The notes under the pieces: model-generated | What the model saw: only the letters and a program-made list of their open reading frames with translations | What the model was told of the DNA's origin: nothing | Databases searched by the model: none | Part shown: piece after piece, positions 1 through 64,000 of the stretch | How the letters are laid out: each line of letters opens with the position of its first letter | Numbering within the stretch: the stretch's first letter is position 1 | Translations under genes and position numbers: made by a program | Source: Aurelia coerulea | Lineage: Eukaryota > Cnidaria > Scyphozoa > Semaeostomeae > Ulmaridae | DNA: 64,000 nt | Assembly (NCBI GenBank): GCA_039566865.1 | Contig: CM076945.1 | Location: 8,855,501-8,919,500, forward strand | Direction: 5' to 3'

Positions 1-68
1 TGTTGATTGCAAAATCTTGGGGGCATGTGCCCCTAGTGCCCCCCCCCCCCCTGGTTCCTACGTCTATG
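1..68 (-). mobile_element. hAT-like MITE, end fragment cut by window edge
   Basis: This stretch matches the end of the short element seen complete at 42861-43029: an AAATCTTGGGGG block, C-rich runs, then GGTTCCTACGTCTATG. It is cut by the left edge, so its target-site duplication cannot be tested. The C-run lengths may not be reliable. Confidence 0.6.
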
Positions 69-529
69 CAGTACATTCATTAAAAAACATTCACCAGACA
101 ACACGGGGTTTTAGTACTTTCAGTTTGAAGAGAAAAGCTATGCGCAACGGGTGGTTCCAGTTAATATCCGTACCCCTCCCCCCCTATAGAAGAGAAAATC
201 CGGAAGTGTGCGTCAATCCCCAAATATCCAGGGGCATGCAGCTGCTGAGACACAAAAATCCAGGGGTAATTACAAAAATTTGGAAAAATCCAGACCTACA
301 AGTTGTTGGTAAACTCTTCCATAGGGGGTAAATTGTCTGCAAAATCGAAAAATCCGGACGTTCCTGTACTTTAAGAGGCAAAATCCGGATCTATCCAGCA
401 AATTTTATCATAAAAAATCCGGGTCCTTCCAATTGGGTGAGCAGTCTTCCATAGGGGGGGGTCCGGATTTTTTCTGGAACCACCCAACACCAGGGCCTAT
501 TAAAAGCCGGGAAATTCTGCATTTTATAC
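69..529. other. Intron and short repeats of the coiled-coil gene
   Basis: This lies downstream of the splice donor of the minus-strand exon at 530-721, so it is most simply its first intron. It contains several runs of a loose tandem motif (variants of AAAATCCGGA with ATAGGGGG, about 190-480), an old degenerate tandem repeat. Open frames here show no recognisable protein. Confidence 0.45.
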
Positions 530-721
530 CTGCTTTTCTAAATCATCGACTTTCTTCATTAAGTCATAATTCTGTCCCTTCATTTTATTCAGTTCACTGG
601 TTCTTTCTTGGAGGTCTTTCCTCAACTGCTCTCTTTCCTTCAACCCTGTCACGAAATCTGAGGTCGTCTTGTCCACTTCCTGTCCTCCATTTTGCTGTCT
701 TTCTTCGTCTGCAGCTTCCAT
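530..721 (-). CDS. First coding exon of an unidentified coiled-coil protein (partial gene)
   Basis: An ATG at 721 opens 64 codons in phase 0, ending in CAG followed by a good donor (GTATAA). The peptide is very polar (Glu, Lys, Asp, Gln). After about residue 27 it shows heptad-like spacing of Leu, Met and Val (for example LRKDLQERTSELNKMK), as expected for an alpha-helical coiled coil. The rest of the gene lies left of the window. The opposite-strand frame over the same bases looks like the shadow, because only the minus frame has both coiled-coil character and a donor at its end. I do not recognise the family. A structural or scaffold role is inference from the coiled coil alone. Confidence 0.55.
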
Positions 722-1499
722 ATTGTTTCACTTCACTCGTATGAAATTACAAGTTAGAGATCTTGACACTTAGAGGATATAAATGATTTATTTAATTTCA
801 ATGCTTGGATTTAATTCCGATCTCTATCTTCATAAATATTTGATCTGTTTTCGCAAAGGTCAACAATCAAATGAAACGTCAAGTCAAACGTTTCCCTTTA
901 CAAATAGTGTTGTTGATGCTGTTGCTGACATGACAACTGTCAACACTCAATTCAACTCAACGGGAGAACGGTGGAATCAAGTTTCTGCTCCACCGCAATC
1001 ACAGGACAATGAATCCTTGGACCACATACCTGTGAGTGGTTGGACCATGGACGGACGACGCGACACTCACTCTTTCGGCCTTTGATCTTATCTGAATATT
1101 CATTGTCACGAATTTCCCCGGGAGGGAGGGGGGTGGTGCTTATTATATTTTGGAGTATACTTTTAACAATTTTTACTTTCAATTGTCTTACGTTATCTCA
1201 GTTTTCATGACTTTCATGTATATTCTGAAAATCGATGTATAGTATAGTGTACGATTGAAGCAGAGTCAAGACTGAGACTCTCAGCTCTGATCGAAGAAGA
1301 TGCAGCAAAGCAGGTGTCAAATCGATCTTTTGCGCATGTATCCAGTGATTTCCCCCCAGGGGAATCGATGTTCTTTTCGCGAATTTATGCGCCATCTTTC
1401 ATTTACTGTATTTGTATCATATTTGCATAATCGGCTCCATGACAGGATCCATATTTTTCATAATTGACTATGTAACGTCGCTGTACGCCTTTTCACTCC
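722..1499. other. Upstream region of the coiled-coil gene
   Basis: This region should hold the 5' UTR and promoter of the minus-strand gene at 530-721. I see no convincing TATA box, and no further coding exon or RNA gene. Open frames here are short and low in complexity. Confidence 0.3.
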
Positions 1500-1645
1500 A
1501 ATGCGAGTTGAAAAGGTGGGTGTGAAATTCTACTCATTCGAGGATGTGACGTCATTCAAATTTCTAAATCGTAAACCAGAAGGGTGGAAACTTTTGCATG
1601 ATACCATATTATAGACATTCATAAATAGATTCAAACAATGTATAT
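1500..1645. repeat. Dispersed repeat, inverted match to 5560-5680
   Basis: The block from the GAGTTGAAA run through GGATGTGACGTCATTCAAATTTCTAAATC to GATACCATATT recurs in reverse complement at about 5560-5680, with similar order and spacing. This identifies a dispersed repeat family. Ends and class are not resolved. Confidence 0.5.
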
Positions 1646-1809
1646 AGGGAAAGCTAACTGTAAATAACGTGTTTGCCATATGGATTTTCTTTTATTGTAA
1701 ATATTTGTTTCAGATTATAAGGTTTTATTGATATGCTATGAATTGTATTAGGTTAATTTAAGTTGTAATAGTATTTAATTTTGTAAGTTTTGTAGTGGAG
1801 GGCCCCTTG

Positions 1810-1878
1810 TACCATGGGTACCAGAGCCAAAAAATGATAAAATAAAAAAATTATTTTGAGGCTCTGGTACCCAGGGTA
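1810..1878. mobile_element. 69-bp palindromic mini-element with 9-bp target-site duplication
   Basis: The element begins TACCATGGGTACCAGAGCC and ends GGCTCTGGTACCCAGGGTA. The arms are 19-bp inverted repeats with two mismatches, around an AT-rich centre. It is flanked on both sides by GGCCCCTTG (1801-1809 and 1879-1887), a perfect 9-bp target-site duplication. It shares its termini with the element at 34019-34076. It has no coding capacity. A 9-bp duplication suggests Mutator-like mobilisation, but that is inference. Confidence 0.75.
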
Positions 1879-2084
1879 GGCCCCTTGAAAAACAGCATTG
1901 AAATGAAATGAAATAAAACTTAACTTGTTCTTGATAATTATTCCTTGATTCCTCGAAAAGTTTAAAAATTGCAATGGTTTTATGTTTTTGTCAAAATCTT
2001 TCTTGAATTCTTCAAAAATAAAAACACTGTAATAATCTAGAAAAAACAGTTACCATACTAGACATAATCATCATCATCATCAAA

Positions 2085-2484
2085 TTACGCTATTACGTCA
2101 GTCCCTGACATTGCGAGCCTGATAATTCTACTCCAAGTGTTTCTATTATTTGCTAGTTTCTTTAATTTGTTTGTGTCTTTTACATTCAGGCCTTGTCCTC
2201 CTAGATCTTTATCAATGAGGCCTAACCAAGTGAGTTTTGGTTTGCCTTTGGGTTTCTTCACAGGTCTTAGTGCTTCATATAGGGCTTGTTTGGCTGGTGT
2301 TTCCTCTGGCAGTCTGAGCAAATGTCTTAGCCAGCTTAATCTTCTCCTCTTAATTTCTTTGCTCCACTTTTCTACTTTTGTTATATCATAAAGATTCTGA
2401 TTTGAGATGATTCTGGGCCATCTTATCTTTATTATTCGCCTTAGTTGTTTCCTTTGAAAAATATCTATCTGTTCTTGTATACTG
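2085..2484 (-). pseudogene. LINE reverse-transcriptase C-terminal remnant
   Basis: Reading on the minus strand gives the end of a LINE ORF2: a stretch rich in Arg and Lys (IDIFQRKQLRRII), then RRRLSWLRHLLRLPEETPA, then a Lys- and Pro-rich RPVKKPKGKPKLTW segment and a stop at 2085. These are the usual landmarks after the RT domain of this kind of LINE. The same frame resumes at about 3313-3440. The copy is a fragment split by the insertion at 2490-3307 and has no RT core. Confidence 0.7.
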
Positions 2485-2489
2485 TCTTG

Positions 2490-3307
2490 ACATAAATGGA
2501 AACATTATAGTCAATACAGCTCTTAGGAGTTACGATTGATTCAAAGTTGAATTTTCGGGATCACGTAACACACATTTGTAAAAAGATGAATCAGAAAACA
2601 GGGGCTTTTTCTCGGATTGCACGATATCTCGATGTAGACAAGGCCAAAATACTCTACCATGCACTTATTCTCTCAAACTTCAACTACTGCCCGTTAATTT
2701 GGATGTTCTGTGGGAAGACTGCAAACAACACAATCAACCGTTTGCACAAACGTGCACTGAGAGTTCTGTATAGTGACTATGATGCATCGTTTGAAGATTT
2801 CTTGAGAAGGTCGGGTGAGCTAACAATCCACTGCAAAAATTTGCAAAAACTAATGCTTGAAATATATAAATGCACAAATGCGGCTTGCCCCTCCTTCATG
2901 TTTGAGTTCTTCACACCAAAGGACATTCAATATGACCTACGAACAAATAACCTCCTGCAGCTCCCTAAAACCAATACGTTATTTTATGGGAACAATTCTT
3001 TATCATTTAGAGGAAGCATTTTGTGGAACACGTTATCTGACACGATAAAAGCTGCTCAAAACGCAGAGCAATTCAAAAATATGATTAAGAGCTGGAAAGG
3101 AGACACTTGCAGTTGCAACATCTGCAGATGATGTGTACATAGATTCATGTATATATTTTACGTTTATATTATGTTTGAACTTTGTATTGTAAATAGTTGG
3201 TATTTATTAGTTTTCTTTAAAACTATTGCTCCCACCAACTGTAAATAAATAAATTATTATTATATTATTATTATAAAAAAAAAATTAATCATTATTATTA
3301 TTATTAT
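2490..3307 (+). mobile_element. 5'-truncated LINE inserted in another LINE
   Basis: TCTTG occurs at 2485-2489 and again at 3308-3312, giving a 5-bp target-site duplication. Between them lies a plus-strand LINE 3' fragment ending in an ATT/A-rich tail. Removing it rejoins the minus-strand LINE frame cleanly, which supports the boundaries. Confidence 0.7.
2547..3131 (+). pseudogene. LINE reverse-transcriptase C-terminal domain
   Basis: A 194-codon open frame matches the post-catalytic part of CR1/Jockey-like RTs. It starts at an FRDHVTHICKKMNQ segment, has LYHALILSNFNYCPLIWMFC (the thumb region usual after FADD), and ends in FRGSILWNTLSDTIK and a Cys-rich tail (SWKGDTCSCNIC). The RT fingers and palm are missing, so it cannot be autonomous. 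The frame itself is undamaged, suggesting modest age. Confidence 0.75.
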
Positions 3308-3312
3308 TCTTG

Positions 3313-3440
3313 GGCTTTTGTTAAGGTCCAGAGTTCACAGTTGTAGAGAAATACACTAGTAACATATGTATCAAATACTCTAATCTTTGTATCTATGTTC
3401 AATTTCTTGGATTCTATCATGTGTTTCATACTAGACAAGC
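3313..3440 (-). pseudogene. Other half of the split minus-strand LINE remnant
   Basis: Reading on the minus strand gives VFDTYVTSVFLYNCELWTLT, a typical LINE RT segment that precedes the part at 2085-2484. The frame stops at the TCTTG duplication. Confidence 0.6.
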
Positions 3441-3984
3441 ATCGCATAAGTCTTCAAAGTTGCAAGTATATCGATCGAAAATAACTCGAGTTTGGAGATA
3501 GATGCGATCGAACCGCCAACCGTACACTTTGCACTACACAAGAGGGGATTCCCTAGATTTTTCCTGTTGCCAAGGCTGTCAGAATGGGGCGCGCTCTCCT
3601 CAGTCTCTTCTTCAAATTGCGAAATGGTCTATTCTAAAAATATTGAAGACTTCACAAAAATATTCAATGATAGAATTATAGTACTTTCAGAAATACTTAT
3701 TTACAGTTGACGAAATAGACTTGGGGCAAGTCTAGAATTATAGAGAAATAGCTAAAGTTCCTTTGAAGCCATACAGTTCAAAGAAGTAGATCTTAGAATT
3801 TTACACCAACTTTATTCATAAGATTTGGAACCTATGGTGTTGAATCCCAGTATAGTGAATTGGGGGTTCATTATTTCGAGACTCAAATGACACTTCTTCG
3901 TATGTAACTTCTCAGTCGGGTTTAAGCAATGCCCACCTTCTCCCATGCTGTATGATCTGAACAAGAGGAGGAATGGCAACTTAA
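3441..3984. repeat. Repeat-derived spacer downstream of NAA30
   Basis: No gene is seen. The part at about 3640-3850 (TAGCTAAAGTTCCTTTGAAG, then AGAATTTTACACCAAC) is a diverged relative of the arms of the fold-back element at 5280-5860. Confidence 0.4.
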
Positions 3985-4216
3985 AGGCACACTGTCATGG
4001 CTGTGATTGGATAGTTGTGATGCTGAAATCACTAACAAAACACCTTTGAATAATTAAGAAGCCTTTATGCTTTTGGATCATACTTTGCTTCGAGAATTAA
4101 GGGAGCCAGATCTTTATCATCTTCATGAATTTCGATGAACAGCGCAAGTGAACTTTGCCTAACTCGATTCTTTTTTATTGTCTTAGGAACCCAATCAGCG
4201 CCACAACAGTGTGCCT
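3985..4216. mobile_element. 232-bp TTAA-flanked MITE
   Basis: The arms start AGGCACACTGTCATGGC on the left and AGGCACACTGTTGTGGCG on the right read inward, with GATTGG in both. TTAA stands directly outside each end (3981-3984 and 4217-4220). TTAA duplication is the mark of piggyBac-type insertion. The termini are not the classic piggyBac CCC, so the superfamily is tentative. Confidence 0.6.
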
Positions 4217-4480
4217 TTAAGGTAAACAAGTAACCAGAAGGAAAACAAGTACCTAAAGTAAACGAGTGGTTAGAAAGGTCTTGAGTAAGCAACGCAGAAT
4301 CACAAAGTAGTTTTCTTTCAAAATTTGATAACTAATCAACTCACAAGGGCAACAAATACACATCATCCTTTGAGCAAAAAACATGTGATTTCAACAAAGG
4401 TTAACAAAGCAGTTATTGGCTATATGTTTAAGGGCATATTCAGGCAGGGTAGACTTCCGATTCACATGGCTAAGAAGGGT

Positions 4481-4618
4481 TTATTTCAACCAGAGTTTAA
4501 GTCTCCAAGCATCAACACCATTCAAATAATATCGGAGAAGTCTTTTATCACGAATAAATCCAAGATTTTCATACAACTTCAATGCTGCTTTGTTTGTCAC
4601 TTCTGTTTCCAACACAAC
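4481..4618 (-). CDS. NAA30: NAA30 exon 4 (GNAT C-terminus, stop)
   Basis: The acceptor TTTACAG precedes GTTGTGTTGGAAACAG. Forty-five residues and TAA follow, encoding the end of the GNAT fold and the invariant-looking [20 protein letters not shown] stretch. AATAAA overlaps the stop codon (TTGAAATAAACC) and may or may not be used as a poly(A) signal. Confidence 0.9.
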
Positions 4619-7600
4619 CTGTAAAGTTAAGTAACATTTTAGAAGCATAAAAGAGGTATTAGATATCTTATTTATCAATTCAGATATCAAGTTCTCAAGC
4701 TAGAGTTACACAGTGCCACTCACTAGACAATAAGTTGCTTGCATCGCTTGTTTCATTTACAGACGTTGGAAGTTTGCGATCTTTTTCTGACAATGTCATA
4801 CTACCGGGTGGATTAAAAGAGCTTCAACTGTTCAAATATTCATAATGCAGAGAATTATTTCAGGTATTGCAATCAAGCAAAGTTTGATTGATAGCTGAAA
4901 GTCTAAATTATATTTTGCGACTTTTCTTCTTTTTTCTGAGCATTTTAAATACGGGTAAAATTCCTTTATTTTGCAGTGCGTGAAAAATGGGCAAGTAATC
5001 TCCTCAATTAGAGCAAACATACTTTACCAATACATTTCACTTCTCTCTAGGCTTAAAAGTGATTTTTGCAAAAGTACAGATAATAACATTTGTTACTTAG
5101 ATAAACAAGCCCGTTATCAAGAATTAACATAAACATTAACAATTAGCATTATTAACATTATGCATAGCCCGTTATCGTCATGTTACTGTCTTTCATAAAG
5201 ATTTAACTTTTAACTCTTCAAGGGAATCAAAACTGTTTATGTGAAGAGATTGTTTATAATTTGATCGAGGGTTTTAGGCTTCTTTCCTTGCATTTCAAAG
5301 TAACAGAGCATAGGTTTCAAATCTTTGAAAAGGCTGGTGTAAAATTCAGTTACTTATTGCTTTGAACTGAATGACTTCAAAGAAACTTTAGCTATTTCTC
5401 TAGAATTCTACCGTTGGACTTTTCTGCAATCTTCAATATTTTGAAAATAAGAGTTTTTCTCTACTTTTTCAAGAATTCAAGAAATTTTTCAAAAAAACTT
5501 AAAACCATTGAAATTTCTAAACTATTTGAAGCAACATGAAATAATTTCGAAGAAAACCATATTTTTTGGATGTCTACAATATGGTATCAAGCAAAAGTCT
5601 GTTACTCTTCTGGTTGAAGATTTAGAAATTTGATGACGTCACACCCTCAAATGAGTTGAAATGTAACATACGCTGAAATTTCGAAAAATATTCAGAACTT
5701 CTGAAATGTCCAACGGTAGAATTAAAGATAGGTAACTAAAGTTTGTTTCAAGCCACTCAAACAGAAGAAATAGATCACAGAATTTTACACCCACCTTTTT
5801 ACGCCGAGTTAAAGATTTGGAAGCTATGCTAAGTAACAGACCTTTTGTAACTAAATTTGATCTTTATTCCAATGCTCAGAAAATAGAAAAAACATAAAAA
5901 AAATTTTTCAGCCCTTCGGAAATCGACTAAAATTTGATTTATTCCATTCCAATGCCTTCAGTATTCTCAGCGCAAAGAATCTTCAAACACATCAAGTTAT
6001 TTCGGTCCATACGGTAGAATTTCTGTAACTGCATCGCATCTACAGTATTTAAGTTGCCCTTCAAGCTGCAAGTTTTAACTGATATCCCAGTCTTTCTTGA
6101 TTTCAAATCGTTAAATCTCTCCGTACCGGTTAAAGTATCTTTGCACACCAAGTGTTACATAAAACGCATCGAAAACGGCATAAAATAAATCAATTTTCAG
6201 ACAGTTTTGAGATCTATTTCTAAAAATTTCCAAAAAGTCTTTGTTTCATAACATTGATCATTTCCAGTGATCTATAGAGTGTGGGGTTAAAATTACTGGG
6301 AGCAAGCGCCCAGACCACCATTTTGCCTTGCTCCATTTTGCATTTCAAACCCTGGTACTATAATTTCTACAACAATGTGTCTCTCAACGTTTCTAAATCT
6401 GTAGCTCTGTAAAGAAGAAGCAACGCAGCTGCTATTCTTTTCTCCTTGGACACTGCAATGATTCGAGCACTGATCAATGCTGTGCTCACAGCAAATTTCA
6501 AGAACAAAAGAAAAGTTGCACCACATTTTGCAAAAACTGCACTTAACATAGCACAGGCAAAATGTTGCTATGATGTTTTTATCCCACATTGTTATTTGCC
6601 TTGTTAGACAAACAACTGGCTTCTTTGGAAACACTTTAATTTCAGGCACAACACTACTCTTAACAAAATGTATTCCGCATACTCCAACAAACACACAGGA
6701 GACAGGAGACACATTTTATAAAAACTTTAATTTTCATTTATATCATATTTGATACTGCAAAGCAGCAAAACAATTCTTTTTGGTCAATGGCTTTGAACTG
6801 CATTCTGTTTGTCTGTCCGTTTGTTTTCAAACATTTTTGCAGACCTAATCATGGCTGTCAAATGATATCACTGCGGTTATCCCCTGGCATTGGTGCATGC
6901 TCAGTTTGGACAATTTGATACTAATATCTCATTGTTGCAAAACAGCATTATTTGTATGGTCAATTGACTTATTCAAAAGCACTAACCAACCAATTTGCCA
7001 GCAATATAGTGCAACTGTAAATGTTTTTGGAATTTCATGACTTCAGGACTTTGAGAAGATTCTTGCTGGAAGGCACAAGTTTCTATTGACCACAATCATT
7101 AAAATGTTGCTAACAATTTTGACAACAATTTTTGTGAGTAAAGCCAGTAAGCAGCACTCCCTCACTATTGTGTATTGCTAGCCATAATCTATAAAATCAT
7201 CTTACCTCCTCACAACCATGTTCAATCATCTTTCTAACTGCTCTTTTTACAAGCGATGATCCTGAAACAAACAGAAATTTTATATATTTTAAACATGATA
7301 ATAATATAATAATAATTGCTGTGCAGAAGCATCTAATCAATTTCAAGTAAGCAAGATTAGCCTGTCTGTCTGTCTGGCTATGTATCTATCGGGGCCCCTA
7401 TGTGGCTAGCTCGCAGCTGCAGCAATTTGTTCATTTCAACAAACTTCAATGATGAAAATAGAGGGAACGAAATCAAAAGATAATACGAAAATGCTTTATT
7501 TCTGACAATGGCATGAACTCAATATTACGGACCACGGAACCATGGACTACATTTGAACTACCAGAACCAGAGCCTTTTTGGAAATAAAACAACACGCGTG

Positions 7601-10600
7601 CGGCAAAACACACAGGCAAATTCATTTGCACGTGCGATTCGCACACGTAGTTATTCAAGACGGTATTTAAGAAGTGACACAAAAACAGGTAATACAAGTC
7701 TCCCTTTAGCTGATAATAGATTCAATTACATCTACCATAAAAATTAATGTACATTGTTCATATGTTTATGTGTCAATGAAGTTTTTATTTTTACAGGACT
7801 ATACTCAGCAGTTTCTTCCTTGGTAAACTCAGACTTGTCTAGTGGCCGACGCTTCCCAACTGTCAATGTCAACAGGACAAATCTGTTGTCTGCTCGGTTC
7901 AGTTTCTTCATGAACATCGGTATCAGTAACAACAATCATCTGCGCTCTATGAACATCAAGTGTCGCAATTATTTCATACTGCGGGAATTGCTACTTGGGA
8001 CTTTGTCGAAAGTGTTTTGTAATCAGAGAGAGTTTTGTCAGTGATCATATGGTTTATTGAAGCAAATGCTTTGACACTGGATGCGTCGAACATCAAAGTA
8101 CCATTTTACTTAAGCAAAATAACACTTTGCGCGTGGAATGAAAAGCACTCGTGACTCAATTTGCGTGTGTGCCAATGTGTGCGTGTGCGATCGCATGCGT
8201 CAAATGAAAAGGCCTGCAGGATCAATGGACCATTGGACCAACATGCCCCATTATGCAGCACTTATTGACTGTTGTTATGCTAGTATAACATGAATATAAA
8301 TAAAAATGCACAGTAATTACTGTATATCATCACTCTGAGAGGCCTTTTCGGGAAGGTTTTGAGATTAAATCAGCAACCAAACTGTTTATCTAATACTTTG
8401 TAGGATATATAGAGTTCAGTTGGAACTACAGTATTTCATGAACATTTTCATGAACAATTTCATTAATTTATACAAATAACTCACATAAAAAATGCAGCAC
8501 AAATTTAAATGGACTGGGGTTACAAAGCAGCAAAGTTCTTAGAAGATGATATCCCCGAAAAAGGAACCTACAATACTGTATAATGCTCATACAGTACACA
8601 CTTTTTTTATTTCAAGAAACTAAGAATTTGGGCCAGTACTGAAAATTTCATAAAATTATCAGATTTTGAGTACTCAAGAGTTTCTTACGAGTTTCTTAGA
8701 GGTTCCATAACAATCTCCACGTTCACTACCTGTGACCTCGTGAACATCTCAAAACAAGGTTTTTTAACCCTTTCTAATGTAGACATTACTCAAGTACTGT
8801 ACCTTACAAGTAATATCATATACAGGAAACAAGTGAAAGTAAAGTAAAAACGGTAAAGGATTTCCTTTGTCAAAGGGACATTCCATGTCAAGTGTAACCA
8901 CGTCAAAATATCAATGTTTTTGATTTTATTGAAAGTTTGTCAGCTTGTTTACCTTGTTGAGCTATGCGTTTTGTGAAAATTTGAAAGAATTATCTCCAGT
9001 GGTTTCAGAATTATGGACCATTGAACTTTTGACCTTTGCGGTGAACTCAATTGACCCCAGATTTTGTAACTTCCCTAATATTTACCCTATAAACTTGTTC
9101 TTTATGTCATATGAAAGGTCTTGAGCTGTAGAGACCATTGCAACCAAGAAAATGCCATAAAACATTGTTTTCATGTAAATAAAGAAGTTTTTAAAGTTTG
9201 ACCTTTGACCCCTGGTCAGCGGCAATTTCGAAAATCACGAAATTTTGTGGAAATGTTCATCTATCTATATTTATTAACCAGGGTGAATTTCAGAGTGGGA
9301 TTCCAATGGGTTTGATCACAGGATGATTTTGATTACACAGTGGTCAACAGTTTCTATGTAATATTCATATGCAAGACATACAGTAGCCTTTTCAGAAGTA
9401 TGTTTCGCTAAAAAACCAGGTTTCAAAATCAGGCTATTGGGTTGTTTCTTAACATCTTAATAAAAGGTTAGATCTAGTAACTGCTTCATCAGAAGAGAAT
9501 TTAGGGTTAAGCTCAATATCTTCAAACATTTTGCTGAATAGATTTCCATAATTATTTCCTGGCAAAAATGATTTAGTAAGACTTCAGCCTGCAGTTTATT
9601 CTAAGTCACTGCATTGGGATTGGGTTGTTATAGCCCTTGCAAAACAATATCTTGGTAAAACACAACAAATGCAGAGAAAATTTCTCCACTCATAGTAAGC
9701 TTTTCAAAACTAGAAAGTTTAAACTAAACATAATCAATATCACACAGAGTACAAGCCTTGCATACATTAACATAGCTCTCCTGCCTAAAAATGATCCCTA
9801 AGAATTCTTAAGAATAATTTGAGTTCCCTGCGAATTCCCAATTAAAAAATTCACAGGGCTTCATACAGTATGACCTAAGAATTCTTATGAGCTTGTAATG
9901 AATTTTTGATGATTCTTAAGCACTGTTAGCAATTCTTGAGAATTCTTGTCCTGTTAATGTGCGCATGCCTCTTATAATTTTTGCATAACACAGTAACACA
10001 CCAGCTTCCAATATGTTTATCCTTCAGCTGCATTGGCTCCTTGCTGCCATTGAATGATTAAGAAATTATTGAGTGCAGTTATGAAAACATTGTGTAAAGC
10101 AAATGACTTAGGGGCTAGTATAGTTTACAACACATTTGTAAGATGCTGCATTGTTGCTATATAGAAAAAACGCATTTGAATATATTTTCGACCAAATGTT
10201 AAATTCAAAGTAATTTGCCATGGCAAAGCACATGACCAAGCCAATGCCCGTACCAACATTTCTGAAAACGATTGAACCATGTACTTTGAAATTTGAAAGA
10301 GAATTGCAGGAAGTTTGAAGATGAGCGTTCAGGTAAAGAATCGGTTTCTCCAAATTTGCCATGCAGTGACCAAAGCATTGTGCATCAGCTTGTTTTGGCA
10401 CAATATGTTCTGATTATGTGTGCAATCCTCAACGATGTCAGGTTCATGGCAAATTGTTCCATTATGGAAACAGGACATTGACAGAAAGATTCCCATGTAA
10501 AGCATTATAGCTTTGCTGTTGCATTTATCTGATTACAAGAGCTGGTCTAAAGCACTCCTCCTGTAAAGAACAAGCCCTTTCCTCTCAAATATATAATGGA

Positions 10601-13600
10601 TATGATTTTTTCATCTAAGAAAGCTGCTGAAATTGCATTACGCCTAAGAAACATGAAATTACTGTCTTGGAATATTGAAAATCTTGTAGTTTAAAGTTTA
10701 GGAAGAATTTGCTGGGGGAAAAGTGATTTATTTCGTTATGTTTTGTTGAGACATTTGCAATGAAGGATATAGTTTGCACAAGAAGAGCAATAATTTGAGA
10801 TGTTTTGCATATTATGAATATTACATAGAAACTGTTGACCACTGTGTAATCAAAATCATCCTGTGATCAAACCCATTGGAATCCCACTCTGAAATTCACC
10901 CAGGTTAATAAATATGGATAGATGAACATTTCCACAAAATTTCGTGATTTTTTAAATTGCGGCTGACCAGGGGTCAAAGGTCAAATTTTAAAAACTTCTA
11001 TATTTACATGAAAACAATGTTTTATGGCATTTTCTTGGTTGCAATGGTCTCTACAGCTCAAGATCTTTCATATGACATAAAGAACACGTTTTTATGGTAA
11101 ATATTAGGAAAGTTACACAATTTGGGGTCAATTGAGTTCACCGCAAAGGTCAAAAGTTCAATGGTCCATAATTCTGAAACCACTGGAGATAATTCTTTCA
11201 AATTTTCACAAAATGCATAGCTCAACAAGGTAAACAAGCTGACTAACTTTCCATAAAATCAAAAACATTGATATTTTGAGGTGGCTACATTTGACATGGA
11301 ATGTCCCCAAAATAGATAGTTAAATTAACTTAAATATTCCCAGTACTTGAGTTTCCTAATTTTTTGGCGATCTGAGAGTTGAGTTTCTTATGGGCAGTTT
11401 CTATAAAAAATACGCACAGTAGATACTGAATTTAAATGGTGAATTTACCTATTTTGCATCTCCTGTAGTCTCTGTGGACAACCAGCATAGCAATGTAACC
11501 TCTCAAAACACTCTTCCTATGAATGTCTAGCTTGCAAACAATTGCACCAACACATTGATCTCCATGGTAAGCCTAAAGAAACAAAATTAAACAAAAGTAA
11601 ACAGTTGCAATGGTGCAGTGAGAGGAAAATGAGCAAGGGGGTAAAACTTCAAGATTTTCAAACTGGTAAGGGGGTGACGTTTCTTTTTTTGTTGCATTTT
11701 TCATTGACAATTCTACAGTAGCTAGATTTTAGAGAGAAGGGGAAAATAGTTATTTACCCCCTTCTTTGCATGAAACACATGAAAATTACAAATGACTCTG
11801 AGTGAATCCATTTGTGTGGTCCCTGGCAGCTTTACCCAGACCCAATTGTTAAGTGTCACGCTTTTCCAGATTGTAGTTTGGAAAATCAAGATAAGATTCG
11901 TTGGGGTTTGCAGGGGTAACATGGGTAGGATTGATTGCGGGAAAACAGTGGACCCTGACAGATAAATCAACATTGAACGCAATTGTTAAATGTCACACTT
12001 TCCCAGATTATAGTAATAGAAAGTCAAAGATAAAATTGGCTAGGGTTTGCATGGGGTAACATGGGTTGCATTAATTGCTGGAAAACAGTTGATCCTGACA
12101 GATAAATCAACATTGAATGCAATTGTTAAATGTCACACTTTCCCAGATTATAGTAATAGAAAGTCAAAGATAAAATTGGCTAGGGTTTGCATGGGTTAAC
12201 ATGGGTTGCATTAATTGCTGGAAAACAGTAGACCCTGACAGATAAATCAACATTGAACGCAATTGTTAAATGTCACACTTTCCCAGATTATAGTAATAGA
12301 AAGTCAAGATAAAATTGGCTAGGGTTTGCATGGGGTAACATGGGTTGCATTAATTGCTGGAAAACAGTTGATCCTGACAGATAAATCAACATTGAATGCA
12401 ATTGTTAAATGTCACACTTTCCCAGATTATAGTAATAGAAAGTCAAAGATAAAATTGGCTAGGGTTTGCATGGGTTAACATGGGTTGCATTAATTGCTGG
12501 AAAACAGTAGATCCTGACTGATAAATCAACATTGAACGCAATTGTTAAATTGTCACATTTTCCCAGATTGTAATTTGGAAATTCAAGATAAAATTGGCTG
12601 GGTTTGCATTGTGTAACATGGGTTGCATTAATTGCTGGAAAACAATTGATCCCGACTCATAAATCAACATTTACAAAAAGGTAGTTCAGACAGCTTCGCA
12701 GTTTTAGCTACAGGAAATGTAGGAACAAACCTCAATGCACAATTTTTTCCCTACCCATTTTACCCTAAACTTACCAATATTAGTAGACCCTACCTGCATT
12801 CAAACTTTTTAGTGTAAGATGGGACACTATCCATACATTAGAAGTAAAAAAACACCTGTCATTAAAGACAACTTACATACAACCAGGGCAGTCGAGAGAG
12901 GGGCCGGGACCCAGGGCTAGGGCAGGAGAGGGAGCCCCCGGCGCCGAAGGCGTTGGAAAATTTTTGGGCCACGCCCTCCTATCCACTGGTAAAACACAGC
13001 TTTTAGATTTTATTTAGAATCTCAGTGGGCCCGCGGGCCTGAAAACGTTCCTGAAAGAAAACTACAACAAAGAAAAAAGACATAACTTATTTCTTGCGAG
13101 CCCCCAGATGCCCGGGCCCCCTGGTAACTACCCTGGCTACCCCCCTCTTGACGGTCCTGCATACAACATAACCTACCAAGTGAGACAGATGAGGCCAGTT
13201 GTGAAGGAAATAGCGATATGTATACACTGAGTATGGTTCGGAAAGATCAATGGTAATCAGCGCAACAAGATCAGGTAATTGTTCTTCTGACTTATATTGT
13301 ACAAACGTAATCTCCTTTTCATCTTCACTATCCTTTATAACCATTTTTGGTAACAACTTTGAAAGATTATTGTCTATTGTTGTGCCAGAAGGAAAATCTT
13401 CTAGACCAAGTCCAGCTGCTTCTTCCTCGACTATTCTATCACCATTGTTAGCTATCGTTTCCTCTTGAATCCCATTGACATTTTCACTTTCTATTTTAAT
13501 CACTTCATTACGTGGCATAACAACATCTAACCGTGCATTTTCAGATTGAAAAGTTTCACTAGCTCCTTCAACCTTATTACAAATCTTGTCTTTCGTGCAA

Positions 13601-13884
13601 TTCTTACAAGAATCTATCACCACACCATCTTTAAGTTCATTTTCTAATGCCTCCTTTTGAATTTGTGGGATTTCTCCAGGAGTTGCTTCCATTGTCCTAC
13701 TCAATTCATTTCCTATTTCATCTGCACAACAGTTTAATGAATCATCCTCCTTCGCAGTAACAGATCCGTTCCTATTGAGCAAAACTAAATCATTTTTCAG
13801 CTTTTCAGAAGTACTGCAGTCTTTTTGTACTGCCAAATCATTCTCAGACATTGCAGTAGCTCCTTGTGCGTGAAAATTTTCCAT
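4481..13884 (-). CDS. NAA30: NAA30, N-alpha-acetyltransferase catalytic subunit of NatC (4 exons)
   Basis: Four minus-strand exons (13884-13177, 11572-11449, 7261-7206, 4618-4481) join in frame to 341 aa, near the size of vertebrate NAA30. The family acetylates nascent-protein N-termini such as Met-Leu, Met-Ile and Met-Phe on the ribosome, together with NAA35 and NAA38. The first ~190 residues are acidic, polar and apparently disordered, as in relatives. The GNAT domain then opens with [15 protein letters not shown] and [19 protein letters not shown], continues with [15 protein letters not shown] and GYIAML, and ends with [20 protein letters not shown] and [17 protein letters not shown], all strongly like known NAA30. 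The start is the ATG at 13884. One oddity: the acetyl-CoA loop expected as R-R-x-G-x-G reads RRCKIG at residues 273-278. Introns are 1.6-4.2 kb and rich in repeats. Confidence 0.9.
4691..5279. other. NAA30 intron 3, no feature seen
   Basis: AT-rich intronic sequence with a short run of ATTAACATT-type repeats near 5120-5165. No coding exon, RNA gene or delimited element was recognised. Confidence 0.4.
5280..5860. repeat. Fold-back repeat with ~150-bp inverted arms
   Basis: The left arm (about 5290-5440: AAATCTTTGAAAAGG, GGTGTAAAATTC, TTTAGCTATTTCTCTAG, then TTCTACCGTTGGAC) recurs inverted at about 5690-5855. Copies of parts of it occur at 1500-1645 and 3640-3850, so it is a dispersed family. 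It lies in NAA30 intron 3. No duplication could be read at the ends. Confidence 0.55.
5861..7205. other. NAA30 intron 3, remaining part
   Basis: There is no recognisable exon. A 139-codon minus-strand frame at 6293-6712 is Cys-rich, overlaps an alternative frame equally long for its size, and has no motif I know. It looks like chance or an old repeat. Confidence 0.35.
7206..7261 (-). CDS. NAA30: NAA30 exon 3 (acetyl-CoA loop helix)
   Basis: A 56-bp exon with acceptor GTTTCAG and donor GTAAGA. It completes the Gly begun by exon 2 and encodes [18 protein letters not shown], the helix after the acetyl-CoA loop. It is too short for ordinary ORF calling and was found by following the family sequence. 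Confidence 0.88.
7262..8874. other. NAA30 intron 2, left part
   Basis: There is a CTGTCTGTCTGTCTGG microsatellite near 7360-7378. Short overlapping frames at 7473-8044 have no recognisable motif. No exon or delimited element was seen. Confidence 0.35.
8875..11307. mobile_element. 2.4-kb element with ~500-bp terminal inverted repeats
   Basis: The left end starts GGGACATTCCATGTCAAGTG and the right end read inward starts GGGACATTCCATGTCAAATG. The arms remain alignable through GTTTACCTTGTTGAGCTATG, TCTTGAGCTGTAGAGACC and CACAGTGGTCAACAGTTTC, to about 9400 on the left and 10795 on the right. The ~1.4-kb centre has no transposase-like frame. It sits inside NAA30 intron 2. This is a non-autonomous long-inverted-repeat DNA element of unknown superfamily; no clear target duplication could be read. 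Confidence 0.7.
11449..11572 (-). CDS. NAA30: NAA30 exon 2 (GNAT core)
   Basis: A 124-bp exon with acceptor TTCTTTAG and donor GTAAAT. It encodes the central GNAT strands ([22 protein letters not shown]) and ends in the acetyl-CoA loop. That loop reads Arg-Arg-Cys-Lys-Ile where relatives have Arg-Arg-x-Gly-Ile. Confidence 0.9.
11830..12670. repeat. Tandem array of ~140-bp units with 280-bp higher-order period
   Basis: Anchors CATTGAACGC/CATTGAATGC fall at 11971, 12111, 12251, 12390 and 12530, and a decayed one near 12668, so the unit is 139-140 bp. Neighbouring copies alternate in three places: AACGC versus AATGC, GGGGTAAC versus GGGTTAAC, and CAGTTGATCC versus CAGTAGACCC. This shows amplification as a 280-bp dimer. 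A more diverged copy precedes the array from about 11830. It lies in NAA30 intron 1. Confidence 0.85.
12884..13159. mobile_element. 276-bp hAT-like MITE in NAA30 intron 1
   Basis: The termini CAGGGCAGTCGAGAGAGGGG and CAGGACCGTCAAGAGGGG (right end read inward) are inverted repeats. The 8-bp target duplication CATACAAC is perfect (12876-12883 and 13160-13167). It is the same family as 34922-35206. The right end is 17 bp from the end of NAA30 exon 1. Confidence 0.85.
13177..13884 (-). CDS. NAA30: NAA30 exon 1 (start, acidic N-terminus, start of GNAT)
   Basis: The ATG at 13884 opens 236 codons ending at donor CACTTG|GTAGGT. The first part is acidic and low in complexity with several Cys ([16 protein letters not shown]). 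The last ~45 residues begin the GNAT domain. The minus frame stays open past the donor into the MITE, but those codons are intronic. Confidence 0.88.
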
Positions 13885-14290
13885 CTTCAAATGACACGTT
13901 GGCTTTTCGAATTCTCTTCTTGAAATTTCATTAACCGCCTGAAATCCGTTTCGTTGTTAGGCCAACATATTCAGTCGAAGTTACCCTTGTAATATGCCTG
14001 AGCGTGTCGTACCTACACTACATCGTTTTCATCCTTTTGGCAATGAAATGCTGCATAAATTTGAACAAATGTACACGCGTTTCCAGCCAAGAAAGCTTGC
14101 CAGAAATGAGATGTGTCGGCCCTTTTTTTGTCTCTGTCAGTTATTTTCTCTTTGCTCTCTTGCCATCTTATAACCTCAGTCGGGTGGAACAGAAAGAAAT
14201 GAATACGAGGCTAATTGCTCCCCGCAATGGACAATTACGCTAAAGATAGCGGCGAGGCCTCTGCGAAAGAGAGAGTGAGCCTGATTTTAC
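13885..14290. promoter_or_regulatory. Probable NAA30 5' flank and promoter
   Basis: This lies directly upstream of the NAA30 start codon and before the repeat field begins. No TATA box stands out. Short open frames on the plus strand have no motif. The promoter assignment is by position only. Confidence 0.3.
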
Positions 14291-14610
14291 AGCCCATAAT
14301 AGTTTGTTACAAACATACCAAAAAATACTCTAGTCATTCGTGGCAATTGAAACTATCTTTAAAAGCCATGCATCTACTATGTAATTAAATATCTCTTTAT
14401 TTTTCTTCCTAATATTCTATAAAATACAATACACTTCTATAAAATACACTTAATTTAATTTTGCTGGCAAATATTACATACATACTGACATACATACATA
14501 CATGCCTAATTACGTAATTTATCGTAACTACCTGTCGTAACTATTTTAGCTCAAACCATCTATCTTTATTGCATCATCTACAACTAACACATACTCTAAT
14601 CATTAATGGT
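14291..14610. repeat. Left part of a degenerate AT-rich repeat field
   Basis: This contains ATACTCTAGTCATTC and ATACTCTAATCATTAATGG, the motif that recurs at irregular spacing across 19126-20440. The two parts were one field before the LINE at 14611-19116 inserted. Confidence 0.55.
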
Positions 14611-15843
14611 GATTCCAAATCCTGTATTGATTTGATATTTACTGATCAACCTAATCTCATCATTGAGTCTGGTGTTCATCCGTCACTACACGAGCAATGC
14701 CACCATCAAATTGTTTACGGAAAATTATCTGTCTCAAACATACCACTACCTCCGTACACCCGCAAGATTTGGTACTACGATAAGGCAGACTTTGTAGCTA
14801 TTAGAAAAAGCATCGAAATGTTTGCTTGGAACGAACATCTTGATAACATGACATGCCCTAATGAACAGGTTAACCTACTCAATGAAGTCCTTTTGAACAT
14901 TTACTCTAATTTTATTCCCAATACAGTTAAAACAATTAGAGCTCGCCAAGCACCGTGGATTACGGAAGCCGTTAAGAATTTTCTCAGGAAAAAAAATCGT
15001 GCATATAAAAGCTTCGTGAGGAATGGTAGGCCTAACGACAAGCTTGAAGGTATACAAAAGATGATATCTGAAGGTGCCAAAATGATTGAGGAAGCTAAGC
15101 AAAATTACTTCCGTAAAACTGGAAAATCTTTGGCTGATCCTGGGACCAATAGAAAAACCTATTGGAATTTAATAAACACTGTTCTAAACAAAGTTAAGAT
15201 TCCTATGATACCACCTCTTCTAGAAAACGGGCTGTTTGTAACGGATTTTACCGAAAAGGCACAGATATTTAATGACTATTTCATCCTTCAATGCACGACC
15301 ATTGACACAGGTAGTGAAATTCCCCAAGATACTCCGATGGCTACGACTCTGATAAGTGATATCGTCATCTCTGAGGAAAAGATACTTAATATCATTAGAT
15401 TGCTTAATCCCAATAAAGCACATGGCTGGGACGAAATATCTGTGAGGATGAAAAAGTTGAGCGATGTTGCATTGGTTCTGCCACTCAAGATAATTTTCAC
15501 AAACTGTTTGAGGCGTGGCCTATTTCCCAAAATTTGGAAACATGCAAATGTAGTGCCGGTTCATAAGAAAAATGAGAAAAATTTGAAGGGGAATTACCGT
15601 CCTATTTCTCTTTTACCAATTTTTGGGAAAATACTTGAAAAACTCATATACGATTCTCTTTATTCACATCTTGTATCACATGAACTCCTTAACCAAAATC
15701 AATCAGGATTTCGCCCAGGGGATTCAACAATCAATCAGTTACTCTCAATAACACATACAATATTTAAAGCGTTTGACTGTAACCCTCCTCTAGATGTTCG
15801 TTCTGTGTATCTTGACATCTCTAAGGCATTTGATAGGGTATAG
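14611..15843 (+). pseudogene. LINE ORF2: endonuclease end and reverse-transcriptase fingers/palm
   Basis: This open frame holds the last endonuclease motif (CIDLIFTDQPN), a linker, and RT motifs including NYRPISLLPIFGKILEKLI, QSGFRPGDSTINQL and VYLDISKAFDRV. It ends at a TAG (15841-15843) exactly where relatives have Trp (FDxVWH), so one TGG-to-TAG change closed it. The RT then continues at 15844. The true start of the element is 14611; in-frame codons before it belong to flanking repeat DNA. Confidence 0.85.
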
Positions 15844-16164
15844 CACGATGGTCTAATTTATAGATTAAAACGATGTGGTGTCTCGGGACAACTTCTCTCT
15901 TTAATCCAAAGTTTCCTCAAGGATCGAAAGCAGAGAACTGTACTGAATGGACAGAGTTCTAATTGGGGAGATATTTCGGCAGGGGTGCCCCAGGGCTCTA
16001 TTCTTGGACCTTTGTTTTTCCTTGTGTATATAAATGATCTAGCCGTAAGCTTGAAGTGCAATGCTAAGTTATTTGCTGATGATACATCATTGTTCACAGT
16101 GGTAGAAGATTCCAATACAGCTGCCAATAATATGAATCATGACTTGGACTTGATAAGTCAGTGG
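15844..16164 (+). pseudogene. LINE reverse-transcriptase catalytic core
   Basis: In the same frame after the stop come GVPQGSILGPLFFLVYINDL and the catalytic motif FADDTSLF (Ala-Asp-Asp, about 16072-16095), then DLDLISQW. The frame is lost at 16166, where another element is inserted. Confidence 0.85.
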
Positions 16165-16165
16165 C

Positions 16166-17395
16166 ACCTGGAATTTTAAGGTGTTCTTCTTGTCAAGTGC
16201 CTGTATTTTTTTTCTTGACAAGACCCGTTTCAAATCGATAATGATCTCCACTTTAGATTGAGAACTCTGCGTCAGTGGCGTCGTGGGAGCATGATTTTAG
16301 GGGGGGCCAAGGGTCAGAATTTTCAGACAAAGAGACATTTTTCCGACAAAAATTAAGCAGGAATATAACGTATAAAAAGTGGCAAAAAAGAATGTCTCAG
16401 AATTTTTGTCATATAAAAGTTCCATAATAGCGAAGAATTTTTCAAAGGGACACAGCAGTCCTGTTAAGAGGCGATTCTTGTTAGAGGTGAGGCTGTTGTC
16501 GAGACGTGATTGGTGTTGGAGATGAGGCTGAAGCTAGATGCGCAAGGAGGGAGGAAAGCTGGGGGTCCGGGGGCTTGCCCCAGGGAAAATTTTCTGTGAC
16601 CACGCCCTTTAGATCGTTGCAAAACGCCCCTATTTTGAAGAATCTACTATTTATTTTTCATGGGAAATTTCGAAAAAAGGACCTCAAAAGCACTGAAAAA
16701 TATATCTTTTTCAAATTTTAAATAACAACGTAATAGCTTGACATAAATTTTCATTTCTTTAAGCATCCGTTTACAGAAACTGGAAGTAATCCCATCTTAG
16801 TAATCATTTCCATCTTCCTCAACAATATTCACTTGTGTAAATTCTGACGAGCAACTTATTGAAAGCTTAATGCACAAACCATAAATGCATGACATTTCTT
16901 AAGTATGAAACGTGCAAAATAAATGGTAAATCTATCGTTTTTAGTCACCAAAATGGAGGTAAAACGACCGAATTTTCGGGGAAAAAGTCCAAGAATGTTT
17001 TGACCGAAACCATTTGTCTGAAATTTATTCGTCCGAAACTTTTTGCGCCTAATGTGTCTATTTTTCCAATAGAAACACACTTTTCTTTCGATTGAAAAAG
17101 GTTTTTTTTGCAGAAAAACGAACAGGACCTCGTTTTTAGCCGAAAAACCTACTTTTTCATCAAAAACTATGTTTTTGCGATCGAAAAAGTGAGTGTACAC
17201 ATTTCGATTGCCATAAATAAAGTAGCTATGTAAGGAAAATGGATTAATTCAATTTTTTTCGATTTTTCCGACAAGAATGGAAAACTGATGAATTTTCCGA
17301 TAACATTTTCACAGGGGGGGCCATGGCCCCCCCTGGCCCCCCCGGCCACGACGCCACTGCTCTGCGTGCTATTTTAACTTTTGACTATTTTAACA
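16166..17395. mobile_element. Small unclassified insertion in the LINE, itself hit by a hAT-like element
   Basis: GTCAGTGGC occurs at 16157-16165 and 17396-17404, a 9-bp duplication flanking this insert. Without the hAT-like element inside it, it is only about 135 bp. It contains a CTTGTCAAG / CTTGACAAG inverted pair and shows no coding capacity. Confidence 0.6.
16273..17359. mobile_element. 1.09-kb hAT-like non-autonomous transposon
   Basis: The termini CAGTGGCGTCGTGG (left) and CAGTGGCGTCGTGG (right, read inward) are perfect 14-bp inverted repeats of the hAT type. The 8-bp target duplication CTCTGCGT is exact (16265-16272, 17360-17367). Interior frames show no transposase. Confidence 0.88.
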
Positions 17396-18214
17396 GTCAG
17401 TGGCTCACGCTTGGAGAATGTCATTTAATCCTGATCCGTTAAAACAAGCTGTTGAATTAAAATTTTCAAAAAAGAAAATTGAAATTGAACACCCAGTAAT
17501 CCTTTTTAATGACATACCTGTGAAGAGGGTAAACGAACATAAACATTTAGGAATTATCCTTGACTCAAAACTATCTTTTTCAGCTCATATTAAATCAGCT
17601 ATCTCTAAGACAAGAAAGGGCATTGGTTTGCTGAAATATCTCTCCAAATATCTGCCCAGGCATACCCTTAACGAAGTATATAAGCTCTACGTTCGACCAC
17701 ACCTGGACTATGGTGATGTCATTTACCATATTCCTGCCAAAGCATGTGAATTCAGTCAAAGTATCATTTTACCAAATGCCTGCCATGGAAAAGCTAGAGT
17801 CCGTTCAGTATTCTGCTGCTTTGGCTGTAACAGGAACATGGAGGGGAACATCTCGTGAGAAGCTGTACAAGGAGCTTGGCTGGGAGTCATTAAGTTCCCG
17901 ACGATGGAGTAGACGCCTTACCTTGTTCTACAAGTTTGTAAATAATCTTAGCCCTGAGTATACAGTAGATCCAATTCCTCCTCTTCATCAGTCGCAGTAC
18001 TGTCTTCGCGACCAGGATGTCATTGGGCGATTAAAGGCACGGACAGAAAAATTTAAGTCTAGTTTTTATCCCAACTGCCTATCCGAATGGAATAAGCTCG
18101 AGCCTGAATTGAGACTTGCACCCTCAGTTGCTGTTTTTAAGAAAAAGATCTTATCAATAATCCGACCCCCTGCAAAATCTGTTTTTGGAATACACGATCC
18201 AATAGGATTGTCCT
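17396..18214 (+). pseudogene. LINE RT C-terminal region, frameshifted
   Basis: Two overlapping frames (17400-17858 and 17710-18225) carry consecutive RT pieces: MSFNPDPLKQAVELKFSKKK, HKHLGIILDSKLSFSAHI and YVRPHLDYGDVIYHIP, then, after a frame change near 17750-17800, VQYSAALAVTGTWRGTSREK and WNKLEPELRLAPSVAVFKK. At least one indel lies between them. Confidence 0.8.
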
Positions 18215-18353
18215 CAGAGACGTAGGAACCGGGGGGGCACTGGGCACACGTGCCCCCCCAAGATTTTGGAATAAACAAAGAAGTGCCCTTTTTATTTTCA
18301 GGAAGTGCCTCTTTTGCTTAATAAAATAAGTGCCCTTGAAGTGTCGTTCCCTG
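18215..18353. mobile_element. 139-bp hAT-like MITE in the LINE (internally deleted)
   Basis: It starts CAGAGACGTAGGAACC and ends TTCCCTG, with the 8-bp duplication ATTGTCCT at 18207-18214 and 18354-18361. Compared with the full copy at 42861-43029, part of one arm is missing. Removing it restores the LINE frame across the site. Confidence 0.85.
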
Positions 18354-18696
18354 ATTGTCCTATCTTACTCAACTTAGGGTTGGTCTCAGTAAGTTACATT
18401 TTCACAAGTTCAAGCATAATTTCAGGGATACCATAAACCCAATGTGTCCAACAAACGATGGCATCGAGGATACGGAGCATTTTTTGTTGCTCTGCCCTTC
18501 TTTTGATGTTCAACGAAGAGATCTTCTCGCTGGAATTGTACAATTATTGCAACCGTATGTACAAATCGCTGGCCTTTCAAATGATGCTTTGACGCAGCTT
18601 TTACTATATGGTGATCAAGACCTCTCTGATGACTTGAACAAAAATATACTCGAATTGACTTTACGTTTCATCCAGGAAACTGGTCGGTTTGTTTGA
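18354..18696 (+). pseudogene. LINE ORF2 C-terminal tail
   Basis: It opens with YLTQLRVGLSKLHFHKFKHN, then EDTEHFLLLCPSFDVQRRDL, a conserved His/Cys tail of this LINE family, and ends with QETGRFV and a stop. The LINE remnant at 41640-41940 has the same tail. Confidence 0.8.
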
Positions 18697-19116
18697 GATC
18701 CTTTGAAATTTCAGCGATGTTCTTAGCAACCACCAAGTCCCTTTACGTGAATGTTCTTTGTTTTCCTTGTAAGTTCTGTTTGATATTAGATGTCATGCAT
18801 CTTATGCATCTCAATTTCAAACGAGCCGCACTCGTAAAATTTTTGAGTTCTTCCCAACCTTGATACGACATCCAATATCAGACAGAATCTAGTATATTAT
18901 ATCCTTTATCCATTAGTTTTCTAATCGTTCGTAGTGTACAGTTAGTTGCATGTAGGTTAACGTTATATGTCTTTATGTTTTTGGCCATGGGGTAGTCATT
19001 GTTTTTCGCTCCCCCTGGTATCATTCCCGTAGTGTTGTATAGTAATTAGATAAGTATTGTAGATTGTAGAACTCATTGTAAACTTTTTAAATGAATGATA
19101 TAAAAAAAAAAAAAAA
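18697..19116 (+). other. LINE 3' UTR and poly(A) tail
   Basis: About 420 bp of non-coding sequence ends in GAATGATAT and a run of A. A block within it (TTTTGGCCATGGGGTAGTC, then CGTAGTGTTGTATAG) recurs inverted in the introns of the channel gene near 44.6 and 46.7 kb, marking further copies of the family. Confidence 0.65.
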
Positions 19117-19125
19117 ATTAATGGT

Positions 19126-20440
19126 ATTATTATTACTATATTTTAATACATACTCTATTAAGATTCCAATAAACTAATTTATTTAAACCCAACGAGGAGT
19201 GCTCTAATCAATTACGGTAACCAAATTCCTTATATACCCTACTACTAAGAAATACTCTAATTACCTGTTGTTGTTTTGATACGAACATACCAGGAAGTAT
19301 ACTCTGATCATCTAAAAAGATAGCTTCAATTGCTATAATTTATAGAAATTAAAACTATCTTTATTACATATACTACAACTAACGAATCCTTTAATCATCA
19401 ATGGTATTATCATTACATCTTTATTATATATCCTTTTAAGGAACACTTTAATTACCTATCGTAATTTGCTGATTTATCTCAAACCCTACTAGGAAATACT
19501 CTAATTCTTTACTGAACCAGGAAATACTCTAATTACTTAAAGCAATTAACGATCTTTATCGTATACTCTACTACTACCTAGAGATACTCTAATCATCGAT
19601 TGTAATTATTTTGCATAAAATAATGGAGTTTGTCATGACTAATTTTTTTAATCAACTACTTATTTCAAAATCAACACGGAATGCTCTAATCAATTACAGC
19701 TATTAAAATCATTACATACCCTACTGCCAAAGAAAATCTAACTACATGCTGTAATCAACTGTTTTGATATGACTATAGCAAGAAACACTCTTAATTATTT
19801 ATGGCAATTTACTCTCTTTGTTATATCATAAAGAAATGAAAATACTCTAATTATGTACTGTATTGCAATTACTACTTTTAATACATACGCTATTAAGGAA
19901 CACTCTAATTAGCTATCTTAATTAACTATTTCAAACCCAACGGGGAAATACTCCAACTTTTACTGAAATCAATTCCCAATCAATCATCTTCATTGCGTGC
20001 ATTACAACTAATGAATATTCTAATTACACATCGTAATGAAGTACTTTGATACAAACATGCAACAAAATGCACTAACGATTCATGGCAATTGATTAGCTCA
20101 GTAAGTAAAAGTCTTATCTTAATCAATAACTATACATTTTACATACTCTGCAAAGAAGTACTCCAAGCCAACGAGCTAAATGTTAACGACAATTAACAAT
20201 CACATCCTCTAATTTCTCATCATCAGCCAATACTTTATTATAAGCCTAGTGGGGAATTACTCTAGCAATTTATGGCAGTAAACAATCTTTCCTACATGTC
20301 CTACGTTACGTAAGAATAATCTAATTACAATAATCTTAACTATCACATGCCTGATAAAAACAAAACAAGGACATACTCTAATTAAGCTAGAAAGAAATAC
20401 CCTAATTTGCAATTCCAATAAACTATCTCTATCCATGATT
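19126..20440. repeat. Degenerate AT-rich tandem-like field
   Basis: The motif ATACTCTAATTAC and variants recur more than a dozen times at roughly 50-60-bp spacing or multiples of it, with GTAATT between them. Copies are too diverged for a clean unit. No gene is seen. Confidence 0.55.
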
Positions 20441-23327
20441 CTATGAAACTAATTATCTTAAGTCTGAAACTATATTCTAACATAAACACGAATAGAACTT
20501 TAAAAGACCTAAGACTCTGAAGTCCCTAATGTATTGATGAAAGATATTATCAAAATTCTAAAACTATTCTAACTTACTCAATCAAACACGCTGAATATTT
20601 TGGACTTTAAAGTCCTTAAATGAGTCTATGAAACTAATTATCTTTAGTCTGAAACTATATTCTAACATACACGAATAAAACTTTAAAAGACCTAGGACTC
20701 TGAAGTCCCTAATGTGTTGATCAAAGATATTATCAAAATTCTAAAACTATTCTAACTTACTCAATCAAACACACTGAATATTTTGGACTTTAAAGTCCTT
20801 AAATGAGTCTATGAAACTAATTAATTTAAGTCTGAAACTATATTCTAACATGCACGAATAAAACTTTAAAAGACCTCGGACTCTGAAGTCCCTAATGTGT
20901 TGATCAAAGATATAATCAAAATTCTAAAACTACTTTAACTTACTCAATCAAACATGTTGAATATTTTGGACTTTAAAGTCCTTAAATGAGTCTATGAAAC
21001 TAATTAATTTAAGTCTGAAACTATATTCTAACATGCACGAATAAAACTTTAAAAGACCTAGGACTCTGAAGTCCCTAATGTATTGATCAAAGATATTATC
21101 AAAATTCTAAAACTATTCTAACTTACTCAATCAAACACGCTGAATATTTTGGACTTTAAAGTCCTTAAATGAATCTATGAAACTAATTAATTTAAGTCTG
21201 AAACTATATTCTAACATACACGAATAAATTTTATAAGACCTAGGACTCTGAAGTCCCAAATGTATTGATAAAAGATATTATCAAAATTCTATAACTATTT
21301 TAACTTACTCAATCAAACACGTTGAATATTTTGGACTTTAAAGTCCTTAAATGAGTCTATGAAACTAATTAATTTAAGTCTGAAACTATATTCTAACATG
21401 CACGAATAAAACTTTAAAAGACCTAGGACTCTGAAGTCCCTAATGTATTGATCAAAGATATTATCAAAATTCTAAAACTATTCTAACTTACTCAATCAAA
21501 CACGCTGAATATTTTGGACTTTAAAGTCCTTAAATGAATCTATGAAACTAATTAATTTAAGTCTGAAACTATATTCTAACATACACGAATAAATTTTATA
21601 AGACCTAGGACTCTGAAGTCCCAAATGTATTGATAAAAGATATTATCAAAATTCTATAACTATTTTAACTTACTCAATCAAACACGTTGAATATTTTGGA
21701 CTTTAAAGTCCTTAAATGAGTCTATGAAACTAATTAATTTAAGTCTGAAACTATATTCTAACATACACGAATAAAGCTTTAAAAGACCTAGGACTCTGAA
21801 GTCCCTAATGTATTGATCAAAGATATTATCAAAATTCTAAAATTATTCTAACTTACTCAATCAAACACGTTGAATATTTTGGACTTTAAAGTCCTTAAAT
21901 GAGTCTATGAAACTAATTAATTTAAGTCTGAAACTATGTTTTAACATACACGAATAAAACTTTAAAAGACCTAGGACTCTGAAGTCCCTAATGTATTGAT
22001 CAAAGATATTATCAAAATTCTAAAACTATTCTAACTTACTCAATCAAACACGCTGAATATTTTGGACTTTAAAGTCCTTAAATGAATCTATGAAACTAAT
22101 TAATTTAAGTCTGAAACTATATTCTAACATACACGAATAAATTTTATAAGACCTAGGACTCTGAAGTCCCAAATGTATTGATCAAAGATATTATCAAAAT
22201 TCTATAACTATTTTAACTTACTCAATCAAACACGTTGAATATTTTGGACTTTAAAGTCCTTAAATGAGTCTATGAAACTAATTAATTTAAGTCTGAAACT
22301 ATATTCTAACATACACGAATAAAGCTTTAAAAGACCTAGGACTCTGAAGTCCCTAATGTATTGATCAAAGATATTATCAAAATTCTAAAATTATTCTAAC
22401 TTACTCAATCAAACACGTTGAATATTTTGGACTTTAAAGTCCTTAAATGAGTCTATGAAACTAATTAATTTAAGTCTGAAACTATGTTTTAACATACACG
22501 AATAAAACTTTAAAAGACCTAGGACTCTGAAGTCCCTAATGTATTGATCAAAGATATTATCAAAATTCTAAAATTATTCTAACTTACTCAATCAAACACG
22601 TTGAATATTTTGGACTTTAAAGTCCTTAAATGAGTCTATGAAACTAATTAATTTAAGTCTGAAACTATATTCTAACATACACGAATAAAGCTTTAAAAGA
22701 CCTAGGACTCTGAAGTCCCTAATGTATTGATCAAAGATATTATCAAAATTCTAAAATTATTCTAACTTACTCAATCAAACACGTTGAATATTTTGGACTT
22801 TAAAGTCCTTAAATGAGTCTATGAAACTAATTAATTCAAGTCTGAAACTATACTCTAACATGCACGAATAAATTTTAAAAGACCTAGGACTCTGAAGTCC
22901 CAAATGTATTGATAAAAGATATTATCAAAATTCTATAACTATTCTAACTTACTCAATCAAAAAAGCTGAATATTTTGGACTTTAAAGTCCTTAAATGAGT
23001 CTATGAAACTAATTATCTTAAGTCTGAAACTATGTTTTAACATACACGAATAAAACTTTAAAAGACCTATTTCTGTTTTGTTTGTTTGTTTGTTTGTTTG
23101 TTTGTTTGTTTTTCCTTTTTTGTTTTACAATAATTCACCTACTAAGCTGGCGTATGCTAGCGTCTGCCAAAATGGAATGGTGCCATGGTACACAAAGTGC
23201 TTAATAAGATTGCTGTTAAAGGAATTGTCAAGTGCCGTTCATAGCTAGAACCAGATGACGTCATGTCTATTTCTGCTATGGACGGCACAGAATATTGTAT
23301 TTGTATATTGTTGAGTTTTAACTTTGA

Positions 23328-23361
<34 letters not shown>

Positions 23362-23875
23362 CCTAGGACTCTGAAGTCCCTAATGTATTGATCAAAGATA
23401 TTATCAAAATTCTAAAATTATTCTAACTTACTCAATCAAACACGTTGAATATTTTGGACTTTAAAGTCCTTAAATGAGTCTATGAAACTAATTATCTTAA
23501 GTCTGAAACTATATTCTAACATACACGAAGAAAACTTTAAAAGACCTAGGACTCTGAAGTCCCTAATGTATTGATCAAAGATATTATCAAAATTCCAAAA
23601 CTATTTTAACTTACTCAATCAAACACGCTGAATATTTTGGACTTTAAAGTCCTTAAATGAGTCCATGAAACTAATCAATTTAAGTCTGAAACTATATTCT
23701 AACTTACACGAATAAAACTTTAAAAGACCTAGGACTTTGAAGTCCCTAATGTATTGATCAAGATATTATCAAAATTCTAAAACTATTCTAACTTACTCAA
23801 TCAAACACGCTGAATATTTTGGACTTTAAAGTCCTTAAATGAGTCTATGAAACTAATTATCTTTAGTTTGAAGCT
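20440..23875. repeat. 183-bp satellite array, 17 copies, one interrupted
   Basis: The perfect 14-bp palindrome GGACTTTAAAGTCC occurs at 20602, 20785, 20968, 21151, 21333, 21516, 21698, 21881, 22064, 22246, 22429, 22612, 22795, 22977, 23456, 23639 and 23821. Spacing is 182-183 bp, except where 23070-23355 is inserted. Each unit also holds the near-palindrome GGACTCTGAAGTCC halfway between. A 182-bp variant (with AAATTTTATAAGACC and CCCAAATGTATTG) recurs at 21333, 21698 and 22246, and a related one at 22977, showing higher-order duplication. Confidence 0.95.
23070..23355 (+). mobile_element. Poly(A) retroposon inside the satellite
   Basis: A 286-bp insert starts near a (TTTG)n run and ends in GATAT plus about 25 A. 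It is flanked by AAAAGACCTA on both sides (23060-23069 and 23356-23365), and the satellite resumes exactly after it. Target duplication plus poly(A) indicate LINE-machinery retroposition. No RNA polymerase III boxes were recognised, so SINE, truncated LINE or processed transcript all remain possible. Confidence 0.75.
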
Positions 23876-24160
23876 GTTAACGTATCTACGATCAGAACTA
23901 CTTGCCACTGGAACTTGAATTCTGTTTCAACAGCAAGTAAATCATGAATGAGAATCGAATGTGGAATTCCCGTTCCCATACAACCCTTTACCAGCTTTTT
24001 CCTAATTACTTGGTTGATGGGTGATTTTACCAAACAAAATATTTTACATCTGCGTTGGCCTTTGACTGATAAAGGTCAGCATTTCAGTTTTGAATATCAG
24101 CTGCAAATTTTATTCCACAGCCCATCAAACGTGTTACGGTACACCAATGAAAAAACTATC
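23876..24160. other. Spacer between satellite and tandem array, no gene seen
   Basis: Short sequence with a 74-codon frame lacking recognisable motifs; treated as non-coding. Confidence 0.35.
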
Positions 24161-24438
24161 CCTTCCCCATAAAAAACAGCACAAAAATATTTCCGCAGCA
24201 AGCCATGCCCTGGAAAATGCTCATTGCGAAAGAACAAGTAAATTGGTTCTCTTTGCGTTATCTTTCGGATACCACGAGTTCCTTTCTGCATTGCTTCCAT
24301 TTCATTATCATTATGTAAAGCAGCAATTGCCCCTGCAAAAAATAATCTCAGTTTTGAAGCAATGGTCTAGACTCATTACATAAGTCTCAGTATAAATATT
24401 GAACCAATAAACGAATACAAGGAATAATGATCATAGTT

Positions 24439-24591
24439 CAGGGCCATAGGAAGAAGCTTCGGATTGGGGGCAATTGTTTTCAAAATAATTGAGAACAATA
24501 CATCTAATTAAGTCATGTGACGTAGCACCATTGTTTTAAATTTTTATAGGGGGCTTGAGCCCCCCCCCCCCCCCCGCTTCCTACGGGCCTG
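24439..24591. mobile_element. 153-bp hAT-like MITE
   Basis: The termini CAGGGCCATAGGAAGAAGC and CAGGCCCGTAGGAAGC (right, read inward) are inverted repeats. CATAGTT lies on both sides (24432-24438, 24592-24598), a 7-bp match rather than the usual 8. It is inserted between landmarks of the first array unit. Confidence 0.7.
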
Positions 24592-25588
24592 CATAGTTTG
24601 GAAGCTTTGAACATTTATAATCTATAATTTGTGTAAACATAGCAAAGATCCTAATTCATTTCATGAGGTAGGCCCTAATGAGCTTTGATATAACTATCCC
24701 TTTGGCCTAGCGTGAATAAATATATAATGAGAAGAAAATTCAGCTGTAAAGACTTGATATATTACCAAATACAACTGCGTGTGATTTTCATTTACGGTCA
24801 TTGACATCCACCATTTGAAATCGAAGCACATCATAGTACCAGTACTTCTCCGTTCTCAGTTTCTGAAAAAAACACGGTGCGGCTAACTGCTCCAATGAAA
24901 CTGCTCTCGTCATACAAAATTGCACTGACACTTCTCCGATTCTTAGTGTCCGCAAAAAAAGCAAGGCGCAATAGATAAAAGCTCCGCGAGCTGGCTCGGT
25001 GAAACATTATTCCTCGTAAGAAACAGCATAAAAATGCTTCTCCTCTCCCAGTGTTCGCAAAAATGCATAGCGCAAAGGGGAAAATGTCGCAAACTGCCAC
25101 AATAATGAAGACAACGTTCGCTTCGCTATGCAAAAACAGAACAAATATTCTTCGCAGCAAATCATGTCCTCGAAAATGCTCAATGCAAAAGAACAAAAAA
25201 TTAGTTCAATCCATCTTTGCGTTATCTTCCGGATGCTAGGAGTTCCTCTCTGCATTGCTTCCATTTCATTATCATTATGTTAAGCAGCAATTGCCCCTGC
25301 AAAAAATAATCTCAGTTTTGAAGTAATGGCCTAGACTCATTACATAAGTCTCAGTATAAATATTGAACGAATAAACGAATACAAGGAATCACATCTTAAT
25401 TCTGGTAATGATCGATCATAGTTAGAAAGCTTTGGAGATTCATAATCTATAATTTGTGTAAAAAATAGCAAAAGTCCTAATTCATTTCATGAGGTAGGCC
25501 CAAATGAGCTTTGATATAACCATCCCTTTGGCCAAGCGTAAATAAATATATAACGAGAAGAATTCTGCTGTAAAGATTTGATATACCG

Positions 25589-26189
25589 GGTGCGCCAAAA
25601 TAAACTATGCACGTTTGGCAGGCCACAATAAATTGTACACAGGTCCGATTTTGGAAATTTATGACTTAATCGTTAGCAGAAAGCCTGAATTAGATACTGG
25701 GATTTTTGCAAATTTTTTCATTTTCAGTTTTTAGAGCTAGAAGCGAGTTTCCTAAAATGTTAGCTTTCGAAAAAGTCTGAAAACGATAAAAAAACATTGA
25801 TCAAGTTTTCCAAAGAATCGACATGAATTGGCAAAGAGAGAACTTGTTCTTGGTGATTTGGAATTTGAAAATCGACCAATTGTAATCTGCTGTACGAGAA
25901 TTCGTACTAAACCCCCAAATCCCCCTGAAAACGTTTTCTCTTTGTGCATTCATGTTGAATCTTTCAAAATTTGATCGACGTTTTTTGATCGTTTTCAATG
26001 TTTTCGAAAACGAGCATTTTAAGAAACTCGCTTCTGGCTCTAAAAACTGACAACGGAAAAATTTGCAAACAGTCCTAGAATCTAATTCAGGCTTTCTGCT
26101 AACGATTAAGTCATAAATCTTCAAAATCGGTTCAGTGTACGATTTATTGTGGCCTGCCAAACGTGCATAGTTTATTTTGGCGCACCCGG
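25589..26189. mobile_element. ~0.6-kb TA-flanked fold-back transposon (Tc1/mariner-like insertion)
   Basis: The arms start CCGGGTGCGCCAAAATAAAC on both ends read inward and stay alignable for about 180 bp (GTTTGGCAGGCCACAATAAA, ATGACTTAATCGTTAGCAG). TA borders each side. Paralogous array units show the empty site GATATATTACC, matching one TA duplicated on insertion. No transposase is present. Bounds are good to a base or two. Confidence 0.82.
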
Positions 26190-28750
26190 TATTACCAAAA
26201 ACAACTGCGTGTGATCATTTTTTACGGTCACCGACATCCACCACTCGAAAGCGAAGCACAGCATAGTACCAGTACTTCTCCGTTCTCAGTTTCTGAAAAA
26301 AGCACGGTGCGGCTAACTGCTGCAATGAAACTGCTCTCGTCATACAAAATTGCACAGACACTTCTCCGATTCTTAGTGTCTGTAAAAAAAGCAAGGCGCA
26401 ATAGATAAAAGCTCCGCGAGCTGGCTCGGTGAAACATTATTCCTTGTAAGAAACAGCATCAAAATGCTTCTCTTCTCCCAGTGTTCGCAAAAATGCATAG
26501 TGCAAAAGGGAAAATGTCGCAAACTGCCACAATAATGAACGTTCGCTTCGCTATGCAAAAACAGAAAAAATAATCTTCGCAGCAAATCATGCCCTCAGAA
26601 ATGCTCAATGCAACTTCCGGATGCCAGGAGTTCCTCTCTGCATTGCTTCCATTTCATTATCATTATGTTAAGCAGCAATTGCCCCTGCAAAAAATAATCT
26701 CAGTTTTGAAGTAATGGCCTAAACTCATTACATAAGTCTCAGTATAAATATTGAACGAATACAAGGAATCACATCTTACGTCTAGTAATGATCTATCATA
26801 TTTTGAAAGCTTTGAGCATTCATAATCTATAACTTGTGTAAAAATAGCAAAAGTCCTAATTCATTTCAAGAGCTAGGCCATAGCAAGCTTTGACATAACC
26901 ATCCCTTTTGCCTAGCATAGATAAATATATAATGAGAAGAATTCTACTGTAAAAACTTGATATATTACCAAAAAACAACTGCGTGTGAATGTGATCAACA
27001 TTTATCGTTATTGACGTCCACCACTCGAAATCGAAGCACAGCATAGTACCAGTACTTCTCCGATTCTCAGTGTCCGCAGAAAAGCACGGCGCAATGGAAA
27101 AAACTCTGCGAACTGGCTCAGTAAAACTTTATTCCTTACAGCATAAAAATGCTTCTCTTCTCCCCGTGTTCGCAAAAACGCATGGCGCAAAGGGGAATTT
27201 GTCGCTAACTGCCACGATAATGAAGACAACGTTCGTTTCTCCATGAAAAAACAGCACAAAACCATGCCCTCTAGAACGCTCAATGCAAAAGAACAAGAAA
27301 ATAAGTCCAAGCCTTCTTTGCGTCCTCTTCCGGATGCCAGGAGTTCCTCTCTCTGTGTTGCTTCCATTTCATTATTATGTTAAGCAGCAATTGCCCCTGC
27401 AAAAAATAATCTCACTTTAGAAGTAATGGTCTAGACTCATTAAATAAGTCTCATTTTACATATTGAACGAATACAAGGAATCACATCTTACGTCTAGTAA
27501 TGATCTATCATATTTTGAAAGCTTTGAACATTCATAATTTACAACTTGATGTGTAAAGATAGCAAAAATCCTAATTCAATTCACGAGGTAGGCCACAATG
27601 AGCTTTGATGCAACTATCCCTTTGGCCTAGCGTAAATAAATATATAATGAGAAGAATTCTGCTGTAAAGAATTGATATATTACCAGTGTGTGATCATCGT
27701 TTACGGTTATTGACATCCACCACTCGAAATTGAAGCACATCATAGAGCCAATGCTTGTAATACTTCTCCGTTCTCAGTTTCTCAAAAAAACCGTGCCGCT
27801 AACTGCTGCAATGAAACCGCTTGCGTCATATAAAATTGCACAGACACTTCTCCGATTCTCAGAATCCGCAAAAAAGGCACGGCGCAATGAGAAAAGCTCC
27901 GTGGTGAGCTGGCTCGGTGAAACTTTATTCCTCATAAGAAACGGCAGAAAAATGCTTCTCTTCTCCCCGTGTTCGCAAAAACGCATGGCGCAAAGGGGAA
28001 AATGTCGCTAGCTGCCGCAGTAATGAAAACAACGTTCGCTTCGTTATGCAAAAAAAAGCACAAATATTATTCGCAGCAAACCATGCCCTCAAAAATGCTC
28101 CATACAAAAGAACAAGAAACTGTAAGTCCAAGCCTTCTTTGTGTTCTCTTCCGGATGCCAGGAGTTCCTCTCTCTCTCTGCGTTGCTTCCATTTCATTAT
28201 TATGTTAAGCAGCAATTGCCCCTACAAAGAAATAATCTCAGTTTTGAAGTAATGGCCTAGACTCATTACATAAGTCTCAGTATAAATATTGAACGAATAC
28301 AAGGAATCACTTCTTAAGTCTAATAATGACTGATCATATTTTGAAAGCTTTGAACATTCATAATCAATAATTTGTGTAAAGATAGCAAAGATCCTAATTT
28401 TTCAAGAGCTAGGCCGTAACTAGCTTTGTTATAGCCATCCCTTTGGCCTAATGCAAATAAATAAATAAATAGCGAGGAGAATTCTGCTGTGAAGGACTTG
28501 ATATAATACCAAAATACAACTGCGTTTGATCATCATTTGCATTATGTCATCCACCACTCGAAATCACAGCACAGCATTGAACCAATGCTTCTCCGTTCTC
28601 AGTTTCCGAAACCACTCGCGTTATAAAACCGCAAAGACACTGTTCAGTGTCAGCAAAACGCGCAGTGCAAAATAGAAAACGCTGCGGACTGGCGTGACGG
28701 TGCAAAATGTGAAAGCTGAAAGACACTGGAACGAGTGATGGAATCTTCAC

Positions 28751-30519
28751 TTAAAGTGAACAAGTCTTGATGTCGAACGAACGAAACACGTTCTAATAGA
28801 CGGAAGCGACGAGATTGTTGTAGGCCGTATAGGCCGTCCTAAAGGCTGGTTTCTGGACAGTGAAATTTTTTCCAAGCAAGGAGAAAATTCACTGAAGTTT
28901 CATAAATGAACATTATTTTATGTATTCGCATATCAACTAACCAAACAGAACTGCACACTTGAATGATTCCCCTGCTTGTTAAATTGCACTGCCTAGGAAC
29001 CAGCCTTGAAAGCGCTCTTTGTTAAAGTCGGTAAAACGCTACGCGAAACTAAACCAAAGAGCGCTTGGAGCTCGTATAACGATACGAAGCTCATGATTGT
29101 TAAAATTTACAGACTGAAACCTGGTATAAAACAACGTGGGATTAGATTTCAATACAAGCTTCGATCTGAAAAAAAACTTCATACTTCGCCAAACACAAAG
29201 TTAGAAATTCGGTAAATATTTTCATCTGGCACTGGTCACAGCAAATAGTTAGATTATATCCGAAAGACGAGAAACGAGCGTAATCATAGTGCACCTTATT
29301 TGACAATAGCCAATCAGAGAACCCATTATTATTTTGATCAGGTAAAATTTCGTCTGTTACTGTTCACAACCAGCGTCAGTGCATTTTACCAAGTTGAAAA
29401 CGTAGTTGGCACTCTGCATTGCAAATTCAAATCGGTGCACTCTAACCTCTCTTGCAGATCACCTAATGATTTGTTGCCACCAGTGCCAGACGAAAAAAAG
29501 AACAAATAGGAACGACAGAGCTCGGGTTCTTCAAAGCTGACTGCAACTGGAAACGTTTTTCCTGCCGCTGCCAGGATAATGCTGCTCCGCTTTATGACAA
29601 TTGAGGTCTTCCGGGGTAACATGGCCGCCTTATCTGAAAAGCGTCATGGAAAATAGCCTTGATGGAGTCAGCTTTGAGAACCCGAGAACCCGCGCCGAAT
29701 TCAACAACAGTTTCTCAGCACAGGTAAAATAACCGTGAAATACAGCACAGTATAGAAATGTAGCATTTCGCGTTGAGGTATTTTCATCAAAATAGAACGA
29801 ACAGTATAGTGTGGGACAATATGGTCAGCTGTGGTATTCTTGCATCTTTTTTTGTCAGCGATCGCATGCTGTATTTCCACAGGGAAATTAGGCAGTAGTT
29901 ATTGCTAAACTAAAATTTATCTTTCTTTGCCCCTCTACATTTGGTCATTTTTGCATCTTATAGTCCCCCGTAAATAGCAAAAAGGTCAGCTACAAAACAG
30001 GGGACAGAGATATAAACATGACCAACAGCACAGGAAACAAAGAATGAAATTTTCACTTGTAGCAACAATTATTTTCTGGTGTCTTTGTGGTATTTTTTTG
30101 CTACTACTGTCTGTCGTATTTCATATCTGTTTTACACGTGCAACGCGAGAAACTGCAATGCAAACCAGGGTTATGTGGGACAAATGGAAATTTAGAACAT
30201 TTCTTTTTTGTTGAAAATTTCTTCTCAAAAGCATGCAATAAGTTATCGAGTGAAAGAGATGTCCTGAATTTCCTGAATCTTCTCCCAAATCCTCCCTATT
30301 TGCCCTAAAAATATTGACTCACGTGCCAAAATGAGAAATGGCTGAATTCTCAAAGAAAGCAACCTTGGAAACACGAGGAGGGCATTCAGCAATGACACAA
30401 TTCTTTATGACAATCTTGAGAGCACTCCAAAGAGAGTTGTCTCTCATTTCGCAGCAACATTCTCAGCTACTCCTGACTTCAAAGTCTCTGTTTTTCAGAT
30501 CCTCGGTCTCTCTCCTCAG
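28751..30519. other. Intergenic stretch, no gene recognised
   Basis: Several 60-78-codon frames on both strands (for example 29006-29215 +, 29386-29622 -) have no motif or splice context I can defend. Part of about 30480-30550 (CTCAGTTAAAGTCTCTGTTC) recurs near 41075-41110, so it is repeat-related. Confidence 0.35.
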
Positions 30520-30759
30520 TTAAAGTCTCTGTTCTTCAAGTTCTCCAAAGTTCTGTCGTGGAAATTCCGTAAATCTGCTCATTAAATATTCCTCATGTCT
30601 GTATTTACTTTCCAAAGTGCTCGCTGATATCATGTAGTCCTTTTTATATCCATTTCTTGCAAGTTGTTCCAACAAATTGACAAAGTGCGGCTGACAGTCT
30701 TCACAATTTCTTAGGAGCATGGTTCTTGCACAACCGACCTCTGAGCTCTCTCCTCCAAA
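30520..30759 (-). CDS. Possible terminal exon of an unidentified gene
   Basis: An acceptor-like GATATTTTAG is followed on the minus strand by an open frame (FGGESSEVGCARTMLLRN, then CEDCQPHFVNLLEQLARNG) that ends at a stop. Composition is protein-like and amphipathic. Against it, the last ~50 bp recur at about 41070-41120, so this may be a dispersed gene fragment or repeat. No upstream exon was identified. Function is unknown. Confidence 0.3.
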   Translation of the reverse strand, partial: FGGESSEVGCARTMLLRNCEDCQPHFVNLLEQLARNGYKKDYMISASTLESKYRHEEYLMSRFTEFPRQNFGELEEQRL

Positions 30760-31026
30760 CTAAAATATCATTTTGGTCAGCATGAAAACATCAGAACGAA
30801 AACAAAGAACGCGAATTCCCAGAAGGATGCAAGCAGCATGCAGAACCAAGTACCAATCAATAACAATTTCTAAGTATCTCGGGATTCGGGAGCTATAGAT
30901 GTTTGTGATTGGCTGAGCAGTGGTTTGAGTGGCAGTGCACGCCGCAATGTTAATGCAATTCACGTGAAAATCTCAGCTATCATCGTCATCGTCAGGTCAT
31001 GGCATGATGGTATTGCCAGGAGTGGG

Positions 31027-31093
31027 CCAACCTCGTCCCCAGGGCCTTTTGTCGTTTTGGGACGGAGACGAAAGGCCCTGGGGACGAGGTTGG
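31027..31093. repeat. 67-bp hairpin, perfect 23-bp arms
   Basis: CCAACCTCGTCCCCAGGGCC and the following TTT pair perfectly with AAAGGCCCTGGGGACGAGGTTGG around a 21-bp loop. It is probably a tiny MITE. No clear target duplication was read. Confidence 0.75.
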
Positions 31094-31359
31094 GGGCGGG
31101 CATGTCACACTGGGAGATGGTCCTACCTTTGTCCGAAAGCCAGTAATTCATGAAAAATTTTGCACCTCCTTTGTCCCAAAAACTGGTTGTTTTTTGGCAA
31201 ATTTCCAGTTATTTTTCATCAATTTGGAGGACAATTTTAACGTCATGTATAACTGATGATGTTTGTCGCCAAATCCGGTAGTTTCGACCGACTACTGTTT
31301 TCGAAAGCAAGTATAGTGATTATAGATATGAGAGTACAAGTGTTCAAAAACCGGTTGCC

Positions 31360-31575
31360 GGATAATGGTAAGACCGCTTTTGTGAAAAATTCGAAATTCT
31401 GGCCTTTTTTCAGAAATTTGCCGGACAAAGGTCAAACCGCTTTAGTGAAAAATTGGAATTTCTGGTCTTTTTTCCGTAAATTTAGCGGACAATTGTAGAA
31501 CCGCTTATGTGAAAATTTGAAATACTGGTCTTTTCTGCTTAAGTTTGGCGGACAAAGGGAGAACCAGCTTACAGG
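31360..31575. repeat. Short tandem repeat, ~64-bp unit
   Basis: GGTAAGACCGCTTTTGTGAA, GGTCAAACCGCTTTAGTGAA, TGTAGAACCGCTTATGTGAA and GGGAGAACCAGCTTA recur at 61-64-bp spacing, each followed by TCTGG(C/T)CTTTT. Related single pieces lie at 31145-31230 and 31660-31760. Confidence 0.65.
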
Positions 31576-32392
31576 TAAACTTCAGAATTTTGATTAGGTA
31601 GGAGGTTAGAAAACTTGATGTTTGTGACAAATTATGGAATAGGAAGATTTATATTGAAATTTATCTTTGTCCCAAAAACCGGTTGCTTTGGGCACGAAAG
31701 TCGTACTATTTGGTAAAGCGCCGGTTCTTTTTCCAATTCCTCCGGACAAACATGGGGTCAAATATTTTACAGTCTTTACAGTACTTGCCCGCCCCTGCAT
31801 GGCTCACGGGTTACATACAGCGTATGATTGTAGAATTGATAAAATAAGTGTTATATACAGCCTTTGTTTTCTTTCTTTTCGTCGTTCTTCTGTCTGTTGT
31901 GATGTCTTCTCCTGATCTAACCTCCACTAAAAATATTACACATTTTTTTGTAAGAAACTGGTTTATAAGAAACTAGTACTACGATGACCAAAAATTTAAA
32001 AAAAATCTAGTACTACACTCAAGAACAGTTAAGAAACTCTTAAAATTCAATTTCTGTATGTGTCTCTTTTATTCTATGTCTCTCTAACAACGGTACCTTC
32101 ATCTTTTTACTTTTAACTGCAAAAATTGGTAACTTTTTGACTGAGTGTGCATGGCTTATTCGTGATGACAATGTCAATGTAAAATGGAAGCCCTTTGTCG
32201 AGAAGAAGCCTCAAATTTGAACCTTGGGTAGTTAGACACTGCTGGTGTGCTTCTATGGAGGAGCGCTGGATAATATGTATCTGCGGGGGAAATTTTTTGT
32301 AGGACTGCGGAGGAGACATTTTCGTTCTTTTGATATCTTCTCCGTTTGAAGAAGATATTTGATATGAAGGTGAAGAACAAGCACATTTCAAG
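31576..32392. promoter_or_regulatory. GPCR 5' flank
   Basis: The region upstream of the GPCR start codon. No gene was recognised on either strand, and no clear core-promoter motif. A regulatory role is assumed from position only. Confidence 0.25.
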
Positions 32393-33343
32393 ATGGCTGC
32401 ATTTGCTTGCACTTTCAACTTATCTTACAAGGTTGTCGTTTGCAGTTTGCTAGGAGCGACTGCCATACTTTCACCGATCTTGAATTTCTTCGTTTGTTTG
32501 ACAATTTTCAGAAACAGAGGACTAAGAACTGCTGGCAACATTTTGATCGCAAATTTAGCAATCAGTGACATTCTCATTGGCCCAACCCTGGCTCCTTTAG
32601 AAGTTGTTTACATAGCTTATTTTCCTTCTTGGCCAATTCGAAGTGCAGGGACAGATTTGCTTAATTCAATGTGGCTATTTTCATTGGTATCTCCATTCAT
32701 TATTGTATCTGTGATAACTGTAGAGAGATACAAGACGATCAAATCTTTCACACTGGCTGGAAATGGAATGTCAACGAGGACACTTTTGTTACTCATTCTG
32801 GGGATATGGTTTTATAGTGTCACTGCCGTCGGTTTTATGGCGGGGAATTTTGTGCCTGCGAGCGACAATTACTACCAATGGAATATTGATAAGAATTTTT
32901 ACTACCCCTTCCTTGCTTTACACATTGTAATTCCTCTATGTCTTGTCTGTGTTGTTTATTATAAGATTTTTCAGATTTCTAAAACACCACGCGCAAGTAG
33001 CGAACGCTTCGACGATTCCTTCGATGTAACAGTTCATAAACAAAGACGAGAAATCCGACTTGCAAAGACTCTTGGTATTGTCATTGGACTGCTTTTCCTT
33101 CTATGGCTCCCAGTCCTTGTTATAGAGTGTTTTTACGCCACAGAGTCGACATCATGCATTACAGAAGCTGCTGGTCCTGTCAGTGTGTGGCTCACTGCAA
33201 GTAATGGTATAATGAATCCAGTTATTTATTTTTACAGAAATCCAAACTTACGAGGAGCACTGAAGAAAGCTGTGACTTTCAGGAAGGACAGAACGAAGTC
33301 TCAGCTTACAACAACTTTGCTTTATAATAGATTAGAGACATAA
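32393..33343 (+). CDS. Orphan rhodopsin-family (class A) GPCR, single exon
   Basis: A complete 316-aa intronless frame with seven hydrophobic segments in a plasma-membrane receptor. Landmarks: Asn in TM1 (ILNFF), NLAISD in TM2 (Asp59), ERY at 111-113 in place of DRY, Trp139 in TM4, Pro181 and Tyr190 in TM5, WLP (Trp238, Pro240) in TM6 and NPVIY (275-279) in TM7, followed by a basic helix 8. A possible N-glycosylation site (NLS) lies near residue 9. It has no Cys at the top of TM3 or in the second extracellular loop, so the usual disulfide is missing. The ligand cannot be predicted. Intronless GPCRs of this size form large families in anthozoans. AATAAA occurs downstream near 33845. Confidence 0.9.
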   Translation: MAAFACTFNLSYKVVVCSLLGATAILSPILNFFVCLTIFRNRGLRTAGNILIANLAISDILIGPTLAPLEVVYIAYFPSWPIRSAGTDLLNSMWLFSLVSPFIIVSVITVERYKTIKSFTLAGNGMSTRTLLLLILGIWFYSVTAVGFMAGNFVPASDNYYQWNIDKNFYYPFLALHIVIPLCLVCVVYYKIFQISKTPRASSERFDDSFDVTVHKQRREIRLAKTLGIVIGLLFLLWLPVLVIECFYATESTSCITEAAGPVSVWLTASNGIMNPVIYFYRNPNLRGALKKAVTFRKDRTKSQLTTTLLYNRLET

Positions 33344-34018
33344 CTTTCATTCAAAAAACAATGCTGTATTCGGGGTAAACTATTTGATCGTTCAAATCAA
33401 CACTATTGCTTGCACGTAGTTTTTTATATATGAGAAACTACCAATTTTACACTGTGTCGAAAGTCTCTTGAAATTATCACATTTTGAGTACTGGAAATTC
33501 CAGGGGGGGGGTCTACTTAGGAGAAAAATAACGAGGATTTACCTGCCATAGAAAAACCCCAAAATAGTACACATTATTGGACTAGATTGCACTGATGCTT
33601 CGATATGGACGATCTTCACAGTAAGTAGAGGAGGCAATGAACTTTACTGAAAGATGTACAATTTTCAAAGTAAATTCCCCAGGAATTCATGTGCTCTGCT
33701 CCCATCTTTCCTGTTCATGCTCCCTTGCTCCTGGCATTTTTCAGGCCCTCTCCCTGCTTCCAAAACCCTATCGGAACTTCATCCACGATAAATTGAATGC
33801 AGCCTGGTTCACACTTTTGATATTATAGATACAAACTTTGATGTAATAAATATTCCATACGCCTTCATATATGTTACATTTCATTCTGTACAGATAAGAT
33901 ATGCATCCAACAGACATAGTTGAGCTCGAAATTATTCATACCCATGCAAACTTCAACAGTATTTTGAATGGTTTATTTCCATACAAATTTTAAATGTGGC
34001 TGAAGGAACATACTGGAT
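33344..34018. other. GPCR downstream region, no other gene seen
   Basis: Holds a candidate poly(A) signal (GTAATAAATATT near 33845) and no recognisable coding exon. Confidence 0.35.
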
Positions 34019-34076
34019 TACCCTGGGTACCAGACTCTCTAACATTGTTATGTTAGAGAGTCTGGTACCCAGGGTA
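34019..34076. mobile_element. 58-bp perfect palindromic mini-element with 9-bp target-site duplication
   Basis: Two perfect 27-bp arms (starting TACCCTGGGTACCAGACTCT) flank a 4-bp centre TGTT. ATACTGGAT stands on both sides (34010-34018, 34077-34085). It shares ends with 1810-1878. At 58 bp it is smaller than almost any described MITE and can only be moved in trans. Confidence 0.85.
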
Positions 34077-34085
34077 ATACTGGAT

Positions 34086-34921
34086 AAATCAGAGAAAAGT
34101 CCCAACATTTAAAATTCGTAACACCCAAGAGCTTTTGATAAATTTAGATTAAATGGATCGAATTCTTGAGAGAATGAAGTATTTCTGTGGTTTTCCTTGC
34201 GTCTTTATGAGCAATGGAATTGAAGGTAAATTAACTATAATAAAATTCCATGGTTGCAAAATGTCGAAAAAGGCCTAAAGCACTTGATCAAATCGCAAGG
34301 AATCTCCTCACGCAGAACTTCTGTGTCCATAAATAGCGAGAAATGACACCAAAAATGTCGGCCTTTCGATTTTCATCTGCAAATAAAATCATTCAAATTC
34401 GTTAAATACTTTTCGTGCTATGACTTTTTGAAAGCTGAAACTTTATTCTAGCTCACCCCGTAGAATGTGAAGAAATTCTGAAAGGAGCACTACAAGAGAC
34501 AACTTGCTCAAGGAATTAGAAATACAACATCTTGGGTAGTTTGTCTGCTATTTTCTGTGCACTTTCTCTATTTCAGTGCCAATTAGCAGAGGTAAAACGT
34601 TAATCAATTGCTTTAACGAGCGTGACTACCTTAATTTCTTTCTTTCTTACTTTCTGACTGACATCGGAGCCCCCTCTTAGATTACAAAGGACTTTGTAAT
34701 CAAAAAGGCTGTTGCAATTTGAAAACATCGAAACGGCAAACAGCTGTCTTTTACTTACTTACTTATTCAGCCCCACTGTTTGGGCCTTCCTAAACTTTGA
34801 TCTTTCTGAATTTTTGTAACGCGGAGACTCTTCGACACGGGGTAACAAGTCATCAAAATGTATCCACTGTTTGAATTTGAAAAAGGACAAGCAATGCTAC
34901 ATTCCTTACATAAGTCTCAGC
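34086..34921. other. Intergenic, no gene seen
   Basis: AT-rich sequence. The TTCTAGCTCACCCCGTAG at about 34445-34465 resembles the ends of the mariner-like repeats seen elsewhere in the window (CACCCGGTA), but no partner end was found. Confidence 0.3.
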
Positions 34922-35206
34922 CAGGGCCGTCGAGAGAGGGGCCGGGCCCCAGGGTCAGGGAAGAAGGAGGGCCCCCGGAAATTTCTTTGAACCACACCCT
35001 TTTATCCTTCGGCCACGCCCTCCTATGCACTGGTAAAACGCTGCTTTTAGATTTCATTTGGAATCTCAGTGGGCCTGCGGGCCTGAAAATGTTCCTGAAA
35101 GAAAACTACAACAAAGAAAAAATACATACCTTATTTTTTGCGGGCCCCCAATGGCCCCGGGCCCCCTGGTAACTACCCTGGCTAAGCCCCCCTCTCGACG
35201 GTCCTG
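34922..35206. mobile_element. 285-bp hAT-like MITE
   Basis: The termini CAGGGCCGTCGAGAGAGGGG and CAGGACCGTCGAGAGGGG (right, read inward) match. The 8-bp duplication GTCTCAGC is perfect (34914-34921, 35207-35214). It is closely similar along its whole length to 12884-13159, which suggests recent activity of the family. Confidence 0.88.
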
Positions 35207-35214
35207 GTCTCAGC

Positions 35215-36294
35215 ATTGCTTATTGAAATAAATTATTCCCAACACCAGTAATTCAAAACATAAGGCCGCAAAAGTTTCCCCGAAACTAGTTGGGTAAACT
35301 CTCGTTTTCTGCAAGCGGAAGGTGGTTTTTAGGAGAATTTATGTGCTTATAACGAAAGAAGAAGGGTAAATCTAAACTTCTGACTGACGGATTTTGTTTA
35401 TTTGATTCAGAAGCCCGAGCAGAATGCATTGTAATCCTCGAGTATTTAGGGATTAAAGGGAATCAAAGCATATGTAAGCCGTTGATAGAAATAGCCGTAC
35501 AAGGATGATAGGCCATGACACGTGCCGCACCATATTTGGGTAAGTTATCGAAGTCAACTGGAAATACCAATATCTGATTGGCTAGAGTTTGACTGCAAGT
35601 GGCTTGAGCCACTTTTATATGCTTACATTCCCTTTAAATTAAACGATTACAAAACAGCTCCTGGATTAAATAAACGAAATCCGGTAGACAGAACTTTAAA
35701 TGTATTCGCCGTCTGATTGGTCCGTGAAAGTGAGGCAGAGGAGGTTTTCGGCCATGGGCCACAAGCCAAAAGTCGGCGGAAACATTTGATTCCTATGCTG
35801 TCCGCATTGCTCCATGGTATGAATCTCATCAAATCTTGGATACTGTCTTTTGGACTATCATGATATGCTTATCGTTAAGCCACAAGTAAAGGTCTTGAAT
35901 TGGAAACACGACTTCCAAGGATTTCACAAGTCAAACAAGTGAATCGAGAAAAGTGTTTATATAGAATAAAGCAATAGACCAAACAGAATTATTCAAGCTA
36001 TGTTCGATGACTAAACAAACAAACCAGTTGGATCAAATACCAGCCAAAAGTCGTCAAAAACAGTGTCGTTCCCCTGTATATGGAGAATTTTATCAGTTCA
36101 TTCTATTTTGGTTTGTCCGGTATTCAAGTCTAGCATTGTCAGAAGATGCCCAAAAAAGTAAACAAGTAAGAAAATACGTTTGATTAAGCTGCAAGCAAAA
36201 TTTTCAGTGCTAATTAATTTCTTATTGCAAAGATGTTTGTTTATCAAGCGTTTGTCTTTCAGCTGTATAAATAGTTGCAGAAAATGCCAATGCT
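35215..36294. other. Intergenic, no gene seen
   Basis: Short frames on both strands without motifs. No repeat could be delimited. Confidence 0.3.
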
Positions 36295-36741
36295 TTAACT
36301 GATATCGTGAAGATAATCTCCAACCATCCACTGAGCATCCCAAGAAACTCCAGTTTTGCCTTTAATGGCCATCTTCAGTGCTTCATTCGCTCCTTATGCG
36401 ATTTGTTGGTACTTGTTGGTTACAAATCTGTTTTGATATGGTGTCTGACTCTTGTCATGGTAAACAAAAAACATGACGCCGTCGTTCACTCCATATTGCC
36501 ATTGATGATCTATTCTGAAAGACTCTGATTTGGGAAAACTGTCTTGTATAAATACAAGAAACGACACTGTTTTCCCTCCAAGGCTTCCTTCGTACATCAA
36601 CATGCAACGTGCATAAGTTTGAGACCGGTCACCTCCAAAGCCAACAAAGGAGCCTTATTTCCAATTTACTGTGACTTTATCATCCACAGACTTCTTCTTT
36701 ATTGTTACGCCTGATAACATGTTGCTGATGTTGTGTGCCAT
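36295..36741 (-). pseudogene. Intronless broken copy of an unidentified 148-codon gene
   Basis: From an ATG at 36741 (MAHNISNMLSGVTIKKKS) one minus-strand frame runs to a stop at 36295-36297. It is interrupted only by TAA at 36655-36657 (codon 29) and TAA at 36394-36396 (codon 116). Between the stops it reads like a real globular protein (SFVGFGGDRSQTYARCML, FRIDHQWQYGVNDGVMFF). After the second stop it keeps frame (GANEALKMAIKGKTG). No introns or other shifts occur, which fits a processed or recently inactivated gene. I do not recognise the family. Confidence 0.6.
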
Positions 36742-37908
36742 GACTTAGTTACCTTTGGCTATATTTGAAAGAGAATTTAATAGATAAAATTAAAAAATCC
36801 TGAACTCTAATTTTGCTACCAAAAGTTTCTTTCGTGTTTCTTAAATTTTTAATGCCGTTAGTGTAGAGTTAAAGAGGGCTCCCAAATTACTTAGTATCTA
36901 CAAGCTACAACCTACAATGTTATTCTCCAACAAGGCTCAGCCCATTACGGAGACACGTTTCTTACATTACATTATATTACATTATATTACATTTGCATTA
37001 CCTAATTTACATAAAGTCTCAAAAGGAGTAAATAACATAATTCGCACTCAAAATATTCTCCAAACAGTTGCTATAACTGTACAGTATCAAAAAATGTTGT
37101 GTGCGATGGGAAAATTAGAACTGCAAATTACAAAGGTTTCTTAGCTTTTTAAATTCAGGCAGGGTTGCTTCTTAACTTTTGTAAAATTGAGCACGCTGCT
37201 CCTATAAGCTGTTTCTTATAAAAATAGTTTAACTTGTGTGCTCCGCAAAATCGAAAAAGGTCGAAAAAGTTAGCTCAGCGAAAATCCAGCAATTAACGGA
37301 TGTCCTAAACTGTAAACAGATTTGGTTGGTCCTTGCGATGAAATTTAGCTTTGATCAATAGGCTAATCATTCTGAACACATTAATCGATAGTTCACTTGA
37401 ACATAGATGTACATAGATGCTTTGTTTGTTGATATTTGTGCTTTGAACGTTGAATTATCAATGCTTAGAGTTCAATTTGTTGTCACCACGAAAGCAGAGC
37501 TTTTGTCTTTTGGCCGGAGCAAATTCTTCAAGAACAATAGTTTTGATAAAATTGCAGAAAAATTAGATTCCACTGTATAGCATTCTTTAGAACTTACCAT
37601 TTGTGAAGCTCTTTCAATTTTTCTTTAATTCCAAATTTTATATTTCGATGTGCTTCAGGAATTTGCTTGGGAAAAAGGCCATAGGTCTGGTTTGGAAGTG
37701 GAGACAAATTTCAACTTTCAAATTTAATATTCATCTCTCAAAGAACCAATATCAACAAGGTATCTGTCATCAAGTAAACTACAGAGGAACGGTTTAAAGA
37801 CGAGTAGCCATTCATCAAAGCTGAAATTTTATCCCTGGTCTGAACTAAATTTGTTTACATATTTTTGGGACACCTGGTAGAGACTACTAGCGATATACAC
37901 AATATACT
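36742..37908. other. Intergenic, no gene seen
   Basis: Contains an ATTACATTATATTACATTATATTAC run near 36965-36992. No supported gene. Confidence 0.3.
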
Positions 37909-38503
37909 GTACATGGTGAGTCATAAAGATTTATCTGCTACTGTTTACAAAACCGCACAGGGGAAAAATGTAACTAAATTGTAAAATTTTCATTTCATCC
38001 TCTTACGGAGGCTTCAATTCAAATTATAGGTTTTTCTCATAATCTTGGATGCAGCATTTCCTTCCACAATTAGGAATTCGCCAAAATTTGTACTTCCAGA
38101 TATGCTCAAAACAGCTAAAAATTGCCTGCTTACTATCATATGGATTTCTACTTTTTGATGCTAAGCATTAATGGGGAAACGTAAGTACATTATAGCAGTT
38201 TCTGTATCATCAGAAAGCAATGCCTGGATTAAGAAGAACATCATTGTCCCATTTTAATCGTTGAAAGATAAATAAAATTGAGCCATCATCGCTTACAGAT
38301 TTTGGCATGACCCACGGAAGGTAGTTTTCGGGAGTTCTTCATTTGAGATTAAGATAATGCGCCGCAAATTATGGATAATTGCTCAAAAAATCAAGTCAAA
38401 CCCTTAGTTACGGAATGGAGTTATAAATTTTCAAATCGGTGTTATGGTTTCTGTGGTATGATTTTTCAAAGAGTGGATTCCTTTTTCTGACTCACCCGGT
38501 AAT
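37909..38503. mobile_element. Possible TA-flanked mariner-like non-autonomous element
   Basis: The left end reads TACATGGTGAGTCATAAAG and the right end, read inward, TACCGGGTGAGTCAGAAAAAG. These are similar termini about 0.6 kb apart with TA at both boundaries. The interior is non-coding. Single ends of the same type (CACCCGGTATAA) occur near 45413. Arms are short and diverged, so the call is tentative. Confidence 0.4.
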
Positions 38504-38819
38504 ATGTGTTTCTTTTTGCCGACTTTACATAACTTAGAATACCTTGTTGAAAGAAACATAACAGAATAAAGGCCAGTTAATTGCCTGCAGATGTAAGAAG
38601 TCTTGTTTAGTTACCTGGGTTTGCCTTGTAATTCAGTTCTATGCCTTTCTATGCTTCTCTCTTCTCTGTTTCTTCGCAGTTCTGAGCAGTTTGAGAATTT
38701 CACTTTGCGGACAGCTTTTATAAGTTTTTAAGTATGAACCCGAAAGTGACGCCCTGTGGTTATGATTGCATTCTGCGCCAATTTAAAGAGGAAGGAGGAA
38801 AAAGGAAAACGGGCTGAAA

Positions 38820-39075
38820 AGAAACTTCAACTGGCAAGCATGTTTACGAAACTTGAAAAACGTAATAGGAATGCAACCTCAAATTCTTTGGAGATTCCCG
38901 GAGGCTTTCTTTGAAAAATGTCGTTGCCAATTTCGAGAAATGGCAAGCATATTTACCAGCATACTTGCTTACGAATCTTGAGAAACGTAAATGGAATGCA
39001 ATTTAAAATTCTTCTGGAGTTAGAACTCCAGGATACTTTCTTTGGATAATCCCATTGTGCCAATTTCGAGAACGT
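38820..39075. repeat. Two tandem copies of a ~120-bp repeat also found near 40868-41060
   Basis: The pattern CAACTGGCAAGCATGTTTAC, ...GGAATGCAACCTCAAATTC, ...TTGCCAATTTCGAGAA appears twice here and twice, diverged, at 40868-41060. The plus frames across 40705-41217 come from this repeat and are not a gene. Confidence 0.55.
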
Positions 39076-39659
39076 AGTAGAATCTAAAATAGAGAAACAA
39101 ATACAAATACTCTTTATCGTTCCATTTTGCCTTGTCTGGAATTTGTTCTTTGGGGATATATGTTGGAATGTTATGAATCAATTTCGCAGCTCTTCTGTGA
39201 CCTCTTTCTAAAGGTGATAATGCATTACTAGAGCATGAGCCCCAAACAACTACTCCATAGACTGTACTCGGTAGAGGTCCTTCAAATTAAATGTTCTCCA
39301 AAACTGACGGTGCAAGACCTTTCAATCTTCTAAGTGATTTAATCTTTGACCAAAGAATTTGCTGAAATTTTGTGCATGACTTTTCCAGCAATCTTTATCC
39401 TAACATACATAGTTTATAGGATTTTTTTTAGAAACAATGGGCCAACAAGCTTTTCTCGATTTAGAATTAGAATCTCTGACTTTCCAGGATGCATGGTCAG
39501 GGAACTTTTACAGCACCAAGTATGGACATCATCAAGCAGCATTTGAAGAGATGATCTCACATTGCTAACACTGTCACCGATACACAAACACTCAGTATCA
39601 TCTGCAAATATTTTAATGAAGGTCCATTACCTCCATTCCAAACAATCTAGGCTCTAAAG
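39076..39659. other. Decayed repeat, possibly LINE-derived
   Basis: Reading the minus strand around 39480-39600 gives a few RT-like words such as DDTECLCIGDSV, which fits an old antisense LINE fragment. It is too decayed to delimit. Confidence 0.35.
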
Positions 39660-40233
39660 CTCCGGTCAAACGACCCAACATCTCACCCAACATCTCAACC
39701 AACATTTCATCCAACAATCAACCCAACATTGGCAGGCGTTCCAACATCAGTGGTCCGCCTGTGATCCTAGTGTGATCCAACATTTGACCCAACATTTGAC
39801 CCAAAATTTTCTTCTACGAAATTAACAGTTTACTTCTACGAAATCAAAAGCTTCTTTTTCCATTATCTTCTTTGCCATAATTTAAAATGAACTAAGTCGG
39901 AATTGAACATTTTCTGACATTTTTCTGCATGGCAGTTACTGTTCGAGGATAAACAGTGACTTTGGCACCCTTTAAACGTAGTCTAGTACGTATGCGCATG
40001 GCTAAAATGATGGATAAGGTGGTCAAACGACCCAACAATTGACCCAACATCTCAGAACGAAGGAATTGTTGGCCGTCGTCACCCAACATTTTTGATCTCT
40101 GTCAAATTTCACCCAACATCGAAAGTGACGATTTTGGGTGACCCAACATGATGGTCAAATGATCCAACATTTCAGCCAACATGATGCTGGGCGAAATGTT
40201 GGGTGAGATGTTGGATCTTTTGACCCGAGCTTA
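39660..40233. mobile_element. ~0.57-kb inverted-repeat element studded with CCCAACAT motifs
   Basis: The left end AAGCTCCGGTCAAACGACCC and the right end read inward AAGCTCGGGTCAAAAGATCC are inverted repeats, both continuing CAACATCTCACCCAACAT. The motif (A/C)CCAACAT recurs about 20 times, clustered at both ends and in the middle. Target duplication is unclear. Confidence 0.7.
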
Positions 40234-40544
40234 AAACTGATCCTTGAAGAACCCCAATTCGACATTATGAAGGTTTGGTTTTGCATTGTCAATCTGAACA
40301 AATTCCTTTCGGTCTGTAAGACAACCAAAGGTATTATTCTCCAGATAATCCCCATGCTTGTATTTTGAGCCTTAAAGTTTCATGACACACTGAGTGCAAA
40401 GCTTTTTAAAAATCTATGAAGAGAACTCCCACTACCTACTTTGCCCGTCAGGAGCCTCTTTCCACGGACGCTCTTGATAAAAATCCTTTCCCGTTCCTTT
40501 ATCTATCCTGATACGTATTGCACCAAGGGGCAAATTACTGCTTA

Positions 40545-40680
40545 AAATCACGTACACCGTCGAAAATTATCACAATTTAATCACAATTTAATCACTTTAA
40601 TCACAAATTCTCCACACTAATCACAAAAATCGCATTAATCACGAAAAATCACCGATCACATTAATCACAAATTGTGAATC
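40545..40680. repeat. TTTAATCAC-type short tandem repeat
   Basis: AATCACAATTTAATCACAAT and shorter variants repeat imperfectly for about 130 bp. Confidence 0.65.
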
Positions 40681-41344
40681 TTTAACATCACCGACGATTG
40701 CTTCGTGCAGCTTTCCATGTTCAAGTTCCATACTTTCGTAAGGCTATCTGTTTGCCTTTTTAAAAATAGCAGAATGCCTTTGAAAAGATTCTGCATAAAG
40801 GACGGCGCACCAGGAAAATTTCCCAGTGTCCCGGTGGGCCAGTGCACTTCTGAACAACTGGCTCAGAGGAAACTTCAACAGGTGAGGTTGTTTACGAAGC
40901 TTGATGAACGTAGGTGGAATACAATCTCAAATTCGTTGGAGATAGAATTCCTGTTGGCTTTCATTGAAAGATGCCGTTGCCAATTTCGAAAAACAGGCTT
41001 TACGAGACTTCAACTGGCGATCTTGTTTACGAAAGAACGTATGGGGAATACAAGTCCCTGTTCTTCATATCCTCAATCTCTGTCCTCAGTTAAAGTCTCT
41101 GTTCTTGAAGTGCTTCAAGTTCTCAAAATTGCTCAAACAGGCACCCTTACCCAACAGGACAAATTCATCAAACAGTTCCAAATCCTATTGTCTAGATACA
41201 AACAAACTATACAATAGCACATATCAATGTACAAATTACACGACATGTAATTTCTACACATATGTGTCAAATTACACCGTGTGTAATTTCTACCTTCGAG
41301 GCTATGTTGCAAATTCAGTACTTCACCTTGAGCAACCAAGTAGC

Positions 41345-42160
41345 CAAAAACTCGGCCAAAAAGTCTGCACCTTTATCAAAAAGGTGAAAAACGGGAAATC
41401 AACAGGCATGGATGGAATAAGTGTGAAACTGTGGAAGCTTTTCTTAATAATGTTCACAAACAGTTCATCCACTTACGAGGGTTTCAAGTTAATTAGATGT
41501 CATGTGAGATTTACAATAGCGCAAAATTACCTATGCAGAACCCTGCAGAACATTTCAATCTTTGTTATTCGTGGGCATCGAATTTGAGCCGATTCATATT
41601 CATGAAAGCATTTTGGTTCAATGCGATCACGTGCCTTCCCCCAGTCAATGGCGCCACTGTTTGCTTAGGTGTTTTCGTTGCACGATTTGTCGAAGGAAAA
41701 CACGAAGACAAAGAAGGTGCGGAACACTTCTTGTTGCTCTGCCCTTGTTCTGATGTGCGAAGACAAGACCTCCTCGCTAGAATCTAGGGATTAAGACCAC
41801 TTGGATATGCAAATCTTGCAAATAAAGCTTTATTACAACTTTTATTGTGTGGTGATAAAGATTTTCCCAGTTCACTGAATAGGCATATTCATGAGCCTAC
41901 GCTACAATTTATCCATGAAACTGGTCGATTCGAATGAATTTATGTAGTCATTTACCCCATCCTTTCATAAGCAGCCCAATTTTAAACTTGTTTGTAGGAA
42001 TTGTCGTGTAGTTAAAGTAGTTTTTCTTTTATTATGGCCTTTGGCCTTTGGGTAGACACAGCCTTTGCTTCCCGGGGTGGATCGTCCTTAGAGTAATTTT
42101 GTAAGTAGGGTAGCTCGTAATGTGTATTTTAAAATTTTATTTGGAAGATATTAAATACAA
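41345..42160 (+). pseudogene. Decayed LINE remnant, same family as 14611-19116
   Basis: VKNGKSTGMDGISVKLWKL (41385-41442) is an RT motif, and AEHFLLLCPCSDVRRQDLLA (about 41718-41780) followed by LQFIHETGRFE is the family C-terminal tail. A 3' UTR-like block (GGCCTTTGGCCTTTGGGTAG) follows near 42035-42055. The catalytic core is missing. It abuts the 3' end of the channel gene. Confidence 0.7.
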
Positions 42161-42345
42161 AATTTCGAAGAGGGATAATTTTTCTGACTCATCTGGTAAG
42201 CAAAATACAAGGTGTCCAAATCTTTGTTATAATTGGAGAATTTGACAGAGTAAGTATAAAACTCATGAAAGTAGTTGTTCGATTTCATTACAGAGGGCAG
42301 TATTTTTGTATACCAGATATGATTTATCGTAAGGATACAAGAGTT

Positions 42346-42584
42346 TTAACTATAAATTTGCTGTCTATAATTTCCATTTTCAACCTTTTCTCGTTCAGGG
42401 AGTTCATCAAACTCAAACCTCTCCAGTTCTCTTGACGACTTGAGTACTTCTTCAATCGATTTCCCAAGGAAACCAAGTTCATCTCGTAATTGCAAATACA
42501 CCACACATTTTTCATTTAGGTGCTTTTGTTTTTGTGTGTGCCAGCTCTCTTCTGAATACCCATTTGCTATTGATTCCAGAGGAC
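42346..42584 (-). CDS. Channel gene last exon, cytoplasmic tail
   Basis: Acceptor TATTCCAG; encodes 78 residues and TAA. It is charged and likely helical (LQLRDELGFLGKSIEEVLK, SSRELERFEFDELPEREK), probably a short coiled coil that could aid assembly. This is inference. Confidence 0.8.
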
Positions 42585-45500
42585 CTGGAATAAAGTGAGA
42601 ATTATCATTGGAAGCGTCGAATCTTTGCAAAACTTTGAAATCGTGTAAAAAGTTTTTTATACTTCAAACATATTTTAGCTTAATTGTAAATAAATACAAC
42701 CAGCTAATTGATACCAACTAACGGAGCAACAACAGCTAAAAAATGTATATATACTATGACGTGTTCGTAAACTAAGACGAGAAATACAATATTAATCTAT
42801 GTGATGTATCCCAGGTTTGGTATATATTGGGTGTATAATTTGCAGGAGCATGGAATCGTACAGGGACGTAGGAAGCATCTCAAACTTGAGGGGGCACGAC
42901 ACTTTAAGGGCACTTATTTCATTAAGCTAAAGGGGCACTTCCTGAAAATAGAAAGGGCACTTCTTTGTTTATTGCAAAATCTTGGGGGGGCACGTGCCCC
43001 CAGTGCCCCCCCCGGTTCCTACGTCTCTGGAATCGTAATCTGTTTTGTTAGTCTTTTGAAAATTTCCAAGTTGCTTGCATTTCTTACTTCGACAGGTAAG
43101 TTATTCCAAATTTGACAAGTTTTCGAAATACTTCCACCCTCCCCTGTTATTAATAACGACAGCTCCTTTAGGTAATAATTCACTATAAACACAAAGAGAG
43201 ACAGCATTTTTAAATCATAGCCATTTTCACGTTTACAGAATGACACAATGTCAATTGAAGAAAAGCAACAGGAAAATGTATGAAATACGATCAATATAAA
43301 TCTGATATATAGATATGAAATAATTTTGGAAAACCAGCCTTAAGAAAGTCAGGCGCAATGCGTTTTCCAGGCACAACTAATCTTGTGATGGGTTTTAAAT
43401 TCGCAAATTTAGCTCTTTTCAGGGCTGATAGCTTTCAAAGCATGCTGTAAAAAGCATTGATAATTGCAAGATTGATTTCTTTGGGCATATTAAGCGCTTA
43501 GTCATGGTCACAAGGTCAAGGTCAGAGAGAAACGCTCGAAGGATAATGAAAAATGTCAATATAATGGCTCTTAACCCTGTAATGGTTGGGCTATCTGACA
43601 CGTCCTATTTTGTTGGGGGGGGGGGCAAAAAAGCCCCCTACCTAACTCTTGACTGGAAATAGATAGAGGAACCAAATTTGGTGTATTAATAGCCCCAGGC
43701 ATGTACTTTATGAGAATATAAAAATTAACCTTAAATTAGCCGTCATTATTGCTTGCGTCAGCATTTTTCTTTGTGTGGTCAAGAAAAGTGGCAAAATCGG
43801 TCAAAATCAGGAAAAATGCGATAAAATTTAATTTGTAGCATAATGTCCATCCAAACATAAAAATTGTGATAGATTACATCAAATAGTAATACCCTGCAAA
43901 TTATCTTTGCAAAATATTGCTATTTTGCTACTTTTTTCGAGAAAATTAATATTTGAGAATTGATGATTATTTTGACAGAGTCAGGTCCGGAAAACTATCT
44001 CCCTCCCCTCATTTGTCAAAACATTTTCATAAAACTTTGTGGGTCGTTGCACAATACGTAGCAGCAAAAAGTCAGAAAGTTTTCGGGTCATAATCGTTCT
44101 CCTGGCAGAGTTATAACAAAAAGCCTACTAGGGGGGGGGGGGGGGAATTTGCACTCCCCCCAACCAAAATAGGGTTAAAGTCTTAAGCAAGGTCTTATTC
44201 TGCTTAAAGAGTGTAGCTCAGAACAAAGTTTTTTCATAAGTATAATTTCATACCCTGTAATCAATGAAAGCAAAAATTTCATCCTCTTTAAATATTTTTC
44301 GATCATCGACAAAAGAGATAAAAAAGGAAATTATACGATGGCCTTCATACTCGAATTTTGGTGGTTTTTAGAAAACGGAAATGTTTTCCTCTGGAACAAC
44401 CGGTATGACATGCCATTGCCATGTTGTACAAATAATCATCTTTTCAATAAACAGCGAGGAATGCTCAGACTCCTCAAAAAGATACTTGTCTACAATTTCT
44501 CATGTAATAGGCAAGGAGACATTTTACTTTTTTCTTTTTTTTTTATATATTCAATCTAAAAAATTTACATGACAGATTACTACCTACACTACTTAATCTA
44601 CTTTACAACACTACGACTACGATACCAAGAGGAGCAAAATACTATGTCAACCCCGAGGCCTTAAAAAGAAGAAAAACATTGAAAAAGTACATTTATACAA
44701 ACCAGACAAACAGAGCTACAAGCTAAGGCATCTTGCAACCAAACAATTTCGAGTGAAGATTTGCAAGGTTTAGAACCAAGAAAGGCAATGTAAAATCTAT
44801 TATTTGGTTGCAAGCTTCCTTAAGACACATAATTGCAGAAAGAAAACAAACAAACAAACAAACAAACAAACAAACAGACAAAAACAAAGCAAAAACAAAC
44901 ATTTTACTGAGAGTTAACCTACGATAACTAATGATTTTGAATTCTTACCGCTTTGTTCAGATTGTTCTTTCTTTTGTAAATGCCTTTGTAAAAGAAAGCC
45001 AGATATTATTAGCAACGCCAGGAATGATCCAATCCCAGCAAGAAATATTTGCATTGGTGTCGAACTCCAGTCTATTAACGTCGTTGATTTTTCTGATGCT
45101 TGGTTTCCAAACTTTATCGGCTTTGGAAAGAGAAAGATGATTCAGAAAAGCGAAGCAAATGTTGAACGAAAGACTGAAAGAGCCTACTTATCAAGAGCCT
45201 GCTTACTGAAGGAACGGTGTCAAGTGGTGTCTTTTACCACTAAAAGGAACTTTCTCACCCAAGTTACTCTGCAAATACAAACGCGATTTGGACATGCGAG
45301 GTCGCAAAATCTGGGTTAAGACTACATTTGTGCTATTGACAGAAAAAGAACATTTTTGAAACCAAGGCTCCTTCACAGAAACTTTTCAAAAGCTCATACT
45401 CTTTTTTGAGACACCCGGTATAATCTTGGAATAACTCAAGATATCAAAAATGCTCACATTAGAATTATGATAAAGTGTACAAAGTTATTTTCAAATAATC

Positions 45501-48500
45501 AAATAACAAATGATTGAAAAACAAATCACACAATTGCTTTTCAAAGATTTGACGCCTTTGCTACAGTAAATCTGTATACACACCTTGAAAGGGACAACTG
45601 ATGACGATATTTCTGTGAATAACTTTTGTTTATTCATATCTGTGTACGTTCTAAAGCATTTTTCCATCAATGTGCCTTCATTTCGTAATAGCATTCCATA
45701 CGAAAATACATATTCGATAATTTGGACCAATAGGAACTTTTCGAATAATGATTGATAATGTCCTGCCACGAAACTATCAATCAATAATCCTTGCGTATCG
45801 CCATTCGATAACACAGTTGAGAGATCTTGCACCGTTGGATAATCTATGGATTAGACAAAATAAATTTAAAGCAAATACTTTGACCCACAAACGAACTATA
45901 TAATTCTACAGTCTCAAATTTTAAATGGTTCAACGTCTGATCAACTAAACTCTAACCTTGCAAGCAAGACAGACATTGAACACATGATCACTGCATAGAA
46001 AGAACTTGTTGACCGGCTCTCGTATTGACGGATTCAATGTTGCTAATTAATCCGAAGAACAATATCCTATACTCTTACTTGGTCAGCAAAATTAGACTTA
46101 TGACCAAGAGTCTCTTGTTTCCCTCTGCTCTTTGACTTCATGATGGCGCTTCGGTCAACAGAGACTCATATCATTACTCTGAAAAACCTGACCCCATTTA
46201 GGCCCAAACTCTGAGCTTCCCAGAGTACCAATCAGATCGCAAGATTTGTGGATTACTATGGTGACGGCAAATATGATGGAACTTTCTATTCGTTCGAACA
46301 ACTGATAACATTCGGACAAGATTCGAGACTAGAGGCCGTGATTCGAGATTCGAAGCCGTGATTACATCATCATTCGACTGATGAATGCATACTACAGGGC
46401 CAGCTTTTTCACTGTTTCATTATGAGTCCCTGTTGAGCAAGGTTTACCGCAGGGATACAAGGAACTCATCGTCATCAGTCTAGAACAAAATTTGGGTACA
46501 GTTGCAAATAGCATCATATCAGAAGCAACCATTTTTTTTATCAAAGTCTCGGCAAGGTTCAATTAATGTTGAATATAAACAGCAGCACCCTCTAGTTATT
46601 TCTTTGTGCTTGAAAATGGTGTTTTATGATGGAACGTAGCTTTTTGTATATCTTTAAAAATTTACAATACATGTTACGGATTGCTCTACCTACAAACTAC
46701 TTAACAATACTACAAGGACTATACCACGAGGAGCAACAGACTATGACTACCTCATGGCGTTAAATAAAAAATAAGAGTTAAACTATATACAAGTTCTACA
46801 AAAATGCTACACACAATTTAAACAAAATAAACAAAAAACAAAAAAGAAGAGGAACGATAAATATTGTACTGGAAAATGTCCAACATTAGATGTCAGGTTG
46901 GGGCTGTATCAACTCAAAACGAATGTCGCAAGCAAAACTCTTGTGTGTGTTGTTTTATCTACCTCTTAAAAATTGAGACAGAATTTCAAAACATACTGAA
47001 ACGCTACTTTAAGAGACTTGGTGGTTGCATGGCATGTGACTAAAATTTGAATTGATATAAGTCAGATCGATCAGTTTTGTGGATGAAGCGTAAAGTCAAC
47101 TCGAGTATATTCGAGTTCAAGTCATCAGAAAGGTCTTGATCACAATATAATAATAGCTGCGTAAGAGCATCGTTTGAAAGATTGGTGATTTGGACAAATG
47201 GCCGTAATAATGTAAGTTAGTTGGAATGTCAGTGGGGTCCATGGTGAGGACTCGGTGACCTCGTGTCCTTCCTCGCCATGCGTGTTACAGTGTAATGTAA
47301 TTGTAGACTGTAGTTTCAGCTACATGTTTTACTTTTTCATTGATAAGTACAAAATTGCATATAAAAGAAGTTAAAATGCTGGAACAATTTGAATACAGAA
47401 TTAATGGAATACCTATTGCAATTGCATTCTTCTTGGTTGCTATACTCGACTCCTTGCTGTAAGCCATGACAGCTACCTGCAAGTAATGAATGTCAAAGTT
47501 AATTTTATTGCTGTTAGAAACGATTTAGAAACGTCCTTTCAGGTTTTAAGATTAATTCGTTTTCTCTTGCAGGATTTAACAGTTTTTTCTCTTGCTACAG
47601 GTTTATTCTGGTTGTTTTTATTTTACAGGAGCTAAAAGCTAATTTCCAGTCAGTGGAATTTTCCGAGCGGGCGGAATTTTAGACAATAAAAGGTCGCTCA
47701 GCTGTAACTTTCTATTCAACGCCAGAGCGACATTTTCTCTAGAATACAATAGAAATTGCGCCCGCTCGGAAAATCCCACTGACTGGAAATCAGCCTTAAC
47801 AGTCTTCTTTCTACATATTTCGGTGTTTTGTTGCGTTTATGGCTTTAATATGATGAGTCCGTTATTTAAGACTATTTTCAAATTGTGTACCACGAATCAT
47901 TTATTTAAACGTATGAATCATATAGTGCATCTCCTGGTTTTTGTCATATTGTCAAATCTCGAGGGGGGGGGGGGGGGCTTTAGCTACCAAATATACCGGG
48001 CCGGGATGTGCCCTTTTCAGGCAGAAAATAAATTTTGGGGTGTCACTTTTGGTAACGTCACAAATAAACATAAATTTCGGGTGTCATTTTAGAAGAATAA
48101 CTATTTTGGGTATTAAATCGATCTAATTTCATATATTTGGTTAGAATTTTGAATTTTTGTTCAATTTTAAGGTATATATTTTGAATGGCCCGTAAATTTT
48201 GGTGTATGGTTTTTGGAAAATTCATAAATTTCATGGTATGATTTCACAAGTCAAATGGCAGGCCTCCGTCATCTGCCTATTGAAGCTACCCCCGTGGGCC
48301 AAATTGAACTGAGTTCCAGTTTTTGTTAGATTCTGTAGTAAGCAATGTGCATGTACCGGCTGAGTAAAAACACTTAAAACGTTTGGCGGGCTGTGGAATA
48401 AAAAGTATGTGGCCAAGATTCAAAAATAAAACGTTAATCTATTGGTCAAAGGCCAATTTAGAACATAGACTTAGAAGTGAGAATGTTTGCTTTGGACTCA

Positions 48501-51500
48501 GCAAACTTGAGTTGAATTAAAAAGTATTTAGGCCGATACATCTTGAAAGAAAGAAATGCTTACCCTGGTACCAGTAAGAGGAATATCACTTGAAAGACAC
48601 GCAGTTATAAGACCCGTTGTAATAGAAGCAGTAAACATTGAAAGTATCACAGTCCCAAATAGAATCCATATCATAGCAACAAATCGACCAATGACTGTCT
48701 TTGGATAATAATCACCATACCTAATGAGGAGAAATTTTATGGTAATAATCAGCAGGATTTAAAGGTGGCCTGAAGCGAAATTTTTATTGATAAAATGAAT
48801 AGCACTGTCCAATGATAAGAAATTTTGTTTAATTTTGTTTATATCTCATTTCGGTTCCAAGTTATCCATTGATTTCAAGTATCAACTGATTACGCAATTT
48901 GTTTGCTAATTACCAGAATGATAAATGGAAATATAGCTGTATCTTATCTTTTAAAGTGAAAGGTTACAGAAGGCAGAAGCATCACGAAACTTTGGCCATG
49001 ACTTCAGGCCTGTTTGAAGGTTTCTTGAAGTGGCTTTCTTGAGAAACCCATCATAATTTCAGAACGGAGTGGCCGAATTCAGACAGGTAAATTTTGAAAT
49101 ATATTTTAAAGTGTCTAATATTTGCCAGTATTAAAGTGAATGACCTGAGATATATAGCGCTCGTCTATAAATAGGACAAAGAAACACCTGATACCTCCAT
49201 TGTTTTCTTTAGCTTTGCTTTCTTCCGCCACTCGCTGGATTATCAAATACAATAGGCTATTTATAAACCTGTGAGATCTCATCTTTTAACTAAGGTTATT
49301 CGCTTTAACGCTTTGATGTTCAATGAGCAGTGACCTTTAAAACCGGATTATTATTTTTCTTTTACTCACAGAGATGAACAACAAATTAGTTTGTTGGTAT
49401 ATCTCGGCCAGGTAGGATACGCCAGCCAACGCAAAACGACCAAAATGATCTCTGATGAAGTAAGAGAGAAAACCTTGCTCACCCAACTGTTGTTAGAGTG
49501 ACCATGGCCCAATAGAACCCTTGCCAAGCACCCTCCAAACATCTTATCATCTTTGCCGCCATTGCATATATGCAACCGTCACCAGTGTCTTGCGTCTCTT
49601 GGTGCTCAGGACTGCGTATAATTTCCTAAAATCAATAAAAACAAATATATTTGAGATGAATGAAAACAAACATGTTTGAGAGTAGTAGTTGCTGAAACCT
49701 TGGAAAATTTAAAAAGGGAAATTGCAGAATGGGATGGCAAAGGATGTGAATTTTAAATTTCTAAATAATCTTTTTATATATACACAATAAAATATACAAT
49801 TTAACAAAGACAGCTACAAAAGACGATGCAATTGGGAGTAGGATAGGCATAGCTACCCTAAATGATCTTAACAAATAACAATACAGATACTAAAGGCTAT
49901 ACCAAAGTTTCTGTTGCTCTCTCCTACGGTCTCTCCTAAATAATTTTATTATGTTGTAAATAGTTAGTTTTTAGTTTTTATAAACTATGTATTTCAGCAA
50001 CTGTATATAATCTTATGATTGGTTGACTGATTAATTGATTGATTGATCGATCGATTAGAAATAGTCTTTCTGAAATGATGGCAAATTACACAAAGTTCCC
50101 TGAGAGCAATTGGACACATTTAATTTCAAAGTTTTGCAAAGATTCGATGCCTTACTCACAAGCTATAATGCCTCTTTCCAGACTTAAAGAAGGTTAAAAA
50201 AATCTTCTTCTAAGTATACTTACCGAGAGCCAGAATCCTGCTCCAAAAACAAGAGCCAAAACCAGGACAACGACAAGAACAGGCCATGAAGTTGCAAAAG
50301 CATTAATCAATGCATCTTGTGCCGAACCCGAACTCCCGTAGAAAAATGCAATGCCAGGGGATTCAACTAAAAGAGAAAATTTCCAGTTGTAAAGTAATGA
50401 CCATCGCTTATACAAGGAGCCCGGGGAGGAAATGCTAGGGGGCAAATACTGTCAGAGTGCCGACAGTGAGATTTTTTTATGAACGAGTTCAATTCTAGTT
50501 CACTGAGATGACAACCTAGCAAAGAAAGCTGGAGGTGCAGGTTATGAAAATGCCGACAGTGCGTAGAAATTGTCGAAAATTTAAGTGCCGATGGGGGGGC
50601 TGAATGATATTTTGGGGGGCTCCTGCCCCCTCCTAGCCCCCCTCTCGCGTTATCTCTGCGCTTATACAAGGAGCCCGGGGGAGTAATTGGTCTGACGACA
50701 CACTGGAAGGTGTGCTGCTGGAAATTCTGAAAAAGTACCCTGTCCTCGAGTTTTATTTATATTCCCAAAAATGATACCCTGTCCCCAGTGAAAGTTTCAA
50801 AGTCAATACTTTATCCTTGAGGATGACTTAAACTGGTACATTATTCAAATCATGAAAAAGGATACCTAAAACCGAGGGACTTGTAAAAAACCCACAACCA
50901 GTACTGGGGTTCACACATAGCCGCCCTCGATTGTAGGCACCTGCACTCCCACACTAAATTACCTTCGGTTCGGATCACGGGGGGGGGGGGGGGTTCTTGG
51001 CTAAATTTGGGGTAAGGATCTGCCGCGAGCATATACAAAATGGTACCGTTGGCTAGGCCAATTTTTACGAAAATAGTACCCTTGCCTAGACCAATTTGAC
51101 CATTCCCTGGACCAATTTTTACGAAAATGGCACCCTTAGCTAGACCAATTTTGACAATTTTCTGGACCAATATTGTCAAATTTGTACCAAATATGATATC
51201 ATAACTGTTCGCTAGACCAATATTGCCAAAAATGATACCCTTGGCTAGACGGTTCCTAGGCCAACATTGCAAAAAATATACCCTTGGCTAGAGTACTCGA
51301 AAAAGTATACCTTTCGTCGCGGCACATCCCCAGGTACCTTTGGTAGGTAGAAATGGTAGAAACAAAAAGATCCCAATGTAAAGCTATCGAAACATCAATC
51401 ACAGCTAAGGAAGAGAAATGATCATGGATGAATGAACAAAGGCACACTCACCTATTGAAATAAACGGTTCACCAAGCCTATCTCTCTTCTTTCCATCTCC

Positions 51501-51746
51501 ATAAACCGGCAGAAATATATCATCAGTTCCATTTCTAAGAACTTCGTGGAACTCCTTGAATCCTGGAGTTTGTATTGAATAATTCAAAGCAGTTCTATCC
51601 TGACAGCAAAATGACACCATGTTTTTTAAAATCTTCTGGAACACTCCTTTGATCTCTCCTGCACTGGAGTTGTAAATATATGGTGGAATTTCTACCCATG
51701 AGATGGACAGTGCATCCGGACATCGCATACGTTTGATCTCAAGCAA
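42346..51746 (-). CDS. Ionotropic glutamate receptor-like channel with potassium-channel selectivity filter (8 exons, 5' end missing)
   Basis: Eight minus-strand exons join in frame to 490 residues: 51746-51452, 50366-50224, 49625-49483, 48720-48564, 47476-47413, 45843-45584, 45120-44949, 42584-42346. The order is that of a minimal iGluR: S1 half of the ligand-binding domain (residues ~10-118), M1 (~126-146), pore loop with TTVGYGD (191-197), M2 equivalent to iGluR M3 with SMFTASITTGL (~227-237), S2 half (~245-360), M3 (~377-398), then an acidic cytoplasmic tail. S2 has LLIDSFVAGHY, matching the Asp-Ser site that contacts ligand in iGluRs. There is no amino-terminal receptor domain. Family precedents are bacterial GluR0 and rotifer AvGluR1, both potassium-selective. 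Gating by an amino acid or other small molecule and K+ permeation are inference. Exon 1 (signal peptide) was not found. Confidence 0.85.
42861..43029. mobile_element. 169-bp hAT-like MITE, complete copy
   Basis: The ends CAGGGACGTAGGAAGC and CAGAGACGTAGGAACCGG (right, read inward) match. The 8-bp duplication GAATCGTA is exact (42853-42860, 43030-43037). It lies in the last intron of the channel gene and is the reference copy for 1-68 and 18215-18353. Confidence 0.88.
43572..44176. repeat. Inverted-repeat element with G-runs in channel-gene intron
   Basis: CCTATTTTGTTGGGGGG near 43601 and CCCTATTTTGGTTGGGGG (right, read inward from 44171) form arms. The interior is non-coding and AT-rich with long G runs. 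Boundaries are approximate and no duplication was confirmed. Confidence 0.5.
44520..44800 (-). mobile_element. 5'-truncated antisense LINE 3' end in intron
   Basis: On the minus strand, GCTCCTCTTGGTATCGTAG, CGTAGTGTTGTAAAGTAG and a terminal ATATAAAAAAAA parallel the 3' UTR of the LINE at 18990-19116. A (CAAA)n run follows at 44848-44876. It lies in the intron between the last two exons of the channel gene. Confidence 0.55.
44949..45120 (-). CDS. Channel gene exon encoding the third membrane helix
   Basis: Acceptor TTTCCAAAG and donor GTAAGAA. It encodes the end of S2, then LIDWSSTPMQIFLAGIGSFL with ALLIISGFLL, a clear membrane span, and a basic cytoplasmic start (QRHLQKKEQ), giving the inside-out topology expected of an iGluR M4. 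Confidence 0.83.
45584..45843 (-). CDS. Channel gene exon encoding most of S2
   Basis: Acceptor ATCCATAG and donor GTGTGT. It encodes YPTVQDLSTVLSNGDTQG, then LLIDSFVAGHYQSL and FSYGMLLRNEGTLMEKCF. This is the lobe-2 order of iGluR and bacterial type-3 solute-binding folds, including the ligand-side Asp-Ser pair. Confidence 0.83.
46640..46830 (-). mobile_element. Second antisense LINE 3' end in channel-gene intron
   Basis: GCTCCTCGTGGTATAGTCC and TGTAGTATTGTTAAGTAG on the minus strand match the block at 44520-44800 and the LINE 3' UTR. It is diverged and truncated. A third, weaker match lies near 49770-49920. Confidence 0.45.
47413..47476 (-). CDS. Channel gene 64-bp exon, start of S2
   Basis: Acceptor ACTTGCAG and donor GTATTCC. 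It encodes VAVMAYSKESSIATKKNAIAI, the first strand of S2 (compare the common L-x-G-x-x-VAV pattern with the preceding PLTGTR). The phases on both sides fit the neighbouring exons. Confidence 0.8.
47636..47796. mobile_element. 161-bp TAA-flanked MITE (Harbinger-like)
   Basis: The ends AAGCTAATTTCCAGTCAGTG and AGGCTGATTTCCAGTCAGTG (right, read inward) stay alignable through TTTTCCGAGCGGGCG. TAA borders both ends, the PIF/Harbinger type of duplication. It lies in a channel-gene intron. Confidence 0.7.
47940..48300. repeat. G-run repeat fragment in intron
   Basis: Starts in a long G run with GGCTTTAGCTACCAAATA and ends near GAAGCTACCCCCGTGGGCC. It looks like a decayed dispersed repeat; no arms or duplication are clear. 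Confidence 0.35.
48564..48720 (-). CDS. Channel gene exon: filter end and inner helix
   Basis: Acceptor CATTAG and donor GTAAGC. It completes the filter Gly and encodes YGDYYPKTVIGRFVAMIWIL followed by FGTVILSMFTASITTGLITA. This combines a K+-channel YGD-x-x-P start with an iGluR-like helix ending that resembles SYTANLAAFL. Confidence 0.87.
49483..49625 (-). CDS. Channel gene exon: pore helix and first half of the filter
   Basis: Acceptor GATTTTAG and donor GTGAGC. It encodes EGAWQGFYWAMVTLTTV and two bases of the next Gly. The intron therefore splits the TVGYG codons (phase 2), and no single open frame shows the whole filter. Confidence 0.87.
50224..50366 (-). CDS. Channel gene exon: end of S1 and first membrane helix
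   Basis: Acceptor TTCTTTTAG and donor GTAAGT. It encodes ESPGIAFFYGSSGSAQDALI, then SWPVLVVVLVLALVFGAGFW, a strong membrane helix placed where iGluRs have M1. Confidence 0.85.
50403..50682. repeat. 22-bp direct repeats flanking a C/G-rich repeat in channel-gene intron
   Basis: CGCTTATACAAGGAGCCCGG with GG following occurs near 50405 and again near 50659. Between them lies sequence with GTGCCGACAGTG-type blocks and CCCCTCTCGCGTTATC. This may be an insertion with part of its own end repeated, or a local duplication. Confidence 0.5.
51030..51300. repeat. Degenerate tandem repeat, GCTAGACCAATNTTG unit
   Basis: GGCTAGGCCAATTTTTACGA, CCTAGACCAATTTGACCA, GCTAGACCAATTTTGACA and GCTAGACCAATATTGCCA recur at about 30-60-bp spacing with (G/A)TACCCTTG between. 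It lies in an intron; the minus frame over it is a repeat artefact. Confidence 0.65.
51452..51746 (-). CDS. Channel gene exon encoding most of S1
   Basis: Acceptor TTTTACACAG and donor GTGAGT. It encodes SISWVEIPPYIYNSSAGEIK with GVFQKIL, the usual start of an iGluR ligand-binding lobe, and later KKRDRLGEPFISIG. Two N-glycosylation sequons (NSS, NGT) fit an extracellular location. The codon frame begins at the first base, so the missing upstream exon should end in phase 0. Confidence 0.85.
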
Positions 51747-52204
51747 CTGTGTAAAAGAGAATGATTCTGGTTAGGCGTACGTAGAGGGAAAAGCGTGAAA
51801 TAAAAATGAGTGAAAATTGTGCTAAGCACTAGACCTTTAGGTATATTCTACAAAAGAAAAGAGTGCGAAGTAAAGTGTGAAGTGTAAAGAGTATGAGGAA
51901 AACTTCATTGAGCCCTGGCCATACGAGGAAACATTGTTTACCAAAATTTGATATTTGCTTGACAAGCAATGCTTCCCCATTTGTCCATGTTGCAAAACGC
52001 TACTCGATTGGGATGATTTTGAAAATGTTCAAAAACACTTTCTGCTTCTCACAAGCAGAAAACATTTGCCAATCATTATTTTGCGGCATAACCAATCGGA
52101 GAAAATTTGTAAAAATATTTTGCCCATTGACTATACAACGCAAAACGAATCTTCAAATGCATAAAATTTTTCCTTTGCGCATCCGGCATCGCATAAAGTA
52201 TTTG
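51747..52204. other. Upstream of the first identified channel exon
   Basis: This should be intron or 5' region. No signal-peptide exon was recognised. The plus-strand 171-codon frame at 51893-52408 runs into the MITE and has no motif. Confidence 0.35.
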
Positions 52205-52522
52205 AAGGGGCTCCGTCGTCAAACAGTAAACAAATCTGTAAACTCGCACGTGTCGCCGATTATCCATTGTTCATCCATTGTTCTCTGCAGTTTGTTTGGT
52301 GGCTTCACCAAAGCCACCAAAAAGCGACCGTTGAAAATCCACTTATATCTGAGCAATCGTAGAAGATATGAATGTTTGGTTTGTCCCTTAGTAAAGTACA
52401 AGGATTAATGACCAAACAGCAACTTTCATTTTGAAAAATATACGAAAATCTTGTGTGATATCATCTTTCAAAAAACTGCAAAAATCATCGTTTTGTTTAC
52501 ATTTTGACGTCGGAGCCCCTTT
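52205..52522. mobile_element. ~0.32-kb MITE, TTAA-type family
   Basis: The ends AAGGGGCTCCGTCGTCAAAC and AAGGGGCTCCGACGTCAAAA (right, read inward) match, and TTAA overlaps the right boundary. A half copy with the same end (TTAAAGGGACTCCGTCGC) lies at 53222-53345. Confidence 0.65.
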
Positions 52523-53221
52523 AATGACAACAGTGTAGAAATATTGGCATAAAATCGAAATAAACATAAATTGCAGAGCATAAACCAGAACCTCGTCGAT
52601 CATTTAACTTCATGTGATGTGTCTTTTCACAAGGAAAAGTGCTCCAATTTTTTCAGATTCCTCTTGATAAACCTTCCCCTGAAGAACCTCTTTTGCGATC
52701 CTCGCTCGGCTCTTATTTGCTGAAACTATTTATCTTTCATTTGGATCCTAAATAATATTACAGAAGCTAAAACATTTTTATTGAATTAATCAGTGGATCC
52801 ATTAATTCATTTGTCTGTTCATTATCTATTATTTATCCATTTTTATTCATTCATAATTTATTTACTTTTTATTTATCTATTTATTATTATTTGGATCTTT
52901 CGTAATCTCTATTATTTTCCTGTTTTGGTATTCTAATTGGTCAGCTGAATGTCAAATCCCACTGATGTCAAACTATGCTCACTACAACAACCATAGTTTT
53001 GCTCCCTTGCTTATAGTCATATGATTATGAAGCAAAATAATGAAGTAATGTAAATAGCAATAAATGATTTATATTTGGTTGCTGAAGATCAATAGCAATG
53101 AACTAAATGAAGCCAACTGTGAACAATTTTTTAAATATGAATAAATAATACTATGAGAGGTCCACTGACTTACAGACCTACAAAGGTTGGAATTTTCTAT
53201 AAAACAAGAAAAAATTGTCAC
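52523..53221. other. AT-rich spacer, no gene seen
   Basis: Includes an ATTTATTTA-type low-complexity stretch near 52840-52900. No supported gene. Confidence 0.35.
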
Positions 53222-53345
53222 TTAAAGGGACTCCGTCGCTAAAATGTAAACAAAACGATGAATTTTGCAGTTTTTTGAAAGGTGATATCACACAGGATTT
53301 TCATATTTTTTCAAAATGAAAAGTGCTGTTTGTAGCTTCACAGCA
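53222..53345. repeat. Half copy of the 52205-52522 MITE
   Basis: Starting AAAGGGACTCCGTCGCTAAA, it matches the reverse complement of the right half of 52205-52522 for about 120 bp (GATATCACACAGGATTTTC). The second end was not found. Confidence 0.55.
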
Positions 53346-53699
53346 GAAACCAACTACAGAGGGAACGAACGAATCCAGCAGGAACCCAGCAGACACAAAA
53401 GCAAAACACAATGCTGGCATTCACTAACTCAATGATTCAATGATTGTTCGCTAAAATTAACAGAAACGAAAATAAGTTAAATAAATCAAACTACTGTGAA
53501 TAATCTATCAGCAAAAAATAATCTAAATCCTAAACAGAATTCATATCAAAACAAATGCAAGAGATAAGGCCTACGAATCTTACACGTGAAAGGCACAAAG
53601 AACAACTTCAAAAAACCTAAGAAAATGCAAGATAAATAATTACAGAATAAACTCTAGATAAACGAATAAAGTAAACAGATAAATACAATTAATAAATGA

Positions 53700-54056
53700 A
53701 ACTTACTCTATCTATTTGTCCTCGTAGCTATAAGGCTGTTGTAGTATGTATGTATGTGTGTGTGGCCTACGGGCCTAACAAAGCTTTGATAACTCGGCCA
53801 TGAGCAGCTTCTCTTCGTCTTCTTCTTTGACTTGCAGCTCTGATGATCTGATCTGAATTGTGCTGCCCCAAGATGCATGCCTAACGCTCTTATAGCTACG
53901 AGTCCCAAGGGTACACAAAACACACAAAGTTACTCAAAAAGGTCAAAGTTCAAAAGTCAAATTGTCATATCGTTCTTCAGAGTCCAAAGTCCAAATTCTA
54001 ACAACAACAACAACAACAACAACAGAAACACTTAACAAACATAAACATATTCAACA
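53700..54056 (-). mobile_element. Probable 3' LTR of the BEL element (left limit uncertain)
   Basis: Just downstream of the minus-strand pol end is a purine tract (TTTGGGGGCGGG), followed on the minus strand by TATGTTGAATATG, a plausible LTR start with its TG near 54056. The far limit cannot be fixed because the 5' LTR lies outside the window. An (AAC)n run lies at 54000-54024. Confidence 0.45.
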
Positions 54057-54106
54057 TACCCGCCCCCAAACAGGCGATTTATAGGAGACTGTTTTTTAAT
54101 AACTTT

Positions 54107-57100
54107 CTATGTTGAATCTTCTTCCACAGTTGCTTCCAACAAACATAACTTTGTTACGGGTCTTCGATATTCAGAATTCATCGTCTTCACCTTTGCTGAC
54201 CGGACAAGGCCATCTCTACCTGGGTACACTTCTACCACTCTCCCCAAAGGCCACTGATTCCTGTGTTGCGTTTGTTCGTTAACGAGTACCAAGTCATTCT
54301 CCTTTAGGTTACGCTCGATTGAATGCCACTTCTGCCTGATTTGAAGAGTTGGGAGGTACTCTTTGGTCCACCTTTTCCAGAATATGTCAGCCATATATTG
54401 AACCTGCTTCCATCTTCTCTTGCTGTACGAATCTTTGCTCTTGAAAACACCAGGTGGGAAACTTTGGCCAGATCTGAGAAAAAACAGATGATTTGGTGTT
54501 ATTGCATTCAAATCTTGAGGATCGTCTGACACCTTGGTGAGCGGTCTTGCGTTGAGAATTGCTTCAACTTCACACAGAAGGGTTTGCAAACCTTCATCAT
54601 CAATCGTCTGATTTCTCAAAATTGCATTCAGAACTCGTCTTACAGATCTTATCGCACGCTCCCATGCGCCACCCATATGTGAAGCTGTCGGAGGGTTGAA
54701 TATCCATTTGATGTCTCTTTGCAAAAGAAATTCATGCACTTGATCCTGATTCCATTGCTGTATTGCAGTTCGGAGTTCTCTTTCGCCACTTCTAAAATTT
54801 GAGCCACTGTCGCATCTTATTTCATCTGGATTTCCACGTCTTGAAATGAATCTTCTTAGGGCATTTATAAAAGAATCTGTATCCATACTGTGAAGAATCT
54901 CCAGATGAATTGCTCTAATTGTTAGACAAGTAAATATGATGCCATACCTCTTTACAATACATCTTCCTCTCTTGACAAAGAAGGGACCAAAACAGTTGAT
55001 TCCAACGAAGGAAAATGGTGGTTTGTCTGCTGTCACTCTATCATCGGGCAAATCTGCCATTTTTTGCTTTCCAGGCTTTCCACATCGACGCTTGCAATCG
55101 AAACAACTTCTGATAATTCGGCGAACTGACGGCCTTGCCTGTAAGATCCAAAACCTTTCTCGAATGCGTGCCAGAACGTACTCCTGTCCAAAATGTGCAG
55201 ATCGTTTGTGAAAATATCGAATTATGAGGTCACTTACATGATGCTGCTTGGGAAGAATAATCTGATGCTTTTCTTCAAGACTGTTGTATGGAGCGTTGTT
55301 GAGTCGGCCACCAACACTAATCACGCCGTTTATGATGACTGGATCTAATCTGCATAGAGAGCTTGATTTTCTAATTGATTTCTGAGGTGATTGTAGTAGT
55401 TTCAACTCTTCACCAAAGCATTCGTTTTGTACACATTTCACAATTGCACGTTCGGCTTCATGCATCTCTTCTGTTGTCAATCTGCCACTCTTGACTTCTT
55501 GCTCCTCGTTGCTACTTCGGATGTTTCTTAGCAACCAACTTCTATATCTCAACAACCAAGCAACAGATTTCTTTAGAACGGTCCAATCTGAGAACTTTGA
55601 AAATATTTGATTCGTCATAACATTTGATGAGTTGATTTGTACTGAATGTGTTTGCACAATCTTCTTGACTTCGACATCATCTTCGGACAAATCTTCAATG
55701 AATACACCTTTGGGCCATTCATGCTCCTCTTTCCGTAGAAATTCTGGGCCATGTAACCATCTATCACTGTTTATCAAGCTGTCTGCACTAAGTCCCCTAG
55801 ATGCATCATCTGCTGCATTTGAACTTGTATCAACATATCGCCATTGAGATGGACTGGATCCGTCGTGTATCACTGCGATTCTGTTCCCAACATATGTATG
55901 ATATCTCCTGCTTTTATTCCTTATGTAACGTAGTACAGCAGTGCTATCTGTCCAAAAGACTGACTCACCAAGTTTCATGTCCAATTCTCTCTTCAGCACG
56001 GAATCCAACTTCACAGCAAGAGTCGCAGCAGCAAGCTCCAGTCTTGGGATTGTCACTCGTTTAAGGGGGGTTAGTCTCGACTTTGCAAGAACGAATGAGC
56101 ATGACACGTCGCCATTGTTGTTGACTGATCGTAGGTAGGTTACAGCACCATATCCCATTTCGGATGCGTCGCTAAAATGATGCAGCTGGCTTGTTACTGC
56201 ACTGCCAATTCCTGTTTCCGTATAGCATCTTTTGACTTCAATTTGCTCCAATTTTGTAAGATCATCCAACCAGTTTTCCCATTCCTTGAGATTTAGACCA
56301 CTTACTTGCTCATCCCATCCTATGTTGTCCTTGCACAATCGCTGGAGGATAATCTTGGCTTTCAGAATGTATGGTGAAATGAATCCAAGCGGATCATAAA
56401 CAGATGAAATTGTACTCAAAATTCCTCTTCTGGTTGATGGTTTATCTTTCACACTGATATTGAAGGTGAATCTGTCAGTTTCCACATCCCATTGCAATCC
56501 AAGAGCTCTTTCAGTCGGGAGTTTATCGTCTTCAAGATCAACATTCTTCAGCTCCTTTGACCTTTCCTCGTCTGGTATTGCATCTAAAACATATCGAGAA
56601 TTGCTTACCCATTTGGTCAGATGGAAGCCGCCTCGAGCCAACAAATCAGCGAGTTGTTTCTGCATTTTGATTGCTTCGTCTGCATCCTTCACAGCTTTCA
56701 GAAGATCGTCCACATAGAAGTTTCGTCGCACGGCATGAATCACTTCATCGTCAAACAAACTGGCATTATCTTCTGCAACTCTTCGCAAGGCAAATGTTGC
56801 ACAGCTCGGAGACCATATACCTCCAAATAGGTGCACCATCATCTGATATTCAACAGGAGCCAGTGTTAAATCACCATCTTCAGCAGTCACACGCACCTGG
56901 TGGAACATTGCTTCAACATCTGCCATTAGGGCTATGGGCTCGCTTCTGAATCGGCATAATACACCAATGAGCAAATTTGTCAAGTCAGGGCCTTGAAGAA
57001 CCTTTTCATTGAGGGAGACATTCTTGTACTTTGCAGCACAGTCAAACACAATCCTGACCTTGTCTGGCTTCTTCGGGTGTGTCACGCTATGATGTGGCAG

Positions 57101-57223
57101 GTACCATAATTTGCCATTCTCCATTTCAATTTCTTCTTCTGGAACCTGTCTTGCGTAGCCTTTTTCTAGCAAGTCGTCCATGAATGTGATTGTTTTAAGT
57201 TTGAATCCTTTTGCAGCCGGCAT
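54107..57223 (-). pseudogene. BEL pol: reverse transcriptase, RNase H, integrase
   Basis: A 1038-codon frame. The RT carries [20 protein letters not shown] and the catalytic FYVDD. RNase H follows ([15 protein letters not shown]), then the integrase zinc site (HKRSAHFGQ and CFDCKRRCG), core motifs RCDSGSNF and GGAWERAIR, and a C-terminal domain. In the integrase core, relatives have an Asp before the FGPF motif. Here it reads GINCFGPF, so that catalytic Asp is Asn. The N-terminal part of the frame continues from the protease frame only after a frameshift near 57200. Confidence 0.85.
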
Positions 57224-57996
57224 TTCAAGTATTCAAGCCTTTTCTGTGCCATGTGTCGGTTGTTCGGTAAATCAGGTGGGCTGAACTTCCACGGAATTGA
57301 AACGTGATAATGACCTTGTTGTAGCTGTATGGAATCTTGAAACACAGCAAGTGCTCTACCGTCTTCTACTGACATCGTTTTCTGGCTATCAACACTTGAG
57401 TCTTCAAATTCGTGGTTGAAGTACTTCTTCAATTGATCATAGAGTTGGTCATCAGATGAAACAGGATTAGAAAAGAAGCAATGATTACCTTGATTGAAGG
57501 AAACACCAATGGGGCCATTAAGGGTCCAGCCAAACATTGTCTTTACAGCATATGGACCACCATTTTCACTTTTTCGCACCTCTTCCGGTTGCAAGGCCTT
57601 CGGTACATCCACGCCGATCAACAGACTGACTTCACCGTCATGGATTGTGTCTGGTAGCATGATTCCATCCAAATGTGGCCATCTTCTCACATCCTCTTGA
57701 CGGGCCAAAGCTGATGTTGAGATGTTCATCGTTTTTGTAGAAAACACATTAGGCATTTGAAGATGCATCGTCTCTTCTAGGTCCATTACTTCTAAGCTGA
57801 CTACTGACGTCTGGCAATTTGTGTTAACACCACTAATTGTAGCAACTGACATTTGACATTTTCTTCCAATCACACCCAGTTTGTCCAGGAGGGCTTTACT
57901 ACAAAAAGAGGCAGTAGATCCACTGTCGAGAAGAGCGTAAGTTTTAAATACCTTGTCACTTCCTGTCCCTTTCACCTTCAGGGGCACAATTGGCAA
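57166..57996 (-). pseudogene. BEL protease region
   Basis: A retroviral-type aspartic protease with catalytic LLDSGSTASF near residue 27, followed by the linker to RT (GWTLNGPIG is the usual BEL word). Gag upstream and pol downstream are in other frames, with short overlaps, consistent with two small indels rather than programmed shifting, though the latter cannot be excluded. Confidence 0.8.
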
Positions 57997-58031
57997 TCCA
58001 TTGTTGACTCCTCCTCGATCGTCACATCTAG

Positions 58032-58722
58032 TTACTCCAACAAACTTTCATTGTGCTGAGTCGAATCAGTTTGCATTTGCTTCCTCCACTCTTCCTTGCG
58101 TCTCTTCTCATGGGCCACCACAGAGTTATGTATTGCTGTGAGGTGTTTGCGACGGAGATCACAATTGGCAACTGTACAAGCCTTCCTTTGATTGCATCCA
58201 GGGGAGAAATGAAAAGAAGATAGACAATTGTCGCAGAGCTTCTTTGAACGAATGAAATTAAACTTTTCCTCACCAGTTTTCTTCTTGAATTCTTCGCAGT
58301 TTGTCAACTTGTGATTCTTTTCGCAGAAGTAACATTTCACGCCTGTTGAAGTGAGATTTGACTTCCCATCATTGGTCTGGATACTGAAATTCAAGTTTCG
58401 CTGCGTACTCACTGCATTTGGCCTTCTGATCCTGTCATTTCGTGACGACTGTTCTCTGTTGACATTGTCCATGATAGCGCCAAACACAGGGTCGTTCTTC
58501 TCTTTGGATATCATCCTGATTAAACGCCGCACGTCTTCGACAGTGGGTTCCCTTTGGCGTGATCTGATTTCCTGCACGCGAGACTGCCAACGAGACTTCA
58601 CAAAGTTTGGGCATCGCTCTAAGATCTTCACCAGTCGGTCTTCGTTGTTCAGTTGTGTCATTCTGCCAGCAGCCTTCAACGTCATCTCACAATTCTCGAG
58701 GTCATCGGCCAATTCTTGCAAG
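58032..58722 (-). pseudogene. BEL gag C-terminal part with zinc knuckles
   Basis: After the Gypsy insertion point the frame reads LQELADDLENCEMTLKAAGR, a normal BEL Gag segment. It then has a Cys/His cluster (CYFCEKNHKLTNCEEF, CDNCLSSFHFSPGC, CTVANCDLRRKH) for RNA binding. It ends at a stop just before the protease frame. The codons from 58723 to 58760 come from the Gypsy duplication and LTR, not gag. Confidence 0.82.
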
Positions 58723-58727
58723 CCTTC

Positions 58728-58887
58728 TGTATCAAGTGGTCCAAACAGTAATAAACTCAAGATTCGAGTAGATTAAACTGATCAACTTCAGCTCATCATC
58801 AAAGCTCAAAACGACAACCAAGGCAGGGCAAAGTCCAGCCTAACCTAACTACCCATTACGAGGCTAATTAAAGATGGTATCATAACA
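58728..58887 (-). repeat. Gypsy 3' LTR (160 bp)
   Basis: Identical over all 160 bases to 63219-63378. It begins TGTATC and ends TAACA on the plus strand. A purine tract (ATGGGGA, minus strand) borders its inner end. At 160 bp it is very short for Gypsy. Confidence 0.95.
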
Positions 58888-58914
58888 TCCCCATATCATT
58901 AAAGTAGATAAAAA

Positions 58915-59145
58915 GAATATGGATTGACTCAAACGCCCTCTAATGTTCTGTAGGGCACAAAACACCCTCTAATGTTCTGTAGGGTATAACAGAAATAAAA
59001 ATAAAATAAAGGCCCTCTAATGTTCTGTAGGGACACAACACCCTCTAATGTTCTGTAGGGTAAAACGCAAAACCCCCTCTAATGTTCTGTAGGGTATAAC
59101 GTGAATAAAATAAAATAAAGGCCCTCTAATGTTCTGTAGGGCTAC
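58915..59145 (-). repeat. Six copies of a 20-bp repeat at the Gypsy 3' end
   Basis: CCCTCTAATGTTCTGTAGGG occurs six times (near 58934, 58966, 59012, 59041, 59073 and 59121), separated by A-rich spacers. CCCT/AGGG ends make each a short potential stem. The last copy overlaps the end of the Gag-Pol frame and supplies its stop codon. Confidence 0.9.
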
Positions 59146-62100
59146 CATATCGTTGAGGTGGTTTAACAGTTCTTTGTGATCGTCTGAGCACTACACTTTC
59201 CTCAGGTGGCTCCTTCTGCTCAATTTCTTCTTTTCTTTCTTTGGGTATGATCTCTATTTCTTTTTCCTGTACCCTTTCATTTGGTACATTCTCGACTCTA
59301 GGAGGTATTTCAGACGTTCTCTTTAGATCAACTCGGTTTCTCCTGTATGTATTAGTGTCTGTTTCAACATCATAAGATCTCTCGTCAAGTCTCCTCAGCA
59401 CAACACCTTTCTGCCATGATTTGTCCCCTATCTTGTAGGGTCTCATTCTTACTACATCTCCCTCAACTAAAGATGGCAAGTCCTTGCTCTTCTTATTGTA
59501 ATACATACCCTGCCTTTCTTGATTACGTTTCAATTGTAGTTTAACAAGTTCTTTGTCATTTTGCTTCAAAAGAGAACCCGACGTTGGAATAAGTGTTTTT
59601 GTCCTTCTCCCCAACATTCTTTGAGCAGGGCTTCTATCTATTCCTTGGGAAGGTGTATTTCTGTGGTAGAGAATTGCTAAATAAGGATCCTGCTTAGATT
59701 CCTGTGCCTTCCTAAGTAATCTTTTTGCTGTCTTTACAGCAGACTCTACTTTTCCATTGGCATTGCTGTGATGGGGAGAACAAGGAATATGATCAAATCC
59801 CCATGTTTTTGCAAACTCTGTAAATTCATGAGACACAAACTCATTATCACTGATAATTTGATCAGGGCATCCATATCTTGCAAAATGTGCCTTTAATTTC
59901 TTGATGATTCCTGGTGGCTTTTTACTTGTTAGCTTATCCACCTCCCAAAAGTTGCTGTAGTAATCCACAGTGATGAGGTATTCTATCGTGTTTAGGCTAA
60001 AGAGATCAATTCCGATCTTCTCCCATGATCTGTCTGGTAAATCATGACTCATAAGACTTTCTCTTGTATTCTTCTTGGCTTGGTATGTTTGGCAAACTTC
60101 ACACATTGATATGAATTGTCGTATCTCAGAGGACATACCCGGCCAAAATATGAGATCTCGAGCAAGACGTAGGCAACCTTCTATTCCTAAGTGAGACTGG
60201 TGGATGGATCTTTTCATTTCTGATCTGAGGGAAATTGGTATTACTAATCTTTCACCCCTGAAGATAACACCATTTTGAACAGTCAGTTCATCTCTGTAAC
60301 TACTGTAGGGAACCACTTTTGGGACAATTTGCGTGTTATCATCTGGCCATCCTCTAAGAATGACTGACTTTAAACAAGAAAGTACCTCATCTTGCTCAGT
60401 AGCCTTCCTAATTTGCTCGAGGCGCTCTTCTGTGACTGGCAAATACTGGGCCATGTTCACAGTTTCAAACTCTGAATTTGGTTTTTCATTGGGCTTCAGT
60501 GGTAGACAAGCTCTGCTCAGGGTATCAGATATTGCTTGCTGCTTTCCTTGGCGATATATAATCTCTGCATCATACCCAAGGGTTCTCATCAACATGCTCT
60601 GAAGACGCTTTGGTGCTTTAAATAAAGGTTTCTTAAAAATACTCTGTAGAGGCTTGTGATCACTATATACAGTAACATGCCTGCCATATGTGAAATGGTG
60701 CCATTTCTCAAGGGAGAACACCACAGCTAACATTTCCTTTTCAATAGGGGCATACCTAGTTTCGGCATCTGTGAGAGTGCGACTAGTGTATGCAATAGGT
60801 TGACCATTCTGCAAAAGAGCTGCTCCTAGGCCACTATTGCTGGCATCACATTCAATGGATAACTCTACCTTTGGATCGTAATAGGCTAATACAGGTGCCT
60901 TTGTTAACAACTGCTTGACTTGCTCGAATGCTTTGTCATGAGTAGCATTCCAGTCCCAAGCCGCACCCTCTTTTAACAATGCTCGAATTGGAGCCATCGT
61001 TTCTGAAAGCTTTGGTAAAAATCGAGCTAAGTAATTTACCGTGGCTTGTAAACGAGCTACACCTTTCTTATCTTCTGGTTTCTGCATTTTCAGCAAAGCG
61101 TCCACCTTAGATGTATCTGCCTTGAGACCTTGATCTGTGATTGTATGGCCTAAAAATTGAATTTCTTTCAACCCAAATCTAGACTTATCCTTGTTAAGCT
61201 TTATTCCAACTTTCATACAACGTTCTAGTAACGCCTTTAGCTTTGCTTCATGGTCGATGGTAGCTTCTTCAATAGTATCACCAACACCATAAACAAGGAT
61301 ATCATCTGCAACTGCAGAAACACCATTTAGGCCCTCTAATGCTTGACATAATCTCTTCTGGAAAATCTCACTGCTAACTGATAGGCCAAATGGCAATCTT
61401 GTAGCTCTATAACGCCCAAAAGGGGTCTGGAAAGTTGTCAGTATACTAGACTCATTGTCCAATTGACAATGCCAATACCCACTTGTAAGATCAACTTTAG
61501 AGAACACTTTAGCATTTGCTAGCTCTGGAAGAACATCATCGATAACAGGTAGTGTGTATCTCTCACGCTTTAGGGCTTGATTTAACGGCCTTGGGTCAAT
61601 GCAAAGACGAATCTTACCATTTTTCTTCTCTTGTATTGCTATTTGACTAACCCAATCCGTTGGTTCGTCAACAGGGATTAAAACTCCAAGCTTCACTAAC
61701 CTGTCTAACTCAGATTGAACCTTGCCTTGCAATGCAATTGGAATCCGACGTGCTGGAGATACAACTGGTTTCACTGTTGGATCTACTGTGAGATGTACTG
61801 TGCCTGGGAGTGTCCCTAGATCACCCTCAAACACATCCTTATACTGACTGACAATATTTGAAACTGTTGTCAACTTGTGTACAGACTTCATATTGTGATA
61901 ATTCACAACCATGAGATTCATCTGCTCTGACGCTCTCTTTCCTAACAATGGCATGAGATCTTCTTCAACAACTATGAATTCAACAGAGTATTTCTTCTGA
62001 TTCACAGGATTCCTCAGCTTTACTCTACATTTTCCAAGTGCTGTAATGACAGAATGATTCCACATTTTCAGCTTGACTGTTGTTGGTAAAATTTCACCAT

Positions 62101-63154
62101 CCACGTACTTCACAGGTATAACATTTGTACTAGCTCCTGAATCGATTTGAAATTTCACAGGCTTTCCATCAATTAGCATTTCTGCATTGACCTCAGTGCT
62201 ATCTGATACAGCAGCAATTATTTCAAACTTTTCTTGCTCTACTGATACTCCTAAAACATATTCAGTGTCTGATTCTGACGTGTCATTATACTCTGTTTGT
62301 AATCCACGGATATTTTTATTCTTGCCTTTACATCTTCGTGATGCCTTAAAATGATTCCTTTGTCCACAAACTTTGCACAGTTTACCCCATGCTGGGCATA
62401 ACTCTTTTCTCCTTACATGAGATCCGCAACAAAATATGCATTCTTTTAACATGTACTCTGATGTGTAATCACCCTTCTCTTTAACTCCAGGCAATTTTGT
62501 GCTTGCCTTGATCTTGCTGATACTCTCAGGTTGTTCAATTTTCTGCAACTGATTTGAAGTACTTTCTGCACTCCTACAAATATCAATACAATCTTTCAGT
62601 GATAAATTTCTCTTCTGCAATAACAATTTCCTGACATTATTTTCTGATATACCAAGAATCATTCTGTCCCGTATCAAGGACTCCCCTAAACAGTCACAAA
62701 ACCCACAAGTACTTGCCAGGGTTCGCAGAACTGAGACATAATCTTCGATGGACTCACTAATTTGCTGTGCACGTTTGTTAAAAACATATCTCTCGTACGT
62801 TACGTTAATTTCTCCAATTATGTAGCCATCAAATTTTCTCATTACAAGTTCCACATCTTCCGGATCCTCTGTACTCAAAAACTGCAACGTGTTGTAAATG
62901 CGTAGGCCTACAGGACCGACGCTGTTCAAAAATGACGAAATCTGAAATTCCTTGTTTTGCTCACGTATTCTGCACAAAATACTGTAATGTTTGTACATTT
63001 GCTTGAAAAACTTCCACTCCTCAACGGGATTTTCCTTCAACTTTAGCTGCGGTGGTGGGCTGCAGTGCACAGAAACACTCGCCCCCACGACGTTCGACAT
63101 GGGCCTAATGTCTTCTGCTGCACCTCCATCTTCTCCCACTGCTGGGTTAAGCAT
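59126..63154 (-). CDS. Gypsy Gag-Pol polyprotein, intact single frame
   Basis: 1342 codons from ATG at 63154. Gag is ~1-230. A Cys/His cluster lies at ~239-275 (CIFCCGSHV and CKVCGQRNHFKASRRC). The protease has DSGAST at ~338, and the RT has LCIDPRPLNQAL and the catalytic VADD. RNase H has IECDASNSGLGAAL. The integrase has a zinc site, GIDLF, SDN and VESA as its D,D,E residues, and a C-terminal VVLRRLDERSYDVET region. After SDN the integrase lacks two residues usual in the family (Glu-Phe follows instead of a Gly-Pro-Gln-Phe run). There is no envelope gene. The lack of stops and the identical LTRs suggest it was functional recently. Confidence 0.92.
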   Translation of the reverse strand: MLNPAVGEDGGAAEDIRPMSNVVGASVSVHCSPPPQLKLKENPVEEWKFFKQMYKHYSILCRIREQNKEFQISSFLNSVGPVGLRIYNTLQFLSTEDPEDVELVMRKFDGYIIGEINVTYERYVFNKRAQQISESIEDYVSVLRTLASTCGFCDCLGESLIRDRMILGISENNVRKLLLQKRNLSLKDCIDICRSAESTSNQLQKIEQPESISKIKASTKLPGVKEKGDYTSEYMLKECIFCCGSHVRRKELCPAWGKLCKVCGQRNHFKASRRCKGKNKNIRGLQTEYNDTSESDTEYVLGVSVEQEKFEIIAAVSDSTEVNAEMLIDGKPVKFQIDSGASTNVIPVKYVDGEILPTTVKLKMWNHSVITALGKCRVKLRNPVNQKKYSVEFIVVEEDLMPLLGKRASEQMNLMVVNYHNMKSVHKLTTVSNIVSQYKDVFEGDLGTLPGTVHLTVDPTVKPVVSPARRIPIALQGKVQSELDRLVKLGVLIPVDEPTDWVSQIAIQEKKNGKIRLCIDPRPLNQALKRERYTLPVIDDVLPELANAKVFSKVDLTSGYWHCQLDNESSILTTFQTPFGRYRATRLPFGLSVSSEIFQKRLCQALEGLNGVSAVADDILVYGVGDTIEEATIDHEAKLKALLERCMKVGIKLNKDKSRFGLKEIQFLGHTITDQGLKADTSKVDALLKMQKPEDKKGVARLQATVNYLARFLPKLSETMAPIRALLKEGAAWDWNATHDKAFEQVKQLLTKAPVLAYYDPKVELSIECDASNSGLGAALLQNGQPIAYTSRTLTDAETRYAPIEKEMLAVVFSLEKWHHFTYGRHVTVYSDHKPLQSIFKKPLFKAPKRLQSMLMRTLGYDAEIIYRQGKQQAISDTLSRACLPLKPNEKPNSEFETVNMAQYLPVTEERLEQIRKATEQDEVLSCLKSVILRGWPDDNTQIVPKVVPYSSYRDELTVQNGVIFRGERLVIPISLRSEMKRSIHQSHLGIEGCLRLARDLIFWPGMSSEIRQFISMCEVCQTYQAKKNTRESLMSHDLPDRSWEKIGIDLFSLNTIEYLITVDYYSNFWEVDKLTSKKPPGIIKKLKAHFARYGCPDQIISDNEFVSHEFTEFAKTWGFDHIPCSPHHSNANGKVESAVKTAKRLLRKAQESKQDPYLAILYHRNTPSQGIDRSPAQRMLGRRTKTLIPTSGSLLKQNDKELVKLQLKRNQERQGMYYNKKSKDLPSLVEGDVVRMRPYKIGDKSWQKGVVLRRLDERSYDVETDTNTYRRNRVDLKRTSEIPPRVENVPNERVQEKEIEIIPKERKEEIEQKEPPEESVVLRRSQRTVKPPQRYGSPTEH

Positions 63155-63218
63155 TACTGATACACTGCTTCATTTACATCCATAAGACATCAGAAAAGCC
63201 TTTTGGCCCCTGTCACCA

Positions 63219-63378
63219 TGTATCAAGTGGTCCAAACAGTAATAAACTCAAGATTCGAGTAGATTAAACTGATCAACTTCAGCTCATCATCAAAGCTCAA
63301 AACGACAACCAAGGCAGGGCAAAGTCCAGCCTAACCTAACTACCCATTACGAGGCTAATTAAAGATGGTATCATAACA
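63219..63378 (-). repeat. Gypsy 5' LTR (160 bp)
   Basis: Identical to 58728-58887. On the minus strand it starts TGTTATG and ends GATACA, followed directly by the primer-site-like TGGTGACAGG. Confidence 0.95.
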
Positions 63379-63770
63379 CCATCAGCAGGGTTTCGTTGTG
63401 GGGGGAACTTCCAAAGGTCAGCAAAGGGTGCAGGATGGGGCTTGGGGGTGCATGTTTCATCAGCAGGGTTTCGATGTGGGGGGAGCTTGCAAGGGTCAGC
63501 AAAGGGTGCAGGATGGGGCTTGGGGGTGCATGTTTCATCAGCAGGGTTACGTTGTGGGGGGAACTTCCAAGGGTCAGCAAAGGGTGCAGGATGGGGCTTG
63601 GGGTTGTATGTTTCATCAGCAGGGTTTCGTTGTGGGGGGAGCTTCCAAGGGTCAGCAAAGGGTGCAGGATGGGGCTTGGGGGTGCATGCTTCATCAGCAG
63701 GGTTACGCTGTGGGGGGAGCTTCCAAGGGGGAGCAAAGGGATTCAAAGGACGTTGCTGTCGGGAGGGATT
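63379..63770 (-). repeat. 78-bp tandem repeat coding 26-residue units in BEL gag
   Basis: CATCAGCAGGGTT recurs at 63379, 63457, 63535, 63613 and 63691. On the minus strand each unit encodes a Pro-rich 26-mer containing KPHPAPFADPWKLPPQRNPA. Five full copies and a partial sixth stay in one frame. Confidence 0.92.
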
Positions 63771-64000
63771 AATAAATTCTGAAGATGATTGAATTAATTG
63801 CTCACCATCGGTCACTGTTGGCTTCTTTCGTGTCTGTGGACTGCATACGCTCCAACTGTTGTCTACACGCTGACTTGATGCAAATGGCACTGGTGTCCGG
63901 TGTGAGTCATTCACTCTTCTTTCATCCTCGGTCCTGTGGTGTATTCTGGAATGTGTTGTCTTCTGCTGAAATGTAGTCTCAAAGGTTGGCTTTCTCAGTG
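63379..64000 (-). pseudogene. BEL gag N-terminal part, continuing past the right edge
   Basis: The minus frame is open from the window edge (TFETTFQQKTTHSR, RRVNDSHRTPVPFASS) through the 26-residue repeats to the Gypsy insertion at 63378. The region is basic, Pro- and Gln-rich and presumably disordered. No start codon is inside the window. Confidence 0.7.

Follow-up and report, generated by a model that had tools for sequence, protein, structure and literature searches.

A spliced gene of the jellyfish Aurelia coerulea predicting a glutamate-receptor-like architecture with a potassium-channel filter

Bacterial Group 1 channels combine the S1 and S2 halves of a ligand-binding clamshell with a K+ filter, and in the cited passage of a 2010 paper the authors knew such channels from bacteria only (PMC2950845). 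The passages on GluR0 and Group 1 channels cited here describe two membrane helices and no M4 (PMC12332018, PMC6385376). The animal K+-filter receptor named in the cited passages is AvGluR1 of the rotifer Adineta vaga, which is described as having the architecture of a eukaryotic ionotropic glutamate receptor (iGluR) together with a K+ filter (PMC12332018), and which has been likened to bacterial iGluRs in its phylogeny, its structure and its selectivity for K+ and reported to be amino-acid responsive (PMC12226733). In iGluRs, according to the passage cited, Arg485 and an acidic residue at position 705 hold the backbone of the bound amino acid (PMC6307864). For the cnidarian Nematostella, the cited excerpt names Kir, K2P, SK and BK channels beside the voltage-gated K+ channels, and the word "glutamate" is absent from that paper (PMC9989356).

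Here we describe a gene in a 64-kb stretch of Aurelia coerulea DNA (64,000 nucleotides of contig CM076945.1; hereafter, the window). Eight minus-strand exons between positions 51746 and 42346, spanning 9.4 kb, were joined to give one frame of 490 codons (1473 bases; Table 1). All seven introns were GT-AG, and the phases after exons 1 to 7 (1, 0, 2, 0, 1, 0 and 1) were all in agreement. The only stop in the coding frame was the final one, against 24 and 29 stops in the two alternative frames of the spliced sequence. The closest match to the product was a protein of the jellyfish Rhopilema esculentum, LOC135693392 (54% identity over 96%, E 4.3e-165). In addition, a tblastn analysis of the window with the first 16 relatives gave, for each of the eight exons, in-frame matches from two or more of them; exons 5, 7 and 8 were matched by P0001 and P0002 only, these being the two closest of the 16. 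Together, the exons, their intron phases, the jellyfish protein match and the tblastn of relatives led us to reject chance or artefact as an explanation of the gene model.

Table 1. Exons and pocket sites of the Aurelia coerulea gene, in positions of the window
Feature	Position	Strand	Support
Exon 1: the bulk of S1, the first clamshell half	51452..51746	-	splice sites, frame, tblastn
Exon 2: remainder of S1, then membrane helix M1	50224..50366	-	frame, tblastn; helix in P0001 models
Exon 3: linker from M1 to the pore, pore helix and T-T-V-G of the filter (last codon split)	49483..49625	-	frame, tblastn
Exon 4: filter remainder Y-G-D and iGluR-like inner helix	48564..48720	-	frame, tblastn; Ion_trans_2 E 1e-14
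Exon 5: start of S2, including Glu255	47413..47476	-	frame, tblastn
Exon 6: S2 including the LIDS aspartate, Asp290	45584..45843	-	frame, tblastn
Exon 7: last part of the S2 region, then the third membrane helix (M4)	44949..45120	-	frame, tblastn; P0001 model helix 379-417
Exon 8: helical tail in the cytoplasm, with the stop codon	42346..42584	-	frame, tblastn
S1 residues 84-93, region of the GluR0-type arginine	51468..51497	-	alignment
Glu255, start of first S2 helix	47450..47452	-	18/19
Asp290, S2 acidic site (iGluR position 705), LIDS	45776..45778	-	19/19

The domain order of the product was that of a split S1/S2 clamshell with M1, a TTVGYGD pore, an inner helix and M4. Hydrophobic stretches were located at residues of about 116-151, 201-237 and 374-402, the last of these being M4. 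The filter occupies residues 191-197 and is encoded at 49493-49483 and 48720-48711 on the minus strand, with intron 3 between; its codons are ACA ACA GTT GG/G TAT GGT GAT, so that a phase-2 intron interrupts the glycine codon. These analyses bore out the first-pass annotation, which had proposed eight exons of concordant phase, a 490-residue product, an intron splitting the filter codons, and the complete set of S1, M1, TTVGYGD pore, inner helix, S2 with an LIDS site and third membrane helix. A filter of the TTVGYGD type confers selectivity for K+. The motif was invariant in all 19 family members, including that of the window; it was also used for cutting the sequences, and no family match was dropped for lacking it. 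In a search with the filter masked, all eight proteins returned carried it. Searched as a whole protein against PDB sequences, the product had only K+ channels among the matches listed.

Among described channels, the product resembles GluR0 (Synechocystis Slr1257 and the Nostoc homologue) in the succession S1, M1, K+ filter, inner helix and S2 and in the S2 aspartate, and differs from it in having M4 and a long tail, in lacking the carboxylate-binding arginine, in being the product of a spliced animal gene, and in extra cysteines found across the family (including CC in S1). Going by published description only, AvGluR1 likewise joins a K+ filter to the iGluR architecture; amino-acid responses are reported for AvGluR1, and the pocket of the window product may lack them. 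The animal iGluRs (AMPA, kainate, NMDA, delta and epsilon) agree with the product in their succession of S1, M1, pore loop, inner helix, S2 and M4. Unlike these, the window product retains a K+ filter and lacks an equivalent of Arg485, and in its relatives no amino-terminal receptor domain was seen, some having CUB and Ig or FN3 domains instead. Uncharacterised cnidarian proteins such as Rhopilema LOC135693392, Hydractinia LOC130641614 and Nematostella LOC5501882 share S1, pore and S2 with an identical filter; these are paralogues, and the anthozoan ones carry CUB and Ig or FN3 in front. At the gate, the window sequence MFTASITTG matched SYTANLAAF of iGluRs at two of nine positions in register, as judged by eye, and at three at the best of any offset; even at their best offset, 17 of the 19 members had fewer than four matches. 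According to the cited passage, an iGluR survey required at least four SYTANLAAF residues and discarded sequences that fell short (PMC6307864). The window member would fail this rule, which may be part of the reason for the family being overlooked.

Evidence that the flanks of the pore are homologous to a ligand-binding clamshell came from comparisons in which the pore was removed. In an earlier profile run, the filter and inner helix were removed and M1 was retained in the S1 piece; of the 117 matches compared with the family profiles, nine were SBP channels, and these supplied all of the five best S1 and four best S2 scores. A stricter pore-free comparison used seven of the nine SBP rows, P0047 and P0058 being omitted as they lack the filter used for cutting, and indicated that S1 and S2 are homologous to those of GluR0; one swapped control in this comparison reached E 0.013. 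The bacterial status of the SBP rows is based on their domain make-up and length, P0047 alone being bacterially named. GluR0 was also the closest clamshell by sequence among PDB chains in the pore-free search. In that search no eukaryotic iGluR, nor AvGluR1, was found at E up to 10, a result compatible with kinship.

GluR0 was likewise the top match to the predicted clamshell fold of P0001, an uncharacterised Rhopilema relative, and whole chains of animal iGluRs led the Foldseek matches. AvGluR1 did not appear among the best 50 rows of either fold search, which is again compatible with kinship. As the alignment for the first structure model contained nine SBP-channel rows among its 26, we considered circularity; a second model built from the 18 family rows alone had unchanged clamshell strands and helices and an unchanged top match, and circularity was rejected. 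Pfam gave a divided outcome: Ion_trans_2 matched the product, whereas SBP_bac_3 did not, in the product or in any of 10 members, and Lig_chan, at 27.5 bits, fell under its cut-off of 30.8. Among 13 clamshell pieces, SBP_bac_3 gave one match, at E 0.053. The ligand-binding homology proposed in the first-pass annotation nevertheless held with the pore removed. A plain K+ channel with unrelated flanks (2TM, Kv or K2P) was rejected on the basis of the S1 and S2 homology to GluR0.

The window gene is one member of a cnidarian family and not a singleton. The family has at least 19 members, namely the window gene and 18 proteins: the first 16 of 36 matches, counted for a common S1, pore and S2, with P0037 (Hydractinia) and P0135 added. 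Seven of the 18 are named to species, and all seven are cnidarian, from six species (two from Rhopilema and one each from Dendronephthya, Paramuricea, Nematostella, Pocillopora and Hydractinia). Five others are EukProt entries whose gene numbers follow a single style, and six lie each on contigs of 1.7-2.3 kb, which are probably spliced transcripts since the window gene covers 9.4 kb. Six of the seven named relatives are labelled "uncharacterized protein" by NCBI and the seventh a voltage-gated K+ channel. Their presence in the NCBI records of six cnidarian genera speaks against the earlier suggestion that gene finders could miss the gene; the companion statement, that no characterised cnidarian member was known, agreed with our finding no paper on one among the matches listed in open-licence papers.

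In a tree of the 19 family members and seven prokaryote-type SBP channels (P0047 and P0058 were left out, lacking the filter used for cutting), all 19 fell on one side of a branch with support of 100/100. The window gene was sister to P0001 (99/95), which is the reason for our calling it jellyfish-like. The tree carried warnings for P0026 and P0012, on account of long branches, and for P0042 and P0039, on account of odd composition. A wider filter-masked search returned eight proteins, including one new one, but scored only those 7,996 candidates that had the largest number of shared words, and for this reason failed to recover 10 of the 17 known relatives; the family size and its spread outside cnidarians are therefore lower bounds.

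Members of the family differ in their ectodomains. CUB and Ig domains were identified in P0009-P0011 (Dendronephthya, Paramuricea and Nematostella) and FN3 in P0015 (Pocillopora), while none of CUB, Ig or FN3 was found in the parts seen of proteins in the window's orthologue group. A cysteine at window residue 9, before S1, was kept in all 17 members with a letter there, and the CC pair in S1 (window residues 47 and 48) in 16 and 18 of 18; these cysteines possibly form family-specific disulfides. In P0002, a EukProt gene model, a MAS20/TOM20 import receptor (E 7.5e-42) was fused to the channel, perhaps through a chimeric prediction in which the first exon of the channel was passed over.

The pocket departed from that of GluR0 in S1. 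In the alignment column of the carboxylate-binding arginine, all seven prokaryote-type rows had arginine, in contrast to none of the 19 family members, one of which (P0014) had lysine. The register here is uncertain by about two residues: the alignment to GluR0 from the PDB search puts the arginine two residues later, where eight of 19 members are acidic and four have lysine. The first-pass annotation had described a glutamate-receptor-like channel; a K+ channel resembling GluR0 and iGluRs is supported by the clamshell homology and filter, and the name of glutamate receptor lacks such support, given the lost S1 arginine. Because the S2 aspartate has no partner arginine in S1, glutamate is a doubtful ligand on sequence grounds. 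Since the arginine is gone while Asp290 and Glu255 are kept, a cation that lacks an alpha-carboxylate, for instance an amine, appears likelier than glutamate as the ligand, this being the weakest step of our reading. On balance, we favor a ligand from outside the standard alpha-amino acids.

An amino-acid-gated K+ channel like GluR0 or AvGluR1, in which the carboxylate would be held by Lys86, Lys87 or Arg88, by the backbone or by a bound anion, is an alternative we consider unlikely. It draws on the closest clamshell by sequence being that of glutamate-binding GluR0, on the S2 aspartate shared by all members, and on the basic residues close to the arginine site in the window protein, which are possible stand-ins for the lost arginine. 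According to its title, a paper on AvGluR1 has anions mediating ligand binding in that receptor, which would also count for it. Against it, no column across residues 84-93 was basic in more than seven of the 19 members. We give still less credence to a clamshell that no longer binds a ligand, with the protein acting as a constitutive, adhesion-linked or auxiliary K+ subunit and S1-S2, together with CUB, Ig or FN3, serving in assembly or contact. Such a role would fit the loss of the arginine and the added domains of P0009-P0011 and P0015; however, of the two acidic residues in the cleft one is invariant and the other nearly so, which points to a kept pocket, and the window's orthologue group, as far as it was seen, has no added domains.

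The model is incomplete at its 5' end. As exon 1 begins at an acceptor site (51746), at least one 5' coding exon, a signal-peptide exon, is absent from it. A search of the 12,254 bases upstream (51747-64000, minus strand) for such an exon gave no candidate under strict settings and, under loose settings, four that were unconvincing, three of them inside retrotransposon frames. Immediately upstream of exon 1, at 54110-58772 on the minus strand, are Pao-type retrotransposon frames, with Peptidase_A17 (E 7.6e-50) in 54110-57232 and an aspartyl protease (E 2.1e-4) in 57169-58047; 58035-58772 had no Pfam match. A second, LTR-type retrotransposon frame with reverse transcriptase, RNase H and integrase lies at 59129-63169 on the same strand. 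The missing 5' exon may lie beyond these two stretches, which would then stand between it and exon 1. The unfound exon and the neighbouring retrotransposons could be taken to indicate a pseudogene or chance-matched exons, a reading that eight stop-free exons, seven concordant intron phases and the extended identity to a jellyfish protein render highly improbable.

Other features of the window included a single-frame class A GPCR (32363-33340, plus; 7tm_1 E 3.6e-35) and a reverse transcriptase fragment (14518-15840, plus; RVT_1 E 7.7e-11). A frame at 13090-13956 (minus) had no Pfam match, and its end resembles an N-terminal acetyltransferase. At the window end (63339-63998, minus), a proline-rich frame built of similar repeated units also had no Pfam match. 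Rfam and tRNA scans of the 64-kb window found nothing.

The gene and its architecture we regard as virtually certain, and a K+-selective pore as very likely. By homology, ligand gating is likely. That the locus is an intact cnidarian gene for an inhibitory ligand-gated K+ channel subunit of GluR architecture, ligand class aside, we judge reasonably probable. The three N-glycosylation sequons of the product are all in S1, and signal-peptide-like starts were evident by eye in P0004, P0005, P0007, P0008 and P0037; S1 and S2 would therefore lie outside the cell, with the pore loop entering from the cytoplasm. Based on these features, we infer an extracellular clamshell, folded like GluR0 and amino-acid-binding proteins, that rests on a K+-channel pore in inverted orientation with a canonical filter; M4 would tie S2 down as it does in animal iGluRs. 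In the plasma membrane the subunits presumably form a tetramer, in which four TTVGYGD loops would meet. Binding of a small extracellular ligand would close the clamshell and pull the inner-helix gate open, and K+ leaving through the open gate would hyperpolarise the cell, quieting rather than exciting it.

We tentatively speculate that cnidarians kept, or gained early, inhibitory ligand-gated K+ channels of GluR0 grade that respond to a non-amino-acid ligand such as an amine, and that anthozoans rebuilt the front of the protein from CUB and Ig or FN3 domains. If this is correct, the family would represent a principle of fast inhibitory reception that uses neither chloride nor G proteins, and an expanded class of receptors that iGluR surveys omitted. 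With an intact filter and M4 already present, its cnidarian members would be living intermediates. They would also be candidates for an inhibition exerted directly through K+ in early nervous systems, testable in Nematostella, Hydractinia and jellyfish.
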